Source: Rhizobium lusitanum (lineage in GTDB: Bacteria > Pseudomonadota > Alphaproteobacteria > Rhizobiales > Rhizobiaceae). From it: DNA of 64,000 bases. How positions within the stretch are numbered: the stretch's first letter is position 1; every line of letters begins with the position of its first letter. Where the stretch lies: NCBI RefSeq assembly GCF_014189535.1, contig NZ_CP050304.1, positions 186,001 through 250,000 on the forward strand, written 5' to 3'. The position numbers were made by a program, and so were the translations under genes. This document shows, piece after piece, positions 1 through 64,000 of the stretch. The notes under the pieces are model-generated. The model did no database searches and was not told where the DNA came from. It worked only from the letters and a program-made list of their open reading frames with translations.

Positions 1-288
1 CTTACCATTCTGCTCGAACTGGGCGCTGCCTTCCACCATGAGGGAAACAAAAATATCATCGCGAGGACCACAGCGGAGATCGTGCTTGCGTCGTTCGTAT
101 CGAATGGGCGAGGATATGACGTCGCTGATTTCGACGCTGCCGAAGTTCAGGACTGCCGTGCGGGCATTAAAATCAGCCTTGTTTTCAACCGAGCCCAAGC
201 AATGCGCATAGTTGCGGCACACGACTTCATGCCAGTAGTCGAACCTGTCCTTCAGACCCATGGTCTGCGTGGAAAACGGAGACTCCAT
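1..288 (-). CDS. AraC-family transcriptional regulator, N-terminal part (cut by window edge)
   Basis: This is a partial gene: 96 codons are visible and it runs off the left end of the window. The start ATG is at 288, with GGGAGAG just upstream. The visible protein has the look of the AraC_binding_2-type sensor domain that precedes the AraC DNA-binding domain: an early FDYWHEVV motif, then a beta-rich stretch with RYERRKHD and DDIFVSLMVEG. The C-terminal helix-turn-helix domain lies outside, so the family call rests on the N-terminal domain alone. It is transcribed away from the sugar-type ABC operon that begins at 639. By position it is the likely regulator of that operon, which is an inference. 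Confidence 0.7.
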   Translation of the reverse strand, partial: MESPFSTQTMGLKDRFDYWHEVVCRNYAHCLGSVENKADFNARTAVLNFGSVEISDVISSPIRYERRKHDLRCGPRDDIFVSLMVEGSAQFEQNGK

Positions 289-638
289 CGCATTCTCTCC
301 CTGACAAGCCGACATGATAGTAGGTGTAAGCAATATTCATGCCGACCTTCTACCCACCTGCAATATCTGCCAATTCAGCCATCTCCCCAATATGTCTGCC
401 AAAAAATAAGGCATTAAATCGAGAAGTGTGCCTCGGAGACGCGCGCAACGCACGTTGCTGTAAGCCTCAGATCGCCTGCGACGCTTCAATCGCTACCGAT
501 TGGCAAGATAAGCCAAGTCTTTGGCATCCACAGGCAATCACCGAACTCCCCGCCGGATAGGATACGTCATGAAAGCGGACCGATGGCTGGCGAGGCCACA
601 CGGTTCGCTCACGTATCCAACGAGCGAGGACCCGGACG
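289..638. other. Divergent intergenic region, AraC gene / ABC operon
   Basis: About 350 bases with no credible gene. It separates the divergent AraC-type gene and the ABC importer operon, so promoters for both should be here. Short open frames in it have no family character. I could not pick out a convincing operator or promoter by eye. Confidence 0.5.
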
Positions 639-2138
639 ATGGGAAGGCAGTCAGTGCTCATAGCGACCGGCATTTCCAAGCAGTACGGTGGCGTTTTCGC
701 TCTGGACAATGTTGGCTTTGAGTTAGTGGCGGGCGAAATTCACGGCCTTTGCGGGGAAAACGGCGCCGGCAAGAGCACGCTCGTCAAAATCCTGGGTGGC
801 CTCGTTGAGCCGAGCAGCGGAGAACTTACGATAGACGGTCATGGCGTCGTGCTCGGCAGGCGAATTGACCCCTCGCTCATCACGATCGTCCATCAAGAGC
901 TGTCCATCCTCCCGCATCTGAGTGTGCTCGACAATATCGTCATCGGAATGCAGGACAAAAGCATGCTGTACCTGCGAAAGCGTTATGTTGCGCGGGTGAA
1001 GCACCATCTTTCCGCGGTCGGACTTGATCATGTCGATCCATGGTCACGTGCCGGCGGTCTCTCCCTTGCGGAGCGTCAGTTGGTGGAGATTGCCCGAGGC
1101 CTTGCGAGCGGCGCCAAGGTCTTGCTGCTCGACGAGCCTACGGCCACCCTTTCCGATGCAGAGATCGAAAAAGTTTTCGCCGTCATGCGCAAGCTGAAGG
1201 ATGGCGGAACGACCATGGTCATCATCAGCCACCGGCTTGATGAAATTTTTGCAATAACGGATCGCGTCACGGTGTTCAGGAGTGGGCGGCACATCTTCAC
1301 CCGCGATACCGCCGCACTGACCGGGCCAGAACTTGTTCGCGCCATGCTCGGCCACGATGTCGAGCGTGGCGTGGAGCGGCCGGTCCGTGCAACTGGCAAA
1401 TGCCGACTTGCCCTGGAAAAGGCCGAGGTCGCGGGGGCCTACGAGCCCTGTGATCTCACCTTCGCGGAAGGCGAGATCGTGGCCATTGTCGGTCAGCTTG
1501 GCTCGGGCGCTGACGTCATCCTGAAATCGCTTGCCGGCCTGGCGCCTCTTACCACCGGCGCCCTGCGGATCGACGGGCGGCTCGAAGAGCTGTACTCCAT
1601 TCGGGATGCGGCGTCACAGGCAATAGCCTATGTGCCGGAAGACCGCGCCGCGAAAGGCGTGTTTCTCGATGCTCCTATCGGCGTTAATCTGACGTCGCAT
1701 TCCCTCGCCGATCTCTCCCGGGGAGGCGTGATCTCAAGAAGGCGAGATCGAAAGCGCACCCGGGAACTGGCTGAAGCTCTCACGATTGATCCCCGCCGAA
1801 CGCTGGAAAACGTCTCGGTTCTGAGTGGCGGCAATCAGCAGAAGGTGGCTCTGGGCAAAGCGATTGCTCCGGCCCCGGACGTCCTGCTTCTCAACGAACC
1901 GACGCGCGGGGTCGATATCGGTGCGAGAGCCGATATCTACGACCGCCTCCGCCGGAGGGCGGACGCGGGTCTGTCGATCATCTTCTATTCGACTGATCTC
2001 GAAGAAGTTCTGGAGTTCGCAGACCGGGTCATCACGGTCTTCAGGGGCAAAATCATTCGCGACGCGTCCCGCGTCGGATTGACAAGCGAAAGCATTCTTC
2101 ACGACATCCTCCACGGCCCTGAAAAGGAAGCAGCATGA
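639..2138 (+). CDS. Sugar-type ABC importer, duplicated ATP-binding protein (RbsA/XylG type)
   Basis: A 499-residue protein with two ABC cassettes in tandem, the usual layout for carbohydrate uptake class 2 importers. The first cassette has Walker A GENGAGKST at residues 39-47, a GGLSLAERQ signature and LLLDEPTATLS. The second has a degenerate Walker A (GQLGSGADV, lacking the Lys), an intact LSGGNQQ signature, and LLLNEPTRGVD with Asn in place of the usual Asp. Degeneration of the second site is common in this family. The protein energises uptake with the two permeases and the binding protein that follow. Its stop overlaps the next start by 4 bases, so translation is probably coupled. The substrate cannot be told from sequence. 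Confidence 0.93.
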   Translation: MGRQSVLIATGISKQYGGVFALDNVGFELVAGEIHGLCGENGAGKSTLVKILGGLVEPSSGELTIDGHGVVLGRRIDPSLITIVHQELSILPHLSVLDNIVIGMQDKSMLYLRKRYVARVKHHLSAVGLDHVDPWSRAGGLSLAERQLVEIARGLASGAKVLLLDEPTATLSDAEIEKVFAVMRKLKDGGTTMVIISHRLDEIFAITDRVTVFRSGRHIFTRDTAALTGPELVRAMLGHDVERGVERPVRATGKCRLALEKAEVAGAYEPCDLTFAEGEIVAIVGQLGSGADVILKSLAGLAPLTTGALRIDGRLEELYSIRDAASQAIAYVPEDRAAKGVFLDAPIGVNLTSHSLADLSRGGVISRRRDRKRTRELAEALTIDPRRTLENVSVLSGGNQQKVALGKAIAPAPDVLLLNEPTRGVDIGARADIYDRLRRRADAGLSIIFYSTDLEEVLEFADRVITVFRGKIIRDASRVGLTSESILHDILHGPEKEAA

Positions 2139-3130
2139 GCATGTCGGTCAAGACAGATATTGCAAAGATGACGCGGGCGAAATGGTTCTCCGGGCTGCTC
2201 GCTCCGACACGCATTCAAGCAACGGCGGTGCGGTTCGCGACCTTGGCCATGATTGCAGTGGCCGCTGCTGCCGTGCCGGGTTTTGCCTCGGTCCAGAACC
2301 TCAGCGCGGTAATGTTCTCTGCCTCCGCCATTGGAATTGCCGCCTGCGGCCTGGCGTTGGTGACCATCAGCGGAAAATTGTTCATGCTGTCGATCGGCGC
2401 CACAACGGCTGTCTCCACGATCGTCTTCGCCAGCCTGTTGGGCTACGGCGTTCCGGCTGCCCTTGCAGGGACTGTTCTGATCGGCCTCATCTGCGGGTTG
2501 ATACAGGGTTGTCTCGTTGGTTTTCTTAGAGCCAATCCCATCATCTCGACCATAGCCGTTGCATCGATCATCACGGGGATCGGCTCATGGTTTTCCGCGG
2601 GGCGCACGATCACTGGTGACGGGACTTCGCTCTGGCTGGGCGTTGGCCATGTCTTGCCCGGTATTCCAAACCAGGTTCTCGTCTTCGTCGCCGTCTTGCT
2701 GGCGGCCGAGTTCCTGCTCTCTCGCACGAGAGTGGGCCGTGAACTGCAGTTGAATGGGATCAATCCCGTCGCGGCCGAGTTTGCCGGCCTGCGGACGGGG
2801 ACGGCCGTAACCGCGGCTTATTGCTTTGCCGGAGCCGCCGCCTCTCTTTCCGGCGCTTTGATCGCATCGCAGGCGGCTCAGGGAAATCTGTCGCTCGGGG
2901 CCGACCTCGATTTTAGCGCAACCGCCGCAGTGCTGGTCGGCGGAGTTTCAATCTCGGGAGGGCAGGGCCGTATCTACGACGCCGCGACCGGCGCTTTGTT
3001 CCTGGCGATTGTCGGCAACATCCTGATTTTGAAGGGCTACGCCTTCGACACGCAATTGATGGTCAAAGGCGCGGTCGTCCTGCTGTCCGTGTTGGCCGGC
3101 GCCGCCCTGACCCGCAACCGCAAGAAATGA
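2135..3130 (+). CDS. Sugar-type ABC importer permease (RbsC type), first of two
   Basis: A 331-residue integral membrane protein of the BPD_transp_2 (RbsC/AraH) family, with many hydrophobic segments and the family's characteristic GINPVAAEFAGL loop followed by a Gly/Ala-rich stretch (VLVGGVSISGGQG). The start ATG at 2135 overlaps the ATPase stop (ATGA). It should form the membrane channel as a heterodimer with the next permease. The Lys/Arg-rich C-terminus (TRNRKK) is cytoplasmic in this family. Confidence 0.9.
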   Translation: MSMSVKTDIAKMTRAKWFSGLLAPTRIQATAVRFATLAMIAVAAAAVPGFASVQNLSAVMFSASAIGIAACGLALVTISGKLFMLSIGATTAVSTIVFASLLGYGVPAALAGTVLIGLICGLIQGCLVGFLRANPIISTIAVASIITGIGSWFSAGRTITGDGTSLWLGVGHVLPGIPNQVLVFVAVLLAAEFLLSRTRVGRELQLNGINPVAAEFAGLRTGTAVTAAYCFAGAAASLSGALIASQAAQGNLSLGADLDFSATAAVLVGGVSISGGQGRIYDAATGALFLAIVGNILILKGYAFDTQLMVKGAVVLLSVLAGAALTRNRKK

Positions 3131-3139
3131 GGAACGGAT

Positions 3140-4105
3140 ATGCTCGAACTTCGACAACAGACCGCCTCGGACCTGCTTCGCAATTTCCTGCTGATAGCCG
3201 TGCCTGCGGGCTTCGCGTTGACCACCGACTACTATTTGTCGAGTGGCAATCTGTTTGCGCTCGCCCAGACATTTTCTCTGGTCGGTCTTGTGGCACTTGG
3301 TCTCTCGCTGACGATGATCGTCGGTGAGTTCGATCTGTCAGTCGCGCCGATGGTGGCGGTGGGCGGGCTCATCCTCGCCAAGACCGGGGAAAGCAGTGCG
3401 TTTATCGGCGTCGCGCTTGCTGTTCTGTTCGGGGCGGCAGTCGGTCTGCTGAACGCGCATCTGGTTTTCCGACTGAAAGTTTCTTCTCTGGTGACCACAC
3501 TTGGCGCCATGATCCTTTTGTCCGGTTTCGCCTTTTGGATCGCGGGTGGGCAGGTGGTCCCCTATAACAATTTCGATGCGGCCGACGCCGTCGATCAGAA
3601 GATGTTTTACATGCTCTCCCCACGCATTCTGGTCACCTTGGCTGCCTTCGTGCTTGCTGCTTTCGTGCTGCGCTTTACCCGCCTGGGTCGCGATCTCTAC
3701 GCAACAGGCAGTCACCGGCAGTCCGCCATCATGAGCGGCGCGCGCACGGGCCATGCGTTGTATTTTTCGTTCTGCACCTCTGGCATCTGCGCTGCGCTCG
3801 CCGGCGCTCTCTTGTCGATAAGCCTTGCGACGGGATCGCCAACACTGGGCAACACGCTGCTGGTTCAGGCGGCTTCGGCAGCCATCCTCGGCGGTGTGGC
3901 GCTCGGCGGTGGCACGGGCCGTCCGCTTGGTATCGGCGTCGGCGTCGGCGTGCTCGCCGCGCTGAACAATGGTCTGAGCCTCGCTGGCGCAAACTCCGCG
4001 ACCACGCAACTGGTCAACGGAGCCGTCCTTGCCGTCGTCGTCATACTCGGCGGAGACCTGGGACGACTCATCAAATCGCGTCGCCGGATTCTCGCTTCGA
4101 GGTGA
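3140..4105 (+). CDS. Sugar-type ABC importer permease (RbsC type), second of two
   Basis: A 321-residue membrane protein of the same RbsC-like family, starting 9 bases after the previous stop. The early motif IVGEFDLSVAPM corresponds to the family's EIDLSVG signature, and AILGGVALGGGTGRP is the conserved late Gly-rich motif. Two different permeases plus one double ATPase and one binding protein make a complete importer. The second copy differs clearly from the first, so this is a heterodimeric channel rather than a recent duplication. Confidence 0.9.
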   Translation: MLELRQQTASDLLRNFLLIAVPAGFALTTDYYLSSGNLFALAQTFSLVGLVALGLSLTMIVGEFDLSVAPMVAVGGLILAKTGESSAFIGVALAVLFGAAVGLLNAHLVFRLKVSSLVTTLGAMILLSGFAFWIAGGQVVPYNNFDAADAVDQKMFYMLSPRILVTLAAFVLAAFVLRFTRLGRDLYATGSHRQSAIMSGARTGHALYFSFCTSGICAALAGALLSISLATGSPTLGNTLLVQAASAAILGGVALGGGTGRPLGIGVGVGVLAALNNGLSLAGANSATTQLVNGAVLAVVVILGGDLGRLIKSRRRILASR

Positions 4106-4151
4106 GTGGTCGCCATCCCCATCAACCCCAAAACCAATAAAAGGGAACTTA

Positions 4152-5144
4152 ATGATGTTGCTCAAATTTGCAATTCGCCGGGCCATGTTCACGGTGACAG
4201 CCTCGGCCGCAGTTGCTGCGTCCGTCGCTTACAGTGGCGCTGCGCGTGCAGCCGAAGGCAAGTCAGTCGTCCTGTTGTCTCCGACCGAAGAGTGCACATA
4301 CTGCGCCGACTATGTCCGCTTCTTCAGGACCGCTGCGGCCAAAAAAGGCCTGAAACTCGAAATCACCACATCGCCCTTCGATCCCGCCAATCAGGCCAAC
4401 CAGGTCGAACAGGCGATCGCCAAAAAGCCTGACGCGATTGTCCTCTGGCCAGTCGATGCGAATGCCTTGGTGCCGTCGATGCGCAAGATCAAGCAGGCAG
4501 GAATTCCGCTTGTCATAAGCGACGCTCCGCCCAACGCTCAGTCGGAGAGGTTCTGGGATGTCTTTACCGGGGGCGACAACGTGGCCGTCGGAAAACAGTC
4601 GGCTCAAGCAATGGTCGGTGCCTTCAAGGCCAAGGGTCTTGGCACTGAGGGCGACATATTCGCGATCACCGGGACGCCGGGTACTCCGACCAGCATCATC
4701 AGGATGGAGAGTTTCAAGCAGGAACTGGCAGCAATTGCTCCGGGCATCAAGATCGTGGGCGAGCAACCGGGCAATTGGGACCAGAGCGTCGCGACAGATG
4801 CGGCAGCGGCCCTCTTTACGAAATTCGGCCCCTCGATCAAAGGCGTCTATTCCGTCGAAGACGTCATGATGGCCGGAGTGATCGTTGCCGCGCAACGTGC
4901 CGGCATCGATCCGGGGAAATTGGCCCTGGTAGGGGTCGGTTGCGAGCTTCCCGGATACAACAACATCGAATCCGGCGTTCAATATGCGACGGTTCTTTTC
5001 GATGCTCGGTCGGATGCGCTTTATGCCGTCAACGCCGTGTCGGATCTGCTCAATGGAAAGACCCAGGAAAAATACGTCTACTTTCCGGTTCCTGTCGTCA
5101 CGAAGGACAATCTCAGCGTTTGCAATGCGGCGTTGGGCAAGTAG
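4152..5144 (+). CDS. Periplasmic sugar-binding-type substrate-binding protein (Peripla_BP_4)
   Basis: A 330-residue protein, starting at ATG 4152 behind an AAGGGA ribosome site. A longer in-frame reading from 4029 would overlap the permease and lacks a signal peptide. The first ~35 residues form a signal peptide (charged RR, hydrophobic Ala/Val run, ending ARAAEG). The mature part is a Peripla_BP_4 fold: VVLLSPTEECTYC, then EQAIAKKPDAIVLWPVDA, and later IKGVYSVEDVMMAGV. It delivers the ligand to the two permeases. A Cys pair (ECTYC) near the ligand-site strand is unusual and might form a disulfide. Confidence 0.9.
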   Translation: MMLLKFAIRRAMFTVTASAAVAASVAYSGAARAAEGKSVVLLSPTEECTYCADYVRFFRTAAAKKGLKLEITTSPFDPANQANQVEQAIAKKPDAIVLWPVDANALVPSMRKIKQAGIPLVISDAPPNAQSERFWDVFTGGDNVAVGKQSAQAMVGAFKAKGLGTEGDIFAITGTPGTPTSIIRMESFKQELAAIAPGIKIVGEQPGNWDQSVATDAAAALFTKFGPSIKGVYSVEDVMMAGVIVAAQRAGIDPGKLALVGVGCELPGYNNIESGVQYATVLFDARSDALYAVNAVSDLLNGKTQEKYVYFPVPVVTKDNLSVCNAALGK

Positions 5145-5188
5145 CGGGCGGAAATCGAACTCCGCGCTCAAAAAAAGAATGAAACGCA

Positions 5189-5208
5189 GCCAAGCCAATT
5201 GGCTTGGC
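5189..5208. promoter_or_regulatory. Perfect 20-bp palindrome between binding-protein and arginase-like genes
   Basis: GCCAAGCC-AATT-GGCTTGGC is a perfect inverted repeat in the 90-base gap after the binding-protein gene. As RNA it would form an 8-bp stem with a 4-base loop. It has no T-run after it, so it is more likely an mRNA-stabilising or partial attenuating hairpin than a full terminator. A protein-binding palindrome is the alternative. Confidence 0.5.
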
Positions 5209-5234
5209 CGCCTGCCGGCTCAAGGAAACACCCG

Positions 5235-6119
5235 ATGACGAATGACCCGAAAAAGACGCTACGGCTCCTGATGCCGCAATGGCAAGGTGGACATCTACCG
5301 GCCTACCACTTCGGCGCGCAGTTGCTGGCCTGGCTGGCCCCACCTGCAAGTGGGCCCATTGCCGAGGTTCAAGTGGATCTGCCGACGACCGGTGGGCTTC
5401 CTCTCGAGATCGGCATCGTTGGTCGCTCGGCCCTCCTGCGCCAACTTCACTCGGCACAGGAGATCCTCAACGAACAGACACCGGATCGAGTAGTGATCCT
5501 GGGTGGCGACTGCCTCGTCGATTTGGCACCATTTGCGTATCTGAACGAACGCTATGAGGGCGATCTGGCAGTGCTTTGGGTGGATTCCCATCCCGATATC
5601 CTGACGCCGGAGCATTTTTCTCACGCACACGCTATGGTTCTGGGCAATCTGATGGGCGAGGGAGACGCCGATTTTGCCAATACGGTGAAACGTCCGGTCA
5701 AGGCAGCGAACATCATGTATGCCGGTCTCGACGAAATGTCGCCTGGTGAACAGGAATTCATCGAAAGGCACGGTTTGCGCAAAGCAACCCCGTCCGAACT
5801 CGCTATTTCAAGTGAACCGGTCCTCACATGGCTGAAAGCGACCGGTGCCCGAAATGTCGCAATTCACCTCGACCTTGATGTATTGGATCCGGCACAGTTC
5901 AGGTCCTTGCTGTTTGCAAACCCCAAGGCAGCTCCTGATGCTTTCGCCGGCATACCACAGGGCAAAATGCCAATTGCCGACGTGGTTCGATTGCTCCGGG
6001 ATGTGGCGCAGATCGCGGACGTGGTAGGTCTAGGCATCACGGAACATCTGCCATGGGATGCAATCGCACTCAAGGAAATGCTGGCAGCGCTGCCATTGCT
6101 TGGCACGTCTAATGGTTGA
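5235..6119 (+). CDS. Arginase/agmatinase (ureohydrolase) family protein
   Basis: A 294-residue protein from ATG 5235 (AAGGA upstream). The binuclear-metal motifs of ureohydrolases are recognisable: GGDC near residue 88 (where arginases have GGDH), WVDSHPD near 116, and HLDLDVLDP near 210. GGDC has a Cys in place of the first His ligand, so the metal site or substrate may differ from classical arginase. Family members hydrolyse guanidino or formimino groups with Mn(II). It closes the ABC importer operon, which suggests that the imported compound, or a product of it, is its substrate (inference). The exact reaction cannot be assigned. Confidence 0.82.
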   Translation: MTNDPKKTLRLLMPQWQGGHLPAYHFGAQLLAWLAPPASGPIAEVQVDLPTTGGLPLEIGIVGRSALLRQLHSAQEILNEQTPDRVVILGGDCLVDLAPFAYLNERYEGDLAVLWVDSHPDILTPEHFSHAHAMVLGNLMGEGDADFANTVKRPVKAANIMYAGLDEMSPGEQEFIERHGLRKATPSELAISSEPVLTWLKATGARNVAIHLDLDVLDPAQFRSLLFANPKAAPDAFAGIPQGKMPIADVVRLLRDVAQIADVVGLGITEHLPWDAIALKEMLAALPLLGTSNG

Positions 6120-6392
6120 CCCGCATACGATAGTTTCCCGATTGGAGGTCTGGCTGGCGAACGACGCCAGTGTCGCCGAAGGCTCGGATGTAGGAGAGAA
6201 ATCTGCGATCGAGGCGGTTAGTCCCATCGCTATGCCTGATTTGGTCTGCCGAGGATCAGAACTCTCTTATAACGAGTAGTCTTCACCTGAAGTTCCATAA
6301 CATACATTATGCATTTTCAATCTAGAGTTGCTAATATTAACTGGAGATCCTCAGGTCAGGCCTTCCACCTGAACACCAGCATGGAGTGACAA

Positions 6393-7097
6393 ATGCAGAA
6401 TTGGCTGGATAAGCTAACTGACCTCGCCGCAATAGAGGCCGATCAGGATCACATCGAGGAAGCCCTCTCCGGTCTAACGGAGCAGATCGGTTTTGGCGGC
6501 TACGCCTATCTCAACGTCCAGCCCGGGCATGTGCTGGCAATCTCGAACTACCATCCAAATTGGCGATCCCTTTACTTTGAACGAAATTATTCCCGACTAG
6601 ATCCGGTGGTGAAGCGAGCGAAGTCATTTAAAAGGATCTTCACTTGGGCAGGCGAACAGGAGGGGCCGCGCCTCTCCAAACCCGAGCGCACCTTTTATTC
6701 ACAGGCTGCAAATTTCGGAATCCGTTCCGGCATTACCATTCCAGTCAAGACCGCAAACGGCGCGATGTCTATGTTCACCTTGGCTTCTGAGAAGCCGACA
6801 ATCGACCTAGACCGAGAGATTGATGCGGTGGCTGCCGCAACCGCTGTCGCTCAACTTCACGCCCGTATCGCCTACACGCAAGCAAGGCCGACCGCCGAGA
6901 GCCCGGCCTACCTCGACCCCAAGGAAGCCGCTTATCTCAAATGGATGGCGGTCGGCAAAACGATGGAAGAGGCGGCGGATCTCGAAGGTGTCAAATACAA
7001 TAGCGTGCGGGTCAAGCTTGCCGAAACCAAGAAGCGGTTCGACGTCCACACGACAACGCACCTGACCGCTCTGGCGATACGTAGAAAGCTGATTTGA
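6393..7097 (+). CDS. traR: TraR, LuxR-type quorum-sensing activator of conjugal transfer
   Basis: A 234-residue protein, the same length as Ti-plasmid TraR and alignable end to end with it. The acyl-homoserine-lactone pocket residues Tyr53, Trp57 and Asp70 fall at the TraR numbering. The C-terminus is a LuxR helix-turn-helix ([23 protein letters not shown], split here by the turn) ending ALAIRRKLI as in TraR. With ligand, TraR dimerises and binds tra boxes; one such box is at 42341-42358. GGAGTGACAA precedes the start. It lies 273 bases downstream of the ABC/arginase operon on the same strand, as Ti traR genes lie at the ends of opine operons, and is convergent with traM. Confidence 0.96.
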
Positions 7098-7100
7098 TCC

Positions 7101-7409
7101 TCAGCTCTCGGGGACTTTCGGGATATAGCCAATAATGTCGACCAAGGTGTTCACGACGCTCATCTGAGCATGCATTTCGATGCAAGCCTCAATGTAGGCA
7201 AGATGTTGCGCGCCTCCGGCAACGGCTCCAGACTTATAATCATCCGGCAAGGCCTGAAACAACTGGTCAGCTTTTTCCACCAGGCTCCGGTGGGTACGGA
7301 TTGCGCCCACGGTGAGAGCATCGATGTCGGCTAGAGGCAGCCCGCGCGTGAGCCCAATCACGGCCCGAAGCTCAAGCTTGTCTTTCGGCGGCACGTCTTG
7401 AGATTCCAT
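7101..7409 (-). CDS. traM: TraM, TraR antiactivator
   Basis: From ATG 7409 the protein has 102 residues, matching Ti-plasmid TraM. A GTG three codons further upstream (7418) is possible but less well placed relative to the GGGGGG tract that would serve as ribosome site. Conserved TraM segments are visible: LIGLTRGLP-like (VIGLTRGLPLAD), IRTHRSLVEKADQLFQALP, and IEMHAQMS. TraM dimers bind TraR and block DNA binding, setting the threshold for quorum-dependent conjugation. The gene ends 3 bases from the traR stop, tail to tail. Confidence 0.95.
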   Translation of the reverse strand: MESQDVPPKDKLELRAVIGLTRGLPLADIDALTVGAIRTHRSLVEKADQLFQALPDDYKSGAVAGGAQHLAYIEACIEMHAQMSVVNTLVDIIGYIPKVPES

Positions 7410-7675
7410 GCTTTCCACCCCCCATTAAGTCTGCGGTACGCCCCGAAAACACTAATCTCTGATCCCAAGCCGAGGTTGAAAACTCTGCCTAAACAGGCTT
7501 GCGACCTCTAGTGCTGTAATTCACCGATTTTATCAGCGATCCAAGACATATTTGTAGTTCACAGGGACGAATTACGCCATTTCGGCAGACATGCCGGTAC
7601 GCGAGAGCCTCCATGCGCGCGATTGTATCGTATACTCTGTAGATGAATGCACTGCAACGCGCATGACTCCGAACT

Positions 7676-7942
7676 ATGAATATTCGAGAGATCTTCGCGC
7701 TGAATCTGAGGACCCTGCGAAACGCCAAGAGGCTTTCGCAGGAGGAACTCGCGCTCCGCGCAAACGTCCACCGCACCTATGTCAGTTCTTTGGAGCGGTG
7801 TGTCTATAGCCCGACGATCGATATGGTCGACGGCCTCGCCCAAATCCTTGGCGTAGAAGCGTTCGAAATGCTCGTTTCAAAGCGCAATTCGGGTGAAAAG
7901 AAGACGGCCAAGTCCGGTTCCGGATCATCCTCCGCCGTGTGA
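7676..7942 (+). CDS. Small XRE (Cro/CI) family transcriptional regulator
   Basis: An 88-residue protein. Residues ~5-65 form a single HTH_3 domain: LRTLRNAKRLSQEELALRA, then the recognition helix HRTYVSSLERC, then IDMVDGLAQILGV. The tail is Lys/Ser/Gly-rich and probably disordered. It stands alone between the traM region and the peptidase gene. A short dyad GTAT-CGT-ATAC lies upstream around 7628. The target is unknown; autoregulation is usual for such proteins. Confidence 0.8.
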   Translation: MNIREIFALNLRTLRNAKRLSQEELALRANVHRTYVSSLERCVYSPTIDMVDGLAQILGVEAFEMLVSKRNSGEKKTAKSGSGSSSAV

Positions 7943-8020
7943 TTCTACGTGAGTGAAGCTCGCGCTGCTCCAGACAAATTCCGATCATTCTGCCGCGCAA
8001 AAGCATAGATCTTTGCGAGT

Positions 8021-9303
8021 TCATGGTTCATTCTTTGGCGTCTGGTCCCCCGCTGCCCCTTCCGCTGCAAGCGTGCACAGCATCAGAGCCGTCTCATAGG
8101 ATTTTTCGAAAGCAGGAACGGGGAGGAATTCGAAGCGCGAATGGAAATTATAGGCGCCGGTGAAGAAATTCGGAGTGGGTAATCCGCGCGCCGACAAGGC
8201 CGCCCCGTCGGTTCCTCCACGCATGGGGTTAAGCTTTTTTCGATCCCGAGCCTGTCCAAAGCGTTGAACAGCAGTTCAGCTGAGCGGCTGTCGGCCCGGA
8301 GGTAGTCCCCGATGTTGTGATAAGTGTCGGCCACGCGGTATTGCACCGATCCTGAAGGATATTGCGACCCAATCTGTTTAACGACATCGCCGATACGCTG
8401 TTTGCGTTGCTCGAATACGGCCTTGTCGAAATCGCGGATCATGACCTTCAGCCGGGCCTCACTGTCGTTGGCAACAAGATCCTTGAACCAGAAATATCCT
8501 TCGCGTTTCTCCGTGCATTCCGGTGTTTCGTTGCGGTCGAAGTGGGAAATGAAGTCGAGCGCCATCAGCAGCGGGTTGACCAGCACGCCCTTTGCCGACA
8601 TCGGATGAGCACTGACGCCGGTAAAGACGATCTCGCCCGATGCGGCGTTGAAATTCTCCACGACGACCTCGCCAAGTTCGCAGCAGTCGATGGTGTAGGC
8701 AAAGTCGCACGGGAAGCGGCTCAGATCGAGCGCCTTGGCACCCCGTAGCCCGATTTCCTCATCTGGAACGAAGGCAACAACAATGTCGCCGTGAGGCTGC
8801 GACGGCTCAAGCTTGGCAAGGAGTGTCATGATGACCGCGATGGCCGCCTTGTTGTCCGCTCCGAGCACGCTCGTTCCGTCGCCGACAATAATATCCTCAC
8901 CCTGCCAGCCGCGGATTTCCGGATGTTCCGCGATCCGCAACCAGATATCTTTCTCCGGGTTGAGGCAGAGGTCCCGCCCCTCGAAACGTTTGATCTGAGG
9001 CCGGATGACCGGGGAGAGGCCGACATCGACCGTATCGAGATGCGCGATGAAACCGATGCGTGGAGCGCCCGGTCTGTTACCGCGCTTTACGCCCGTCACG
9101 ATGGCATGTTCATCAAGTACGACATCATCAACGCCAAGGACGCGCATTTCCTCCGCCAGTAGTCTCGCGAGTTCGAGCTGACCCGGAGAAGAGGGCAGAT
9201 GCGTCGAAGCCGCGTCACTCTGGCTTTCGATAGCAAGATACCGGAAAAACCGGCCGATAAGTTCGTCGCGAATGCCCATCGTTTCTTGTTCAGTCGAATA
9301 CAT
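8021..9303 (-). pseudogene. pepT: Peptidase T (tripeptidase, M20 family), single frameshift
   Basis: The gene starts at ATG 9303 (GAGGA 6 bases upstream) and reads as PepT: AHLDTVD with metal ligands, a GADNKAAIA motif, DEEIGLRGA, and a CE pair in the middle. At the A6 run (T6 on the plus strand, 8235-8240) the frame shifts. The rest of PepT (RGGTDGA, then FTGAYNFHSRFE) continues in the -1 frame to a TGA at 8021. Adding one A restores a 427-codon gene (GIEKKLNPMRGGTDG), close to the family length. PepT releases N-terminal residues from tripeptides in the cytoplasm. It is the last gene of a peptide-import operon, so it would process the imported peptides. This is either a true pseudogene or a homopolymer consensus error. 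Confidence 0.88.
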
Positions 9304-9437
9304 TCAATTCCTCACTGGCGATAAATAATGATGCTCTTTGGCGGCGGCGTCCCGTGAGCAGTAGACGGCTCTCCCCTTCCCTACCGGCTCATGAGAACTC
9401 CAAATCTCCGCTACCAGGCTACAATCCGGCCAACCAC

Positions 9438-10673
9438 TCAGATGCGAAGAATGCCGATCCCGTCTTCCAGTTCGATTTGCGCGCCGAGTTTTGCTGATTG
9501 CTCTTTGAATCGATGCAGGATTCTTTCAGCGATTTCTCCCGTCGCAAGGTGTGGAACCAGCCGGCTCTCGAGCAGGCGATCCTTCAATCCGTCCTCCCCG
9601 CCGATCACGATCGGATAGAATCTGATGTCGATCAGATCGTTATCCTGCCCGTAAGAACACATACCGACAACACTCTCCCATACCTCCGGTGCCAGCCACG
9701 TCGATTTTTCCGACCTGACATGGAAGATGAAATTGCCGAGACTGTAGAAAATCGGGCGGCGACGATAGATTTCCATGGGTTGAAGCACCGGAGCGCCGTG
9801 GCTGACGAACATCGCCGCACCCGCATCGATGCACCGTCTTGCAACGGCGCCGACCCAGTCCGGCACCTGATACCAGTCGGAAGCCCAGTGGTGGTGGTGC
9901 AGATAGGCTATGACGAGGCAGCCATCCCCGGCTGCAGAAGAAATCGCCGCTAGGTTCCTGGCAACGTCGTGATCATCGACTTTGACGCTCCTGCCGAAGC
10001 TGTTTGATCGTTTGAAGATAGCCCGCGCGATCGCGATCTCGTCCTGCGGATCGACAAGCGGCCGATCGTCCGGCTGGCTGTCATTGGCGAGGTCGATCGG
10101 CGTGTAGCCGACATTGTCGCTAATGGAGCAAAGCTGCCCGAAGGCTGCGTCATCGACCTTGATGACCTGCGACAGACGTAATCGGTTCACGCCGGGGCGT
10201 TCAGGCCGGCCGATGTCTGCATTCGCAGCATACATGAAATCGGGACCCGGACCGCCATCCATGGCGACGATGGCGACACGCCGTCCGCCGATCGTTCCAG
10301 TGCCAGCCTGCGCAGCCTCAAATTGGTTGCGGCCGAGACCCGCATGGAGGAAGCCTCTTTTCTCCACTTCCTCCAAGGTCGACAGTACGCCGGAGGGGCC
10401 AAGATCGAAGGCATGATTGTTCGAAAGCGAAAGTGCCCGAAACCCAATCCCCTGGAGCGCATCCAGGACGACAGGATCGCTACAGCCAAAGAATGATCCC
10501 TTGAGCGGCCATCCTCCGTGGCTGCCAAGGATCGTTCCCTCGAAATTGGTGAACGAAAGATCCGCCTGGCGAAGCAGGGCCTGAACCTCCCGAAAGGCCG
10601 GGGCGCGGATAGCGCGGATGTCGTATTTTATGAGCGATTGGCCCGTGACGGCCAATGTGAACCTGTCAGTCAT
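9438..10673 (-). CDS. CapA-family metallophosphatase-like protein
   Basis: A 411-residue protein of the PGA_cap (CapA) family, a calcineurin-like metallophosphoesterase fold. Motifs in order: TNFEG near residue 43, LSNNHAFDLG near 86, YLHHHHW near 258, and a late VSHGAPVLQPMEIY with YSLGNFIF. The founding member takes part in poly-gamma-glutamate capsule export, but many homologues sit in transport or catabolic operons and their role is unknown. There is no signal peptide or membrane anchor, unlike Bacillus CapA. It lies between the double ATPase and pepT on the same strand, so it may act on an imported peptide or peptide-like ligand (inference). Confidence 0.82.
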   Translation of the reverse strand: MTDRFTLAVTGQSLIKYDIRAIRAPAFREVQALLRQADLSFTNFEGTILGSHGGWPLKGSFFGCSDPVVLDALQGIGFRALSLSNNHAFDLGPSGVLSTLEEVEKRGFLHAGLGRNQFEAAQAGTGTIGGRRVAIVAMDGGPGPDFMYAANADIGRPERPGVNRLRLSQVIKVDDAAFGQLCSISDNVGYTPIDLANDSQPDDRPLVDPQDEIAIARAIFKRSNSFGRSVKVDDHDVARNLAAISSAAGDGCLVIAYLHHHHWASDWYQVPDWVGAVARRCIDAGAAMFVSHGAPVLQPMEIYRRRPIFYSLGNFIFHVRSEKSTWLAPEVWESVVGMCSYGQDNDLIDIRFYPIVIGGEDGLKDRLLESRLVPHLATGEIAERILHRFKEQSAKLGAQIELEDGIGILRI

Positions 10674-10771
10674 AAGTCACCTTTTGCGGCAGTAAGAACC
10701 ATCAATGTCTGGAAAGTTGGAATTCAAGGCCGGGCCGGCTTAGGCGGGCTTGCCGGTGGCCCAATCGGCTC

Positions 10772-12436
10772 TCAACACGTGAACCGGCCGGGCCGGGCGT
10801 CGATGAGGGCGCGCGTGTAGGGATTTTGCGATTGTGAGAAGATGAAATCGGAAGGGCCAAAATCCTCGACCCGGCCGTCTTTGAAGATGTAGACGGAACT
10901 GCAGAGCTGCTGCACGACGGCGAGATCATGGGAGATGAAGATCATCGTCATTCCCTGCTCGGCAATGATCTCCTTGAGGAGCCTGACGATTTCGGCCTGT
11001 ACGGACACATCGAGAGCCGACGTGGGTTCGTCCGCAATGATGATCTGCGGCCTTGCCAGCAGCGCCCGGGCAATACAAATGCGCTGCTTCTGGCCACCCG
11101 ACAGCTGATGCGGATACCGGAGGAGCATATTCCGGGCGAGACCGAGCCGGTCCATCATTCGTGCCGCCTCCCCCGGCTGATCGCTGGGATGCATGCCTGC
11201 ACCAAACCGGATGCTTTCGTGCAGGGTCTCTCTGACGGTCATCCTGGGATTGAGCGACACTGCGGGATCCTGGAAGATCATCTGCACGCGACCGAGAAGG
11301 CGGTTGCGGCGGCCGCTCTTCGAAACATCGAATTCGTCTCCGCCGATCGTGACCCTTCCCGTGGATCCAGCATCCAGTCCGGCGATAATTCGGCCGAGCG
11401 TCGTCTTTCCGCTTCCGCTCTCGCCGACAATGCCGATGATCGCACCACGCGGCAGCTCGATGCTCACATCCCTCAACGCGAACTTGGCCGTGTTCCGGCC
11501 AAGGCTCCACGAGAACGCTTGTGGTGCGAAGGTCTTCGAAACACCGGCGGCGGCGAGCAACAAGTCGTCACCCTCCCCTCTCCCGAACGAAATGGTCCGA
11601 CTGCCATTGGCCTTCGCCGCTGTTGCCGAAGTCCTCAACCGCGGGACTGCGGCAAGCAGGCTGCGCGTATAGTCGTTCCTGGGCGCATCCAGAATGGTCG
11701 CAGTGTGATCCTGCTCCACCACCTGGCCCTTTCTCATGACAAGAACCCGGTCGGTAATCTCGGACACCACCCCCATGTCGTGGGTGACCAACATGATGGA
11801 GACGCCCGTCTCGTCGACGAGGGTCCGAAGCAATCCAAGTATCTGCTTTTGGACCGTGGCATCCAGCGCTGAGGTCGGCTCGTCAGCGATGATGATGTCG
11901 GGAGATCCCGCCAGCGCGATAGCGATGACCACCCGTTGCCTTTGCCCTCCAGAGAATTGGTGAGGATAATTACTGTATCGCTGCTGCGGCTCCGGAATTC
12001 CGACGCGATCAAGGAGGTCAAGAGCACGTAGACGCGCGGTACGCCTAGAAAGTGAGCCGTCGAACGCCAGAATTGTCTCTTCGATCTGGGCACCGACGCT
12101 CATCAGGGGGTCGAGCGAGGCAGTATGATCCTGAAAAATGGCGGAGATCCGCCGTCCTCGGATGGCGCCCTCCCCCTCTCCCGTGGCGTCGATCGGTTTG
12201 CCGTCGAATTCGATCGTACCCGACGTCTGCTCAAACTCAGGACTAAGCAAGCCGAGGATTGCATTGCCCACTGTCGATTTTCCGGCTCCCGATTCACCGA
12301 TGATGCCGAGGATCTCGCCTCGCCCAAGCTCGAAACTCACGTCGGCCAAGATCATCACTGGTCCGGATGCAGAGCGATGGCGCAGGCCTAGGTTCTTCAC
12401 CTGGAGTAGAGGTGCTTTTCCACTTTCTTCAGTCAT
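10772..12436 (-). CDS. Oligopeptide-type ABC importer, fused ATP-binding protein (DppD-DppF type)
   Basis: A 554-residue protein with two complete ABC cassettes, equivalent to DppD and DppF in one chain. First cassette: Walker A GESGAGKST, signature FSGGQRQR, IIADEPTSALD. Second cassette: Walker A GESGSGKTT, signature LSGGQKQR, IIADEPTSALD. Both sites look competent. The start ATG at 12436 overlaps the permease stop by 4 bases. It powers uptake through the two permeases encoded upstream. Confidence 0.94.
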   Translation of the reverse strand: MTEESGKAPLLQVKNLGLRHRSASGPVMILADVSFELGRGEILGIIGESGAGKSTVGNAILGLLSPEFEQTSGTIEFDGKPIDATGEGEGAIRGRRISAIFQDHTASLDPLMSVGAQIEETILAFDGSLSRRTARLRALDLLDRVGIPEPQQRYSNYPHQFSGGQRQRVVIAIALAGSPDIIIADEPTSALDATVQKQILGLLRTLVDETGVSIMLVTHDMGVVSEITDRVLVMRKGQVVEQDHTATILDAPRNDYTRSLLAAVPRLRTSATAAKANGSRTISFGRGEGDDLLLAAAGVSKTFAPQAFSWSLGRNTAKFALRDVSIELPRGAIIGIVGESGSGKTTLGRIIAGLDAGSTGRVTIGGDEFDVSKSGRRNRLLGRVQMIFQDPAVSLNPRMTVRETLHESIRFGAGMHPSDQPGEAARMMDRLGLARNMLLRYPHQLSGGQKQRICIARALLARPQIIIADEPTSALDVSVQAEIVRLLKEIIAEQGMTMIFISHDLAVVQQLCSSVYIFKDGRVEDFGPSDFIFSQSQNPYTRALIDARPGRFTC

Positions 12437-13308
12437 ACCGGACGGCTCCTTGGATCGAGACGGCGTCGAACATCTTCACCGACGAGGTTAATGCTTGCGA
12501 TCAGCCCGAAGAGGGCGAGGCCTGGGAAAAGGCTGATCCAGTATTGGCCGGTCAAAAGGTATTGGAACCCGTTTGCGACCGTGGAGCCGAGCGACGGCTT
12601 GTCGATTGGAACGCCGAGGCCAAGAAAGGACAGGGTCGCTTCCAGCGCGATCGCATGGCCGACTTCGATCGGGATCAAGGTCACGGCCGGCGCGATGCTG
12701 TTCGGAAGCAGGTGACGAAAGATGATCCTAGATGTCGGCAACCGCATCAGCCGGGCCGCGTCCATGTAGGACTTGTTGGTCTCGCTGAGCGCCACGCTGC
12801 GCGCCAACCGGGCATAGCTTGCCCACTGGGCGATGATCAGCGCCAGAATGATCCGGTCTATGCCGGGGCCAAGCGTGACGATCGCGATCAGGGCGACCAG
12901 GATCGTCGGCAGGCTGAGCTGAAGATCAACGAGCCGCATGATCACGATATCGACCCACTTGCCGAAATAGGCGGCGCTGACACCGGCCGTCAGTCCGATC
13001 AGGGCGGCGATGGATGCACTTGTGACCGACACCACCAGGCTGATCCGCAAGCCGTAGAGGATACAGCTGACGATATCCCTGCCGAGCCCGTCTGTTCCAA
13101 GCAGGTAAAGATAGCCACCGCTCCCCAGCGTGCCTGGAGGAGAAGATGCCTCCCATCCGTAGATTTGCAGGGGGTCGTACGGGTTTTGTGGAGCGATCAC
13201 CGGGGCGGCAAGAGCAAGCAGGATATAGGTTGCAAGCAGCACTTTGGACGCGGTCAGCCTCGGCCATTGAGGACGCCGGTTCAACGCCCGGAGAATGTGA
13301 GCTTTCAT
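12433..13308 (-). CDS. Oligopeptide-type ABC importer permease (DppC/OppC type)
   Basis: A 291-residue membrane protein from ATG 13308 (AAGGGA upstream). A much longer open frame extends further upstream but overlaps the neighbouring permease and has no family content. Typical DppC features: an N-terminal hydrophobic segment, HxLGTDxxGRD-like LLGTDGLGRDIVS, and the EAA loop (YMDAARLMRLPTSRIIFRHLLPN, here broken by the helix turn). It starts 11 bases after the DppB-type gene and overlaps the ATPase gene. Confidence 0.92.
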   Translation of the reverse strand: MKAHILRALNRRPQWPRLTASKVLLATYILLALAAPVIAPQNPYDPLQIYGWEASSPPGTLGSGGYLYLLGTDGLGRDIVSCILYGLRISLVVSVTSASIAALIGLTAGVSAAYFGKWVDIVIMRLVDLQLSLPTILVALIAIVTLGPGIDRIILALIIAQWASYARLARSVALSETNKSYMDAARLMRLPTSRIIFRHLLPNSIAPAVTLIPIEVGHAIALEATLSFLGLGVPIDKPSLGSTVANGFQYLLTGQYWISLFPGLALFGLIASINLVGEDVRRRLDPRSRPV

Positions 13309-13319
13309 GGCAGTTCCCT

Positions 13320-14297
13320 TTATGAGGACAGGCGCACGCGCGGGTCGAGCACGGCATGGAAGAGATCGACAAAGGCATTGAGGGCGACGAAGGCGACCGA
13401 GATGAAGGTCAGTGTCGCCATCACCACGGGCCGGTCGAGGAGTTGGATGGAGTCGATCAGGAGCTTGCCGACGCCCGGCCAGGAGAAAATCGATTCCACG
13501 ACCACTGCGAAGGCGAGCATGCCGCCGAATTGCAGGCCGATGATCGTCACGATCGGCACGCTGATGTTCGGCAGGGTGTGGCGGAGCAAGATCCTTCGTG
13601 AAGAAAGCCCTTTCGCACGACAAAATCGCGTAAAATCCAGGCTTTCGACCTCGATCGTGCCCGATCGCGATAGTCGCGCGATGAGCGCGATGTTTGGTAT
13701 CGCCAGCGCAAGCACCGGAAGAACCATGTGCCACAACCCGTCCCACGTCAGGACGCTCCACTCCCGTCCGAGGAAACTTGCCGTCGCGCCCCTGCCCCCG
13801 GATGGAAACCAGCCTGTCAGGATGGCGCCGGTGAGGATCAGCATCATGCTCAGCCAGAATGATGGAACGCTCAGCGCGAACACGCTCGATCTCAGGATCG
13901 ATCGGTCGAGCAGCGTGCCCTTCCTCCGGCCGGCCAGGAGCCCCACTCCTATTCCGGCCGGAGCCGCGATGAGCATCGCGATACATGCGAGCTCGAGTGT
14001 CGCGGGAAGCTTGCTCATGACCAGCTTGAGGGCCGGCAAATGATAGATATATGAGGTTCCGAAGTTTCCCTGGACGACGTTGCCGATGAAGAGGAAGTAC
14101 TGGCGCCAGATCGGCTGATCCAGTCCCAACGCGATCGTCGCGCGCCGGATATCCTCAGGCGTGGCGGTCTCGATGTTGACGATGTTGAAGACCGGATTGC
14201 CGACGCTGTGAATGCCGATGAAACCGATCAACGACATGGCAAGGAGAAGGAGGAAGGCTTGGCTCAGCCTTCCCAATGCAGCTGAAATCAAGGCCAT
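13320..14297 (-). CDS. Oligopeptide-type ABC importer permease (DppB/OppB type)
   Basis: A 325-residue membrane protein with the DppB layout: an N-terminal transmembrane helix, a large periplasmic loop containing ALGLDQPIWRQYFLF and GNFGTSYIY, then the permease core. The EAA-like loop FTRFCRAKGLSSRRILLRH is near residue 225. It starts 6 bases after the binding-protein stop, so the genes form one transcription unit. Confidence 0.92.
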   Translation of the reverse strand: MALISAALGRLSQAFLLLLAMSLIGFIGIHSVGNPVFNIVNIETATPEDIRRATIALGLDQPIWRQYFLFIGNVVQGNFGTSYIYHLPALKLVMSKLPATLELACIAMLIAAPAGIGVGLLAGRRKGTLLDRSILRSSVFALSVPSFWLSMMLILTGAILTGWFPSGGRGATASFLGREWSVLTWDGLWHMVLPVLALAIPNIALIARLSRSGTIEVESLDFTRFCRAKGLSSRRILLRHTLPNISVPIVTIIGLQFGGMLAFAVVVESIFSWPGVGKLLIDSIQLLDRPVVMATLTFISVAFVALNAFVDLFHAVLDPRVRLSS

Positions 14298-14303
14298 GAT
14301 CGT

Positions 14304-15896
14304 TCACTCCGTGGCTGGAAGCGTCTGCATCGCGGTCGTCCAGCCGCGGGGGTGCATCACATAGGAGCCAACCCGCGGGCCGTAACCGACGATATGATGG
14401 AAGTGGTAGAGGGGAATGATCGGCTGGTCGGCCATCACGAAGTCTGTCGCGTCGGCGAGCGCCTTGTTCCGCTCCGGGCCCTCCTGGATGCTTTCCGCCT
14501 TTGCAAGCATCGCGTCGAAAGCCTCGTTGCGATAGTGCCCGAAGTTCAAGGCTCCGGTTCCACGTTCGGGATCTGGCGACGCCAGGAGAGCGTGGAGAAT
14601 GATGTCGACTGCCTCGCCGGATGTGCCGCCGTACCAGACGCCATAGTCGCCGCTAGCTCGCTTCGTGTTGAACACCGAGAACGGAAAGACAGAGGGCTGG
14701 ACGGCGACGCCGATACGGGCCCAGCTTTGCGCGATCGCCTGGAGACTCTCGCCGTCGCCGGGATAACGGCCGGTAGGTCCGGCGAGAACAACATTGAAGC
14801 CGTTCGGAAAGCCGGCCTTTGCCAGAAGCGTCTTCGCTTCGTCGTAGTTCGGAACCTCCGGCTTCAGATTAGCCGAAGTGCCCGGCAGACCGCCCGGGAA
14901 AACCTGCGCCGCGGCTGTGCCGTAACCGGCAAGGATCTTGTCGACAAGAATTCCGCGATCCGTCGCCATCGCAAGCGCGCGGCGCACCAAAGGGTTCGTG
15001 AAGGGATTGGGCATCTGCTCGCCGGATTTGCTTGTCACGCCGGGAAGTGTTTCCCGCCCCACGTCGAATTGCAGGAAATTGACGCGCGCCGCACTGACGC
15101 TCTCGATCTTGGCGCCGCGCTGTTTCAGGGAGGCCACGTCGCGGGCAGGAATGGCGTCCGCTATGTCGACATCCCCGGTCGTCAATGCCGCCACGCGAGC
15201 CGCAGGGTTCTCGATGATCCGGAACGTCACCGCCGACCAAGCAGGCCTGCGGCCCCAATAGTCGTCATTCCTGGTGAGCTTCAGCATCTCGCCGGAACTC
15301 CAGCTCTCGAACTTGTAAGGCCCCGTGCCGATGGGAGGGCTGCCGGCATTGAGCTCCTCCGTAGTCTGGAACCCCTGCCCCGGCCGATGCATAACGAAGA
15401 TCGACGAAAACGACAGCGGCAGGTTGGGGACATTCCCGTTCGTGTCGACGACGACGGTGAGAGGATCGGCTGCCGAAACGGCCTTGATCTCGCTCACATA
15501 GGAGCGAAAGCCGCCGCTTGGTGGTTTCAGGAAATCCCGGATGCGCTCGATCGTGTAGACGACGTCATCCGCGGTGAAAGGCGAGCCGTCATGGAAGCGG
15601 ACGTTTTCCCGCAGCTTGAATTCCCATTGCGTGTCAGACGTCGCGCGCCAGGAAATGGCAAGGCCGGCCTTCAGGTCCAGACGCTCGTCCTGATAGACGA
15701 GCCGTTCGTAGATATGAGACAGCAGCGAGGTGTTTTCGTTGAGATTTGCGTAATGGGGATCGAGCGTCATCAATTTGTACGACGTCGCGATCCGAAGCTC
15801 CTGTGCCTGGGCCGGCCCCGAAAGAATGCTCCAGAACGCAAGCGAGATCAGCAAGGCCGACAGAAGAAGCGGACGAAATGAATTTTCTTGTTTCAT
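14304..15896 (-). CDS. Periplasmic peptide/nickel-type substrate-binding protein (SBP_bac_5)
   Basis: A 530-residue protein from ATG 15896 (GGGA ~9 bases upstream). The open frame continues upstream but has no signal peptide there. Residues 1-~30 are a signal peptide (LLLSALLISLAF, ending AQAQE). The mature part has the SBP_bac_5 hallmarks: the early LDPHYANLNENTSLLSHIYERL-type segment, VRFHDGSPFTADDVVYTIER, GTGPYKF, and RRALAMATDR. It captures peptides or similar ligands and heads the minus-strand operon dppB-dppC-dppDF-capA-pepT. Confidence 0.92.
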   Translation of the reverse strand: MKQENSFRPLLLSALLISLAFWSILSGPAQAQELRIATSYKLMTLDPHYANLNENTSLLSHIYERLVYQDERLDLKAGLAISWRATSDTQWEFKLRENVRFHDGSPFTADDVVYTIERIRDFLKPPSGGFRSYVSEIKAVSAADPLTVVVDTNGNVPNLPLSFSSIFVMHRPGQGFQTTEELNAGSPPIGTGPYKFESWSSGEMLKLTRNDDYWGRRPAWSAVTFRIIENPAARVAALTTGDVDIADAIPARDVASLKQRGAKIESVSAARVNFLQFDVGRETLPGVTSKSGEQMPNPFTNPLVRRALAMATDRGILVDKILAGYGTAAAQVFPGGLPGTSANLKPEVPNYDEAKTLLAKAGFPNGFNVVLAGPTGRYPGDGESLQAIAQSWARIGVAVQPSVFPFSVFNTKRASGDYGVWYGGTSGEAVDIILHALLASPDPERGTGALNFGHYRNEAFDAMLAKAESIQEGPERNKALADATDFVMADQPIIPLYHFHHIVGYGPRVGSYVMHPRGWTTAMQTLPATE

Positions 15897-16163
15897 GACG
15901 AAGTTCCCATTTTTGATTTCTTGGCGCAGCCAGCACCGTCGCGGCGGAACGCGTTCCACCACGCATTCATCATTGGCGCGGAGTTCCCAGAGATCCCGCA
16001 TGCAGCACTTTGTAGAGTATCCTCTGCATATGGAGGCGCTTTGAAGCACGACCCCTCCGACCGTGATCATCCGGAGAACAGTTGCGTAAAATCTCGGGAC
16101 AGTAAGAATCGAACGCCAGTTCACCCAAGAGCAACTCGGACTGATGGCAGGTGTTGATCGCTG
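15897..16163. other. Intergenic region upstream of peptide importer operon
   Basis: About 270 bases with no convincing gene. It should hold the promoter of the minus-strand peptide-import operon. No clear operator was recognised. Confidence 0.4.
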
Positions 16164-16703
16164 CTACGTCGCTGCGCCGGAAGGCGAGAAGGACATTTCC
16201 ACATCGATCTTCAGCAGATCGGCAATGACGGAACGGATTTGCGGCCAAGGATACTCATCGCTGATGAGCGAGGGTTGCCACTTGGTGACAACGGCATGGA
16301 GCTTCGCAGTTGCGCCGATGATCGATTCCGCCGGCGTATCCCATAAGGTTTCCGCCACCTCGTGCTCTGCGGTTGATGCACGCCGTTCTTCTTCAAGGGC
16401 TTCGCTGTATCCGACACCTTCGTCGGCAGCCTTTCCAGCGTCAAATGCTTGCAGCGGTGAGCCGACCATCGAAAAGAGCTTGGTTTCGAGCCCCTGCTGT
16501 CTGAGGCATGATTCGATCACATGTTGCCGGGCTGCACACCATTCGCGCCAGATCGTGAACGCGAGATCGTCACTGCAAGCTTCCAGCGGTGCGGTGAGCG
16601 AGGCGGCGAGCTCCGGATATGTGGGTAAAGACGCCGCTACGAAGGAATGGAAGTCTCTCCGGGTGACCGGAGGCAAAGTTCTGCTATTGTCGGAATCAGC
16701 CAT
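16164..16703 (-). CDS. Hypothetical protein, 179 aa
   Basis: I do not recognise this protein. From ATG 16703 it has 179 residues; the longer reading from 16826 would run through the operator of the divergent XRE gene. It is mixed charged and probably soluble. Visible features are a Trp/Cys-bearing centre (IWREWCAARQHVIESCLRQQG), an acidic helix rich in Glu and Ala, and WQPSLISDEYPWPQIRS near the C-terminus. The TRRDFHSF stretch near residue 14 resembles a twin-arginine motif but no hydrophobic segment follows, so export is unlikely. It is divergent from the XRE gene at 16838 and may be under its control. Confidence 0.6.
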   Translation of the reverse strand: MADSDNSRTLPPVTRRDFHSFVAASLPTYPELAASLTAPLEACSDDLAFTIWREWCAARQHVIESCLRQQGLETKLFSMVGSPLQAFDAGKAADEGVGYSEALEEERRASTAEHEVAETLWDTPAESIIGATAKLHAVVTKWQPSLISDEYPWPQIRSVIADLLKIDVEMSFSPSGAAT

Positions 16704-16818
16704 GATCCGAGCTCCCGTAAGCTTGATTGTGGTTAGGCTGTGCTCGGTGCTCGCAACACCGGTACAGCCGTTAGACTGTCCATTGATATACAAGGTAAGT
16801 TTCAGATGCGCAACCAAA

Positions 16819-16837
16819 ATCACCATGGTATGGTGAT
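16819..16837. promoter_or_regulatory. Operator-like inverted repeat abutting the XRE start codon
   Basis: ATCACCAT-GGT-ATGGTGAT is a perfect 8-bp inverted repeat with a 3-base spacer. It ends directly at the ATG of the XRE gene (16838), leaving no room for an ordinary Shine-Dalgarno. Its symmetry and position suggest autorepression. It may also shape translation initiation, since the same sequence would fold as a hairpin in the mRNA. Confidence 0.6.
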
Positions 16838-17068
16838 ATGAAGGGAATTCAGTGCAAACTGGCGCGTGTTGCGCTGGAATGGGGAGTTCTTGATCTTGCG
16901 AAAGCGGCTAATGTCTCAACACAGACAATCACCCGCTTGGAGCGGGGCGAGCAGCTACGACCGAGCACATTGAACAACATCCAAAGTGTGCTTGAAGATG
17001 CTGGAATAGAATTTATTTCGGAAAATGGCGGTGGTGTCGGCGTTCGCTTCAAGAGGCCGATGTCGTGA
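16838..17068 (+). CDS. Small XRE-family regulator, 76 aa
   Basis: A single helix-turn-helix domain of the short rhizobial XRE type: ALEWGVLDLAKAANVSTQTITRLERG (helices 1-3, broken by turns), then LNNIQSVLEDAGIEFI and a Gly-rich GVGVRFKRP end. The start codon abuts a perfect inverted repeat and there is no clear ribosome site, so it could be translated from a near-leaderless mRNA. It is probably an autorepressor that also controls the divergent 179-residue gene. Confidence 0.78.
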   Translation: MKGIQCKLARVALEWGVLDLAKAANVSTQTITRLERGEQLRPSTLNNIQSVLEDAGIEFISENGGGVGVRFKRPMS

Positions 17069-17429
17069 GGCACCGGATGGCGGTGGGTTCCATCAGGCAG
17101 AAGCATATGAAAACTGCCCTATTGGAAAGTGAATACCACAGCCTATAGCGACAACTTTACGCTCTTTCCGTCATGGCGGATGAAGCTGGAAACACATGCT
17201 AGCTCTGGAAGGCAAATTTGCATTCGCCGACTTGCAAATTAACGTTTCGCCGCTGTTCTACTTAACATTTCGCCCACATGCTAATTTCAGACCGCACAAA
17301 GTCCAGCAAAAGGCTCACAAGGTCACCTCGGGAATTGGAAGGTGACCACAGAAACAGATTATTGATCCATTTTATTGGGTTGATTTTTTCACGATTTTGC
17401 ACTAATTGATCCATTAAAAGGGTCAGTTA
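17069..17429. other. Intergenic region upstream of hipA-like gene, with direct repeats
   Basis: About 360 bases without a gene. ATTGATCCATT occurs twice, at 17361-17371 and 17405-17415, 44 bp apart (about four helical turns). The second copy sits next to the hipA-like start and forms an imperfect dyad TGATCC-N7-GGGTCA. These repeats are candidate binding sites for the HipB-like antitoxin. Further up, GCAAATTTGC and TTGCAAATT repeat around 17213-17245. Confidence 0.5.
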
Positions 17430-18752
17430 ATGCGACTAGCGCTTCAAATCCATTTTGATAGTGAGTGGCATCAAGCTGCTACACTCGAGATACGCGACGA
17501 CGATACTGGCTATCAAGGCGCGTCGATCGTTGACTATGACCTCGACTATTTCATTGCGGCGGCGTCCCAAGAATTCGCGCTAGGCAAAGCGGTCTGCGAC
17601 TTTCGCGCGCTGTCCGTCCGGTACCCGGTGGACCTCGAAAATCGATATGGCCGTCATTGGCCTCCCTTTCTTCTGGACCTGATGCCGCAGGGACACGCAC
17701 GGCGGAAGCTCGCCGAACATCTTGGTCTCATCGAAGCGTCCCGGGCATCTGATCTTCCGCTGCTCCTTCGATCGGCGGCGGGCGGAATAGGCAATCTTCG
17801 AATCAGGGAAGCGGCGGAAGCGGAAGCGGAGCGTTTGCAAGGCGTGCAGCGCCAAGGCGTTGCCGAGACGGACATTCTGGCGCGCTCGGATCGGTTCATG
17901 GAAGTCGCCGATCGTTTCGGAATGCTCGCCTCCGGCTCAAGCGGCCTTCAGGGCGAGTGGCCGAAAGTGTCGATGACTCAAGCGAGCGACGGACTATACT
18001 ACCCTGACAGCTTCGTCGCCGACGACGAGGCAATGCGTCATGTCATCGTCAAACTGGTTCGTAGCACCGAGCCAGTGGATCGTCTGATTCTCGAAGGCGA
18101 AGCGCTCTATTCCCGTATCGCTAGCGAAATCGGCCTGAATGTCAGTGAAGTCTCAACGTACGCAGAAGGCGTGCTGATCATCCCTCGTTTCGACCGGCAA
18201 AAGGGGCAAGACGGTGAAGTGGTGCGCCTTGGTCAGGAGAGCCTAGTCTCTGCCATTGGCGTCGCCGATTTCGGCCATATCGGATCGCACGAAATCTATA
18301 TCGACGTTCTGAAGCGATATTCGTCCGATCCGTTCGCTGACATAGTCGAATACCTGAAGCGCGACATTGCCAACCTGGCGCTCGGCAATCCCGACAATCA
18401 TGGCCGGAACTCGGCATTGAGCAAGCTTCCCGAGGGAAGGATCCGGCTGTCGCCGCTATTCGATTTCGCACCCATGCGACTGGCCAAGGAAGGAATTATT
18501 CGTTCCACGCGCTGGGCTTCCATGCGCGATGCAGGCCGCGATCACCTTCCGGATTGGAAACTGATCTGCGCCGAGCTTATGCCTGACCCGAATGAACAGG
18601 CGCGCCTCATGGCAGCGCTCAGTCAATTCGCCTCGCGTCTGAGGCAGGCGCCGCGAATTGCGAGGGACATTGGCGCGCCGCCCGAAATCCTCGAGCGGGC
18701 CATGAGCCGCTGCATCGACTTTGCCGACAGCGTTTCAGTAGCCTGCGCGTAG
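17430..18752 (+). CDS. HipA-like serine/threonine kinase toxin
   Basis: A 440-residue HipA-family protein. The N-terminal HipA subdomain contains LLDLMPQGHARRKL. The kinase core has the Gly/Ser-rich loop SSGLQGEWPK near residue 172, HVIVKL (ATP Lys) near 200, the catalytic loop LGNPDNHGRNSAL near 313, and the metal-binding LSPLFDFAPM near 336. Family toxins phosphorylate aminoacyl-tRNA synthetases such as GltX and arrest growth. The partner antitoxin gene follows 22 bases downstream; classical hipBA has the opposite order. All kinase motifs look intact, so the toxin is probably functional. Confidence 0.9.
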   Translation: MRLALQIHFDSEWHQAATLEIRDDDTGYQGASIVDYDLDYFIAAASQEFALGKAVCDFRALSVRYPVDLENRYGRHWPPFLLDLMPQGHARRKLAEHLGLIEASRASDLPLLLRSAAGGIGNLRIREAAEAEAERLQGVQRQGVAETDILARSDRFMEVADRFGMLASGSSGLQGEWPKVSMTQASDGLYYPDSFVADDEAMRHVIVKLVRSTEPVDRLILEGEALYSRIASEIGLNVSEVSTYAEGVLIIPRFDRQKGQDGEVVRLGQESLVSAIGVADFGHIGSHEIYIDVLKRYSSDPFADIVEYLKRDIANLALGNPDNHGRNSALSKLPEGRIRLSPLFDFAPMRLAKEGIIRSTRWASMRDAGRDHLPDWKLICAELMPDPNEQARLMAALSQFASRLRQAPRIARDIGAPPEILERAMSRCIDFADSVSVACA

Positions 18753-18774
18753 TATCGGACAAGGAGCGGATCAA

Positions 18775-19098
18775 ATGGCTCGCTGGAAAAAGCCCACGAA
18801 AGACGAAATTCTCGAGCACCGCCGAAATCTGGCCGAGCGGGCACGCCAAGGTGCACTGCGCCTACCCGGCGCCGTGGTCGAAATTCGCAAGAGCTTCGGG
18901 ATGACGCAAGACGAGTTTGCCAAGATGCTTGGACTTACCCGCCGCCAAGTCGCCGAAATCGAAGCCGGAACGGCAAATCCAACGTTGGAGACACTGGAGA
19001 AGATCGGCCGGCTGTTCGGGTTTACTGTGGGTTTTGTACTGAGGACAAGCCGCGAGGACGTCGCGAGATCGCCGTTCGACCGACAACAACAAGCTTGA
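18775..19098 (+). CDS. HipB-like XRE antitoxin
   Basis: A 107-residue protein with an HTH_3 domain at ~30-90: EIRKSFGMTQDEFAKML, recognition helix TRRQVAEIEAG, then LETLEKIGRLFGF. It starts 22 bases after the hipA-like stop and probably shares its mRNA. It should neutralise the kinase and repress the operon. An N-terminal extension of ~28 basic/acidic residues precedes the HTH. The IS element begins ~130 bases downstream. Confidence 0.82.
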   Translation: MARWKKPTKDEILEHRRNLAERARQGALRLPGAVVEIRKSFGMTQDEFAKMLGLTRRQVAEIEAGTANPTLETLEKIGRLFGFTVGFVLRTSREDVARSPFDRQQQA

Positions 19099-19301
19099 GA
19101 GATACAAAAATTGGTAGGACAATTTTGATTCCAAAGCCAATGGTAATCCCCTGCCAATTGACGAGCTTCAAAAGTAGAATTTTCTCGGGCTTTATGATCG
19201 AGGAGATTTTGATGAAGACTTGAGGTGACATGGTGAAAGTGGTCCAGTTTTTCTGTTAGTTTTTCGGCGGATTTTCCTGTTGAGCGAATGGAGAATTTGT
19301 C

Positions 19302-19583
19302 ATGAAGAAGAAGCGTTTTTCGGTCGAGCAGATTGTCGCCGTGTTGAAGCAGGCTGAGCTTGGCTTGCCGGTCGCCGACCTGATCCGTCAGGTTGGAATA
19401 TCGGAACAGACATTTTATCGTTGGAAGAAGCAATACGGGGGACTTCAGTCCGATCAGGTCCGGGAACTGAAACAAGTGCTTGAGGAGAACACGCGGCTGA
19501 AGAAGCTGGTGGCGGAACTGAGCCTGGATAAGGCTGTGTTGCAGGATGTGCTGTCAAAAAAGTTTCCCGGCCAGCGCTCATGA
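19302..19583 (+). CDS. IS3-family transposase OrfA (HTH subunit)
   Basis: A 93-residue protein with the HTH_Tnp_1 domain (RFSVEQIVAVLKQAELG, then ISEQTFYRWKKQYGG) followed by a leucine-zipper-like helix (LEENTRLKKLVAELSL). An A6G heptamer at 19556-19562 lies near its end, and the orfB frame is -1 relative to orfA. This is the classic arrangement for programmed -1 frameshifting to make the OrfAB transposase. The orfA stop and orfB start overlap as ATGA. Confidence 0.92.
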   Translation: MKKKRFSVEQIVAVLKQAELGLPVADLIRQVGISEQTFYRWKKQYGGLQSDQVRELKQVLEENTRLKKLVAELSLDKAVLQDVLSKKFPGQRS

Positions 19584-20425
19584 AACAGGTTGTTGCCTAT
19601 GTGACGGCGTGTCACGGCTACAGCGAGCGTCGGGCCCGTGCCCTGACACGCCAACATCGTTCAACCCAGCGCAAGCCGATGCGACGGGATCCCCGCACGG
19701 AGCTTCGCCAGCGGATGCATGAGATTGTCCGCACCCGCATCCGCTATGGCTATCGAAGGGTTCATATCATGCTGAAGCGTGAGGGCTGGTCTGCCGGCCG
19801 CAACCTCGTCTATCGGCTCTATCGCGAGGAAGGCCTTGCTTTGAAAGCGAAACGGCCACGCCGTCGCAGGATGGCGAGCCACCGGGAGAACAAGGTTCTG
19901 CCAACCGGCCCCAATCAAGCCTGGGCCCTCGACTTCATCCACGACCAACTGATGAACGGGCAGAAGTTCCGGGCATTGACGGTGGTCGATGTCTATACGC
20001 GTGAAGCACTGGCTATCGAGGTCGGCCCGCGATTGCGTGGAGAGCATGTCGTTGATGTTCTCAATCGGTTGGTCCGGCGACGCAATGCTCCGAACCGGCT
20101 GTTTGCCGACAACGGCAGCGAATTTACCGGTCACATGGTCGATCTCTGGGCGTATCACCACAAAGCCCGCATCGAGTTCTCTCGACCGGGAAGACCCACG
20201 GACAATGCCTTCATCGAAAGCTTCAACGGGTCGTTGCGCGACGAATGCCTGAACGTGCATTGGTTCGAAACCCTATCCGAGGCCAGGAGGCAGATCGAAG
20301 CCTGGCGTAGGGAATACAATGAGAGCCGTCCTCACGCGGCTCTTGGCTATTTGACGCCGTCGGAATATGCTGGCGGCGCAGTTACTTCGGTGGGCCAAAA
20401 CAGCCTCACCAGCGTCGGAGGCTAA
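19580..20425 (+). CDS. IS3-family transposase OrfB (DDE integrase core)
   Basis: A 281-residue protein. An HTH_21 region (GYRRVHIMLKREGW) precedes the rve integrase core. The DDE triad is visible: WALDFIHD, FADNGSEF, and DNAFIESFNG with the usual spacing, followed by the C-terminal YNESRPHAALGYLTPSEY. It catalyses strand transfer as OrfAB or OrfB. No internal stop is present. Confidence 0.94.
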   Translation: MKQVVAYVTACHGYSERRARALTRQHRSTQRKPMRRDPRTELRQRMHEIVRTRIRYGYRRVHIMLKREGWSAGRNLVYRLYREEGLALKAKRPRRRRMASHRENKVLPTGPNQAWALDFIHDQLMNGQKFRALTVVDVYTREALAIEVGPRLRGEHVVDVLNRLVRRRNAPNRLFADNGSEFTGHMVDLWAYHHKARIEFSRPGRPTDNAFIESFNGSLRDECLNVHWFETLSEARRQIEAWRREYNESRPHAALGYLTPSEYAGGAVTSVGQNSLTSVGG

Positions 20426-20499
20426 CGCTCCAAGCTGGACCACCAAACCCAAGCGCTTCAAGCCCAGCATGCACTAACATTCGACCCGGATCATTCCGC

Positions 20500-20702
20500 G
20501 GGGGAATGCCAGCGGGATAAGGCGAACGTCATGGCCGGACCCTAACAACTCGCGCGCCCACAATGGGCCGTGCCGCCATGAATTTCGGAAACTGAAGACG
20601 CGAGAGTTTCTTACGAAACAATACCCGGCCGTCCTATGCCGCACCGTGAACTCGGAAAACCTGCTTTTCAAGATCGACGCCAACAATGCTAACTTCATCC
20701 AT
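20500..20702 (-). pseudogene. Degenerate IS110-family transposase N-terminus
   Basis: From ATG 20702 the reading MDEVSIVGVDLEKQVFRVHG matches the start of IS110-type transposases, with the first catalytic Asp in GVDL. It stops at 20634. Another frame then shows WARELLGSGHDVRLIP, which belongs further along the same domain, ending near 20500. The remainder of the protein is missing, replaced on the far side by the IS3 element. It is a decayed relic. Confidence 0.75.
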
Positions 20703-20841
20703 GGATGCCTCGCGACATAAAGCATCACCATCATGGCATACTGCGATGCCGGTGGGAGGGGCATCCAACCCTTCAGTGGAAATCAACAGAAATAGCAACA
20801 ATAACTCCGCGGCAATCGTGGGTCGAAATGGTTCAAGGTGC

Positions 20842-21243
20842 CTAACGCATTTCGGCTGTCGATGAACAAACAACGGCAATAGCCTGCAGGAGCTCCAGTA
20901 ACTTGGTTCTGATTGAGAGATCGTCGATCGCCAAGAAGGCTTGAATTATATCTGCCGGGAGAGGTTCAGGATTGAACTCATCAGAGAGGCCGGATGTTTG
21001 TGCGAGCATTTGCCTTCCCTGCACAAAGAAGGAGACCGGAACTTGCAGAACTTCCGAGAGCATGACGAGGCGGCTGGCGCTCAATTGGCTAGCGCCCGAT
21101 TCGTACTTCTGGATTTGCTGAAAGCTTACTCCCAGCTCTTGTCCTAGTTTGCTTTGGCTCCATCCGCGCAATATGCGCGTCCGGCGGATTCGATTTCCAA
21201 TTGCGGAGGCGAAGGATTTTGGCTGCCTACAGTTGCTATTCAA
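20842..21243 (-). CDS. XRE-family regulator, 133 aa (PraR-like type)
   Basis: The most likely start is TTG at 21243, six bases after a strong AGGAGG; the open frame itself begins at another TTG just upstream (21258). Residues ~15-75 are an HTH_3 domain: IGNRIRRTRILRGWSQSKLG, then FQQIQKYESGASQLSASRL, wording typical of rhizobial regulators of the PraR type. The C-terminal half (FNPEPLPADIIQAFLAIDDL) is a helical extension also seen in that group. It reads away from a region with two related dyads at 21379-21416 that may be its operator. Confidence 0.8.
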   Translation of the reverse strand: MNSNCRQPKSFASAIGNRIRRTRILRGWSQSKLGQELGVSFQQIQKYESGASQLSASRLVMLSEVLQVPVSFFVQGRQMLAQTSGLSDEFNPEPLPADIIQAFLAIDDLSIRTKLLELLQAIAVVCSSTAEMR

Positions 21244-21695
21244 ATTGCACCTCCTCAAGCCACCAGGCCGCAGAAAGGCCTTTGTCCCTGTGGAATGCGT
21301 GAAACGCTAATCTTTCCAAGATAGTCGCTGCTTTGTTTTCCTTTATGAGAAGTGAAAACAGCTTCAGGACGACACTCATGTGGACAAAGTCCACAAATTT
21401 GATGCGGACTTTGTCGCAAATGCGAAACTCACGTTTCGCAAAGTTGCTAGCATTTCTCTTTTCTGAGGATGCGCTATGCTTCCTACTGTTGCATCTTCGC
21501 AGCATTTCCCTTGCAGAATCATCAGTCCATTTTGCATGCATGGGGTCAGCTTTCTTGTTATTTTGCAATCCTCACATATAATCGTCGCGAATTGGAACCA
21601 AAGCAGTCCTTTTGCCTCAGGATTCGATCACATTACGCGCGCCAACTCTACGTATACGCGTATTTCACACATTGGCAATATTGGAATTTAAATAG
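21244..21695. other. Intergenic region between XRE and BetR-REC genes
   Basis: About 450 A+T-rich bases with no gene I can support. Apart from the two dyads annotated separately, I see poly-T-flanked segments but no clear terminator or RNA gene. Short frames here have no family character. Confidence 0.4.
21379..21416. promoter_or_regulatory. Paired operator-like dyads (GGAC-N3-GTC)
   Basis: TGTGGAC-AAA-GTCCACA (21379-21395) is a perfect 7-bp inverted repeat. A related GCGGAC-TTT-GTCGC follows at 21405-21418, with its GGAC core 23 bp (about two turns) from the first. The spacing and shared core suggest cooperative binding of a dimeric regulator, most likely the XRE protein encoded at 20842-21243. 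Confidence 0.5.
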
Positions 21696-22562
21696 ATGAG
21701 CGAATTAAGCGATAATAGCAGAATAATGTCCGAAATACGCTCAGATCATCCCGAAGGCGAAGCCGGCCTCGCCGCACAATGCATCGCGGCCCTGCTAACC
21801 CGACACGGCATTCCAAAGTACCGTTTTGCGGTCACCGTTTCCGAAATCCTCGGGCTTTCCTATTCTTCCGCAAATCGCCGCTTGACGGCGAATGCCTCGT
21901 GGTCGCTCGAAGAATTGAAGCGTGTCGCCGAGCATTTCAACGAAACGCTGGAAGAGCTCATCACGCTCAATAGTGCAGATGCCCTGCTCGATGCTTCCAT
22001 TGTCATTGACAACCATATCGTGCCCTGCCGGATCCGGTTGGGAGATGTCGTTGGGCAGGTGCCTCCGGGAACACTGGTTGCCGCCGAGATCGATGGCGCG
22101 TGGCGTGTGATGCCCACTGACGCCAGATCGATCATCCCGGCGCACGCCGTCACCCGTCTGTTGATCGAACCGACTGTCTCTCGTCGTCGGGTCGCCATTC
22201 TCGACGACCACGCCGATACTGCGGAAACCATCGTGCACTATATGGAAATGGCGGGCCTTGATGCGGTCGCGTTTAACGATCCTCAAGCCTTGCAGGACCA
22301 TGCCGACTTCGATGCCTATGTGCTCGACTGGATTATTGAGCGAGACGCACGCCGCCAAACCGCGCTGGAGTTGGTCGAGAACATTCGCGCCCGCAATGCC
22401 CTTTGCCCGATCATCATCCTGACGGGGCAGATCAGGACAGGCAATGCCGACGAAGAGAATATCGCCGCGGCTCTGGCACGGCACAATTTGAAATTCTTCA
22501 CCAAACCGGCGAGCATGCCGATCCTCCTCGCCGCTTTGAACTCGAGCTTCAAAACTGCATGA
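21696..22562 (+). CDS. Response regulator with N-terminal BetR-type domain
   Basis: A 288-residue protein. Residues ~22-95 match the BetR domain (AALLTRHGIPKYRFA, ILGLSYSSANRRL, WSLEELKRVAEHF). Residues ~165-285 are a receiver domain: AILDDHAD acidic pair, phospho-Asp in YVLDW near 210, Thr in IILTG, and Lys in FFTKP. The order DNA-binding-like then receiver is the reverse of most response regulators. It is convergent with the hybrid kinase at 22549, overlapping by 14 bases at the 3' ends, and is its probable partner. Confidence 0.82.
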   Translation: MSELSDNSRIMSEIRSDHPEGEAGLAAQCIAALLTRHGIPKYRFAVTVSEILGLSYSSANRRLTANASWSLEELKRVAEHFNETLEELITLNSADALLDASIVIDNHIVPCRIRLGDVVGQVPPGTLVAAEIDGAWRVMPTDARSIIPAHAVTRLLIEPTVSRRRVAILDDHADTAETIVHYMEMAGLDAVAFNDPQALQDHADFDAYVLDWIIERDARRQTALELVENIRARNALCPIIILTGQIRTGNADEENIAAALARHNLKFFTKPASMPILLAALNSSFKTA

Positions 22563-24249
22563 TCGTCAGCAATTGCTGCCGGCGTATCGGCTTGTTCAAG
22601 ACCGCGTCGAAGAGAGACAGATCGTGCTTCGAACCGTGATGTGCGGCTGACATTGCAACAAGCTTGGTCTTATGGTGCAAATCCGTCTTGCGGATCTGCG
22701 CCGCCAGAGCCGATCCGGTCATGATCGGCATGTCGAGATCAATGAAGATGACCGAATAGGTGTGTGCGGCCAGAAAATTCAGCGCTGTCATACCAGAGGG
22801 AGCCATATGGGTCACAAATCCAAGCTCTTCAAACACACTTGAAAGGCTTTTCAAAAGGTCAGGATGGTCGTCAACGACGAGCACCCGCTTCTGAGCATCG
22901 GACGTCTCGTATGAACGGTCCGCCGCTGGAACCGCGGGGATTGCAAGATCAAATATGCTACCGCCGCCTGGCGGGCTGCTGATTGTCATGCGCGCACCAA
23001 GCTGCCGCAGCAAAGTCTGGACAACCGACAAGCCAATACCTCGCCCGCTGCCGAGGCTGGAAAGCCCCTTCGCATCGACGCTGTTCTCGATGACCCGTGG
23101 CGGCAATCCAGGGCCGGTATCCATCACACGCAGCGCCAATTCGCCCGCCATCTCATCAAATGGTGCGAGATCGACCTGAACATAGCCGGTGGGCGTATAT
23201 TTGACCGCATTTGAAACGAGGTTATGCAACAACTGCGCAATGCGCTCGCTATCCGCAACCACGAAAACGGCCTCATCTGGGCCTGTTTGCCGCAGCTCCA
23301 GATGCTTGGCCTTTGCCGCAGCTTGATAATTTTCCACCACCTCCCGAACGAGCTCACCGGCCTCAAACACGCCCGGTTGCAGCTCGATATATCCGGTTTG
23401 AGCACGAGCCAGCGTCAGCATGTCGCGAAGCTGGACCGCCAGGCTGTTGGCCGCCCGGCGGATGCGCGCGGTTAACTCGCTCCGGACTTTCACCTCTTGA
23501 GGTCGTTCCAGCACGTCCAACGCCGAGACGATGACCTGAAGCGGGGTTCTGAGTTCGTGGCTGACCATCGCGAGGAAGCTGATCTTGTCTGCGACCGCCG
23601 CTTCAGCAGCCGCCAAGGCGCGCGTCTTCGCCATGATCGCCCACCAGTAAAATACCGAAATGATAACAAAGGACAGAATTGCGCAAACCAACAGTCCCGC
23701 AATCACGAGAATAATGACGTGCCCTGCCTGGATGGTCTCGAAGGACTTTTCCTTCAGGTCGCTATCCTGATCCCAGGCCGCTTTTGATATCCTATCCAAA
23801 GCATCGGATATATCTTCCAGTTTGGGCAACAACGTCTGTGCATCCGCCGATGACAGACCGGGCTTAATCGCAGGAAGGACATCTGCCACGAATTTTGCCA
23901 GGGAGGCTCCATCCTCGGAAAAGCCGGGAAGCTTCCTATATCCGTCGTTCAGATCGGAGGGCCGTAGTATGATATCGATGCCAGATGTAAAGACATCGAT
24001 GTCAAATGAGAGCCCATCCGGTTCACCGGCAGATCCATCGGCAATCATCTTCAAATCCAGCCTGACGGCTTCAAGCTCCCTCACCGCCTGCGCGGTCGGC
24101 TTGTAGAAATATAACGGGTTCCTGGCGCTGGCGGAATCCCAAAGCACGTATTCCGCTCTTATGGCGCTCCAATTGTACGCCACGACGCCGATGCATATGG
24201 CTGCAATTGCTGCGGGAATGCTGAACCACGCCAGATGGAATAATCTCAT
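22549..24249 (-). CDS. Hybrid sensor histidine kinase with C-terminal receiver
   Basis: From ATG 24249 the protein has 566 residues; this start overlaps the preceding stop as ATGA. ATG 24267 is an alternative. A transmembrane helix lies at ~5-25 and another at ~175-200, enclosing a periplasmic sensor region. The kinase has the H-box MVSHELRTP near 227, N-box HNLVSNAVKYTP, G1 DTGPGLP and G2 GRGIGLS. A receiver follows at ~440-566 (VVDDHPD, phospho-Asp in FIDLDMP, Lys in NKPI). It is translationally coupled to the secreted protein encoded at 24246-24773, which may be its sensory partner. Confidence 0.92.
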   Translation of the reverse strand: MRLFHLAWFSIPAAIAAICIGVVAYNWSAIRAEYVLWDSASARNPLYFYKPTAQAVRELEAVRLDLKMIADGSAGEPDGLSFDIDVFTSGIDIILRPSDLNDGYRKLPGFSEDGASLAKFVADVLPAIKPGLSSADAQTLLPKLEDISDALDRISKAAWDQDSDLKEKSFETIQAGHVIILVIAGLLVCAILSFVIISVFYWWAIMAKTRALAAAEAAVADKISFLAMVSHELRTPLQVIVSALDVLERPQEVKVRSELTARIRRAANSLAVQLRDMLTLARAQTGYIELQPGVFEAGELVREVVENYQAAAKAKHLELRQTGPDEAVFVVADSERIAQLLHNLVSNAVKYTPTGYVQVDLAPFDEMAGELALRVMDTGPGLPPRVIENSVDAKGLSSLGSGRGIGLSVVQTLLRQLGARMTISSPPGGGSIFDLAIPAVPAADRSYETSDAQKRVLVVDDHPDLLKSLSSVFEELGFVTHMAPSGMTALNFLAAHTYSVIFIDLDMPIMTGSALAAQIRKTDLHHKTKLVAMSAAHHGSKHDLSLFDAVLNKPIRRQQLLTIMQF

Positions 24250-24773
24250 TCCACGTCTATCCCGCATAGCTGCCAGACGAGGTATGACGACGCAGCTGGC
24301 GTGTTCAGTTCTTCCCTGAAACTGTCGCGAGGATACATGACGAAGACCGGTCCGAAATCTCTAATCGTCAGCCGGACCCCGTCCTTGCTGGTCGCAAGGA
24401 TCGTGCCGTACTTCTCCAGATAGTTGGCATCCACCTCTACGCTGAAGTCATCGAGCGCGGTAAGGCGCAGTGTCCTTCCCGTCGCGCCGACCTCGCTCAA
24501 TACCTTGCTCAATAGAGGACCGGTGAAGTTGCTTTTGGGAGTCCATGGCGTCGATGTCGTCACCGTCGATGTCGGCAGAGCGAGAAACTCGCGTTCGGAC
24601 ATCTCATAGGCATTGTTGGCGCTGTTCGTTGTTCTACCAATTTTGCCTGATATCGTCAGGAAGACATCCGGCTTGCATCCCTTCGGAATATGGGTCGCCG
24701 CGTTCGCGATGTCTCCACTCAACCACATGCCGACCAACAACAATCCGAGCGCAATTACTAACTTTTTGGACAT
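24246..24773 (-). CDS. Periplasmic protein, molybdopterin-oxidoreductase-domain-like
   Basis: A 175-residue protein from ATG 24773; the open frame extends upstream through transposase debris with no signal peptide. Residues 1-~26 are a clear signal peptide (KKLVIALGLLLVGMWLSG, ending ANAA). The mature part resembles the small stand-alone Oxidored_molyb (SUOX-fold) proteins found beside two-component kinases: FLALPTSTVTTSTPW, TGPLLSKVLSEVGA, LTALDDFSVEVD, PRDSFREEL. It lacks an evident cofactor Cys in the expected place, so a sensory rather than enzymatic role is likely. It is coupled to the kinase by an ATGA overlap. Confidence 0.75.
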   Translation of the reverse strand: MSKKLVIALGLLLVGMWLSGDIANAATHIPKGCKPDVFLTISGKIGRTTNSANNAYEMSEREFLALPTSTVTTSTPWTPKSNFTGPLLSKVLSEVGATGRTLRLTALDDFSVEVDANYLEKYGTILATSKDGVRLTIRDFGPVFVMYPRDSFREELNTPAASSYLVWQLCGIDVE

Positions 24774-25397
24774 GCCTACCAATCCTGCAACCAATTTGCA
24801 GTCTGGCATAGTTCCGATCATTTTCGAAGGGTATTCACGTTCCCGTTGCGGTGGATCGTTCAGGGCAGAGCGCCGACCACGCCACTTCCCCACGCCAAAG
24901 GTGACATATGGGCAGCTCATCGCTTGGGAAAGCGATACTCCCGCCTGAAAGCAACTGGTGCGAAATGATTTCTGCAGTCCCGCCGGACCATCTCCGGCCC
25001 GACCTCGATCGTCAATCCACTTTGGCCCGGTCCGCCCCTTGCAGGATCGCGTTGCTAGCGAACTCGCTTCCATTGTCGCTGATGATCATCTTGGGTTTGC
25101 CGCGCTCCTCAATAATCCGGTCAAGCTCACGGGCAACACGCTGACCGAAAAGCAATGTATCGGCGACGAGTGCCAGGCATTCCCCCGTGTAATCGCCGAA
25201 ACCGACCGACCTTGGTGATGTAAATCCAGGATCACTATTGTCTCCCTCAGCTTGATCACCAAAATCCCCTTTCCGACCGGCGGCACCTCAAACTTGGGAA
25301 GGTGTAAACGGCACTATTGGGGAGTATTGTTTCGGTATCGACAGACACGACGTCGAGCGATCAACGATCATTGGTTGCCATCCGGGACCGGCCCCTG
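24774..25397. other. Intergenic stretch with insertion-sequence debris
   Basis: About 620 bases with no intact gene. It holds the promoter side of the sensor operon (24774-~24950), a transposase fragment at ~25005-25215 (listed separately), and at 25206-25286 a short minus-strand segment (KLRETIVILDLHHQGRSVSAI) that resembles the helix-turn-helix start of IS21-type IstA. It marks the left edge of the A+T-rich island. Confidence 0.55.
25005..25215 (-). pseudogene. IS3-family transposase core fragment
   Basis: The minus strand reads FGDYTGECLALVADTLLFGQ, RVARELDRIIEERGKPKMII and SDNGSEFASNAIL in one frame. This is the middle of an IS3-type rve domain, including the second catalytic Asp of SDNGSEF. 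Both the start and the end with the catalytic Glu are missing, and a TGA interrupts just after. It is a relic of an element different from the intact IS at 19231. Confidence 0.75.
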
Positions 25398-26120
25398 CTA
25401 AGGCTGAGCGAACCAACCCGAAAACGCCAAGCGATAATTGCCTGAGGACGAATTGGGTACTACGTGATGGATCGAGTCCGCGGAGGGTCGAAATAAAACC
25501 AACCTATTTTGTATTGGTTTGATTTTAGCCGCCGGCACCGTTCTACTAAACACAAGTTCGCCGCCGTACTCCTCATCTGATGGACCTGCAAGATAGTACA
25601 ACACTGTAATAATATAATGGCCTTTTCCCTCCTTCAAAAAGTCGCTGTGAGGGTCAATGAATGATAGGGGATCAAACGACGTTATAGAAAACCGCGGTTC
25701 AACCGCCCCTACATCGATCTGAACGTTGTCGCATATCTCTTTAAGTCCGGCTTTAAGTAAAGCTGTCTCTATCTCTTTAATAAGGTGAACATTTAAGCTG
25801 TGTGACGCGGGAATTTTCCCCGGCGATGCGAAGCACGAGTAGTACCAATATCGAAATGGATCAAAAGAGCAGGCATCGAAAATGCGCTTGATATTTTCGT
25901 TAGACGCAAGCTTTGAAGTCGGTATTCTACGATTGATATCACCACTTTTAATACACAGATTCCACCCTGTTCCGGGATCACTATTCCGCTTCCAACTCTC
26001 AATCGCCGCTCGTGAGAATTCATTGCTTGTCTCGGCGTCTAAAAAGTCATCAATAATTGCCGCGTTACCCTGAGTTAACACATCAGCTGCATCGCGCCGG
26101 TCAACCTTAAGCACTTCCAT
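25398..26120 (-). CDS. 2OG-Fe(II) oxygenase (prolyl-4-hydroxylase-like)
   Basis: A 240-residue protein. The C-terminal half shows the double-stranded beta-helix motif: His and Asp ligands in IDPHSDF near residue 160, EYGGEL, the distal His in IHHVVP near 220, and the 2-oxoglutarate-binding Arg in NYRLAF. Such enzymes hydroxylate Pro, Asp/Asn or small molecules. The N-terminal part (IDDFLDAETSNEF) is typical of P4H-like proteins. It is divergent from the RiPP-like genes starting at 27418 and separated from them by a broken GNAT gene. A role in modifying the Asp-Gly peptide is plausible but inferred from location. Codon use is A+T-rich like the rest of the island. Confidence 0.83.
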   Translation of the reverse strand: MEVLKVDRRDAADVLTQGNAAIIDDFLDAETSNEFSRAAIESWKRNSDPGTGWNLCIKSGDINRRIPTSKLASNENIKRIFDACSFDPFRYWYYSCFASPGKIPASHSLNVHLIKEIETALLKAGLKEICDNVQIDVGAVEPRFSITSFDPLSFIDPHSDFLKEGKGHYIITVLYYLAGPSDEEYGGELVFSRTVPAAKIKPIQNRLVLFRPSADSIHHVVPNSSSGNYRLAFSGWFAQP

Positions 26121-26212
26121 TGTATACCTCGTGAAACGTGTGGTTCGCCTAACTTTTGCTAGGAATTCTAGTTGAGGTAACTTCCAAAAAGTTGAATTTT
26201 TCTATCGGTTCT

Positions 26213-26849
26213 CTAAGTGAATTTACATCTGGAATCTTCAATTCCCTTAAGAAGAAGACTATCTATTTCTATTTGTCCAAACTCATGATTGGCATTGCGC
26301 AATCCCGACGCACTAATCAGGCTATAAACAACGCCGTCTAAAAACTCTTCGCTTTTTGGCATCTGGTAGCCAAGTGCTACAATGCTTTCCCGGTTAAATC
26401 CCGCTTTCTCAATGACTCTCTGGCTAGCTGTGTTTGTAATAGCGTGACCTGTGCTCACTCGTTTTGCACTCAATATAGAAAAGGCAAAGGCTGTCACAGC
26501 CACGAGTGCTTCAGTTGCATATCCCCGATTATAATATTCAGTTGCTGTCCAGTAAGCTACTGAATAACTAGGAAGCTTCGCATTCCTAACACTAAGTATT
26601 GTTGCGCATGCAATTTCTGCCACCGACGAACCCTTTATAAATCCTAGGAAATAAAAAAGATCGCTGCTGTAGTGCTTTTCCAAGCTGTTCATCGATCCAC
26701 TGTGTTGACGCAACCGGAATGTCCTCCTTGGGCAGCCAATGTGAAATATCCTGACTAGAAACCTCAAGTGATGAGCTAACCGCTTGCAAATCTGACTGGA
26801 GTGGTGGCCGCAGAACAAGCCTTTCACTCTCAATGAAGTTGTATTTCAT
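26213..26849 (-). pseudogene. GNAT N-acetyltransferase (RimJ/RimL-like), single frameshift
   Basis: The gene starts at ATG 26849: IESERLVLRP and ISHWLPKEDIPV are typical of RimL-type acetyltransferases. At an A6 run (26653-26658; T6 on the coding strand) the frame changes by +1. The remainder (IACATILSV, YWTATEYYNRGYATEAL with the acetyl-CoA loop, NTASQRVIEKAGF) continues to 26213. Removing one base from the run gives a 211-codon gene (RSFYFLGFIKG across the join). GNATs of this type acetylate N-termini or small amines. It sits between the P4H-like gene and the precursor peptide, so it may belong to the cluster. Confidence 0.82.
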
Positions 26850-27417
26850 TTGCTGCCCCTATCGTGTTCCATTCCGCAGCACGGAACGAACATAACAACC
26901 GGCGTCGAATGTATGCACCGTCGTCGCGAACGGTCAACACCCCATCCTCCGACACTCACCAACCATCCTGTCGGGTTGCCATTGATCGAGATTTCCGCCG
27001 GGTGCGTTCGCGCGTGCCTCTTCCCGTAGCCGGTGTTGGTTCGTCTGCGGGAAACACCAATGGCCGTTCCTGGGAGCGTGCTAATTTTGCTTGCGTAGCA
27101 AGCACTGCCTTCACGACAGCTGATGTCGAATGCTCGAACTGGGTCAATAACGAAGGAAACGCCGCAATTGTATAAACAGCATAACAGTAACGATAATTCT
27201 CACCATAGTATGTATTTCTCTAATATCAGTAGAGTAATCACGAGTTGGTGAATTCTCGTCAATAATGACCTGTTGCGCTCAGTTTGCGACAATGCTAGCC
27301 GTTTAGCGTGTCTACCGTAAAGTTAGGCACATATTGTCTGAATACATACTTATCCGGTGTTATGAACGGTATGTATTACTGTGAAAATGCATCTCTATTC
27401 TAATATAGGAGACCGTA
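26850..27417. other. Long upstream region of the RiPP-like operon
   Basis: About 570 bases between the divergent GNAT and the precursor gene. The first ~320 bases hold only weak open frames on both strands (for example 26956-27147 minus) with no recognisable family. The rest is strongly A+T-rich and contains three copies of the 9-mer GTATGTATT or its complement (27208-27216, 27341-27349, 27369-27377), and a TAATAT element at ~27401 close to the start. Confidence 0.5.
27341..27377. promoter_or_regulatory. Inverted repeat upstream of the precursor peptide gene
   Basis: AATACATAC (27341-27349) and GTATGTATT (27369-27377) are perfect 9-bp arms separated by 19 bases. A third half-site in the same orientation as the right arm is at 27208-27216. 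The dyad ends 40 bases before the GTG start, where an operator or activator site would be expected. No regulator gene is obvious inside the cluster. Confidence 0.6.
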
Positions 27418-27639
27418 GTGGATAACAACAAGCCCCAAGATACTACTACCGACAAAGACAAGCTTCGTGAACTTTTGGAGGAAGAGCTTAATCAAGTTGC
27501 CGGCGGTGACGGCGATGGTGACGGTGATGGTGATGGTGATGGTGACGGCGACGATGATGGCGGCGGCGACCAGGCGTCTGCAGGCGGCCAGCCTGAATGT
27601 AACGACGGCCCCGGCCCCTACGGTGGCGTCGTTACCTGA
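27418..27639 (+). CDS. Putative RiPP precursor peptide, double-glycine leader with Asp-Gly repeats
   Basis: A 73-residue peptide starting at GTG 27418 behind TAGGAGA. Residues 1-30 look like a double-glycine leader: charged start, then the amphipathic LRELLEEELNQVAGG with Leu at regular positions and GG at 29-30. Residues 31-44 are seven Asp-Gly repeats, followed by DDDGGGDQASAGG and a C-terminal QPECNDGPGPYGGVVT with the only Cys (61). A second GG (56-57) could be another cleavage site. The C39-peptidase exporter at 33291 is the expected protease. The acidic repeat resembles calcium-binding loops; the adjoining oxygenases suggest Asp hydroxylation (inference). I know of no named family for it. 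Confidence 0.75.
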   Translation: MDNNKPQDTTTDKDKLRELLEEELNQVAGGDGDGDGDGDGDGDGDDDGGGDQASAGGQPECNDGPGPYGGVVT

Positions 27640-27696
27640 CAATAGTATCTGTGTGGCGCCTTAATTTTGGGATGGCCCCACATCGAACAACAGGGT

Positions 27697-27714
27697 CGCC
27701 GTTTCACGACGGCG
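27697..27714 (+). promoter_or_regulatory. Hairpin between precursor and modification genes
   Basis: CGCCGT-TTCACG-ACGGCG forms a 6-bp G+C-rich stem with a 6-base loop in the ~110-base gap after the precursor gene. No T-run follows. It may act as a partial terminator or 3' stabiliser that keeps precursor mRNA more abundant than the downstream enzyme genes, as in other peptide operons (inference). Confidence 0.4.
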
Positions 27715-27747
27715 GCACAACTGATTGTCTATTGTCGGAGGTGACAG

Positions 27748-28721
27748 ATGTCGGAAATCGCGCTGGCTGAAAAATCCAAGTGCTTGGCGATCGTTGGTCT
27801 TGCAGCCAAAAAGAATATAGAGGTAAGGACTCTCGAAGATTTGAACAGAACGGATGTTCGAAATTTCGTTATCGATAGCTGTGATATATTGTTATCTGAG
27901 ACCATTGACGTAATGAAAGGCAGACTTTCAGACGCAGCAATTGGCATTGGCGCCGTAGATATTCCAAACTTTATAGCCGATGATACTACCTTGAATAAAG
28001 TTTGGGGAGCGGCCATTGCGTTTGGTATATATAACAATATTTTCTCGCCATCTGTGAGCGGCGTTACTGGCCTCCCTTATTCTCTATATCGTGCTTCAAA
28101 TGCTGCAGTAGAGCAAATGAAGCGAAATAATATTAAGTTGAGCACCCCAGATACGATCCTCAAATTTCACACCGACGGTTTGACAGCCAAGGATGACATT
28201 GGCGTCCCAAAATTTATCGCGCTTTACAACATCATTATAAACTATCAGCAGCCAGGGCGATTCCACTGGGTTCCTTTCGTAAAATGGAAGGAATTTGATA
28301 AGTTCGCTCGCGAGGTTGGAATTGACGTGCCTTATCGAATCGCATTGACACCTGCGGTTATAACAATGCCTGACGGTGAAGAGGTTGTCGTAAACAATCG
28401 CATCATCGAGGTACCGATTTTTTTCAGAGTGAGTTGCCTCGGCCGATTATGTTCTTCAATGGAGACGTACTTGGGCCGGCCGTGGGTAATCCTATTGATG
28501 ACACGGTGATCGCAAGGATGTTGCGGTCAATTTCGGAGCAGTCTGAGAGGATATCCATCCCCCAAAAGACTCGACGTTTGATTGTTGTCAACAATCAGCT
28601 AGGCCTGCACGCTCGTGACATATTGCAAGATCCAATAGCGGGTTCAAAAATCACCCGGTCGTATATAAGGAGTCTCTCAAGCGAGGCGGTAAGTGTCCTA
28701 AAATCACCGGCCTACGTTTAA
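27748..28721 (+). pseudogene. Clavaminate-synthase-like Fe(II)/2OG oxygenase (TauD/CAS superfamily), single frameshift
   Basis: It starts at ATG 27748 after GGAGGTGACAG. The first frame has FHTDG near residue 151 (His and Asp ligands) followed by GRFHWVPFVKW. It shifts at a T7 run (28418-28424). The -1 frame continues with PRPIMFFNGD and VVNNQLGLHARD (distal His) and RSYIRSL, where CAS-type enzymes have their 2OG-binding Arg. Adding one T gives a continuous 324-codon gene (VPIFFQSELPRPIM). Known relatives hydroxylate Arg, Asn or Asp beta-carbons. Its place right after the Asp-Gly precursor suggests that it modifies the peptide. The superfamily call rests on motifs only. Confidence 0.72.
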
Positions 28722-28770
28722 CGAGATAAGTTGGCCTTCGTTGATTATTTTTGCGGCCCGGGAGAACTAG

Positions 28771-30272
28771 ATGCCACGGATAGCGCTTGTCTACTTTTCG
28801 CAGAGTGTAACTGATTACACACCTCTTGACCTTGCATACATCGTTGCGAATATAACGCCCATACTTGGGAAGTCATATGAGTTCGATATCGTCAGATTGC
28901 CTCATCGGCGTGAGAAGACGCGCCTCATTGAAGAACAGACAGAGGCTCGGCAAAGAACAATTTCGGCCAACGCGAACCAGCTGATCGATCGTAAGCCCGA
29001 TGCAATATTCTTTTTGCGGATAGCGTTGTGTGGAGTAAAGTATTTGCTTTGGGACGCGCAAAAGCTATCGCTTCAAGAATTCGAGAGAAGGCCGCACACA
29101 TATTTTTAGGCGCGTGCAGCCATAAGCTGGAACCCGACACTGCCGATAAAATTGTCAATGACCACTATTTTGATTGTGCGGTTCGGGGGCCGTCAGAGGA
29201 TATTTTTGCAAATCTACCCTCCATCCTGGGTCGGAGATTTGTACCCGGAGTAATTTACGATAATGCCCGGCTAGCGGGCACCAATGAAGGTTTTGAAACC
29301 GTTAGACCGAGCATACCGAAATCGGCCTCATATAACAGCTTGGACCAGGTCGCTTCGCCGTATCTGTCCCACGTTCTCGACGGCTTTTTAGCTGAGCAAC
29401 AGCAGCGGCGTGATGGGAAGTTCAGGGCTTTTCTATCTTCTTCACGAGGTTGTCAGTTCGCCTGCCATTTCTGTTCGCGAAGCGTTAAGTACGAAAAAGT
29501 GAGATACTTCTCGGCCGCTCGATTTTACGGGGAGATAGAGTATCTACATACCAATTTTGGGGTAAATCGCTTTTTCGTTCTGGATGATGCTTTCCTCTGT
29601 TCGAAGAAACGGCTCAAAGAATTGAAGGACGAGTTTGAGCGGTGCAAAATCACCACTCCTTCGTTAGGTATTATTTCATTGTATGTCATGGCTCGGCCTG
29701 AGAGTATGGACGTTGAAGTCATTGAATTCATGTCAGCACTCAATGTACGGTACCTTCAAATTGGCCTCCAGACTATTAATCCTGCATTGCAACACTTTAT
29801 GGGGAGGCCAATAGACGTAGCATATTTCCGCGAGATTAAAGCGTGGCTAGATAAATACAAAATAGCATTGCAATTGGACGTTATTCTTGGTTTCCCAGGA
29901 GATACCGTCGAGTGGATGATCAAAACTGTCACATATGCGACCTCACTTGATCCCGCATCCATCCAATTAAAGCAACTATATTTAAACCCGTTCACAGCTT
30001 TCCATGTCGACCAATTAAAGCACGAACTTGCAACTGAGGAAGATCAAACCCGCGACGCATTCGATGCGGATTTTGACGCGCCTTATGTGGTCGGAGGGCG
30101 CGGACTGGACGAGCGTTATTACGTCGATACGAATACCGCCATTATGGAGGAAATTCAGAAGCGACCTGATATCAGATGGAAGTATCTTTCGAAACGACAG
30201 CGTTTTGTAAGCACGAACTTCTATCCGGGGGTTCCGAAGACATCGGACGCACAGCTGCACGCTGGCGTATGA
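28771..30272 (+). pseudogene. B12-binding-type radical SAM protein, single frameshift
   Basis: The first frame (28771-) has a start typical of cobalamin-binding radical SAM proteins (RIALVYFSQSVTDYTPLDLAYI). At a T5 run (29011-29015) the frame shifts by -1 and the reading continues ADSVVWSKVFALGRAKAIA to 30272. Adding one T gives a 500-codon gene. The Fe-S motif SRGCQFACHFC (CxxxCxxC) is near residue 226. It is followed by radical SAM barrel features: FFVLDDAF, YLQIGLQTINP, and QLDVILGFPGDTVE. Family members methylate or otherwise functionalise unactivated carbons, or form C-C and C-S links. The B12 domain lacks the canonical DxHxxG motif as far as I can see, so cobalamin use is uncertain. 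Confidence 0.78.
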
Positions 30273-30324
30273 GATAGATGCTCCCCGATAATCGCAAGGT
30301 CAATTAAAAGCTTGGAGTCATTAG

Positions 30325-31911
30325 GTGGACAATCGTCTTAGCGAGCTTCGGTCTGGAAAAGACAAGGACTTAAATACCAGCCATTGCTTATTAACCGTTT
30401 GGCAATCCGGTACGCAAGTGCACCGTACCAAATCCGCTGTATCGGACTATCCAGCCGCTGTGCAGGCACTGGCGTCCAAGTTTCGAAATGCAGACTTTAT
30501 TCATCTTGAGATCGTTAGCCCACCTCCAGCCTCAAGCTCTAAAAGCCTTCGCCAGATGTTCGAGCGTCGGTCGGATGGCCTTTATGCTGTAGAAATCGCC
30601 ACCGATTCGGCTACCCAATACATTTACGCATCTGACATTTTAACTGATAACATAGGCCTTCGAGACCGTGTAAAGGAGTTCGTAACGAATACGGGCTGCG
30701 ATTTATCGGATCCGCAAAGCCCCCTTTCTTTGGATGCCAGGTTTTCGCAAATGAAGCTGTTCATTCCAACAAGTGGCAGATACCTAGATTTACACAGAGG
30801 TTCTGCACACGGAATATTCTTTTCCTCGGTCGAGGCGGCAACAAAAGCGCTCGCTGAACTACTGATTCAGTGGGCGCTAAACAACGCTTCTCCGGACGGA
30901 AGCCTGCCATACAAGGTATATCCGTCCGGTCGTCGTTTGGAACCAACTCACGACAATCCTATTCGCCAGTGGATGACCACTTGGGCGCTCGCGACCCACG
31001 CAAAAAAAGTGAATGATGAAGAGCTGCTCCGTATTGTCACAAAGAACATCAAATACAATATGAGAAAGTTCTATAAGGCGGTCGGCGAGATCGGGCTCAT
31101 GGAGCACAATTCCATAAGCAAATTGGGTGCGAGCGCGGTTGCTGCTTTGGCGATCTTCAGCCACGAAGGAAATGATGGCCTACATCGTGCGGAGTTGAAA
31201 GCTCTTCTCGCGGGTATATCGTGTCAGTGGACGGCTTCGGGAAGATTCAAAACGTTCTTCAGTCCCTCGAACTGGAGCGGCAACCAAAATTTTTATCCGG
31301 GTGAAACGCTCCTCTTATGGTCAACGTTGTTGGACTATCAATCGACCCCCGAACTGAAAGAGAAATTCGAAACTAGCACCAGTTACTATAAGGAGTTCTT
31401 CAGGAATAACCCCAATCCGGCGTTTGTTCCGTGGCATACCATGGCCCAATTTAAAGCTTTTTGTCGGGACGAAAATTCTGATCGTGCCGACTATATCTTC
31501 GAAATGAATGACTTCTTGGTAGCAATTCAGCAAAATGATATTTCTGACAAATCAGATCTCACGGGGAGCTTTTACGATCCCGCTCGCCCGGAATACGGCC
31601 CACCGCATGCCTCATCTACCGCTATATATGTTGAATCACTTATTCATGCGTTGAAGATTGCCCGCCATCAAAACGACAAAGTGCGAGAAACACGCTATCT
31701 AAATTCCATTCTCCTGGGTTTTAACAATCTGAACAAGCTGCAGTTCAAGAGCGAAGCTGAGCTCTTTTACGTTGCGGACAAGAGGCGAGCATTTGGCGGC
31801 CTTCGCAGCAATCCTTTTGACAATATTATCCGAATAGACAACATCCAGCATGCGCTAGCAGCATGTAACGCATGGGAACTAATTGGATCCGAATCATCTA
31901 GCGGCAACTAG
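30325..31911 (+). CDS. Unrecognised 528-aa protein, probable alpha/alpha-toroid
   Basis: I do not recognise a named family. It starts at GTG 30325 behind GGAG. Residues ~1-190 form a mixed alpha/beta region. From ~200 to the end it is mostly helical with recurring motifs typical of (alpha/alpha)6 toroids: NWSGNQNFYPGETLLLWSTLLD near 325 (broken by the loop), FVPWHTMAQFKAF near 380, and PPHASSTAIYVESLIHALK near 425. Glu and Trp clusters could line a central cavity, as in epimerases, lyases or lanthipeptide cyclase-like folds. No signal peptide is present. It lies between the radical SAM and transport genes and is probably a tailoring enzyme or scaffold of the cluster. Confidence 0.6.
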   Translation: MDNRLSELRSGKDKDLNTSHCLLTVWQSGTQVHRTKSAVSDYPAAVQALASKFRNADFIHLEIVSPPPASSSKSLRQMFERRSDGLYAVEIATDSATQYIYASDILTDNIGLRDRVKEFVTNTGCDLSDPQSPLSLDARFSQMKLFIPTSGRYLDLHRGSAHGIFFSSVEAATKALAELLIQWALNNASPDGSLPYKVYPSGRRLEPTHDNPIRQWMTTWALATHAKKVNDEELLRIVTKNIKYNMRKFYKAVGEIGLMEHNSISKLGASAVAALAIFSHEGNDGLHRAELKALLAGISCQWTASGRFKTFFSPSNWSGNQNFYPGETLLLWSTLLDYQSTPELKEKFETSTSYYKEFFRNNPNPAFVPWHTMAQFKAFCRDENSDRADYIFEMNDFLVAIQQNDISDKSDLTGSFYDPARPEYGPPHASSTAIYVESLIHALKIARHQNDKVRETRYLNSILLGFNNLNKLQFKSEAELFYVADKRRAFGGLRSNPFDNIIRIDNIQHALAACNAWELIGSESSSGN

Positions 31912-31932
31912 CCCTTTTTTTGGTATGCTTGA

Positions 31933-33294
31933 ATGCCCGAGGATGAAGACAGTTATGTCCAAAATACCGCACTTCGTTTGCCATTAAATGGAAAGCCGGA
32001 GACAAGCAGCAAGCCCTTGGTGCCGCTCTTCCGCCTCCAGGCAATTGAGGCGCGCGCGCCGTCCCACCTCCCACGCGTGATCCAAATACGTGTACCCTAT
32101 ATGACTGCGACGGCAATTTTTGCTGTCGCAGTTCTATTTCTGCTGGCAGGCCTTTGTGTTTTTGGTCGCCTGACGCAAATTGTCATTGCTGAAGGTATTC
32201 TTGTCCCGGATAAAAGTAGTGTCAAAACGTATCCCCCGAAAGCAGGAATAATCGTCAAACAGTTTGTCATTCAGGGCCAGAAGGTTCGGAAAGGCGATCC
32301 TTTATATGCGATATCTGGCGATCAATATGATGATCGCAATGCCGCCATACTGAACCATCAAAGTGAACTAATAAGGCTCAGGGTCGCCAATATCCAACAG
32401 CAAAAGGAATTGGAGACACGACAGGAGGAGGAGCAGGTTAAGCTCTTCGAGCAGCAAAAACAGGATTCCCAACAGCAGCTCGAGATATTCGAGAAATCCG
32501 CTGAGGCTTTTGCAGATTCAGTGGAGTTGGATCGCAATATTCTGTCGCGCCGCCAAAAACTCCAGGCACAAAATGCGGTATCTGTGGAGCAAACAGAGCA
32601 GGCGGGGAAATTGCTCTCGAATGATCAGGAGCGTTTGCTGTCCTTGACCGAGAAGCGGCAAACGCTGCTTCGTCAAATTGCACAATATGAAAGTCAAGCG
32701 CGCCTCGCGCCTATTGAACTATCAATGAAATTGTCGTCGTTGGAGGAGCAAGCTACAGCTCAACTCCTTGATTTATCAAGAACAGAAATGGAGCGAGAAA
32801 CAATCGTTCAGGCACCAATCGATGGAGAAATTGCTACAGAGGTCGCGTACGTTGGGCAACGCGTTACGCCAGATCAGCCACTTGTGGTGGTGAATCCATC
32901 TGATTCGAAATTAATCGCAGAATTATTCGTAACAAGCGCCGGGATAGGCTTCCTGAAGCCAGGCGGGCGTGCTGCCCTCAAATATGATGCTTATCCATAT
33001 CAGACATTCGGGTATTTCATGGGACATATCCGAAGTATAAGTAATGTTGCCCTTATGCCACAAGAAGTACAAACGCTGCAATTTAAACTTGCCACCAACC
33101 AACCGGTCTTCAAGGTGGTTGTAGATTTGGATCAGCAGGATGTAACAACCTATGGATATAAGACAGTCCTCCTACCCGGATCTACGTTCTCAGCAGATCT
33201 TTCGGGTGAAACACGCAACATTTGGCAATGGATACTAAATCCGCTTTTGTCAGTTAAAGGATATGCCTTTTCTAGCAGTGGAAATCCCAAATGA
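31933..33294 (+). CDS. HlyD-family periplasmic adaptor (membrane fusion protein)
   Basis: A 453-residue protein. A transmembrane helix lies at ~57-80 (TATAIFAVAVLFLLAGLCVF), then a lipoyl half-motif (GIIVKQFVIQGQKVRKGDPL), a long Gln/Glu-rich coiled coil (~130-270), a second lipoyl half (IVQAPIDGEIATEVAYVGQRV), and a beta-barrel. This is the standard adaptor of type I secretion. It links the inner-membrane ABC exporter to an outer-membrane channel not encoded in this window. Its stop overlaps the exporter start by 4 bases. Confidence 0.92.
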   Translation: MPEDEDSYVQNTALRLPLNGKPETSSKPLVPLFRLQAIEARAPSHLPRVIQIRVPYMTATAIFAVAVLFLLAGLCVFGRLTQIVIAEGILVPDKSSVKTYPPKAGIIVKQFVIQGQKVRKGDPLYAISGDQYDDRNAAILNHQSELIRLRVANIQQQKELETRQEEEQVKLFEQQKQDSQQQLEIFEKSAEAFADSVELDRNILSRRQKLQAQNAVSVEQTEQAGKLLSNDQERLLSLTEKRQTLLRQIAQYESQARLAPIELSMKLSSLEEQATAQLLDLSRTEMERETIVQAPIDGEIATEVAYVGQRVTPDQPLVVVNPSDSKLIAELFVTSAGIGFLKPGGRAALKYDAYPYQTFGYFMGHIRSISNVALMPQEVQTLQFKLATNQPVFKVVVDLDQQDVTTYGYKTVLLPGSTFSADLSGETRNIWQWILNPLLSVKGYAFSSSGNPK

Positions 33295-35465
33295 CGATCG
33301 ATTTGCAGGCAGATACAGCGAAGATCTTTGGCAAGCGCAGACATCTACCTATATTGAGGCAGACGGAGGCGGCCGAATGCGGCATCGTGTGCTTGGCAAT
33401 GATCGCCGCATTCTGGGGCAAGAATATAGATGTCACAACCATTCGGCAGCGCTTCGCCATATCGTCGCGAGGTACGAACATCCGCACGCTGATGAAAATC
33501 GGCGACCTGTTAGGTCTTTCTAGCCGCGCGGTCCGAATTGATATCGTCGACCTCGACAACCTTAGGCTCCCAGCGATTTTACATTGGGAGTTCAAGCATT
33601 TTGTTGTTCTGCGATCTGTGGGACAAAAATTCGTAATACATGACCCCCGGCTGGGAACTAGAAACCTTCGAAAAGATGAATTGAATGATAAGTTCACAGG
33701 TGTAGCCCTCGAACTTTGGCCAGCCAGTGATTTTTCACCTCAAGGGTCTACGAAGCGCTCATCGTGGCGGTCACTTCTGGTAGAACCACGTGGTTTTGCG
33801 GTGATGTGCGCGAAACTGCTAACCATTGGCTTAGCTATTGAAGCTATATCCCTTTTGACACCAATGATAACTCAATGGGGTATAGATAATATTGCATCCT
33901 CTGGTGATTTGGATCTGCTTACTGTTTTAGCAATGGCCCTTGGTACCCTTTTGGTCTTGCAGGCCGCTTTCACAGCGTTAAGGGGATGGGCGGTAAACTC
34001 GGCTACAACCTCATATATTCTTAACTGGAAAATGCATATTTTTGCGCATATGACGACTTTGTCGATGCGCTATTTCGAGTTGAGACGCGTCGGCGATATA
34101 ACATCACGCTACGACTCTGTTGAGCGCATAATCGGAATATTGAATGATAGTTTCGTGGAAGGTATCCTTGATTCTGCAATGGGGATATTCACGATATCCA
34201 TACTGTTTGTCTACAATGTCCCGCTTACGCTCATCACCCTTTTGGGTGCCAGCTCTTATGTTCTTTTACGAGTTATTCGGTATGGCTCAATACGGGAGCT
34301 AACGCAGGAAAGCTTGCTAGCGGATGCGAGGGAAAATTCCAGCCTAATTGAAACTATAAGAGGCATTCGACCGATTAAGCTTTTCGGTCGGGAGAAAGGT
34401 AGAGAGCAAGAATGGGTGGCGGCCGCTGTTGATGAAGCAAATGCGTCCTTGGCGTTATCCAAAACGCAGGTATTGTTTAGATTCATTTCCAATCTTATTA
34501 GCGGCGGAGAGCAAGTAATAATTTTTTGGCTGTGCATGCGGATGGTTACGCAAGGACAGATGACTATAGGTATGATCGTCGCCTATGCTGCCTATCGAAG
34601 TCAATTTTATTCAAGCGTCTCAGGTCTGGTAGACAACTATATTAGCCTCCAAATTGTCAAGATACATGCCGAACGTGTGGCGGATATTGTCTTAGCGACG
34701 CCGGAAGAGAATACGGATTTGGTCGAAATGACGGAGAGGATCGGAGCACTCTCTGCGGAGATTTCTGTGCAAGATGTGACGTTTCGCTATGGAGCATTTG
34801 ATACTTTTGCTTTGCAGAACATCTCGATCAAGATCGAAGAAGGCGAAAATGTCGCGTTAGTAGGTCGATCAGGCTGTGGAAAGAGCAGTCTTATGAGCCT
34901 CTTGGTAGGGCTTTATGAGCCGGAGGAGGGGCGGGTGTCTTTTGGCGGCATTCCATTGGCAGGACTGGGCTTGGCTGCTGTAAGGCGAAAAATCGCGGTA
35001 GTGATGCAAGACGACATGCTTTTTGCGGGAACGATAGCCCAGAATATAGCATCTTTCGATGCGAACCTTGAGCTGGAGCGCCTTGAGGAATGCGCGCGGA
35101 TCGCCTGTATTGATCAAGAGATTATTACGATGCCTATGGGTTATGGCAGTCTTGTCTCAGACCTTGGAAGCAGCCTCTCTGGAGGTCAGCGGCAACGAGT
35201 TTGCATAGCTCGAGCGCTATATAAACAACCACGTGTTTTGCTTATGGATGAGGCGACCAGTCATCTAGACGTGGAAACAGAGCGTGAGATAAATGCAAAA
35301 ATTCAGAAACTGGGTATCACGCGGATCATTATTGCTCATCGATTGGACACCATAAGGTCGGCGTCGCGGCTTGTATTATTGGAGTCGGGCAAGATCATTG
35401 CGGATACCAAGGCAGGGAATGGCTACGAAGAGATCATAGATGCGATTATTGGCCGGAGACTCTGA
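33291..35465 (+). CDS. Peptidase-containing ABC exporter (C39 bacteriocin-type, PCAT)
   Basis: A 724-residue protein with three parts. Residues ~18-140 are a C39 peptidase: Gln24 and Cys30 in RQTEAAECG, His near 108 in FKHFVVL, Asp in HDPRLG. Then six membrane helices (~165-440), and an ATPase with VGRSGCGKSS near 525, LSGGQRQR and LLMDEATSHLD. Such proteins cut double-glycine leaders and export the core peptide. The catalytic triad is intact, which supports the peptide at 27418 as its substrate. It is coupled to the HlyD gene by an ATGA overlap and closes the cluster. Confidence 0.94.
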   Translation: MTIDLQADTAKIFGKRRHLPILRQTEAAECGIVCLAMIAAFWGKNIDVTTIRQRFAISSRGTNIRTLMKIGDLLGLSSRAVRIDIVDLDNLRLPAILHWEFKHFVVLRSVGQKFVIHDPRLGTRNLRKDELNDKFTGVALELWPASDFSPQGSTKRSSWRSLLVEPRGFAVMCAKLLTIGLAIEAISLLTPMITQWGIDNIASSGDLDLLTVLAMALGTLLVLQAAFTALRGWAVNSATTSYILNWKMHIFAHMTTLSMRYFELRRVGDITSRYDSVERIIGILNDSFVEGILDSAMGIFTISILFVYNVPLTLITLLGASSYVLLRVIRYGSIRELTQESLLADARENSSLIETIRGIRPIKLFGREKGREQEWVAAAVDEANASLALSKTQVLFRFISNLISGGEQVIIFWLCMRMVTQGQMTIGMIVAYAAYRSQFYSSVSGLVDNYISLQIVKIHAERVADIVLATPEENTDLVEMTERIGALSAEISVQDVTFRYGAFDTFALQNISIKIEEGENVALVGRSGCGKSSLMSLLVGLYEPEEGRVSFGGIPLAGLGLAAVRRKIAVVMQDDMLFAGTIAQNIASFDANLELERLEECARIACIDQEIITMPMGYGSLVSDLGSSLSGGQRQRVCIARALYKQPRVLLMDEATSHLDVETEREINAKIQKLGITRIIIAHRLDTIRSASRLVLLESGKIIADTKAGNGYEEIIDAIIGRRL

Positions 35466-35639
35466 GCGTGTCAGCCTTGTTGTAAATCAGCACCAAGATT
35501 GTGCCCACTTAAAAGGATACACTTTTGATGACCAGTTATTGGCGGCAGAGAGCGGCGTTGCCTAGTGTTTCCGGCAAGCTTCGGACTGCACTAACTGCTT
35601 CCTGTCTTGTCTCTGCCACCTATCGGGAGCTTTCGCATA

Positions 35640-35700
35640 GTGAGGATTGCGGTTATAGGAGGCGGTCTGACAGCAGTCGCCTTGCTCGAAAGTTTTTGCC
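35640..35700 (+). pseudogene. Truncated FAD/NAD(P)-binding protein start
   Basis: From GTG 35640 (GGGAG ~10 bases upstream) the sequence reads VRIAVIGGGLTAVALLESF, a typical dinucleotide-binding beta-alpha-beta start with GxGxxx-type glycines. After about 19 residues the family resemblance ends. It looks like the 5' stub of an oxidoreductase gene whose body has been lost. The open frame runs on to 35810 but without recognisable content. Confidence 0.5.
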
Positions 35701-35777
35701 ACTCGCGCGACATCATCAGGCCGGTGATGATTGTCACTTCCGTCTTTTCGCGTCTTGAATTGGATCTTCGGCGCCAT
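35691..35777 (-). pseudogene. Possible small gene or gene stub with strong ribosome site
   Basis: ATG 35777 is preceded by CAGGAGAACCACC, a strong ribosome site. The beginning MAPKIQFKTRKDGSDNHH is basic and plausible, but no family is recognised. The open frame continues to 35562, and its last part is antisense to the FAD-domain stub, so the true product is probably truncated. It could alternatively be an intact 71-residue hypothetical protein. Confidence 0.3.
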
Positions 35778-35904
35778 GGTGGTTCTCCTGAAAGGAAGAT
35801 GGTCCTTTGAGTCAACTCTGACAACTTAAGCAACCGTACTCACGGATTGACGGCGTTACGACGGCTAACCCTGAATTCGAAACCCCATAAGACACGGCAA
35901 ATCC

Positions 35905-36411
35905 TCATTCACTCAGTCGCCGGATCATGATGACGTCATCGATTTCCCTGTCACCGTCCACCAGTCCGCCGGGGATCCGGCCGAACTCGATAAATCCATG
36001 GCGCTGATAGAAGCGCAATGCAGCAGCATTCTCGGCGTTGACCGTAAGCTCCATTTGGAGAATCCCTAGGTGTCTCGCATAATCCGAGATCATGTCCAGA
36101 AGATCTACGGCAATTCCTGTTCCGCGTTCGCTCTTTCGAACGTAGACGCGGACAAGCACGGCGCGATGGGCCATCTTGTGCGGGCGGAAACGCACGAGCC
36201 CCATAATGCCGATGGGCTCGCCTTTGCTGAACGCGATAAAGACGGGATCATTCAGCCTTTGCCGCCATTCCTTTTCGGGAAGCATTTCCCAGTCCTCAAG
36301 TCGGCTTGCGAACGAAGCTGGTTCGCAACGAAGAGCCTCCAGCCGGATGCGCCGGAAAACATCGATCTCGTCAGAAGCAATTCGCCTGATCAATATTCGC
36401 TCTGCTCCCAT
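35905..36411 (-). CDS. GNAT-family N-acetyltransferase
   Basis: A 168-residue protein from ATG 36411, which has GGAG 8 bases upstream; ATG 36423 is an in-frame alternative. GNAT features: IRRIASDEIDVFRRIRLEAL at the start, VRVYVRKSERGTGIAVDLL (acetyl-CoA-binding loop with R-x-x-G-x-G/A variation) near residue 95, and NAENAAALRFYQRHGFIEFG near 135. The substrate is unknown. It follows the 478-residue gene on the same strand with a gap of ~125 bases, so it may be the last gene of the traA-linked unit. Confidence 0.85.
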   Translation of the reverse strand: MGAERILIRRIASDEIDVFRRIRLEALRCEPASFASRLEDWEMLPEKEWRQRLNDPVFIAFSKGEPIGIMGLVRFRPHKMAHRAVLVRVYVRKSERGTGIAVDLLDMISDYARHLGILQMELTVNAENAAALRFYQRHGFIEFGRIPGGLVDGDREIDDVIMIRRLSE

Positions 36412-36536
36412 GACGGACTCCATAAAAGCGAAACGCCTGCTCTGGAAGGGATTTCGAATCCAATCGACCATTCGCTGCGGGGAGAGGAACTCTCTTTCCG
36501 GGGCCCAGTGGATCGCCCCGCCCGCCGCTGCTAGGG

Positions 36537-37973
36537 CTATACCCACTGCCACTCCGCGGAGACAGGATGAATGGCTTCAGCCTCGATATGCGCCGATAGG
36601 TCCGCCCAGATCGGATCGCTGGTAAAACTGACAAGATCGCCGGCGGCCTCCGCGAGAGAGGAGGCGCCATATCGGACAGCCACCTCCATCGCTACCCCGT
36701 TCTCTTCGATCGCCATGAACGGTGAGCCCTGCTTTGGGCGCAGGACCCGGTGTCCCCACATCCCGGGCCGCTCGTCCGCACGCAAAGCATCAAGCAGATC
36801 GTGATCGTGATCGTGATCGTGATCGTGATCGTGATCGTCCGAGGATTCGAGTGCGATGGCAACAAGATACCGCATGAGGGGATAGTAGACGGTCTGCCGG
36901 CATCCGCCGAGAACACGAACGCCCGGCAGGATCGACATCACCAGAAACGTTAGCAGCAGATTCGGCACCAATTTGCGCTGGCGCAGTGAGGCCGCGATGC
37001 TTCCAGGGTCAAACCTCACCTTACGGAACGAAGAGGATCCGCCTGAAAGAACGCCGTCCTGCAAACGCAGGGGAAATAACCTGCCATCCTCCAGGCCCCA
37101 AAAAAAATCGGTTGTTTGACGTATCCATCCTGTCCAGGGTCCGGTATTGAGCCGCTCCATGGTACGCAATATGCTTTCCGCAAACAGGCCGTCTCCGACA
37201 AAACGGGACGAGAGCCACGATGTCGGATCCTCGAAATGTTCCGCGACGAGATCGGCAACATCGATGTCGTCAAATTGCAGCAGCCGTAGAGACGGCGGAA
37301 ACGATCTTCGCCATAGGACCTGATTGGCGGCTTTGATCGCTTCGGCAGCCGACGGGAAGTCCTTGTCCGGCAAAATAGCTTTGAGCAGTTCAGCCGCGGC
37401 ATTGGCAGGTTCGCCGCCATTTTGTCCCGCCAGCGTGAAGCGATAAGGCCCATTGAGGCCACAAATACTGTAAGGATCCATCCGGCTTCGCGACAGGCCG
37501 AACACGTTCACCACCTCGCCGCCAAGCGAAAGCCATCCGGGGCCCTTTTTCGACTTCTCTATGAACTTCACCGTCGAAGAGCTGTAGCAGATGTGCCACC
37601 GCTGGGCATGGGCGGTGAGACCGAGTGCGCTGAATAGGTGTGTGTAGAAAGCATCGGGCTCGATCAGCAAATGACAGTGAGGACCTGTCTGTATGACCGG
37701 CGATGCAGCTATTTGCCGGCCTGCTTCCTCTGCATCGTCCTGACTGGCCCCTGACCTCAACGCGATACGAACGACAAATGTCCGAAGCCGAATCATCGCG
37801 TCGTCGCGAACCGAACATCGGCCGCGGCGGCCTTCTGCGTAAACTGCAGATGCGTAGTCCTTGAGCGGAAGCGCCCAGAATCGGGCAAGGTTGGGCATAA
37901 GAGAAGACAACGCCTGTCTTACATCCTCCGCAGCACTTTGACCGCTCGTGGCACTCGACAGCTCTTTGCTCAT
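36537..37973 (-). CDS. Hypothetical protein, 478 aa, with Asp-His repeat
   Basis: I do not recognise this protein. The start at ATG 37973 lies 31 bases after the methyltransferase-like gene stop. It is soluble-looking, with a Trp/Phe-rich centre (TGPWTGWIRQTTDFFWGL). Residues ~380-393 form DDHDHDHDHDHDHD, encoded by a perfect hexanucleotide repeat; such a run can bind Zn, Ni or Co. A CHLLIEP and QRWHICYSSSTVKF pair near 115-145 might belong to an enzymatic core. It seems to work with the methyltransferase-like protein, since the two genes are adjacent and both are linked to traA. Confidence 0.6.
   Translation of the reverse strand: MSKELSSATSGQSAAEDVRQALSSLMPNLARFWALPLKDYASAVYAEGRRGRCSVRDDAMIRLRTFVVRIALRSGASQDDAEEAGRQIAASPVIQTGPHCHLLIEPDAFYTHLFSALGLTAHAQRWHICYSSSTVKFIEKSKKGPGWLSLGGEVVNVFGLSRSRMDPYSICGLNGPYRFTLAGQNGGEPANAAAELLKAILPDKDFPSAAEAIKAANQVLWRRSFPPSLRLLQFDDIDVADLVAEHFEDPTSWLSSRFVGDGLFAESILRTMERLNTGPWTGWIRQTTDFFWGLEDGRLFPLRLQDGVLSGGSSSFRKVRFDPGSIAASLRQRKLVPNLLLTFLVMSILPGVRVLGGCRQTVYYPLMRYLVAIALESSDDHDHDHDHDHDHDLLDALRADERPGMWGHRVLRPKQGSPFMAIEENGVAMEVAVRYGASSLAEAAGDLVSFTSDPIWADLSAHIEAEAIHPVSAEWQWV
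36797..36838. repeat. Seven perfect GATCGT hexanucleotide repeats
   Basis: Seven head-to-tail copies of GATCGT inside the 478-residue gene encode alternating Asp-His on the minus strand. Because the unit is six bases, gain or loss of units keeps the frame and changes only the length of the Asp-His tract. Each unit also contains a GATC site. Confidence 0.9.
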
Positions 37974-38004
37974 TTTTGCTGATCCCGCATGAGGAAGCGA
38001 CCGC

Positions 38005-38889
38005 TCAGCTTTCGCTGCTAATCGACTGCGGCGGCCGCCATGCCCAGTCTGCTTGCATCGGATTTTTCTCGTCATTCACGAGGATGTGCGGCACCTGCTC
38101 GTGGCAAAACTCTGGCGGTATCGCCGGTTTCACCATCGAAGTGACAAAGTCTTGCAGCGAATTCAAGGAATTGGATGAGACGATCGTGTAGAAATTCCCG
38201 CTATTCCACGTGACGACGGCATACCGGAAGTACGATTGGAGAGCCAATCGCGATGTCTCCAGGTCGACCTGGAAGTCGAACATCGTATCCAGAACGCCAC
38301 GCCTTTTATCTACAATCTGCCTCGGTGTAAAAAACCGCGATTTGAACACCTCGTCCTTTTGGCGCTCTCGTTCAAGATAGGCCTCGGTGTTTCCGTGGGC
38401 GAGCTTTTGCACCTGAACCAACACGCCATCGGGCCGGACGCGGGGCGCTATGAAGCCGGTTTGATTGTCCCTGTCACGCCCGTACATCTGAAAAGTCGTG
38501 TCTTCGAGCAGGACATCATATCCGTCCCGGAAAGGCTGAAGCGTTTCATCTGCCGCATAGCGCTCATCGTCCAGTTCGAAGAACGGCCCGTGGTAAAACT
38601 GCGCATCGTCGCTGCCTCTTCGGGCGAAAAAGCAGACACGGTTGCCGTCCGTGGGACTGCAATTGAGGGTTTTCAGGCGCCCATCACCGAGCTTAGCCAG
38701 CGCTCTCGTAAGGGTGCCGGCGCCGGCTCCCAGTGTGTAGATCGTCGCAGCACGTCCGTGGCGCGCCCACGTCTTCTCCGCAAACGAGAAGATGGCGGCG
38801 CCCAGGCGACACTCCTCCTCCAGCCGATAGGGAATGCTTGCAAAATAGTGGCTATCGAAATGCCCCCACAGACGCCGGTGCGTACTCAT
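38005..38889 (-). CDS. SAM-dependent methyltransferase-like protein
   Basis: A 294-residue protein whose ATG (38889) overlaps the traA stop (ATGA). Motif I of class I methyltransferases is visible near residue 52 (IYTLGAGAGTLTRAL). A second strand motif YDVLLEDTTFQMYG is near 125 and GVLVQVQKL near 155. Downstream are a charged helix (YLERERQKDEVFKSRFFTPRQI) and a Phe/Tyr-rich C-terminal domain. The acidic residue expected after the second strand is not obvious, so the substrate and even activity are open. Translational coupling to traA means that it should be made when conjugation genes are on. Confidence 0.7.
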   Translation of the reverse strand: MSTHRRLWGHFDSHYFASIPYRLEEECRLGAAIFSFAEKTWARHGRAATIYTLGAGAGTLTRALAKLGDGRLKTLNCSPTDGNRVCFFARRGSDDAQFYHGPFFELDDERYAADETLQPFRDGYDVLLEDTTFQMYGRDRDNQTGFIAPRVRPDGVLVQVQKLAHGNTEAYLERERQKDEVFKSRFFTPRQIVDKRRGVLDTMFDFQVDLETSRLALQSYFRYAVVTWNSGNFYTIVSSNSLNSLQDFVTSMVKPAIPPEFCHEQVPHILVNDEKNPMQADWAWRPPQSISSES

Positions 38890-41800
38890 TGCTTGATCAC
38901 CGGCGTCTGACGCTGAGCGAGCTTCAAGTCTTCTACCTGCTTCAGCGATGCCACCGCGCGCTCATGAGCCGATAACTGCTGAACTGTGCGCATCACCGGC
39001 CAGGCTTCTTTCAGCCGCTCCTTCTCCTGAGGTGCCAGTCCCTCTGAGAGCTTGTCGAACAGCTGGCCGTTGGGATTGCGTGCGGCATTCGTCAGCAGGG
39101 TCCGCTCACCGAACCGTTCGGATACCGCCTTGCCAAAATCATCGATCTCGGCCTTGGCTTCGCGGTTGCTAAGGGCGTATCCCATCGCTGCGAGAAGATC
39201 GTTGCGGTCGATTGCGTCGCGCACCCGTTCCAGCACGCTCTGCGCCGTAGGCGACAGCGCCGGGATATCGATCGCGACGCGCTGGCGCTGTGTCTTCTCC
39301 TCACTCTCGAGCCGCTGCACGGCGACTTCGCGTATCCGCAGATAGGTTTCGATGTCGCGTTTCAGTGCCGGCACGTTGACCTCGGCGACGCGGCGGGCCT
39401 CGCGATCAGACTTGCTGGAGAGAACCCCGGTCTTGCCCTTGAGCGGGCCGATCGACGACGGATCCGCGGCAAGCTTGTTCAGCGTCTGCGACGCAACTTG
39501 GCTGTCGGCAAGGACCGCGTCGAAGTTCATCGCCCGGAAGGCGGTCTCCGGATCGGCGAACACATAGCGGAACCGCGTCGAGACCTCTTCCCACTGCTTC
39601 TTCACAGCGGGATCGTCCGAAGCTTTCCGGTCGACGGCGTCGCTCATCGCTACTGGGAACAGTTTTACGCCTGGCACCATCGGGCGGGTCTCCTTGTTCG
39701 TTTGAGTTTTTGGGGTCTGCAACAGGCCGAGGCGTTCGCCGGCTGCTCGAAGGCGAACTGCAAGATCAGCAAGTTTCGAGCCCTGGCGCAGCGTCCAGTC
39801 AAGCCGGTCGCGCAGCAGGGTCCGGGCGACATGGACGACGTGCAGCCCACGGTTTTCGGCAAAGGCGAGCGCCGGGCGGTAGAGGCCGCCTCGCTCGTAG
39901 TCGAGCGTGGTCTCCTTGGCATTCCTGCGCGACAGGATCTCCGTCAGACCGCCTGCCTTGGCAAAGGAACGACGGCCATAATAGAGTGCCAAGTCCTCGC
40001 GATGGCGGGTCATCGCGACATAGGTCAGATGGCGATCCAGCGAGAGGGACGCGAGTACCTTCACCCTGTCGACGGTGGCGCCCTGGCTTTTGTGGACCGT
40101 GGTCGCATAGCCATAATCGAGATCGTTGTAGAAGCGCTGCTCGACCGACACCTGGCGACACTGATCGCCCTCGCCGATCACGACAGAAATGCGGTTCGGC
40201 GCTGCCTCGACGACACGGCCGATCATACCGTTCTTAACGCCGAGCGAACCTTCGTTCTTGAGGAAGACGATCTGGTCGCCAGCGTCGAAATGGCGGATAC
40301 CGTCGGCAGTCCTGAAGGAATGCCCCTCACTGAGAATGCCTCGCTCGACCAGCTTCTCGCGCGCCATGACATTGAGCATGCGAACGTCGCGGCGCAGATG
40401 CGCGAGCATCAGCATGGATTTTGATGGATCGTAGTCGCGGTTCCAGTCGGCGACCAGGTGTTCGACGGCCTGAGCTTTCAGCTCCGAGCCAAGCACCTTG
40501 CCCTCTGAACGATAAGTGATGAGCGCTTCGCCAACGCGGCCGCGTGCCAGGTCGAGCGAGGCTTTGCGCATCCAGTCCTCGCGCTGGCGATAGATGGTTT
40601 CGAGTTCGGCATATCCGACACGATCGGCAATGGCGCGAAACGCGGCACCCGCTTCGATCGGTTGGAGCTGCTCGGGATCGCCCACAAGCACGAGCTTGGC
40701 GCCTGATCTGACGACGGCCTCGATGAAGCCGGCCATCTGCCTCGAGGCGACCATGCCGGCCTCGTCCATGACGAAGACGGTGTTTGCGTCCAGCGTGTCG
40801 CGGCCTCGCTTCCAGCGCAGCTCCCATGACGTGAGCGTGCGGCTCTGAATGCCGGCCTCTCTCTCCAGTCCCTCTGCCGCCTTACCGGCAAGAGCTCCAC
40901 CGACGACACGGTATCCGGCGAGTTCCCAAGCTTCTCGGGCAGCTTTCATCATCGTGGTCTTGCCCGCACCGGCCCGACCGACGACAGCGGCGATGCGCGC
41001 CGGACCTGCGACATGTTCGATCGCTACTCGCTGTTCAGCCGAAAGGCGGGCATGGCGCGCGAACGTGGCCTCCAGGACCGGCTCAGATACACCATGCGTT
41101 TTCCGCTCGGAGAGCCAGAGCGAGCGCCTTGCCATCTCCGCTTCGAGCCGGATTAGCTCTCGCGTCGTGTACCGCGCCGGCAGCCTCTGGCCGGTCGCGA
41201 ACTCGATCGTGTCGCGCTGCAGACGCAGGATTTCCGGGCTTTGGAGAATGCACGCCAGAAGCTGCTGGAAGATGCCCTGATCATCGATATAGCGATGCAG
41301 CACCTTGGCCACGTCGCGTTCATCGAAGACGCTCTTCTCACGGGAGACGAGATCGAGCACGATCTCCGGGCGCGCCTGAATGCGCCGCAGGTTGTCGGCC
41401 TTGCGCTCCTCCTGCAGGTCGAGCCGCTCCAGCGAAGGACGCTCCCCTTCCACCACGGCTTTCCGCTCGATCGCCTTGGCGCCAACGCCGAGATGGATGG
41501 TCGGTCGGAGCTCGATACCCTGCTTCTCATAGGACCGGCCGTCGACCTGTAGCGCGACCCCGTTCAGCGCCAGATGATGGTTCTGACGTTCGAACCAGGC
41601 GTCGCGAAACGCATTGAAGTCCTTGCTGTCGCCAGCCCATAGCTCGTAGACGATTTTGCCGGCGGTGTTTCGCAGCGGCTGCCCGTCCTCGCCGACGACC
41701 GCAACCTTCTTTGGCCCAAAGCCGCCCTCGGCCAGCGGCCGCAGCGTCGTCATCAGATGGATGTGCGGATTGCCTGGATTGTCGTGGTAGACCCAGTCGG

Positions 41801-42188
41801 CCACCATGCCTTTCGACAGGATGTGCATTTCCACGAAGTCCCGGACGAGCGCGACGTTCTGTTTGTGCGTGAGTTCAAGCGGCAGAGCAATGGTCACGTC
41901 CTTGGCAAGCTGGGCATCTATCCGTTTCTCGAAGGCCTCGACCCTGTTCCAGAAGGCCTCCGAAGCTCCGGACACCGAACGGTCGGCGATCAGCTTCCGT
42001 GCCCATTGCGGCGCATCTGCAGGAAGCACGAACTCCTCGTGCAGCAAGCCCTCCTTCCGGGAGTAGTCGATGGTGCGCGCTTCACGCTCGTAGTCCATCT
42101 TCGCGCAGTGCCGGTAAGCCGCCGACAGCACCGCGCTGCGGCCGTCGCCGCGGCTGACGATGCTGACTGAGAAGTGGGTGATGGCCAC
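38886..42188 (-). CDS. traA: TraA, Ti-type conjugative relaxase-helicase
   Basis: A 1100-residue protein with the MobA/MobL-type relaxase domain first (~1-240): the start AITHFSVSIVSRGDGRSAV, a catalytic-type Tyr in SAAYRHC, and the metal-binding HDNPGNPHIHL near 135. A RecD/TraI-type helicase follows, with VGRAGAGKTT near 400, VFVMDEAGMV and VTTVHKSQG-type motifs (YATTVHKSQGATVD). It nicks oriT, immediately upstream of its start, and unwinds the transferred strand. The gene is divergent from traCDG with the tra box between them, as on Ti plasmids. Unlike Ti plasmids, traF and traB do not follow; two unrelated genes are coupled downstream instead. Confidence 0.96.
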   Translation of the reverse strand: MAITHFSVSIVSRGDGRSAVLSAAYRHCAKMDYEREARTIDYSRKEGLLHEEFVLPADAPQWARKLIADRSVSGASEAFWNRVEAFEKRIDAQLAKDVTIALPLELTHKQNVALVRDFVEMHILSKGMVADWVYHDNPGNPHIHLMTTLRPLAEGGFGPKKVAVVGEDGQPLRNTAGKIVYELWAGDSKDFNAFRDAWFERQNHHLALNGVALQVDGRSYEKQGIELRPTIHLGVGAKAIERKAVVEGERPSLERLDLQEERKADNLRRIQARPEIVLDLVSREKSVFDERDVAKVLHRYIDDQGIFQQLLACILQSPEILRLQRDTIEFATGQRLPARYTTRELIRLEAEMARRSLWLSERKTHGVSEPVLEATFARHARLSAEQRVAIEHVAGPARIAAVVGRAGAGKTTMMKAAREAWELAGYRVVGGALAGKAAEGLEREAGIQSRTLTSWELRWKRGRDTLDANTVFVMDEAGMVASRQMAGFIEAVVRSGAKLVLVGDPEQLQPIEAGAAFRAIADRVGYAELETIYRQREDWMRKASLDLARGRVGEALITYRSEGKVLGSELKAQAVEHLVADWNRDYDPSKSMLMLAHLRRDVRMLNVMAREKLVERGILSEGHSFRTADGIRHFDAGDQIVFLKNEGSLGVKNGMIGRVVEAAPNRISVVIGEGDQCRQVSVEQRFYNDLDYGYATTVHKSQGATVDRVKVLASLSLDRHLTYVAMTRHREDLALYYGRRSFAKAGGLTEILSRRNAKETTLDYERGGLYRPALAFAENRGLHVVHVARTLLRDRLDWTLRQGSKLADLAVRLRAAGERLGLLQTPKTQTNKETRPMVPGVKLFPVAMSDAVDRKASDDPAVKKQWEEVSTRFRYVFADPETAFRAMNFDAVLADSQVASQTLNKLAADPSSIGPLKGKTGVLSSKSDREARRVAEVNVPALKRDIETYLRIREVAVQRLESEEKTQRQRVAIDIPALSPTAQSVLERVRDAIDRNDLLAAMGYALSNREAKAEIDDFGKAVSERFGERTLLTNAARNPNGQLFDKLSEGLAPQEKERLKEAWPVMRTVQQLSAHERAVASLKQVEDLKLAQRQTPVIKQ

Positions 42189-42250
42189 GGCGGTGAAACT
42201 CCCGAAGTTGAACCTCGATCGTTGGGAGCGGCGGCCGTCTAAAGCCTCTG

Positions 42251-42290
42251 AGCACGCGTCGCATCAGCGACGTATAATTGCGCCCTTGGA
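42251..42290. other. oriT: Origin of transfer (oriT), Ti/IncQ type
   Basis: An inverted repeat CGTCGC-ATCA-GCGACG (42257-42272) is followed by TATAATTGCGCCCTTGG. The ATTGCGCCCT core is the nick-region consensus shared by Ti-plasmid and RSF1010/IncQ-type oriTs. It lies between the divergent traA and traC, exactly where the Ti oriT lies. The relaxase TraA should cut in or beside this core. Confidence 0.88.
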
Positions 42291-42340
42291 TCCGCTCCTT
42301 CGGAACGGCGGGATCATCCACGAAAGCATCGGCTTTGCCG

Positions 42341-42358
42341 ACGTGCAAATCTGCACGT
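42341..42358. promoter_or_regulatory. tra box (TraR binding site)
   Basis: ACGTGCAAATCTGCACGT is an 18-bp near-perfect dyad matching the Ti tra box consensus (ACGTGCAGATCTGCACGT) at 17 of 18 positions. It sits 74 bases before traC and 152 bases from the traA start, in the shared promoter region. TraR bound here would activate both operons, which ties this region to the traR gene at 6393. Confidence 0.93.
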
Positions 42359-42432
42359 TCCCTAGGACGCGCGTTTGCGGGAATCTTGCAGCCATACACA
42401 CGCCGCAAAGAGTTCAAGGGAAGACAACCGGA

Positions 42433-42729
42433 ATGAAAAAACCCTCATCGAAAATCCGTGAAGAAATCGCCCGGCTGCAGGACCAGCTGAAGCAGGCCGA
42501 AACCCGGGAAGCCGAGCGGATTGGCCGGATCGCGCTAAGGGCAGGCATTGGCGACATCGACACTGACGAGGCCACACTTCAGGTGGCGTTCGAGGACATT
42601 GCCGGGCAGTTTCGAGGAGGCAAGAGACAGGCAACGGTCAAGAAAAATCCCGGAGACGCCAGGGCGACCAGCGAAACCTCGGCAGCGCTCGCATCTGGCG
42701 CGGCTGCGGGCAACGGTAGCGAGGCTTGA
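42433..42729 (+). CDS. traC: TraC conjugal transfer protein
   Basis: From ATG 42433 (AAGGGA upstream) the protein has 98 residues. The opening [20 protein letters not shown] and [16 protein letters not shown] are almost those of Ti-plasmid TraC, a relaxosome accessory protein. The N-terminal half is a coiled coil and the tail is Ala/Gly/Ser-rich. The longer frame from 42160 runs through oriT and the tra box, so it is not the start. First gene of the TraR-controlled traCDG operon. Confidence 0.94.
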
Positions 42730-42733
42730 GCGG

Positions 42734-42949
42734 ATGCGGCGGAGCTCATCGACCGACGTCCGCAGACAAGACACGCGCGAGAAAATCCAACTGGGCGGCC
42801 TGATCGTCAAGGCTGGCCTGCGCTACGAGAAGCGGGCGCTGCTGCTAGGCTTGCTGATAGACGCAGGTCTTCGCATCCAGGCGGACGATGCCGAGCGGGT
42901 GCGCCTGACCGCGATCGGCGCGGGGGCCTTTGGTCGTGACGGTGAATAG
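42734..42949 (+). CDS. traD: TraD conjugal transfer protein
   Basis: A 71-residue protein. [20 protein letters not shown] and [13 protein letters not shown] are highly conserved in Ti-plasmid TraD, a small relaxosome accessory protein distinct from the F-plasmid coupling protein of the same name. ATG 42734 follows the traC stop by 4 bases, and its 3' end overlaps traG. Confidence 0.93.
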
Positions 42950-44870
42950 GCTTCTCCTCACCCTCTTGCCAGTGATCATCATGGTCGCAGTCACCGTCCT
43001 CATGTCGGGCGTTGAGCTTTGGCTGGCTGCGTTCGGCAAGACGGCGCAGGCAAAGCTGATGCTCGGGCGCATCGGGCTTGTCCTGCCCTATGTGACGGCG
43101 GCAGCGTTCGGCGTGATCTTCCTGTTTGCCGCCAATGGTGCGGCGAACATCAAGGCGGCGGGATGGGGCGTTGTCAGCGGATGCGCTGCGACGATCTTGA
43201 TCGCGGTCCTTCGCGAGGCAATCCGCCTTGCCGGCATCGCCAGCCTCGTCCCATCAGACCAATCGGTCCTGACCTATGGGGATCCATCAACTATGTTCGG
43301 CGCGGCCACCGTATTCCTCGCCGGCATCTTTGCAACGCGCGTCGGGCTTCGCGGCAATGCCGCTTTTGCGGAAGCAACGCCCCGTCGCATCCGCGGCAAG
43401 CGTGCCGTCCATGGCGAGGCCGACTGGATGAGCATGGTTGAGTCCGCAAAGCTCTTTCCGGATGCGGGTGGCATCGTCATCGGCGAGCGCTACCGAGTCG
43501 ACCGCGACAGTGTGTCGGGGATATCGTTTCGCGCCGATGCGAAGGACACATGGGGCGCGGGCGGCAAATCTCCGCTTCTGTGCTTCGATGGTTCGTTCGG
43601 CTCATCGCACGGCATCGTCTTTGCCGGCTCCGGCGGCTTCAAGACGACGTCGGTGACAATCCCGACTGCGCTCAAATGGGGCGGCGGGCTCGTCGTGCTC
43701 GATCCCTCGAGCGAGGTCGCGCCGATGGTCGTCGAGCACAGGCGAACGGCTGGCCGCAAGGTGATCGTGCTCGATCCCGCCAACCCTGCAATCGGATTTA
43801 ACGCACTCGACTGGATCGGCCGCTTCGGGGCTACCCGGGAAGAGGACATCGTCGCCGTTGCGACATGGATCATGACCGACAATGCTCGGGCTAGCTCGGC
43901 ACGCGACGACTTCTTCCGGGCTTCCGCCATGCAGCTTCTGACCGCGCTGATCGCCGACGTTTGCCTGTCCGGGCATACGGACGCAAAGGATCAGACGCTG
44001 CGCCGTGTCCGGGCGAACCTTTCCGAGCCGGAGCCAAAACTTCGCGAGCGGCTGACTCGGATCTACGAGCAGTCGGAATCCACCTTCGTACGCGAGAACG
44101 TCGCGGTCTTTGTCAATATGACGCCGGAGACGTTCAGCGGCGTTTACGCCAATGCGGTGAAGGAGACGCACTGGCTCTCCTACACGAATTATGCCGCCCT
44201 CGTCTCGGGCGACAGCTTCTCGACCGACGAACTGGCGACCGGCGTCACGGATATCTTCATTGCACTGGACCTCAAGGTGCTAGAAGCGCATCCGGGACTG
44301 GCGCGGGTGGTGATCGGCTCTTTCCTAAATGCGATCTACAATCGCAATGGCGAGGTAGCGGGGCGAACGCTGTTTCTGCTTGATGAGGTGGCACGTCTGG
44401 GCTACCTGCGCATCCTGGAAACGGCCCGTGACGCAGGACGCAAATATGGCATCAGCCTGGCGCTGATCTTCCAGTCGATCGGCCAGATGCGTGAGGCCTA
44501 TGGTGGCCGTGACGCCAGCTCCAAATGGTTCGAGTCCGCATCCTGGATCTCGTTTGCTGCGATCAACGACCCGGAAACGGCTGAGTACATTTCGAAGCGC
44601 TGCGGTGACACGACGGTCGAGATCGACCAGACAAACCGCTCTTCCGGAATGAAAGGATCATCGCGCTCGCGGTCAAAGCAACTCACGCGCCGTCCGCTGA
44701 TCCTGCCGCATGAGGTGATGCGCATGCGTGGCGATGAGCAGATCGTCTTTACGGCTGGCAATGCTCCGCTGCGCTGCGGTCGCGCTATCTGGTTCCGGCG
44801 CGAGGACATGAAGGCCTGTGTCGGGCAGAACAGATTTCACAAGGTCGGTAAGACGTCTGAAGCCGGTTGA
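42936..44870 (+). CDS. traG: TraG, type IV coupling protein (VirD4-like)
   Basis: A 644-residue protein from GTG 42936 (GGGGGC upstream; matches the TVNRLLL start of Ti TraG), with TTG 42930 as an alternative. N-terminal membrane helices (~5-30, 45-70, 75-95) precede the ATPase domain. Walker A is GSGGFKTTS near 230, an accepted variant in this group, and Walker B is LFLLDEVA near 478. It recruits the relaxase-DNA complex to the mating pore. The start lies inside traD, so the three genes are translationally linked. Confidence 0.95.
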
Positions 44871-45008
44871 TCGAGCGGAGCGCAACGGGTCCGCCAGCGT
44901 AAGACGCTCTACGTGCCATATCACTCGAAATAAAGCCGTGGCAGTTTATCATTTCGGGAAAAAGTGCCAGCTCTTATCACATTGAAATATCGCGAGGAAT
45001 CGACGCTC

Positions 45009-45251
45009 ATGGAATTGCTTTTTACATTCGCCGGATTGGTTGCAATCGCCGTGGCGCTTTACATTTTACTGTCGCAGAGAGGAAAGGGGCTTTCCTTCAA
45101 GGTCCAGTGCTTGGTCTTCAGTGCGCTGGTGTTTTGCCTGACAGCATTGTGGTGCGTTGTGTACGGGCCGGAGCTGTGGATTCTGATACAGGCGGGCGTC
45201 ATTATCGCCGTCTCAACGCTTGCCGGCCTTTTGGCCTCTCGCAAATCCTGA
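45009..45251 (+). CDS. Small membrane protein, 80 aa
   Basis: From ATG 45009, with GAGGAA ~10 bases upstream, the protein has 80 residues. Three hydrophobic segments are visible (~3-20, 33-50, 54-72). The last part is followed by a short basic tail (SRKS). No family was recognised. It sits alone behind traG on the same strand and may be read from the traCDG transcript. Confidence 0.6.
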   Translation: MELLFTFAGLVAIAVALYILLSQRGKGLSFKVQCLVFSALVFCLTALWCVVYGPELWILIQAGVIIAVSTLAGLLASRKS

Positions 45252-45531
45252 TGTCCGCGATCTGCGATCCCGACGAGATCAAGTGAGAATTTGCCCCGCA
45301 CCGGAGACCGTGCGGGACAGCAGCCAGCAGGGGCCAGGGGCATCTGCCCGGGATCGATGTTCGGTGGGCGGTATCTTCAACGGCGAAGGGCTGGTCGGGA
45401 AGTGGCAAGGATCGCGCCGGGGTTAGTGTGAATGATCCGAGCACGGACGGATCACTGTTGTGAATCGATGATGCCTATCCGATTCAAAACTCTCATTGGA
45501 CGGCGGAATCCAAACGCGCGATTCTGTTTTC

Positions 45532-45843
45532 ATGATCGTTCAGCCCTATCACCTCTATGTCGAGCGTATCGAGCCTGAGAAAAACATGGCACGGTTCTAT
45601 GCGCTCGCGGTCCATCCGACACTGTTCGGAGAGGTGTCGCTGGTGCGAAGTTGGGGGCGGATCGGGACGCGTGGTCAGCAGAAGGTGCATGTCTTCGACG
45701 AAGAGAAGCATGCCATCGGTCTGTTCCTCGAACTTCTCCGCCAAAAGCGAAATAGAGGCTATAGGCCTAAACCACCTGTGGAAATCCAGGCTATCCGGCA
45801 TTCCTCGCCGCACCGCGTCAATGACAAACCCATCGCAAGCTGA
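45532..45843 (+). CDS. WGR-domain protein
   Basis: A 103-residue protein consisting mainly of a WGR domain: YALAVHPTLFGEVSLVRSWGRIGTRGQQ contains the name-giving Trp-Gly-Arg (split across the strand here). WGR domains occur in PARPs and stand-alone in rhizobial plasmids, where they are thought to bind nucleic acid. ATG 45532 lacks a clear ribosome site; a TTG at 45496 is possible. The tail is basic. Confidence 0.78.
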   Translation: MIVQPYHLYVERIEPEKNMARFYALAVHPTLFGEVSLVRSWGRIGTRGQQKVHVFDEEKHAIGLFLELLRQKRNRGYRPKPPVEIQAIRHSSPHRVNDKPIAS

Positions 45844-45881
45844 CAGGAATTGCGTCTTCTTAGATGATGCGAGGGAATTCA

Positions 45882-46160
45882 ATGACCACCACCAATGAAA
45901 TTGCCGACAAGATCGCGGCCGACAACAGCCTGACGAAGGTCCAGGCCAAAGGCATCGTCGAGGCCGTGTTCAAGGCGATCGCTGATGCCGCCGGCTCCGA
46001 CGCTGAAACCTCCATCCCGGGCTTCGGAAAATTCAAGGTAAAGGCTTCGCCGGAGCGCGAAGGTCGTAATCCTTCGACTGGCGCGACCGTGAAAATAGCG
46101 GCTTCGAAGAAGCTGACCTTTGCGCCTGCAAAGGCGCTCAAGGATGCACTGAACAAGTAA
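45882..46160 (+). CDS. HU-family DNA-binding protein
   Basis: A 92-residue protein from ATG 45882 behind GAGGGA. It has the HU fold: an N-terminal helical pair (EIADKIAADNSLTKVQAKG), the IPGFGKFKVK core, the beta-arm Pro-containing RNPSTGATVKI, and a final AKALKDALNK helix. HU proteins bend and compact DNA; a plasmid copy could serve replication, transfer or silencing of foreign DNA. Confidence 0.92.
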   Translation: MTTTNEIADKIAADNSLTKVQAKGIVEAVFKAIADAAGSDAETSIPGFGKFKVKASPEREGRNPSTGATVKIAASKKLTFAPAKALKDALNK

Positions 46161-46174
46161 TCCGCAAAGGGAGA

Positions 46175-46194
46175 GCCCCGCCTCTCGGCGGGGC
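46175..46194. terminator. Terminator hairpin between HU and DUF736 genes
   Basis: GCCCCGCC-TCTC-GGCGGGGC is an 8-bp perfect G+C stem with a 4-base loop, lying between the convergent HU gene and DUF736 copy 1. The T-run is short on both sides. A near copy with a 9-bp stem is at 48034-48055 beside DUF736 copy 2. Confidence 0.7.
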
Positions 46195-46205
46195 CTTCGT
46201 TGCTA

Positions 46206-46514
46206 TCAGTCCCGGATCGGTCGGGACCAGATGAGGGAGAGGCCTTCCTCGCCTTCGACCTCGATGAGCGTTGCGTAGATCGGGGCCGGGAAGCTCGGGT
46301 CGTCGAGCTTGACCGAGAGGTACTCGCGGCGTTCATTCGAGGTCTTCTTCCACGCTGCGCCGAACTCGACATTGCCTGCGAGGATGCGGAAGTCCGGACC
46401 CTTTTCGGAGGCGCGCTCGACTGCGCGGACGGTTGCCTTGACGTTGAGGTTGAGGGTCTTGATGGTGCCGTTGAAGCCGTTGCCGGAAGCGGTGAAAGAG
46501 CCGATGGTTGCCAT
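46206..46514 (-). CDS. DUF736 protein, copy 1
   Basis: A 102-residue protein of family DUF736, which is near-universal on rhizobial plasmids and has no proven function. Typical features are the start [39 protein letters not shown] in the middle, and [19 protein letters not shown]. The start is ATG 46514. It lies inside a direct repeat of ~600 bp; copy 2 at 48066 differs only at the C-terminus (SRPIRD here, SRSNRD there). Confidence 0.9.
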
Positions 46515-46870
46515 TGTCGTATTCCTTTTCGGTTGTTCGGGCCGCGTCCATCGCGGCCTCGATGGCAGTCGATCAGACCGGAGACGATCGGCCTGCACCT
46601 GAAAGGCCGAAACGGAGTGGAGGACGGCCAAGGAGAGGCTTTCTTGGCTCGCGAGGAATGGGCGCATTGGCGCACAGGGGAAGAAAACGATCCGGCCGTT
46701 GCGGATGCCGATCGAGCCGAGCATCGCGAGGCGGTGTTCGGTCAGACATGCCCCATCGAGACCGCGGTGGAGCGCCGGAAACAGGGGACGAAAGGACATG
46801 GCAATGGCGGTCTTGCACGGTTGAACGACCGCTTCGATACCGATCCGCCGGCCGGCCCTTCACACTGGTA

Positions 46871-47926
46871 TCAAGTCAGGCCGTACCAAGTTCCGCGACC
46901 TGCTCCGTGCAGGATCAGATGTCCCTCATCGGTCAACGCGCGCAGATGATCCTTGACGGTATTCCGGCTTGCGCCCGTGGCCTTGGCTGCGTCCATCACG
47001 GTCACTCTCCCACGCTCGCGCGCCAGCTCGAGAATGGAGACCGACAACTCTGGCAGATCGCCGAGGAGGACGCGCTCGCGGTCCATCTTCCGCTCAAGGC
47101 GCTGCTTTTGCCGCTGCAGGCTTCGCAGGAAGAACTCGACCCAAGGGTTCCAGTCCTGCCGATCCGTGCGGATCGTGCCTTGCGTGCGACGAAGCGCCAG
47201 GTAGTAGGCCTCCTTGTTCTGCTCGACGATGCTTTCGAGCGAGCTGTAGGGCACGTAGGCATAGCCGGCCCGAAGGAGCAGCAGCGTGGTCAATGCCCGC
47301 GACAGTCGGCCGTTGCCATCCTGGAAAGGATGGATTTCCAGAAAGACCACGACGAAGACGGCGACAATCAGCAGAGGGTGGAACGTCCCATCCTCCTCCT
47401 GAGCCCGCTGCCAGGTCACCAGTTCCGCCATTCGGCCCGGCGTATCGAACGGAGAGGCTGTCGCAAAGACGACGCCAAGACTCACACCGTTCTCGTCGAA
47501 TGCCTCGACATTGTTGGCAAGAGTCTTCCAGTCCCCCCGGTGTCGTTCGTCCTTTGTCGAGTGAGCGAGCAGATCCCGGTGAAGCTGACGTATGTGATTT
47601 TCGTTGAGGGGGATCGCGTCGAAAGCGGAGAAGATCGTCTCCATCACCTCGGCATAGCCTGCGACTTCCTGTTCGTCGCGGCTGGAAAAAGAGCCGATCC
47701 GGAGGTTTACGAGCAGCCTCTCGACCTCGCGGTCACTCAGCTTTGCCCCCTCGATGCGGGTCGACGATCCAATGCTCTCGATTGTCGCGACCCGACGCAG
47801 GCTTGACAGGCGATCAGGCGCAATGCGGCCAAGGGCCCGCCATGCGCCTTTGAACTCGTCGATCTCCGCGATCAATGAAAGGATCTCGGGCGTAATACGC
47901 AATGTCGAGAGATCGAGAGCTGCCAT
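46871..47926 (-). CDS. Fic-domain protein with C-terminal winged helix
   Basis: A 351-residue protein. The catalytic motif HPFQDGNGR is near residue 198. The N-terminal inhibitory helix motif SSTRIEG is near 54, placing it among class II Fic proteins that hold their own AMPylation activity in check. A winged helix-turn-helix lies at the C-terminus (VTVMDAAKATGASRNTVKDHLR). Fic enzymes transfer AMP to protein Tyr, Ser or Thr. It is flanked by the two copies of the direct repeat, and a GGATG repeat array lies directly upstream of and over its start, probably its own binding site. Confidence 0.92.
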   Translation of the reverse strand: MAALDLSTLRITPEILSLIAEIDEFKGAWRALGRIAPDRLSSLRRVATIESIGSSTRIEGAKLSDREVERLLVNLRIGSFSSRDEQEVAGYAEVMETIFSAFDAIPLNENHIRQLHRDLLAHSTKDERHRGDWKTLANNVEAFDENGVSLGVVFATASPFDTPGRMAELVTWQRAQEEDGTFHPLLIVAVFVVVFLEIHPFQDGNGRLSRALTTLLLLRAGYAYVPYSSLESIVEQNKEAYYLALRRTQGTIRTDRQDWNPWVEFFLRSLQRQKQRLERKMDRERVLLGDLPELSVSILELARERGRVTVMDAAKATGASRNTVKDHLRALTDEGHLILHGAGRGTWYGLT

Positions 47927-47997
47927 CCGTTATCCCATCCGTTTCCATCCGAATGGTTATGACACGGCGGGATCCATTTTTCCATCCATTTTCATCC
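47924..47997. promoter_or_regulatory. GGATG repeat array at the fic start
   Basis: CATCC (GGATG on the coding strand) occurs at 47924, 47936, 47946, 47983 and 47993, with a near copy at ~47972. Spacing is 10-12 bp, one helical turn, so all copies face the same side. The first overlaps the fic start codon. This pattern suggests cooperative binding by the winged-helix domain of the Fic protein itself or by another repressor. Confidence 0.55.
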
Positions 47998-48034
47998 GAT
48001 AGTGGATATGGATGAGTTAAAGGTAGGGAAGGAG

Positions 48035-48631
48035 GCCCCGCCTTTCGGCGGGGCCATCGTTGCTATCAGTCCCGGTTCGACCGGGACCAGATGAGGGAGA
48101 GGCCTTCCTCGCCTTCGACCTCGATGAGCGTTGCGTAGATCGGGGCCGGGAAGCTCGGGTCGTCGAGCTTGACCGAGAGGTACTCGCGGCGTTCATTCGA
48201 GGTCTTCTTCCACGCTGCGCCGAACTCGACATTGCCTGCGAGGATGCGGAAGTCCGGACCCTTTTCGGAGGCGCGCTCGACTGCGCGGACGGTTGCCTTG
48301 ACGTTGAGGTTGAGGGTCTTGATGGTGCCGTTGAAGCCGTTGCCGGAAGCGGTGAAAGAGCCGATGGTTGCCATTGTCGTATTCCTTTTCGGTTGTTCGG
48401 GCCGCGTCCATCGCGGCCTCGATGGCAGTCGATCAGACCGGAGACGATCGGCCTGCACCTGAAAGGCCGAAACGGAGTGGAGGACGGCCAAGGAGAGGCT
48501 TTCTTGGCTCGCGAGGAATGGGCGCATTGGCGCACAGGGGAAGAAAACGATCCGGCCGTTGCGGATGCCGATCGAGCCGAGCATCGCGAGGCGGTGTTCG
48601 GTCAGACATGCCCCATCGAGACCGCGGTGGA
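48035..48631. repeat. ~600-bp direct repeat, right copy
   Basis: Second copy of the segment at 46175-46771. After 48631 the sequences diverge abruptly (ACGTGCC here, AGCGCCG there), so the duplication has a sharp right edge. It includes DUF736 copy 2, about 257 bases upstream of it, and the terminator-like hairpin. Confidence 0.93.
48066..48374 (-). CDS. DUF736 protein, copy 2
   Basis: A 102-residue DUF736 protein, start ATG 48374, identical to copy 1 except for two residues near the C-terminus (SRSNRD). The near-perfect identity at DNA level means a recent duplication. Function is unknown for the family. Confidence 0.9.
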
Positions 48632-49157
48632 CGTGCCAGTTCGCAAATTGGAAGGAATAGGACAATGGCTTCATCTGGCGGCGACCGGTTGGGAACGCCC
48701 CGCCGGGTTTCCCGCGAACCTGCGATTGCGCATATGGCACATCATCGATTGACGCGATGATTCCGGGGAGAAGGAGCCTGTGTAGCCGTCAGGAGTGGGA
48801 ACGTATGCCGGCAATGCCTGGCCGTTGCCGCAGACGGCCAGGGAATAGTCCGTTTCAATCGACCTGCCAAAACATCGCGCCCGACTGAAGGAAGCCCTGG
48901 GCCACTTGGCTCAAGGGGAAAAGAACTCGCGGTCCTTAATCATGCCCGGATACTTATAGTCACGGCCCCACGCGGGGTTTCACCGGGCAAGCGAGGTGGC
49001 TTTTTAGCTTGAGCGCCTTGCCGTCCTTCTTCATGTTTCTGATGTGGACAGCCGCGAACCGAGCCCGGAGGGCTGCCGGCATTGGGGTGCCTCAAACGTC
49101 CTTTGTTAGACGAGGCGGCACCTTGTAGATTGAAACAACACCTTGGAGATTGGAAAC
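48632..49157. other. Intergenic region between DUF736 copy 2 and the VOC gene
   Basis: About 525 bases without a supported gene. Around 48940-49080 the minus strand shows a short basic reading (HIRNMKKDGKALKLKSHLAC) that might be the end of a lost gene. Just before the VOC start, an 18-19-bp unit is tandemly repeated (CACCTTGTAGATTGAAAC at 49119 and CACCTTGGAGATTGGAAAC at 49139, period 20 bp). Confidence 0.45.
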
Positions 49158-49601
49158 ATGGCGCTCAAGCGGATGGACAACGTAGGAATCGTCGTCGAAG
49201 ACCTCGGCGGAGCGATTGATTTCTTTCGCGAACTCGGCCTCGAGTTCGAAGGGCGAGCCACGATCGAAGGAGAATGGGCCGGACGTGTCACTGGACTGGG
49301 CGATCAGCATGTCGAGATTGCCATGCTGCGCACACCGGACGGCCACAGTCGGATCGAGCTCTCCCGCTTCCTCACGCCGCCTGTCGTCGCCGATCACCGG
49401 AACGCTCCGGTCAACGCGCTCGGCTACCTCCGCGTCATGTTCACCGTTGACGAAATCGACGAGACGCTTGAAAGGCTCCGGACGCGCGGCGCGGAGCTTG
49501 TAGGCGAAGTAGTTCAGTATAAGGACGCGTATCGACTTTGCTACATCCGTGGGCCTGAAGGGATTCTCATCGGACTCGCCCAAGAACTTAGCGGAGCGTA
49601 G
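49158..49601 (+). CDS. VOC-family (glyoxalase/bleomycin-resistance-like) protein
   Basis: A 147-residue protein from ATG 49158. It shows the vicinal-oxygen-chelate fold: MDNVGIVVEDLGGAIDFF, HVEIAMLRTPDGHSRIEL, then YLRVMFTVDEIDETLERL and YIRGPEGILIGLAQEL. The His and Glu positions at the ends of the strands are kept, so it may bind a metal. Substrates in this family range from methylglyoxal adducts to antibiotics and cannot be predicted. It stands alone among backbone genes. Confidence 0.85.
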   Translation: MALKRMDNVGIVVEDLGGAIDFFRELGLEFEGRATIEGEWAGRVTGLGDQHVEIAMLRTPDGHSRIELSRFLTPPVVADHRNAPVNALGYLRVMFTVDEIDETLERLRTRGAELVGEVVQYKDAYRLCYIRGPEGILIGLAQELSGA

Positions 49602-49634
49602 TAAGTGCAGATCGCTTTAGTTGGGAATGAAGAG

Positions 49635-49652
49635 GCGGGGCCGAAGCCCCGC
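49635..49652. terminator. Terminator hairpin after the VOC gene
   Basis: GCGGGGC-CGAA-GCCCCGC is a 7-bp stem with a CGAA tetraloop, between the converging VOC gene and the minus-strand gene at 49660. It probably serves both directions; no long T-run is present. Confidence 0.65.
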
Positions 49653-49659
49653 AATGATA

Positions 49660-50244
49660 CTATTCGAAGGCCGCCAGCTGGGCCGTTGCCGCTTTCTGAT
49701 CGAGGGAGCTCACGGGCTGTTCGACCGTGCGTTCGTAGGGCTTCCAGGTTTCGCCTGTGATGTCCTCGTAAGCCGAGACGGCACCTTCGGCTGCCATGCG
49801 AAGCACGTGGGCCTGCAGGCCCATGTCGGCTGCGAACTCGCGCTTGCGCTGGGCGCGACTGTCGAAGCCCACCGGGCCGTCAAGGTCCTCGTCGCGAAAA
49901 TCGTTTGAGAGTTTCGTGGTGAGATCGCGTGCCTCGGTGACTGCGCGGCTGTAGAATTGTCCGGCGCCGTAGGCGGAGCCAATGAGCGATCCGACGATGC
50001 GTTGCATGTGGATCTGCATGGCCTTTTCGGCGAGGCCCTCTTTGAGCGCATCCGCGCTTTCGATCAACTGGCCGCGATGGAGATCGCGGATCCCGTCACT
50101 GTCGACGATGGCAAGGCCGAAGCTTTCGGAGATGCGCAGCGCTTGGGGACTGTCGGGGCAGGCGTGCCTGACCATTTCGAGGGTGGTAGCGCGCTGGGAT
50201 TTTGCAGGACGGTTTTTCTGGGTGGAGCGGTTGAGCGGTGCCAT
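49660..50244 (-). CDS. Conserved rhizobial-plasmid hypothetical protein, 194 aa
   Basis: A 194-residue protein from ATG 50244 (AAAGGAT upstream). The basic N-terminus (NRSTQKNRPAKSQRATT) is followed by a mostly helical body (QIHMQRIVGSLIGSAYGAGQFYSRAV, broken by turns), and the acidic DFRDEDLDGPVGFDS. The style matches small proteins that accompany DUF736 and ParB-like genes on rhizobial plasmids, but I know of no function. It is downstream of the DUF7007 gene on the same strand. Confidence 0.65.
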   Translation of the reverse strand: MAPLNRSTQKNRPAKSQRATTLEMVRHACPDSPQALRISESFGLAIVDSDGIRDLHRGQLIESADALKEGLAEKAMQIHMQRIVGSLIGSAYGAGQFYSRAVTEARDLTTKLSNDFRDEDLDGPVGFDSRAQRKREFAADMGLQAHVLRMAAEGAVSAYEDITGETWKPYERTVEQPVSSLDQKAATAQLAAFE

Positions 50245-50946
50245 GATCGGATCCTTTTAAAGCGATGTTTCAGCGAAGCCCGGGGTGCCGGTTGTTGTCC
50301 GGCTCAGCCCCTCGGGTGCGGTCAAAAGGACATGGGCGTCAGCGCCCCGGCCCAAGGTCAGGGCATTGCCAGCAGAAGCGGGGAAGGTTTGCGGATGGTG
50401 CTGCCCGCTTCAGCGGGCTGCGCCAGACGCGGGCCTGCCTTGCGACGAGGCGATGATCCTGCCGCAACGCGGCGCGAAAGCGGCCTTTGACCGGGACGTG
50501 CCCATGTCAGACCGCAGCAAAACCGAGGTGCTGTGACGGGCGGACAATCTGGTTTCGGCAGCATGATCCAGTCGCCGATCGGAATCCGATCCAGGTATCG
50601 CCGCCTCACCCACAGGGGATGCTGACAATTCCCACTCCCAGCCGCGCTCCAGTGAGGGGCGGTTGCTGCCGGTTACATGATCCGGCCTGACCGCGCTTCC
50701 ACCAGAGCGTTACCGGACGCTCGACGGGGTGAAGCCTCCACCCACTATCCGGCTCTGTTGATCTGCATGGCATGATCGGTTGGTGGCCGCGCCATGCTTT
50801 GCTTTTCCACCGCGCCTGCATTTTTCGGGTCAGCTCGGCCCGCCGGGAGCGGCAATCCTGCTACCGTGCTCAGATCCCGTGATAAAACGCGATGGCATCG
50901 ATCACCGGATTTCGCTGACCGTCGGTGTTGGTAGGCGATGCGGCTG
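50245..50946. other. Non-coding G+C-rich stretch
   Basis: About 700 bases with no gene I can support; open frames on both strands have no family character. A hairpin GCCCGC-TTCA-GCGGGC is at 50403-50418 without a T-run. An unknown structured RNA is possible but nothing specific was recognised. Confidence 0.4.
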
Positions 50947-51597
50947 TCATCGCCGCGCCGCCCAGGTCACGAAGCTGGATGGCCCATCATATGGCTCGTG
51001 CTTGAGCGGATCGATGACGAAGCCATGTTGGCCGATAACATAGTCCGACGATAGAACCAGAAACCGTCGTTCATCGGTTCCGCCACGCTTACCGCCTGGC
51101 GTCGCGATGCATTCGACGAAACCGGGCTTGTGATTGGAATTGAGTGCCGCGATGACAACCCAGTCGTTGCGATGTCGCTTCTCGAATTCTTGGGCGTCAC
51201 GGGCACGGGACTGGCCCTCCAGAAGACTGGCGCCCACGACGCGCTCGTAGGCATCAGGGTAGTAGTCGCGAAGCGTCCGATCGGCCAACCGCCGCTCATA
51301 GGCGGTGAACAGCTGCGGGAATGCGTGGGCGACCCTCGCCCATTCACAATCCTCCTCGTAAAATCCGGTGTCATTACGATAGCGGGGATGAACGACGGCA
51401 TTGGCATTCTCGTCGAGATGGAAACCGCCGTGGCCGGCGGTCGAATGCAGGACGACCCCGTCAGCATACTGCCACGAGATCTGCGCCACGCCCCAAGGGG
51501 TTGTCGCTCCAGCTCGTATCGCCGGCCGGGACAACGCCCGAAGTTCAGTCTCATGTGCCGTTTTCTCCGCGGCCATCTCATCAAGGATTTTTGCCAT
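50947..51597 (-). CDS. DUF7007-type plasmid protein
   Basis: A 216-residue protein from ATG 51597 with AAGGAG just upstream; the longer frame above it overlaps the ParB-like gene's tail and is not used. The start TTPWGVAQISWQYADGVVLHSTAGHGGFHL (split at the strand turn) is the DUF7007 hallmark, and EEDCEWARVAHAFPQLF follows. Function is unknown. It is 82 bases downstream of the ParB-like gene, on the same strand, and probably in one transcript with it. Confidence 0.72.
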   Translation of the reverse strand: MAKILDEMAAEKTAHETELRALSRPAIRAGATTPWGVAQISWQYADGVVLHSTAGHGGFHLDENANAVVHPRYRNDTGFYEEDCEWARVAHAFPQLFTAYERRLADRTLRDYYPDAYERVVGASLLEGQSRARDAQEFEKRHRNDWVVIAALNSNHKPGFVECIATPGGKRGGTDERRFLVLSSDYVIGQHGFVIDPLKHEPYDGPSSFVTWAARR

Positions 51598-51679
51598 GAC
51601 AAACTCCTTCTGATTGCTCGAAACAAAGACGCCGCCGGCATGAGCCAGCGGCGTCGGTTCAGTTCCCTGTTGTTTGGTG

Positions 51680-53392
51680 TTATTCGGCGGCCTCGCGGAA
51701 ACCCGCGTCGGGTTCTGCGTCAGCGGCGGAATGGTCGACAAGGTCACCATCGGAATGCTCCTCCTCCAGTCGACCCGGCTGATCGGCATCCTCCAACTCG
51801 CTATCGGCGCTGGCGTAGCGTCCGACCCACGACCGCACGTCCTCGGCGGAGGGCGCAAGCAGCGCTGCCGGATGTACCAGTTTTCCCTCGGCAAAATGCT
51901 CGACCAGAGCCTCACGGGTATCCTTCAACTTGATCCGGCCGGGCACGCCTGCTGTTTCGGCTGCAGCCTCCAGCGCATTGCGCGACAGGCATGAGAGGAA
52001 GTCTTCCGTCGCCATGTTGGGCAGGAATTGATCAGCGCCGATGGCGTCGCCGGCGATGCGGGCGATAAAACCGCTATCGGAGCGATTGCGCCGAAGAGAC
52101 AGGACTTCGATCAGAACGGAGCGCGCAGCCTGTATCAGCGTCTCGCGATCGAATGACAGTTTACCGTGCTCGTCGATCAGGCGGGCGGCGTGCGGGCCGC
52201 ATTTGGCGTGACCGTAGGGATTGTCCGATGCGCCACAGGCGACCGTGACATTCGTGCCGGTGAAGGCGAGAATGAGCAGAGCCATCAGCGTGTCATCCTC
52301 CATCGGCGCACGTGCAAGGGCTTCGTGCAGAGCATCGGTGCGCAGGTCGCCGATCATGTCGAGACCCTTCTGGGTCACATCGGGCCGCACTTTCGGTGCC
52401 TCGCCCTCCTCGTCGAGGGTTTCGACACCATCGGCATCCTTGACCAGTTTCGGCTTCTTCACTTCAGGCATGCGATAGGCAACCGACTGCACCGAGCCGT
52501 CGCGCGCGTTGATGTACCAGCCGGTCAGGTCACCCTTGCCCGGCTTGCCGTAGACCTGTTGTGCCTTGGACGGTAGCTTTGCCTGGCCATATTCATTGGC
52601 CTCGATGATCGAGCCGCGCTTCGGCAGGTTGTTGGCCAACCACTCCTGTTGCGCCCCGAGAAACGCCTCGACATCCGTGGTGTAGCGGCTGTCCTCGTCA
52701 GCGGGTGCAAACAGGTCCTCAACCCAGATGATGCCATAAGCCTGCGCTAGCTCGTCACCGAAGCTTGCATGCTTGGCCAGCATCCGGGTCGTGGTCAGTG
52801 CGCGGGCAACCTCCCACCATGACACTTGCGGATCCTGCTTCTTCGGCTTGTACTTTTTCCAGACTTCGGCCTGCTCGTCCTGACCCGCGGCGGCGATCGT
52901 GCGCAGCTGCTGCTCGTTCGGCATATCGCCACGCGCCATCTGGTCGAGTATGGATGGCAGGATGTTGGCAAGCAGCCGCAGCTTGCGGATCTGCCGGCTC
53001 GGGAGCGCCAACGCCATGGCGATTGACTCTTCGGTCCATCCCAGAGCCACCAGACGCTCGATGGCTCGCCACTGGTCGACCGGGTTGAGCGGTTCACGGG
53101 CGATGTTTTCCGCAAAGGACTGCATGGCGCCCAGATCGTCGGAGGGATCGGCCAGCAAGAGCGGGATTTCCGGAAGGTCCGCGGCGACCGCCTGTGCGGC
53201 GCGGCGATGACCGAAGACGATGATGTAGCAGTTGCCGCCCTTTGGATCGAGTTTGACGACGGGCGGCTGTACGACGCCGATGGCCCTGATCGATGCGCAC
53301 AACAGCGCGTCGGACTGAGGTGAGGATTTAGACTGGCGGGACCGGTCGGGATTGTCCTTCAGGCTGCGCGGATCGGCTGTAATCAACTGCAT
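51680..53392 (-). CDS. ParB/RepB-like nuclease-domain DNA-binding protein
   Basis: A 570-residue protein from ATG 53392 (GAGG upstream). Residues ~1-110 form the ParB N-terminal domain: IRAIGVVQPPVV, VFGHRRAAQA, and ENIAREPLNPVDQWRAI. A helix-turn-helix follows (WTEESIAMALALPSRQIRKL). The long C-terminal region is specific to plasmid accessory ParB-like proteins and ends in a very acidic tail. It is not the RepB of a repABC cassette: no RepA or RepC is nearby and it is much longer. The role may be in transfer, partition or regulation. Confidence 0.85.
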   Translation of the reverse strand: MQLITADPRSLKDNPDRSRQSKSSPQSDALLCASIRAIGVVQPPVVKLDPKGGNCYIIVFGHRRAAQAVAADLPEIPLLLADPSDDLGAMQSFAENIAREPLNPVDQWRAIERLVALGWTEESIAMALALPSRQIRKLRLLANILPSILDQMARGDMPNEQQLRTIAAAGQDEQAEVWKKYKPKKQDPQVSWWEVARALTTTRMLAKHASFGDELAQAYGIIWVEDLFAPADEDSRYTTDVEAFLGAQQEWLANNLPKRGSIIEANEYGQAKLPSKAQQVYGKPGKGDLTGWYINARDGSVQSVAYRMPEVKKPKLVKDADGVETLDEEGEAPKVRPDVTQKGLDMIGDLRTDALHEALARAPMEDDTLMALLILAFTGTNVTVACGASDNPYGHAKCGPHAARLIDEHGKLSFDRETLIQAARSVLIEVLSLRRNRSDSGFIARIAGDAIGADQFLPNMATEDFLSCLSRNALEAAAETAGVPGRIKLKDTREALVEHFAEGKLVHPAALLAPSAEDVRSWVGRYASADSELEDADQPGRLEEEHSDGDLVDHSAADAEPDAGFREAAE

Positions 53393-53993
53393 GGCTGTGA
53401 CCTCTCGGGTTTCGGGCGGACAGGCTGTCCATCCCTTCTCGTCTTCTTCTCGAAGACCTCTCTCGATACCCGCGGGACTGACCCGGCGGCTGCAATTGCG
53501 GCGGAGCGGACCTGGCTTGCGGGAGAGCGAGGCACACCTGCCTTGCGAGGCAAGCTGACCCGGTCTTGGCGACCGGCGCGATTGAGGAAACCGTCAGCCG
53601 ATGGGCCGTCCTGCGACTAGTTTTTCGCAATTTTTTAATGAGCCTTGATATAAACCCCTGTTCATTCCATTTTTTAATCCATTGTTTCTACTTATTTTTC
53701 TTCTAGTTTCGCCCCTCTAGTATTTATCTTTCCGACAAAAAGGGGATATAAAATCCGGCTCCTATGAACGTTCGGATCGCGCCGGCCGACCCCGATCAGG
53801 GAAAGAGAAATACGCGCTACGTGCCATACTGGGCCGTCTGAAAACGAAAGGGCGCTCGACCCTTTCGGGGAGCGCCCTTTCCGACCCGGACAGCTACGCG
53901 CGACTATCGCCATCGCGGGGAGCCATCTAAACGGGGATGACCGGTAGATGTTTATCCCGACCCCGTTTCAAGTGAGCGGAGAAGTTCTGCCAT
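53393..53993. other. Intergenic region upstream of ParB-like gene
   Basis: About 600 bases. The part next to the ParB-like start is G+C-rich; 53625-53750 is strongly A+T-rich and a likely promoter zone. The terminator of the methylase-helicase gene lies at 53847-53880 (separate entry). No gene is supported. Confidence 0.5.
53847..53880 (-). terminator. Rho-independent terminator after the methylase-helicase gene
   Basis: AAAGGGCGCTC (53847-53857) and GAGCGCCCTTT (53870-53880) form a perfect 11-bp stem around a 12-base loop. On the minus strand a U-rich stretch (from CTTTCGTTTT) follows the stem, about 115 bases beyond the methylase-helicase stop. Confidence 0.85.
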
Positions 53994-56900
53994 TCACGCC
54001 GCTTCCTGGCGATCTTTAGGCGGTTCATCGGCGGTCGCCGCTAGATCCCTTTCGATCTCGTCCAGTTGGCTCAGCTTGAGTTCGAGCTCGGCTTCCAAAG
54101 AGAAGCGTTCTCCCAGACGCGGCGTATATGAGACGAGGCGGCGTTTCGCGTCGACTAGCCGAATGCGATGGTTCTCTCGTTCCTGTTCAAAACCGCCGAG
54201 CGCATGCTCGAGCCGGGAGATGGCGCCGATCGGCGTCGTCGTCACGGCTAAGTCGATCTCGTGGTCGCCACCTGTTCGCTGTAGCAGCGTGTCATAGCGG
54301 TAGCCATCCTTGCCGAACCGTTCGCCATGGTATGCGAGATCGAAGCCCCCGATCGAGGCGATGATGATCTCCTTTTCCTGCTGCAATTGAACCAGCGTCA
54401 GGATCCCCTTCATCAGCGCCCGGCCGGCGAGCTTACGCTCATCGAACTCCGCGCTTCCGACCTGCATCAAGAATGCATCCCCTATGGTCGGGACCAGACG
54501 GTCTATGTCCTTGCCCACATCCTCGATCCGGCGCGTTGAGAACTCGATATCCCGTTCGGCGTCACGGATCTGGCGCCGGATCGCATGCTGATCGTCAATA
54601 TGGGCGGCACGCAGGCGATCGAGACGGGCGATCTCGGCCTCGAGCCCCGCCTTCTGCATCAATCGCTCGTCGCCAGACGCGATTGCCTTGGCCATCGCGA
54701 ACTGGTTTGCCTGCCCCTCGCCCATATCCTCCAGCCGTCGGACGCTGGTGTCGCCTGACAGGGCGGCTGCGATGAACCGGGCCTTGCGCTCATTGTTCTG
54801 CCACATGGTGGCATCGAGACTGCCGAGCGTCGCATAGGCAAACACATCCACTTCGTCATGCTGATTGCCCTGGCGAATGATACGGCCCTCGCGCTGCTCG
54901 ATCTGCGATGGCAACCAAGGAACATCCAGATGATGAAGGGCTTTGAGCCGCGCCTGGACATTGACGCCGGTGCCCATGGTTTCGGACGAGCCGATCAGCA
55001 CGCGGACCTTGCCGGCATTGAAGTCGTTGAACAGCCGTTGCTTGGCATCCGACTTCTTGTAATCCTGCATGAAAGCAATTTCAGAGGCCGGCACGTCGAG
55101 GCGGACCAGCTGGTCGCGGATCCAGCGATAGGCGGAAAAACCACGCGTCGTCTCGACCGAGATCGTTCCGAGATCGGAGAAGATCAGTTGACCAGCGCCC
55201 GGTCGGTCGAATGGTTTTCCATCCTTGCGGCGATATTCGGCCGCGCCCGTCTCGCTCCAGATCCGGAAGGCATTTTGGACAAGCGCGTTGAGCTTGTTGC
55301 TCTCCTCATTGTCGTTGGCAGGGTCGACCAACCGCAGATCGATCACGGCATGACGCCCGTCGGTGATCACCGAGAGCAGGATGTCGTCACCGGGCTTTGC
55401 CGCCCCCTCGCGCATCTCGATCGCCTTGATGCGGGCATCTAACTGCTTTTGGTAGGCCTTGAAGGCAGATGTCGGCTCGGCGGTGACGATCTGTCGCTTG
55501 CCGCCAGATATCTCAGGCACGTTCACATAGGTTCTCAGATCGACCGGCAGCACGACGTCGGCAAACGACCGGAACATGGCGATCAGTTCCGGGACATTGA
55601 CGAATTGCGAGAACCGCGTGACCGGCTTGTATCTTCCCGATGGCTGTAGTTCGAGCTCGGTCGAGGTGTCGCCGAAGGTCGACGCCCAGGCGTCGAACTC
55701 GTGCAGACCGCGCTCAGACAGGGCCACTGGGCCCATCATGCGCTGCACGGAAAACATCTCGCCGAGTGTGTTGGTGATCGGCGTGCCCGAGGCCAGCACC
55801 AGTGCCCTGCCCGGGTTCTTCGTCTCGATGAAGCGAGATTTGACGAACAGGTCCCAGGCGCGCTGCGAGCCGTTCGGATCGACACCGCGCAGCGTCGACA
55901 TATTGGTGGCAAAGGAAAGCTTGCGGAACTCCTGCGCCTCATCGACGATGATCTGGTCGATCCCAAGCTCGGAGATGGTGAGCAGATCGTCCTTTCGCGT
56001 TGCCAGCGCTTCGAGCCGTTCCTTGTGGCCCTCCTTCATGCGCTCAATACGCTTGCGCGACAGCCGGTCCTGACTATCGACCTTGACGAGCAACTCCTCG
56101 TAAAGCTCAAGCTCGTCCTCAATCATCTGTGCCTCGAAGGCCGAGGGCACGGAGATGAAACGGAAGGCCGAATGGGTGATGATGATCGCGTCCCAGTTGG
56201 CAGTCGCCGCCCGCCACAGGAAGCGGTGGCGCTTTTCCCTGACGAAGTTGGTCTCGTCGGCGACCAGGATGCGGGCATTGGGATAAAGCGCCAGAAACTC
56301 GCGCGCTGCCTGCGCCAGGCAATGGCCGGGCACTACGAGCATCGCCTTGTTGATCAACCCAAGCCGGCGCTGTTCCATGATCGCCGCCGCCATGGTGAGC
56401 GTCTTGCCGGCGCCGACGGCGTGGGCAAGATAGGTGGCGCCAGCCGAAATTACCCGCCAGATGCCGCGTTTCTGATGCCCATACAAAGAAAAGGCGCCAG
56501 AGGCGCCGGGAAGTTGGAGATGATCGCCATTGAAAGCTCGTGGCGCGATGTTGTTGAAGGTGTCGTTGTAGACCCGCGCCAGCCGGTCGGTGCGATCCGG
56601 ATCCGACCAGATCCACGACTGGAAGGCGGTCTTGATCTTGGACAGTTTCTCCTTGGCGGCTTCCGTTTCCACGGTATTCAGGACCCGGCGCTCGGTTTCG
56701 CCATCACGGACCGTGTCGAAGATTTGCGGTACGGACGAGTTCAGGGCGTCGGACAGCAGCTGGCCGGCATGGCGGCGATGCGTGCCCCATTCCGTGGTGC
56801 CGGCCGCCGACCACTCCAGCTGTCGGGCATTGACCGTCCATGTCGCCAGTTCCGGCAGATGATGGATGGAGATCTCAGCCTCCATCGTCTGCTTGACGAA

Positions 56901-59081
56901 GGCGACGACATCGTCGGCGGGGACCCACGGCGCGCCAAGGCGGGCGGTGATGTCGGAGGGCCGAAGATCTGCTGGCTGGACACGCTCCAGAGCCGTCACG
57001 TTGCGGGCGAAGGCGGGATCCAGGTCCGCCGCCGCGCGTGCGGTCAGCAGCTTCGACCGGACTGGACCGGACAGATAGGCATCGGCCATCTGCCAAGATC
57101 CGTCCGACGGATCGCGGAAGATTACCTTCCCCAACTCCTCGATCACACCCTTCACGTCACGGTGCAGAAGCTCGGCGATATGATCGGGATCGACATGGCC
57201 GCGTTCGTTCAAAACCACGGCGAGCGCATCGAGGGCCGAAGTGATCACTGGTGCCGGCGGCGGTGCGATGACGCGCTCGGTAAAGACCGGACCCGGCTTG
57301 GCGGTGTTGGTCTCAAGATCGTAGTCCTCGATCGAGGCGACCAGCCAGCAATCCGGGTCGTCGAGAAAAGGCGCGAGGTTCGGTCGGCGATGGGTTTCCC
57401 TGACCTCACCTGTTTCCGGATCCTCCGATGTCGAGACGGTGGTAAAATTGATCGGGCCGAACTCGCGCACGAAGCTCGACCAGGCGATGCGAAGCGCGAC
57501 CTGCGCCTGGGTCCAGGGCTGATCGCGCTCTTGGAAAGCTAGCACCAGACGCACCGCATCTCGGATCGGGATGAGCTTGCGGATAATCAGGGCGTGCTTG
57601 GCAAAGATGCCATCGGTGCTCTTGCTCTTCCTGACACCGACCGAAACAGCAACGCCGTCCACCACCTGCATCAGCGCCGTACCCTTGCCGATGAAAAAAC
57701 TGCCCTCGCGCACTTGTCGGTCGTCGGGCCGCTCGGCAGAGGCTTCCGCAACCTCATCTTCAACTTCGAAATCGATCGGCGTGGCTTCGCCGTCGTAGAT
57801 ATCAGCGGGTAGCTGACTGATCGCCACGCTCAAAACCTCATCGAGGTCAGCACCGATCGGGAGGCAGGTATAGGTCTCGCCGAATGGACCGGACGTGATT
57901 GCATGGCGTCCCAGCACCGTGTCCGGGTGATCAACGAACCACCTGTTGATACGGACGCTACTGTCCTCGCCTTCGGCCTGAACATCCGCGAGATCGAGCC
58001 AGCTGTCGTTGCCAGCCTGCTGGTCGGCATGGCGCTTCCGGAAGAAGAGGATATCGACGATCACATCCGTGCCTGCGTCAGCGCGAAAGCTGCCTTCGGG
58101 CAACCGGATGGCACCAATGAGATCGGCCATGCCGGCGATGTGCTCGCGGGCACGGGCGTCGGCCTTGTCCATCGTGCCGGACGAGGTGACAAAGGCGGCA
58201 AGGCCGCCGGGCCTCAGCCGGTCAATGGACTTAACGATGAAATAGTCATGCAGCCGGAAGCCGAGAGAGCGGAAAGCCGGGTCGCTGCGCACTGTCCGAT
58301 CCGAAAACGGCGGGTTGCCAATCGTCAGATCGAAATGCGCAGGCAACTCCGTCCGCGAGAAATCACTTGTGATGATCCTGGCCCGTGGTTGCAGCAACCG
58401 GACAATGCGGGCGGTGACCGGATCGAGCTCGACGCCAGTGACGTGGCTGGTGCGGGAGAGCACATCCGGCATCAAGGCGGGAAACATGCCGGTACCGATC
58501 CCCGGCTCCAGGATCCGTCCGCCCTTGAAGCCCAGACGGATCAAGCCTGCCCAGATGGCACGAACGATAAACTCCGGCGTGAAGTGGGCATATTGGGTGC
58601 AGCGCGCCAGAGACGCGTAATCGGCCGCCACGACGGCGCTTTCAAGATTGCCGCCGAGTTCTTCCCAGCCTTTGCGAAACCCTTCTTCCCCCGGACGCCG
58701 GAATATGCCGTTTGCCAGATCCGACGCGCCGAAACCGGTGAAGCGGATCAGCTTGGCCTGCTGGTCAGGTCGGGCCGCCAGACCATGACGCTCGATCTCG
58801 TTGGCAAGCAGGATGGCGGCGATATTGTCTCGCGCCCGGTCGCGCCAGGATTTGGCGAGACCGCGTGAGCCCTCTAGCCGGAAATCGACCTTCGCGCGCA
58901 TCTGCGGTTTGGCCTCTGGGATCTTCAGAACAGGGACGGCCGGCGCCGGCGTCGAGGGCGGTGGGTCATCGTCGAGATCGCTCCCGAAGTCTGCTGCGAA
59001 ACCTGAAACACCGAGATCGAAACCGGATGCGAGCGCTGTGTTGCCAAACAGGTCAATGGTGAAGGGATCGTCATGGGCCAT
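53994..59081 (-). CDS. Giant N6-adenine methylase / SNF2-like helicase (DarB-like)
   Basis: A 1695-residue protein. Residues ~160-350 are an adenine methyltransferase: ILEPGIGTGMFPAL (motif I) near 190 and TIGNPPF (motif IV) near 254. The helicase follows: HAVGAGKTLTMAAA (Walker A) near 885, IIVDEAQEF near 1046, and a C-terminal helicase domain with SSETMGTGVNVQ and QIEQREGRIIRQGN near 1397. Coiled-coil segments fill the last ~200 residues. This methylase-helicase fusion recalls phage P1 DarB and proteins common on rhizobial plasmids, where a role in protecting transferred DNA from restriction has been suggested. All motifs look intact. Confidence 0.88.
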   Translation of the reverse strand: MAHDDPFTIDLFGNTALASGFDLGVSGFAADFGSDLDDDPPPSTPAPAVPVLKIPEAKPQMRAKVDFRLEGSRGLAKSWRDRARDNIAAILLANEIERHGLAARPDQQAKLIRFTGFGASDLANGIFRRPGEEGFRKGWEELGGNLESAVVAADYASLARCTQYAHFTPEFIVRAIWAGLIRLGFKGGRILEPGIGTGMFPALMPDVLSRTSHVTGVELDPVTARIVRLLQPRARIITSDFSRTELPAHFDLTIGNPPFSDRTVRSDPAFRSLGFRLHDYFIVKSIDRLRPGGLAAFVTSSGTMDKADARAREHIAGMADLIGAIRLPEGSFRADAGTDVIVDILFFRKRHADQQAGNDSWLDLADVQAEGEDSSVRINRWFVDHPDTVLGRHAITSGPFGETYTCLPIGADLDEVLSVAISQLPADIYDGEATPIDFEVEDEVAEASAERPDDRQVREGSFFIGKGTALMQVVDGVAVSVGVRKSKSTDGIFAKHALIIRKLIPIRDAVRLVLAFQERDQPWTQAQVALRIAWSSFVREFGPINFTTVSTSEDPETGEVRETHRRPNLAPFLDDPDCWLVASIEDYDLETNTAKPGPVFTERVIAPPPAPVITSALDALAVVLNERGHVDPDHIAELLHRDVKGVIEELGKVIFRDPSDGSWQMADAYLSGPVRSKLLTARAAADLDPAFARNVTALERVQPADLRPSDITARLGAPWVPADDVVAFVKQTMEAEISIHHLPELATWTVNARQLEWSAAGTTEWGTHRRHAGQLLSDALNSSVPQIFDTVRDGETERRVLNTVETEAAKEKLSKIKTAFQSWIWSDPDRTDRLARVYNDTFNNIAPRAFNGDHLQLPGASGAFSLYGHQKRGIWRVISAGATYLAHAVGAGKTLTMAAAIMEQRRLGLINKAMLVVPGHCLAQAAREFLALYPNARILVADETNFVREKRHRFLWRAATANWDAIIITHSAFRFISVPSAFEAQMIEDELELYEELLVKVDSQDRLSRKRIERMKEGHKERLEALATRKDDLLTISELGIDQIIVDEAQEFRKLSFATNMSTLRGVDPNGSQRAWDLFVKSRFIETKNPGRALVLASGTPITNTLGEMFSVQRMMGPVALSERGLHEFDAWASTFGDTSTELELQPSGRYKPVTRFSQFVNVPELIAMFRSFADVVLPVDLRTYVNVPEISGGKRQIVTAEPTSAFKAYQKQLDARIKAIEMREGAAKPGDDILLSVITDGRHAVIDLRLVDPANDNEESNKLNALVQNAFRIWSETGAAEYRRKDGKPFDRPGAGQLIFSDLGTISVETTRGFSAYRWIRDQLVRLDVPASEIAFMQDYKKSDAKQRLFNDFNAGKVRVLIGSSETMGTGVNVQARLKALHHLDVPWLPSQIEQREGRIIRQGNQHDEVDVFAYATLGSLDATMWQNNERKARFIAAALSGDTSVRRLEDMGEGQANQFAMAKAIASGDERLMQKAGLEAEIARLDRLRAAHIDDQHAIRRQIRDAERDIEFSTRRIEDVGKDIDRLVPTIGDAFLMQVGSAEFDERKLAGRALMKGILTLVQLQQEKEIIIASIGGFDLAYHGERFGKDGYRYDTLLQRTGGDHEIDLAVTTTPIGAISRLEHALGGFEQERENHRIRLVDAKRRLVSYTPRLGERFSLEAELELKLSQLDEIERDLAATADEPPKDRQEAA

Positions 59082-59192
59082 GAGAGAACTCCTGTGAGAA
59101 GGCGCGCCGAGGCACGCTCGCTGCCTGGCGAGAGTGCCGCGAGCGGGCGTTGAGGGCGGGATGATGAGGATTGGGAGGTGAAGGCTGCGCCG

Positions 59193-59810
59193 TCAGGCAG
59201 CGATGGTCTCGTCCAAGTGGCGGAACTGCACTGGCAGTTTTGCGGCGATCTCCTGGGCGGTCAGATCATCAAGCAGCTTCCAGATCTTGCCTTGTGCTGA
59301 GGGATAGACGAGCACAATCTGGCGATTGCGCAGGTCGGCTGGAAAGCGGGCGTCTGCATAGCCACGAAAATCGGGACCGGTCGTGCTCCAGATATGATCG
59401 AGTTTTTCTTGGGCGTTCATGGCGCGGACCGGACGGGATTCCCGGGCGATGATCTCGGCGCGCATCCGGTCGGGCGACTGGCGATCGCTCAGATCGCAAT
59501 AGCCGTGAAACCAGCGGGAGCGATCGTCGATCGTCAGCGCAAAAAATACGCTGGTGATGCTGGCGGTGAGAAATTCCCGCATGGCGAACATGTCGCCGCG
59601 ATAGAAGAGCGGCGGTAGGATCTCGAGCATATGATCGTGTTCAGCTTCCGTGATTTCGAACCATTCGCCGACGTAGCGCGTGCCGTTCATTCGATCATCG
59701 TCGAACGGCGCTTGGGCGTGGCGATTGAACAGGGCGTACATTTCGGGGCGGCTAGCGACGCCTTCGAATACCTTGCGATGTGCTGGGCGGATAGCTGGGG
59801 AAACAAACAT
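59193..59810 (-). CDS. DUF1419 protein
   Basis: A 205-residue protein from ATG 59810 (GGAG 9 bases upstream). The N-terminal FVSPAIRPAHRKVFEGVASRPEMYALF-type region (broken by a turn) and YVGEWFEITEAEHDHMLEILPPLFYRGDMFAM are family DUF1419 features known from rhizobial plasmids. The C-terminal ~60 residues (VRAMNAQEKLDHIWSTT, ADLRNRQIVLVYPS) are an extension. Function is unknown. It is upstream of the methylase-helicase on the same strand. Confidence 0.78.
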   Translation of the reverse strand: MFVSPAIRPAHRKVFEGVASRPEMYALFNRHAQAPFDDDRMNGTRYVGEWFEITEAEHDHMLEILPPLFYRGDMFAMREFLTASITSVFFALTIDDRSRWFHGYCDLSDRQSPDRMRAEIIARESRPVRAMNAQEKLDHIWSTTGPDFRGYADARFPADLRNRQIVLVYPSAQGKIWKLLDDLTAQEIAAKLPVQFRHLDETIAA

Positions 59811-59940
59811 CTGCGGCTCCTTTTGAGGGTTGGGGCTGAAGCGAAGCCTGTTCGACCTCTCCTTCAGTCTTTCGATCACCCCTCCCCAGCCGGCGCCTCG
59901 CGGGCACCGGGTCAAGGGCCGCCGTCTGGCGGGCGAAGCT

Positions 59941-60876
59941 TCACCCTTGATGCGTTGTCCGCGTATGCGGCAGCTCGCCTCTCTCCCTCATCCGTTTCAA
60001 TTCCTCATTCCAATCCTCGGATTGCGGCCTCAGCCGTGAGAAATCGCAACCGGCGCCATCCGCCATCTGCCGGATCCTGTCCGCGAACACCTCGCCCTGA
60101 ACATTATTGTCCGTCGCGGCGACCATATGCGTCTCGCGTTGTGACGCCAGGAGCTCCAGCGCCTGGGCGGTCAGAGGCGACCAGCCGCCGCCGGTGCTGA
60201 CATAGAGACTGTCAGTCCTCATCCCCTCGATCGCAGCAAGGCTAAGCGCATCGATTGCTGCCTCGGTCACGCAGATCCGGGGAGCGCTCTCGCCCCCGAA
60301 CCGGAAGAGCGATTTTGCGCCGCCCGTCGAGAACCCGCGCCATTCCGGACCGCGCTCCTCCCAACCGATGACAGTGCCATCCTCGTCGACATGCCTTGCC
60401 CATATTGAGCCATAAGGTCCTTCGCGCAGGACGCCCTTTTCGATTGCAGCAGAAATGACCTGCCATGGAAGTGCTCTGCACCGCCGGAGATAAGTCCAGG
60501 TCGCCGACGCTCGCCACGGCTGTTTTCGATGTTCCCATCGCTCAGCGACCGAAGCGACCGCCTGCGCCTGACGTGCGGGTTTCTCCCAAGCCGGCGCGGC
60601 TGGCTGGAACGCGACCAGATCACCGACCGCCGCCAAGGCGTCCGGGAAACCGACACCTCGGAGATAGCTTACGAGGGCAAAGACGTCGCCCTTGGCGTCC
60701 GAGCGCGCGTCGAACCATCCTCGGTCCTCATGGATCACGATGACGATGTCGTAGTCGCGCCGAAATTTGACCGCACGACGGGTGCTTGCTTTCCGATCGA
60801 TAGCGAAGCCCTCGTGTTCGAGCACGGCTGCGCAGCCCACCCGGGCGCGAAGCTCCTCGATGTCTTCCTTTTCCAT
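59941..60876 (-). CDS. DUF3991/Toprim-domain protein
   Basis: A 311-residue protein from ATG 60876 (AGAGGAAG upstream). The N-terminal half matches DUF3991 (LRARVGCAAVLEHEGFAIDR, FRRDYDIVIVIHEDRGWFD, GDVFALVSYL). The C-terminal half is a Toprim domain: ICVTEAAIDALSLAA (conserved Glu) near 210 and VAATDNNVQGEVFADRI, where DNN replaces the usual DxD. Relatives are primase-like proteins on plasmids, possibly priming the transferred strand in the recipient. The altered metal motif makes catalytic activity doubtful. Confidence 0.85.
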   Translation of the reverse strand: MEKEDIEELRARVGCAAVLEHEGFAIDRKASTRRAVKFRRDYDIVIVIHEDRGWFDARSDAKGDVFALVSYLRGVGFPDALAAVGDLVAFQPAAPAWEKPARQAQAVASVAERWEHRKQPWRASATWTYLRRCRALPWQVISAAIEKGVLREGPYGSIWARHVDEDGTVIGWEERGPEWRGFSTGGAKSLFRFGGESAPRICVTEAAIDALSLAAIEGMRTDSLYVSTGGGWSPLTAQALELLASQRETHMVAATDNNVQGEVFADRIRQMADGAGCDFSRLRPQSEDWNEELKRMRERGELPHTRTTHQG

Positions 60877-61051
60877 ATCGCTTCCTCTGTTTTCCTGACT
60901 ATTCGGGCTCTCAGTGCTCAGGCCGCGAAGATCGAAGCGCGCAAGGGCGCGGTTCACAACGTGCAAAATTGCGAGGAAAGTCCGCGGCGAAGCCTCCCTT
61001 GCGCGCGCACCGGCGCAAGCGGCACGTCTTCCCCCGAACGGAGAAACCGGC

Positions 61052-61234
61052 TCAATGAGCCGGTCCGTACTGGAAAGGATCGTATTCGTGGATGATGGCG
61101 TCCTCGTCGCCGTCATACTCGGCGGAAGGCATGACGCCGATCTCTCCATCGATTTCGAAGAGGGTGACCGGGACCATCAAGGTCCGGGCGAGATCGAATG
61201 CGTGGTTCTGTGCGAGGCTGAGATCGTTCGTCAT
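61052..61234 (-). CDS. Small hypothetical protein, 60 aa
   Basis: From ATG 61234, with GGAG 9 bases upstream, the protein has 60 residues: an N-terminal helix (LSLAQNHAFDLARTLMVP) then an acidic tail (EYDGDEDAIIHEYDPFQYG). It belongs to the small acidic proteins often seen beside Toprim and methylase-helicase genes on rhizobial plasmids. Function is unknown. It heads the minus-strand backbone block. Confidence 0.6.
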   Translation of the reverse strand: MTNDLSLAQNHAFDLARTLMVPVTLFEIDGEIGVMPSAEYDGDEDAIIHEYDPFQYGPAH

Positions 61235-61757
61235 GTGAGGCTCCATCGGTTGGCGGGCCGATCCCCGCTCGATGGCGCCCGTTTGATCCGGACCCGGCCG
61301 CGGTCACCTCGGCGGCGCAGCCAGAGAGGTCGCAGCTTTGCTAGCGAACCCCTTGCGGGTTGACCGTCCAAGGACGGGACTGGATTAGGGATGCCAGACA
61401 AGAGAGCGGGGTCGGAAACGCCAATCGGTGGAGCGCCTATACGTTCGACCTGAATTGCCCGGCTGCTTGCTGATCAGGCGACCTGCTGGTCCCCATACAA
61501 AGAAGGTGTTGGACAGTTGCTGCTTGCGTGTTTCCGAAGGGGAACTGTGCGGCAGCGCGCGATGGTGGCAGACCAACGTAGTCATCGAACGCGTCAGGGA
61601 TGAAAGCCCGAAGGGAGAAGACTCGCGCCCGAGGCTTCTGCGTAGCCAACAGCCCGGCCCGACAGGCGACGTCACCCCCGACGGCGGAGGCCTCGTTTTC
61701 TCCTGTGTTCAATGATTGGGATCAACACACCCGTTACGCCGAATTCTGCATGCCCTA
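61235..61757. other. Intergenic region between backbone block and abiE
   Basis: About 520 bases before the abiE operators with no supported gene. Weak open frames on both strands have no family character. It should contain the promoter for the minus-strand backbone block. Confidence 0.4.
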
Positions 61758-61758
61758 C

Positions 61759-61840
61759 TGACCAATATTTAGATATAAAAATTGGTCAGTAGAGCAAGAC
61801 TAGTTGCTAGTGACCAAAGTTTGTATATAATCTTCGGTCA
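61759..61840 (+). promoter_or_regulatory. abiE promoter with twin operators
   Basis: Operator 1, TGACCAAT-N14-ATTGGTCA (61759-61788), has perfect 8-bp arms. Operator 2, TGACCAAAG-N12-CTTCGGTCA (61811-61840), is a near copy with one mismatch in 9. They are 52 bp apart, about five turns, so both face the same side. A promoter with -35 TTGCTA (61804) and -10 TATAAT (61826), spacing 16, overlaps operator 2. AbiEi antitoxins are known to bind paired inverted repeats and repress their operon, which fits. Confidence 0.8.
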
Positions 61841-61855
61841 GAAGGTAGGACAACC

Positions 61856-62563
61856 ATGCCGGATCCCACATCGGACACTCTTGAGCGCATTCACGATCGC
61901 ATAGCTGCCGCGTCCCCCGGAGGCGTATGGTCGCGTGACGACTTCCTCGATATCGGAACACCCAATGCGGTCGAAAAGGCGCTGCAGAGGCTCACCACCC
62001 GCGGAGATATCCGGCGCCCATATCGAGGCTTCTACGACAAACCAGGCATCAGCCAGCTGACTGGGAAAATGGTATTCCCCCCCCGCGCCGCGTTCGTCGA
62101 CGCGATTGCGCGGCGTGACAAGTTGCGGGTGCTGGTTGACGGCATGACAGCCGCTAACGACCTTGGTTTGACGACAGCTGTCCCCGCTCGTTCGACGATC
62201 TATGCGGATACCTACCCCCGCACGATAGAGATCGAAGCCAACTCCGGCGATCCGAACGCAACGAAGCCGGTAATCTACCGGCTTGATTTCAAGAGAATAG
62301 CGGCAAAGACGGCTTTTTGGGCCGGGCGACCTGCCATGCGGATCGTTCAGGCCCTAACATGGTTTCGAGATGAACGATCGAATTTCGAAACCATCGTCGA
62401 CGGCGTGGTCCGTCATCTCGCGCAAAGCTCGCAAAAGCGATCAATCGTCGAGGATCTGCACGATAACATTCGCGCCCTTCCTGCCTGGATGTATCCCGTG
62501 GTGGAGAGAATAACGCGCGACATTCGCGTCACAGAGGAAGAAAATGCGCCAGGGCTTCATTAA
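61856..62563 (+). CDS. AbiEi-type antitoxin (type IV toxin-antitoxin)
   Basis: A 235-residue protein of the DUF6088/AbiEi group. The N-terminal winged helix (VWSRDDFLDIGTPNAVEKALQRLTTRGDI, broken here after the first helix) should bind the twin operators just upstream. The C-terminal domain (RLDFKRIAAKTAFWAGRPAMRIVQALTWF) is required for antitoxicity in characterised members. It counters the nucleotidyltransferase toxin encoded next, without direct binding in the type IV model. The toxin gene starts 20 bases before its stop. Confidence 0.88.
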   Translation: MPDPTSDTLERIHDRIAAASPGGVWSRDDFLDIGTPNAVEKALQRLTTRGDIRRPYRGFYDKPGISQLTGKMVFPPRAAFVDAIARRDKLRVLVDGMTAANDLGLTTAVPARSTIYADTYPRTIEIEANSGDPNATKPVIYRLDFKRIAAKTAFWAGRPAMRIVQALTWFRDERSNFETIVDGVVRHLAQSSQKRSIVEDLHDNIRALPAWMYPVVERITRDIRVTEEENAPGLH

Positions 62564-63635
62564 AGTGCTTCGCAGTAGCGCCGATGAGCGCCGAGCCTTG
62601 TTCGAAACGGTGGCTTCCGACCTGCAGACGCGCGCTGAGAATATCGAAAAGGATCTCTACGTCTGCTGGGTCCTCGACTTCCTGTTCAATAGGCGCACCA
62701 ACGATCCGATCGGCCTCTACTTCAAGGGTGGCACCAGCCTCAGCAAAGCCTATGGCCTGATTAATCGCTTCTCCGAGGATATCGATATCGGCATTTACAA
62801 AGCCGATCTCAAAGTACCGACTGAGCGTGAGATTGCGGCTCTGTCCTCGGTGACCAAGCAGCAAAAGGCGCTGGCGGAAGAGGTCGACGAGGCCGCGCGC
62901 CAGTATATGTCCGGGCCGCTCAAGGAAAGTCTTAGCCAAGAAATTGCTTCAGTCGAGGCCGAGATCGGCCAGGCCGGGCATTTCTCTCTCAGTTTCGGCT
63001 ACGATATCTACCGGAAGAAAGAGGCCCTCGACGTTCTGGTGCTCCGATACAAAAGCGTTTTCGATACAAGTGGGGACTATGTCGAGGCAGCGGTGCGCAT
63101 TGAAGGCGGAGCGCGCCCAGACCCATTGCCGGCAGAGGCGCGTGCCATTGTTGCCTATGTCGCCAAGGAAATGGGGGAAAGCGATTTCACGGTCCCAAAC
63201 GTTACGACCGTCAAGCCGGACAGGACATTTTGGGAGAAGGTTCTCATCCTGCACGCGATGACGGAAACGACCGAAAAGCGCAGCGCTGAGGAAAATCCGG
63301 AACGAAGGGTTCCCGATCTCAATCGCTATTCACGCCACTATTACGACGTCCATCAGATTTGGACCCACCCAGACTACGGTTTGGCAACGGCTTCAATGCG
63401 TGAACTCGCAGAGGCGTGCCGACAGCATAAGGAACTGATGTTCCGATCTCCGGACCACCGATATGATCGCGCCGAGCCAGGCACATATCGCCTCGTGCCG
63501 ACACCAGACATGCGCAAGAAACTTGCCGCTGACTACGATAGAATGTCGGCGATGATCTTCGCAACGCCGCCCGGCTTCGAAGCGGTGATGAAAAGTATTG
63601 AGGAGCTCGAGGCAGCGGTCAACACGACCAAATAG
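62544..63635 (+). CDS. AbiEii/AbiGii-type nucleotidyltransferase toxin
   Basis: A 363-residue protein of the AbiEii family. The nucleotide-binding motif FKGGTSLSKAYGL is near residue 54 and the metal-binding SEDIDIGI near 71, in the order typical for the family (GGTSLSK, then D-x-D). A C-terminal helical region contains RHYYDVHQIWTHPDYG. Such toxins are NTP-transferases that arrest growth or abort phage infection, and relatives (MenT) modify tRNA 3' ends. The start overlaps the antitoxin gene by 20 bases, so the two are co-translated. On a conjugative plasmid it may act in maintenance or phage defence. Confidence 0.9.
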   Translation: MRQGFIKVLRSSADERRALFETVASDLQTRAENIEKDLYVCWVLDFLFNRRTNDPIGLYFKGGTSLSKAYGLINRFSEDIDIGIYKADLKVPTEREIAALSSVTKQQKALAEEVDEAARQYMSGPLKESLSQEIASVEAEIGQAGHFSLSFGYDIYRKKEALDVLVLRYKSVFDTSGDYVEAAVRIEGGARPDPLPAEARAIVAYVAKEMGESDFTVPNVTTVKPDRTFWEKVLILHAMTETTEKRSAEENPERRVPDLNRYSRHYYDVHQIWTHPDYGLATASMRELAEACRQHKELMFRSPDHRYDRAEPGTYRLVPTPDMRKKLAADYDRMSAMIFATPPGFEAVMKSIEELEAAVNTTK

Positions 63636-63762
63636 CCGATTCGAAGCCCCGCAAAGAAGTCTCGATGCAACTATTGTGGTGTTGGCGGTTGATGGTCAGG
63701 CAAACGAGCAGTAGAAAGTCTACCGCGGCTCAAATGGCTGCGGGAAATTAAAAGGAATTCTT

Positions 63763-63966
63763 ATGCCCACCGGTACAGTTAAATTTTTCAATGATGACAA
63801 GGGATTTGGCTTCATCACGCCTGAGAATGGTGGAACGGATGTCTTCGTGCACGTGTCTGCCTTGCAGCAAGGTGGGTCGCTGAGAGAAGGTGACAAAGTC
63901 AGCTTCGAGGTCGGGCAGGATCGCAAGACCGGAAAGTCCAAGGCCGAGAACGTCAGCGTACTCTGA
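63763..63966 (+). CDS. Cold-shock-type RNA chaperone (CspA family)
   Basis: A 67-residue protein with an intact cold-shock domain: [16 protein letters not shown] (RNP1) and DVFVHVSAL (RNP2). The ribosome site AAGGAATTCTT precedes ATG 63763. CspA proteins bind single-stranded RNA and DNA and melt structure. It stands alone 127 bases after the toxin gene, with its own 5' untranslated region. Confidence 0.95.
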
Positions 63967-64000
63967 TCCTTGACGAGTCGATTAGCCTGCCTATGAACTG

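Follow-up and report, generated by a model that had tools for sequence, protein, structure and literature searches.

Results

Organization of the locus

The DNA analysed here (the window, 64 kb in length) belongs to a plasmid of Rhizobium lusitanum. On its + strand, genes for a small peptide, an oxygenase, a radical SAM enzyme, a protein of 528 aa, an HlyD-type adaptor and a C39-peptidase ABC exporter follow one another in this order:

26213-26849, - strand: GNAT acetyltransferase, upstream and divergent, split over two frames; cluster membership unsure
27418-27639, + strand: precursor peptide, GTG start, 73 aa, open frame
27748-28509, + strand: CsiD/GlaH-like 2OG oxygenase, N-terminal part, with the HxD motif (FHTDGL)
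28434-28721, + strand: CsiD/GlaH-like 2OG oxygenase, C-terminal part, in a different frame; carries the distal His (LHARD) and the Arg
28771-29109, + strand: radical SAM enzyme, N-terminal part, in a frame separate from the main part
29028-30272, + strand: radical SAM enzyme, main part; CxxxCxxC present as GCQFACHFC; Pfam Radical_SAM
30325-31911, + strand: 528-aa protein, open frame; AGE-like barrel predicted for residues 165-526
31933-33294, + strand: HlyD-type periplasmic adaptor, open frame; Pfam HlyD_3
33291-35465, + strand: C39-peptidase ABC exporter, open frame; Pfam C39, ABC membrane and ATPase domains

A sequence-only reading had described six consecutive + strand genes. The order and the strand were correct, but two of the six are not intact: a frame break divides both the oxygenase gene and the radical SAM gene, at or near a T run (28418-28424) in the former and at approximately 29010-29050 in the latter. 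The same reading had noticed an A+T-rich island, and indeed the GC content is 46-51% per kilobase between 25 and 36 kb, against 53-64% in the rest of the window save 49.6% at 21-22 kb. This base composition, foreign to its surroundings, is in line with the suggestion of horizontal transfer.

The precursor peptide and its exporter

The 73-residue frame encodes, as proposed, a double-glycine-leader peptide with Asp-Gly repeats. Its leader (residues 1-30) carries Leu at -12, Glu at -8, Leu at -7 and Val at -4 before the Gly-Gly site, and thus has the hydrophobic residues at -4, -7 and -12 that are given for double-glycine leaders exported by PCATs in PMC10885120. After the leader come (DG)7, further Asp and Gly residues and, close to the C-terminus, Q-PEC-ND. 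When we surveyed 11,691 ORFs, 30-200 aa long and drawn from 87 sources, the pattern L...[ED][LM]..[ILV].G[GA] near the N-terminus was found in two of them only, the window peptide and a peptide of Propionivibrio dicarboxylicus. Across the 6.94-Mb genome, the cluster peptide is the sole place with a coding pattern for GG(DG)3D. Of 398 genomes in the phylum, nine have such a pattern, this one included; judged by eye, no GG-leader peptide was present among the other eight. Neither a Nitrile-hydratase-like nor a Nif11 leader was matched by the precursor at E <= 1 in Pfam or NCBIfam, and the leader alone matched lantibiotic leader models weakly and below cut-off (E 0.048 to 0.11).

The exporter contains a C39 domain (PF03412, E 2.7e-31) fused to ABC domains, and its Cys30, His103 and Asp118 are common to the Propionivibrio exporter. 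The earlier claim that an intact catalytic Cys/His/Asp set fits the Gly-Gly motif of the peptide agrees with these residues and with the canonical leader. The best exporter model is the NHLP exporter TIGR03796, yet the score (486 bits) lies below its cut-off of 853. We also looked for a better GG-leader substrate elsewhere. A second C39/HlyD exporter is encoded on the same replicon, with no modifying enzyme seen beside it by eye; because its own 79-aa GG-leader peptide adjoins it, the pairing of the window peptide with the window exporter stands, and cross-export between the two systems is possible.

Recurrence in Propionivibrio dicarboxylicus

A search of related neighbourhoods for a recurring GG-leader Asp-Gly peptide, as the sequence-only reading had suggested, found one beside the same genes in P. 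dicarboxylicus, so that two complete neighbourhoods of this type could be read. There, a diverged radical SAM enzyme (48% identity to the main part), a homologue of the 528-aa protein (36% over residues 172-513), HlyD (31%) and an ABC exporter (38%) accompany a peptide of 158 aa, whose GG leader (L-12, L-7, I-4) runs directly into (DG)10. This recurrence, together with a GG-leader precursor adjoining its own leader-cutting exporter, supports the view of the locus as a RiPP-like cluster. The two Asp-Gly peptides gave no BLASTP alignment with each other, and the window oxygenase had no match in the Propionivibrio genome. The frame of the 528-aa protein is open in the window, where the oxygenase and radical SAM frames are broken; in Propionivibrio the radical SAM enzyme is a 522-codon open frame in the DNA, and the protein database has, for the contig concerned, only a radical SAM protein of 266 aa (P0150). 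A GNAT gene as a further common component was set aside: both proteins match PF13302, but the BLASTP E values are 0.041 and 0.15.

Profile searches of the phylum genomes, of Propionivibrio's order, of plasmids and of viral contigs gave no further complete cluster. With the radical SAM profile, E <= 1e-60 was reached in one of 398 phylum genomes, its own, and the order of the Propionivibrio genome gave 1/300, that genome itself. Plasmids gave partial, distant matches in 22 records, none covering 80% among the 20 matches listed, and viral contigs 36 distant loci (19-27%). A Roseibium plasmid with a radical SAM match was rejected as a further example, its neighbourhood being a different cluster.

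The radical SAM enzyme and the 528-aa protein

The closest solved relatives of the radical SAM enzyme are TokK and CysS, with a profile match (E about 1e-16) that spans the SPYL and CxxxCxxC regions. By this likeness to solved members and by its CxxxCxxC motif, the protein probably falls among the cobalamin-dependent radical SAM enzymes, in agreement with the B12-type assignment made earlier, but not as one intact frame. The N-terminal B12-binding Rossmann domain (PF02310) was matched weakly, in 2 of 19 family members (best E 0.0074). A protein database search delimited a group of 35 strong matches, the window protein included. Radical SAM and 528-aa relatives from the same sources lie on contigs of equal size in two cases (P0125 and P0002, 97005; P0129 and P0020, 8712). 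We discarded a Trp of TokK as the equivalent of the invariant Trp of the family, as HMMER places it four residues off, at the alignment edge.

The 528-aa protein, which has no Pfam match, had been called toroid-like. This description agrees with the predicted model, in which residues 165-526 form an (alpha/alpha)6 barrel like that of AGE/cellobiose 2-epimerase. His 371, 428 and 509 are invariant in 59/59 aligned relatives, and the window protein retains, besides these three, 67 of the 73 columns conserved at >=95%. Among 60 relatives, the match was strong in one (G050, E 2.5e-77) and marginal in another (G015, E 9e-4). In a tree, the window and Propionivibrio proteins do not group together and both lie on long branches. 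Relatives are often fused to or adjoin a PF05118 Asp/Asn beta-hydroxylase. Among 80 loci of genome contigs, many of them short, a radical SAM match was present in one, that of P. dicarboxylicus; the other 79, some short, gave none. The 528-aa family thus occurs mostly without this radical SAM enzyme, and its usual substrate may therefore not be a peptide. The single plasmid record with a 528-aa match, from Thioclava, is no such cluster: a type I exporter, HlyD and a Mur ligase adjoin the gene.

The oxygenase and the PEC motif

The oxygenase profile aligned with E. coli GlaH at E 2.1e-4 and a probability of 46% (hhalign), and the HxD, distal His and Arg of its relatives are in register with GlaH over 266 columns at 15% identity. 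In GlaH, we take HxD...H to be the Fe ligands and the Arg to bind 2OG. The Pfam CsiD model gave 12.1 bits on the C-terminal fragment (gathering threshold 27); none of the relatives matched CsiD or passed any Pfam cut-off, and the predicted model of one of them (P0122) has a pLDDT of 33. On the alignment, the oxygenase is distantly related to CsiD/GlaH. The 2OG oxygenase proposed earlier as CAS-like is not a single frame, two frames being involved.

The oxygenase family follows the PEC motif rather than the Asp-Gly tract, and Propionivibrio has the tract with no oxygenase match. Indeed, the oxygenase occurs without the rest of the cluster on three other replicons, from Paracoccus marcusii, Agrobacterium vitis and Calothrix, where no exporter match was found. 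In all four readable loci, the window included, a small upstream gene encodes a peptide with PEC near its end, in which the family differs from the glutarate 2-hydroxylase CsiD/GlaH despite the common HxD...H...R alignment. As background, PEC was present in the last 20 residues of 15/10,005 small ORFs, a count that includes the four oxygenase-linked peptides; the survey had a 420-base limit, beyond which the Calothrix peptide starts, so it was read separately, and the motif was noticed after the fact rather than predefined. The oxygenase profile was found in 3 of 72,556 plasmid records and in 1/385 genomes of the class, its own; there was no match in the 16 genomes carrying 528-aa relatives, in phages or viral contigs, or, in a search made without a positive control, in 386 genomes of the phylum of the cyanobacterium G1099.

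Discussion

From the leader, the peptidase residues, the gene order, the co-occurrence of motifs and enzymes, the protein families and one predicted fold, all read from the sequence, we infer which residue each enzyme may target, which reactions take place and in what order, and what role the product has. The locus is probably a RiPP-type cluster. The 73-aa precursor would be recognised through its 30-aa leader. The cobalamin-type radical SAM enzyme and the protein with the AGE-epimerase fold would then modify the core. The simplest choice for their target would be the Asp-Gly tract, since it is the part that recurs with them; the CsiD/GlaH-like 2OG oxygenase would act at or beside the C-terminal PEC motif, because PEC is what recurs with the oxygenase. 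The C39 domain would cleave behind the Ala-Gly-Gly sequence; a highly anionic product of 43 residues would then be exported by the ABC/HlyD pair together with an outer-membrane partner whose gene lies elsewhere. Two RiPP modules seem to have converged here on one precursor.

In agreement with the earlier statement, Pfam and NCBIfam scans of the cluster proteins point to no named RiPP class; in particular, no LanM/LanB/LanC-type enzyme was matched among them. Class II lanthipeptides and graspetides, GG-leader RiPPs exported by PCATs, share the hydrophobic -12/-7/-4 positions, the Gly-Gly site and the C39-ABC exporter, here found with HlyD, but the window core consists of an Asp-Gly tract and a PEC motif. 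Cobalamin-type radical SAM enzymes are used in proteusin/NHLP systems, whose exporter model scores best here; in contrast, the window leader is 30 aa long without NHLP or Nif11 match, and the exporter is below cut-off. Compared with the methylases TokK and CysS, the radical SAM enzyme stands in a peptide setting and its family seldom matches the B12-binding Pfam model. The 528-aa protein differs from the AGE superfamily (N-acylglucosamine and cellobiose 2-epimerases), whose barrel it is predicted to share, by its 12% identity and by some 160 additional residues at its N-terminus.

We tentatively raise the idea of a new RiPP class, in which the polymer-like tract, placed directly behind the leader, is the substrate of the radical SAM enzyme and the AGE-fold protein, and a separately mobile oxygenase/PEC module has been grafted on. 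If so, the AGE fold would gain a peptide-modifying role, and precursors could be assembled in a modular way from two RiPP systems. Candidate tract chemistries would be epimerisation, isomerisation or C-modification of Asp, Asp-Gly being chemically prone. Three pairings had no named precedent in our searches: radical SAM/AGE-fold protein with the tract, oxygenase with PEC, and the large, unnamed AGE-fold family with Asp/Asn beta-hydroxylases. Among the matches listed in the literature searched, including passages of PMC10885120 and PMC13331322, no such system appeared.

With frame breaks in two of its enzyme genes, the pathway may have lost part of its function in this strain, or else the breaks may stem from errors in sequencing. 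That the island has decayed, a once-functional cluster now being pseudogenes with no products left but the exporter and, perhaps, the peptide, is a serious possibility, though we put it somewhat below even. At least four genes are frame-broken in the window (oxygenase, radical SAM, GNAT and an M20-type peptidase), and the 528-aa protein lies on a long branch. Moreover, each of the 150 ABC ATPase domains scored in the genome falls within an open frame of >=232 aa, which makes so high a genome-wide error rate unlikely, although only 150 of 374 candidates were scored, with a bias towards intact genes. Against decay, short T runs, where base-calling errors are typical, coincide with or lie close to the three breaks of the island, the exporter frame is open, and the 528-aa protein keeps its conserved columns and invariant His. 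Decay concerns activity here and is compatible with a RiPP explanation for the relatives.

As to function, the product could conceivably be a polyanionic, metallophore-like peptide that binds metal or calcium, changes at Asp or Cys tuning the binding; we consider this rather unlikely, even if the predicted 43 residues include 12 Asp, 1 Glu and 1 Cys with no Lys or Arg (net charge about -13). Such a function would be compatible with the RiPP explanation.

It is improbable that the precursor is an ordinary class II (microcin-like) exported peptide, in which the tract serves just as acidic spacer and the enzymes next to it have another purpose. The Propionivibrio peptide does continue beyond its tract in a long Ala/Ser/Thr/Val-rich part, the TraB/GumN-like and Rce1/CPBP-like proteins adjoining it could be immunity proteins, and the second C39/HlyD system would be of this plain kind. 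However, two unrelated bacteria carry the radical SAM and 528-aa genes next to those of the peptide and the exporter, and the oxygenase accompanies PEC peptides even where no exporter was matched.

Finally, we rejected the tract as a meaningless DNA microsatellite, which is hardly credible: hexanucleotide arrays do occur in the window, as in the perfect (GATCGT)7 repeat at 36797-36838, but the Asp-Gly tract is, unlike it, varied in its codons, all variation is synonymous and at third positions (6/6 in the window, 8/8 in Propionivibrio), which indicates that the tract is kept as protein, and in two distant genomes it begins at the Gly-Gly site.

A putative variant of double-glycine-leader RiPP systems

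We consider it fairly probable that the window cluster is a new variant of the double-glycine (GG)-leader RiPP systems, the reactions and the role of the product being putative. The leader of its peptide (L-12, L-7, V-4, GG) fits the rule for leader recognition by C39 peptidases stated in PMC10885120. A scan of 11,691 ORFs (30-200 aa), drawn from the window, the oxygenase and 528-aa-family loci (L004-L087) and two Rhizobium plasmid loci (L149, L150), found such a pattern near the N-terminus in just two peptides, the one described here and its counterpart in Propionivibrio dicarboxylicus. The GG is followed by (DG)7 in the former and by G(DG)10 in the latter, and the codon variation within the tracts is entirely synonymous (6/6 and 8/8, respectively). 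The R. lusitanum genome contains the GG(DG)3D coding pattern once, and the Propionivibrio genome has a single site that matches it without mismatch. Of 398 genomes in the phylum, 9 contain the pattern, our own counted; judged by eye, the other eight occurrences are not leader peptides.

The Propionivibrio locus (L086, strain DSM 5885) was the only one of the 80 loci kept, from 110 found around 528-aa relatives and many of them on short contigs, that also matches the window radical SAM enzyme (48% identity), HlyD (31%) and whole C39-ABC exporter (38%). It encodes HlyD, a GNAT protein, a 158-aa DG peptide, two TraB/GumN-like proteins, an Rce1/CPBP-like protein, the exporter, the radical SAM enzyme and the 528-aa homologue, and the oxygenase profile found no match in this genome. 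Its radical SAM gene (7878-9446) is a 522-codon open frame in the DNA, whereas the protein database enters only a 266-aa product for this contig (P0150). Two further pairs of radical SAM and 528-aa relatives come from contigs that agree in length (97005 and 8712) and source, P0125 with P0002 and P0129 with P0020, each pair presumably lying on one and the same contig.

The radical SAM group comprises 35 strong matches, itself counted, with a conserved CxxxCxxC motif; its best solved relatives are TokK and CysS, and the sequence hints that the enzyme would likely bind cobalamin. Among the loci around 528-aa relatives (L007-L087), members of this family, which is predicted to have the AGE fold, adjoin or are joined to an Asp/Asn beta-hydroxylase (PF05118) in several phyla, a two-part system nameless in Pfam and NCBIfam.

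The oxygenase and the Pro-Glu-Cys motif

Close relatives of the oxygenase are rare: one fragment of the window oxygenase, used as query against the protein database, retrieved two besides itself, and 3 of 72,556 plasmid records carry relatives. An annotated small gene lies 73 to 128 bases upstream in all three, and its peptide ends in a Pro-Glu-Cys (PEC) segment whose window counterpart is ...QPECNDGPGPYGGVVT:

Paracoccus marcusii pCP157_11: ...APECTDASDPVG
Agrobacterium vitis pAt: ...RPECTDTSLT
Calothrix NIES-4101 plasmid2: ...SPECSVHKLPR

As background, PEC was present within the final 20 residues of 15 of 10,005 small ORFs, these four peptides included. The three replicons gave no match to the radical SAM enzyme, exporter, HlyD or 528-aa protein. 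Two of the loci share a related MFS protein (32%), and the Paracoccus locus contains an M24 metallopeptidase. The 40-aa A. vitis peptide gene (L005, 8697-8819) is automatically labelled as a vatH streptogramin resistance gene, which looks spurious.

Against E. coli GlaH, the oxygenase profile reached E 2.1e-4 (one comparison) with a probability of 46%, the HxD, distal His and Arg being in register. Since the protein fell below every Pfam cut-off and the structure model failed, its label rests on motifs.

The sequence argues strongly that the leader would be recognised and cut after AGG, and the product exported. As each motif travels with a given enzyme, the Asp-Gly tract may be the substrate of the radical SAM enzyme and the 528-aa protein, and PEC that of the oxygenase.

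A second exporter

The genome contains two C39 domains, both on contig C1. The second is at C1:151.4 kb:

L154 (C1:143000-159000), 8441-12112: C39-ABC/HlyD exporter beside a GG-leader peptide of 79 aa (MSNITEINTDMLDLVSGG..., leader ...MLDLVSGG)

Each C1 exporter therefore has its own adjacent GG peptide. The second, whose gene order is that of Rhizobium sp. plasmids, is apparently a separate microcin-like system. On two such plasmids (L149, 10742-10981; L150, 7743-7982) a 79-aa gene after C39/HlyD exporters is labelled flagellar hook protein; it may encode an exported peptide.

Frame breaks and genomic setting

The sequence-only reading described six consecutive plus-strand genes. Their order stands (73-aa peptide, 2OG-oxygenase-like gene, radical SAM, 528-aa protein, HlyD, C39-ABC exporter), but the oxygenase and radical SAM genes each occupy two frames rather than one. 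The broken genes of the window, noticed in reading without a systematic count, are:

27748-28509 and 28434-28721, plus strand: 2OG-oxygenase-like gene
28771-29109 and 29028-30272, plus strand: radical SAM gene
26592-26849 and 26213-26833, minus strand: upstream GNAT gene
8083-9303, near 8.2 kb: M20-family peptidase (peptidase T by eye), C-terminal part in another frame

The three island breaks, all at or near short T runs, may reflect decay or, alternatively, sequencing error. Errors do not seem frequent genome-wide, because 150 of 150 scored ABC ATPase domains (from 374 candidates, a sample biased towards intact genes) lie in open frames. Open-frame relatives exist for the oxygenase (L004-L006, P0122) and the radical SAM enzyme (P0125-P0129, L086). 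The cluster is perhaps not functional in this strain.

The genome (6.94 Mb) comprises five contigs, C1 being 332 kb; the window covers C1:186001-250000. Window 38-62 kb, with the TraA, TraG and ParB region, matches rhizobial plasmid DNA in 701 records, mainly Agrobacterium, Rhizobium and Sinorhizobium; at 27200-35100 the best plasmid matches span just 63 bases (6 plasmid records). The proposed A+T-rich island was borne out, with 46-51% GC per kilobase at 25-36 kb versus mostly 53-64% elsewhere in the window. A separate intact 2OG-Fe(II) oxygenase (PF13640) lies within it (25398-26120, minus strand). At 36537-38075, a 512-aa protein without Pfam match has an Asp-His tract encoded by a perfect (GATCGT)7 repeat, and 45860-48740 holds two nearly identical copies of a short protein gene, separated by about 2 kb in which a Fic-like gene (named by eye) lies.
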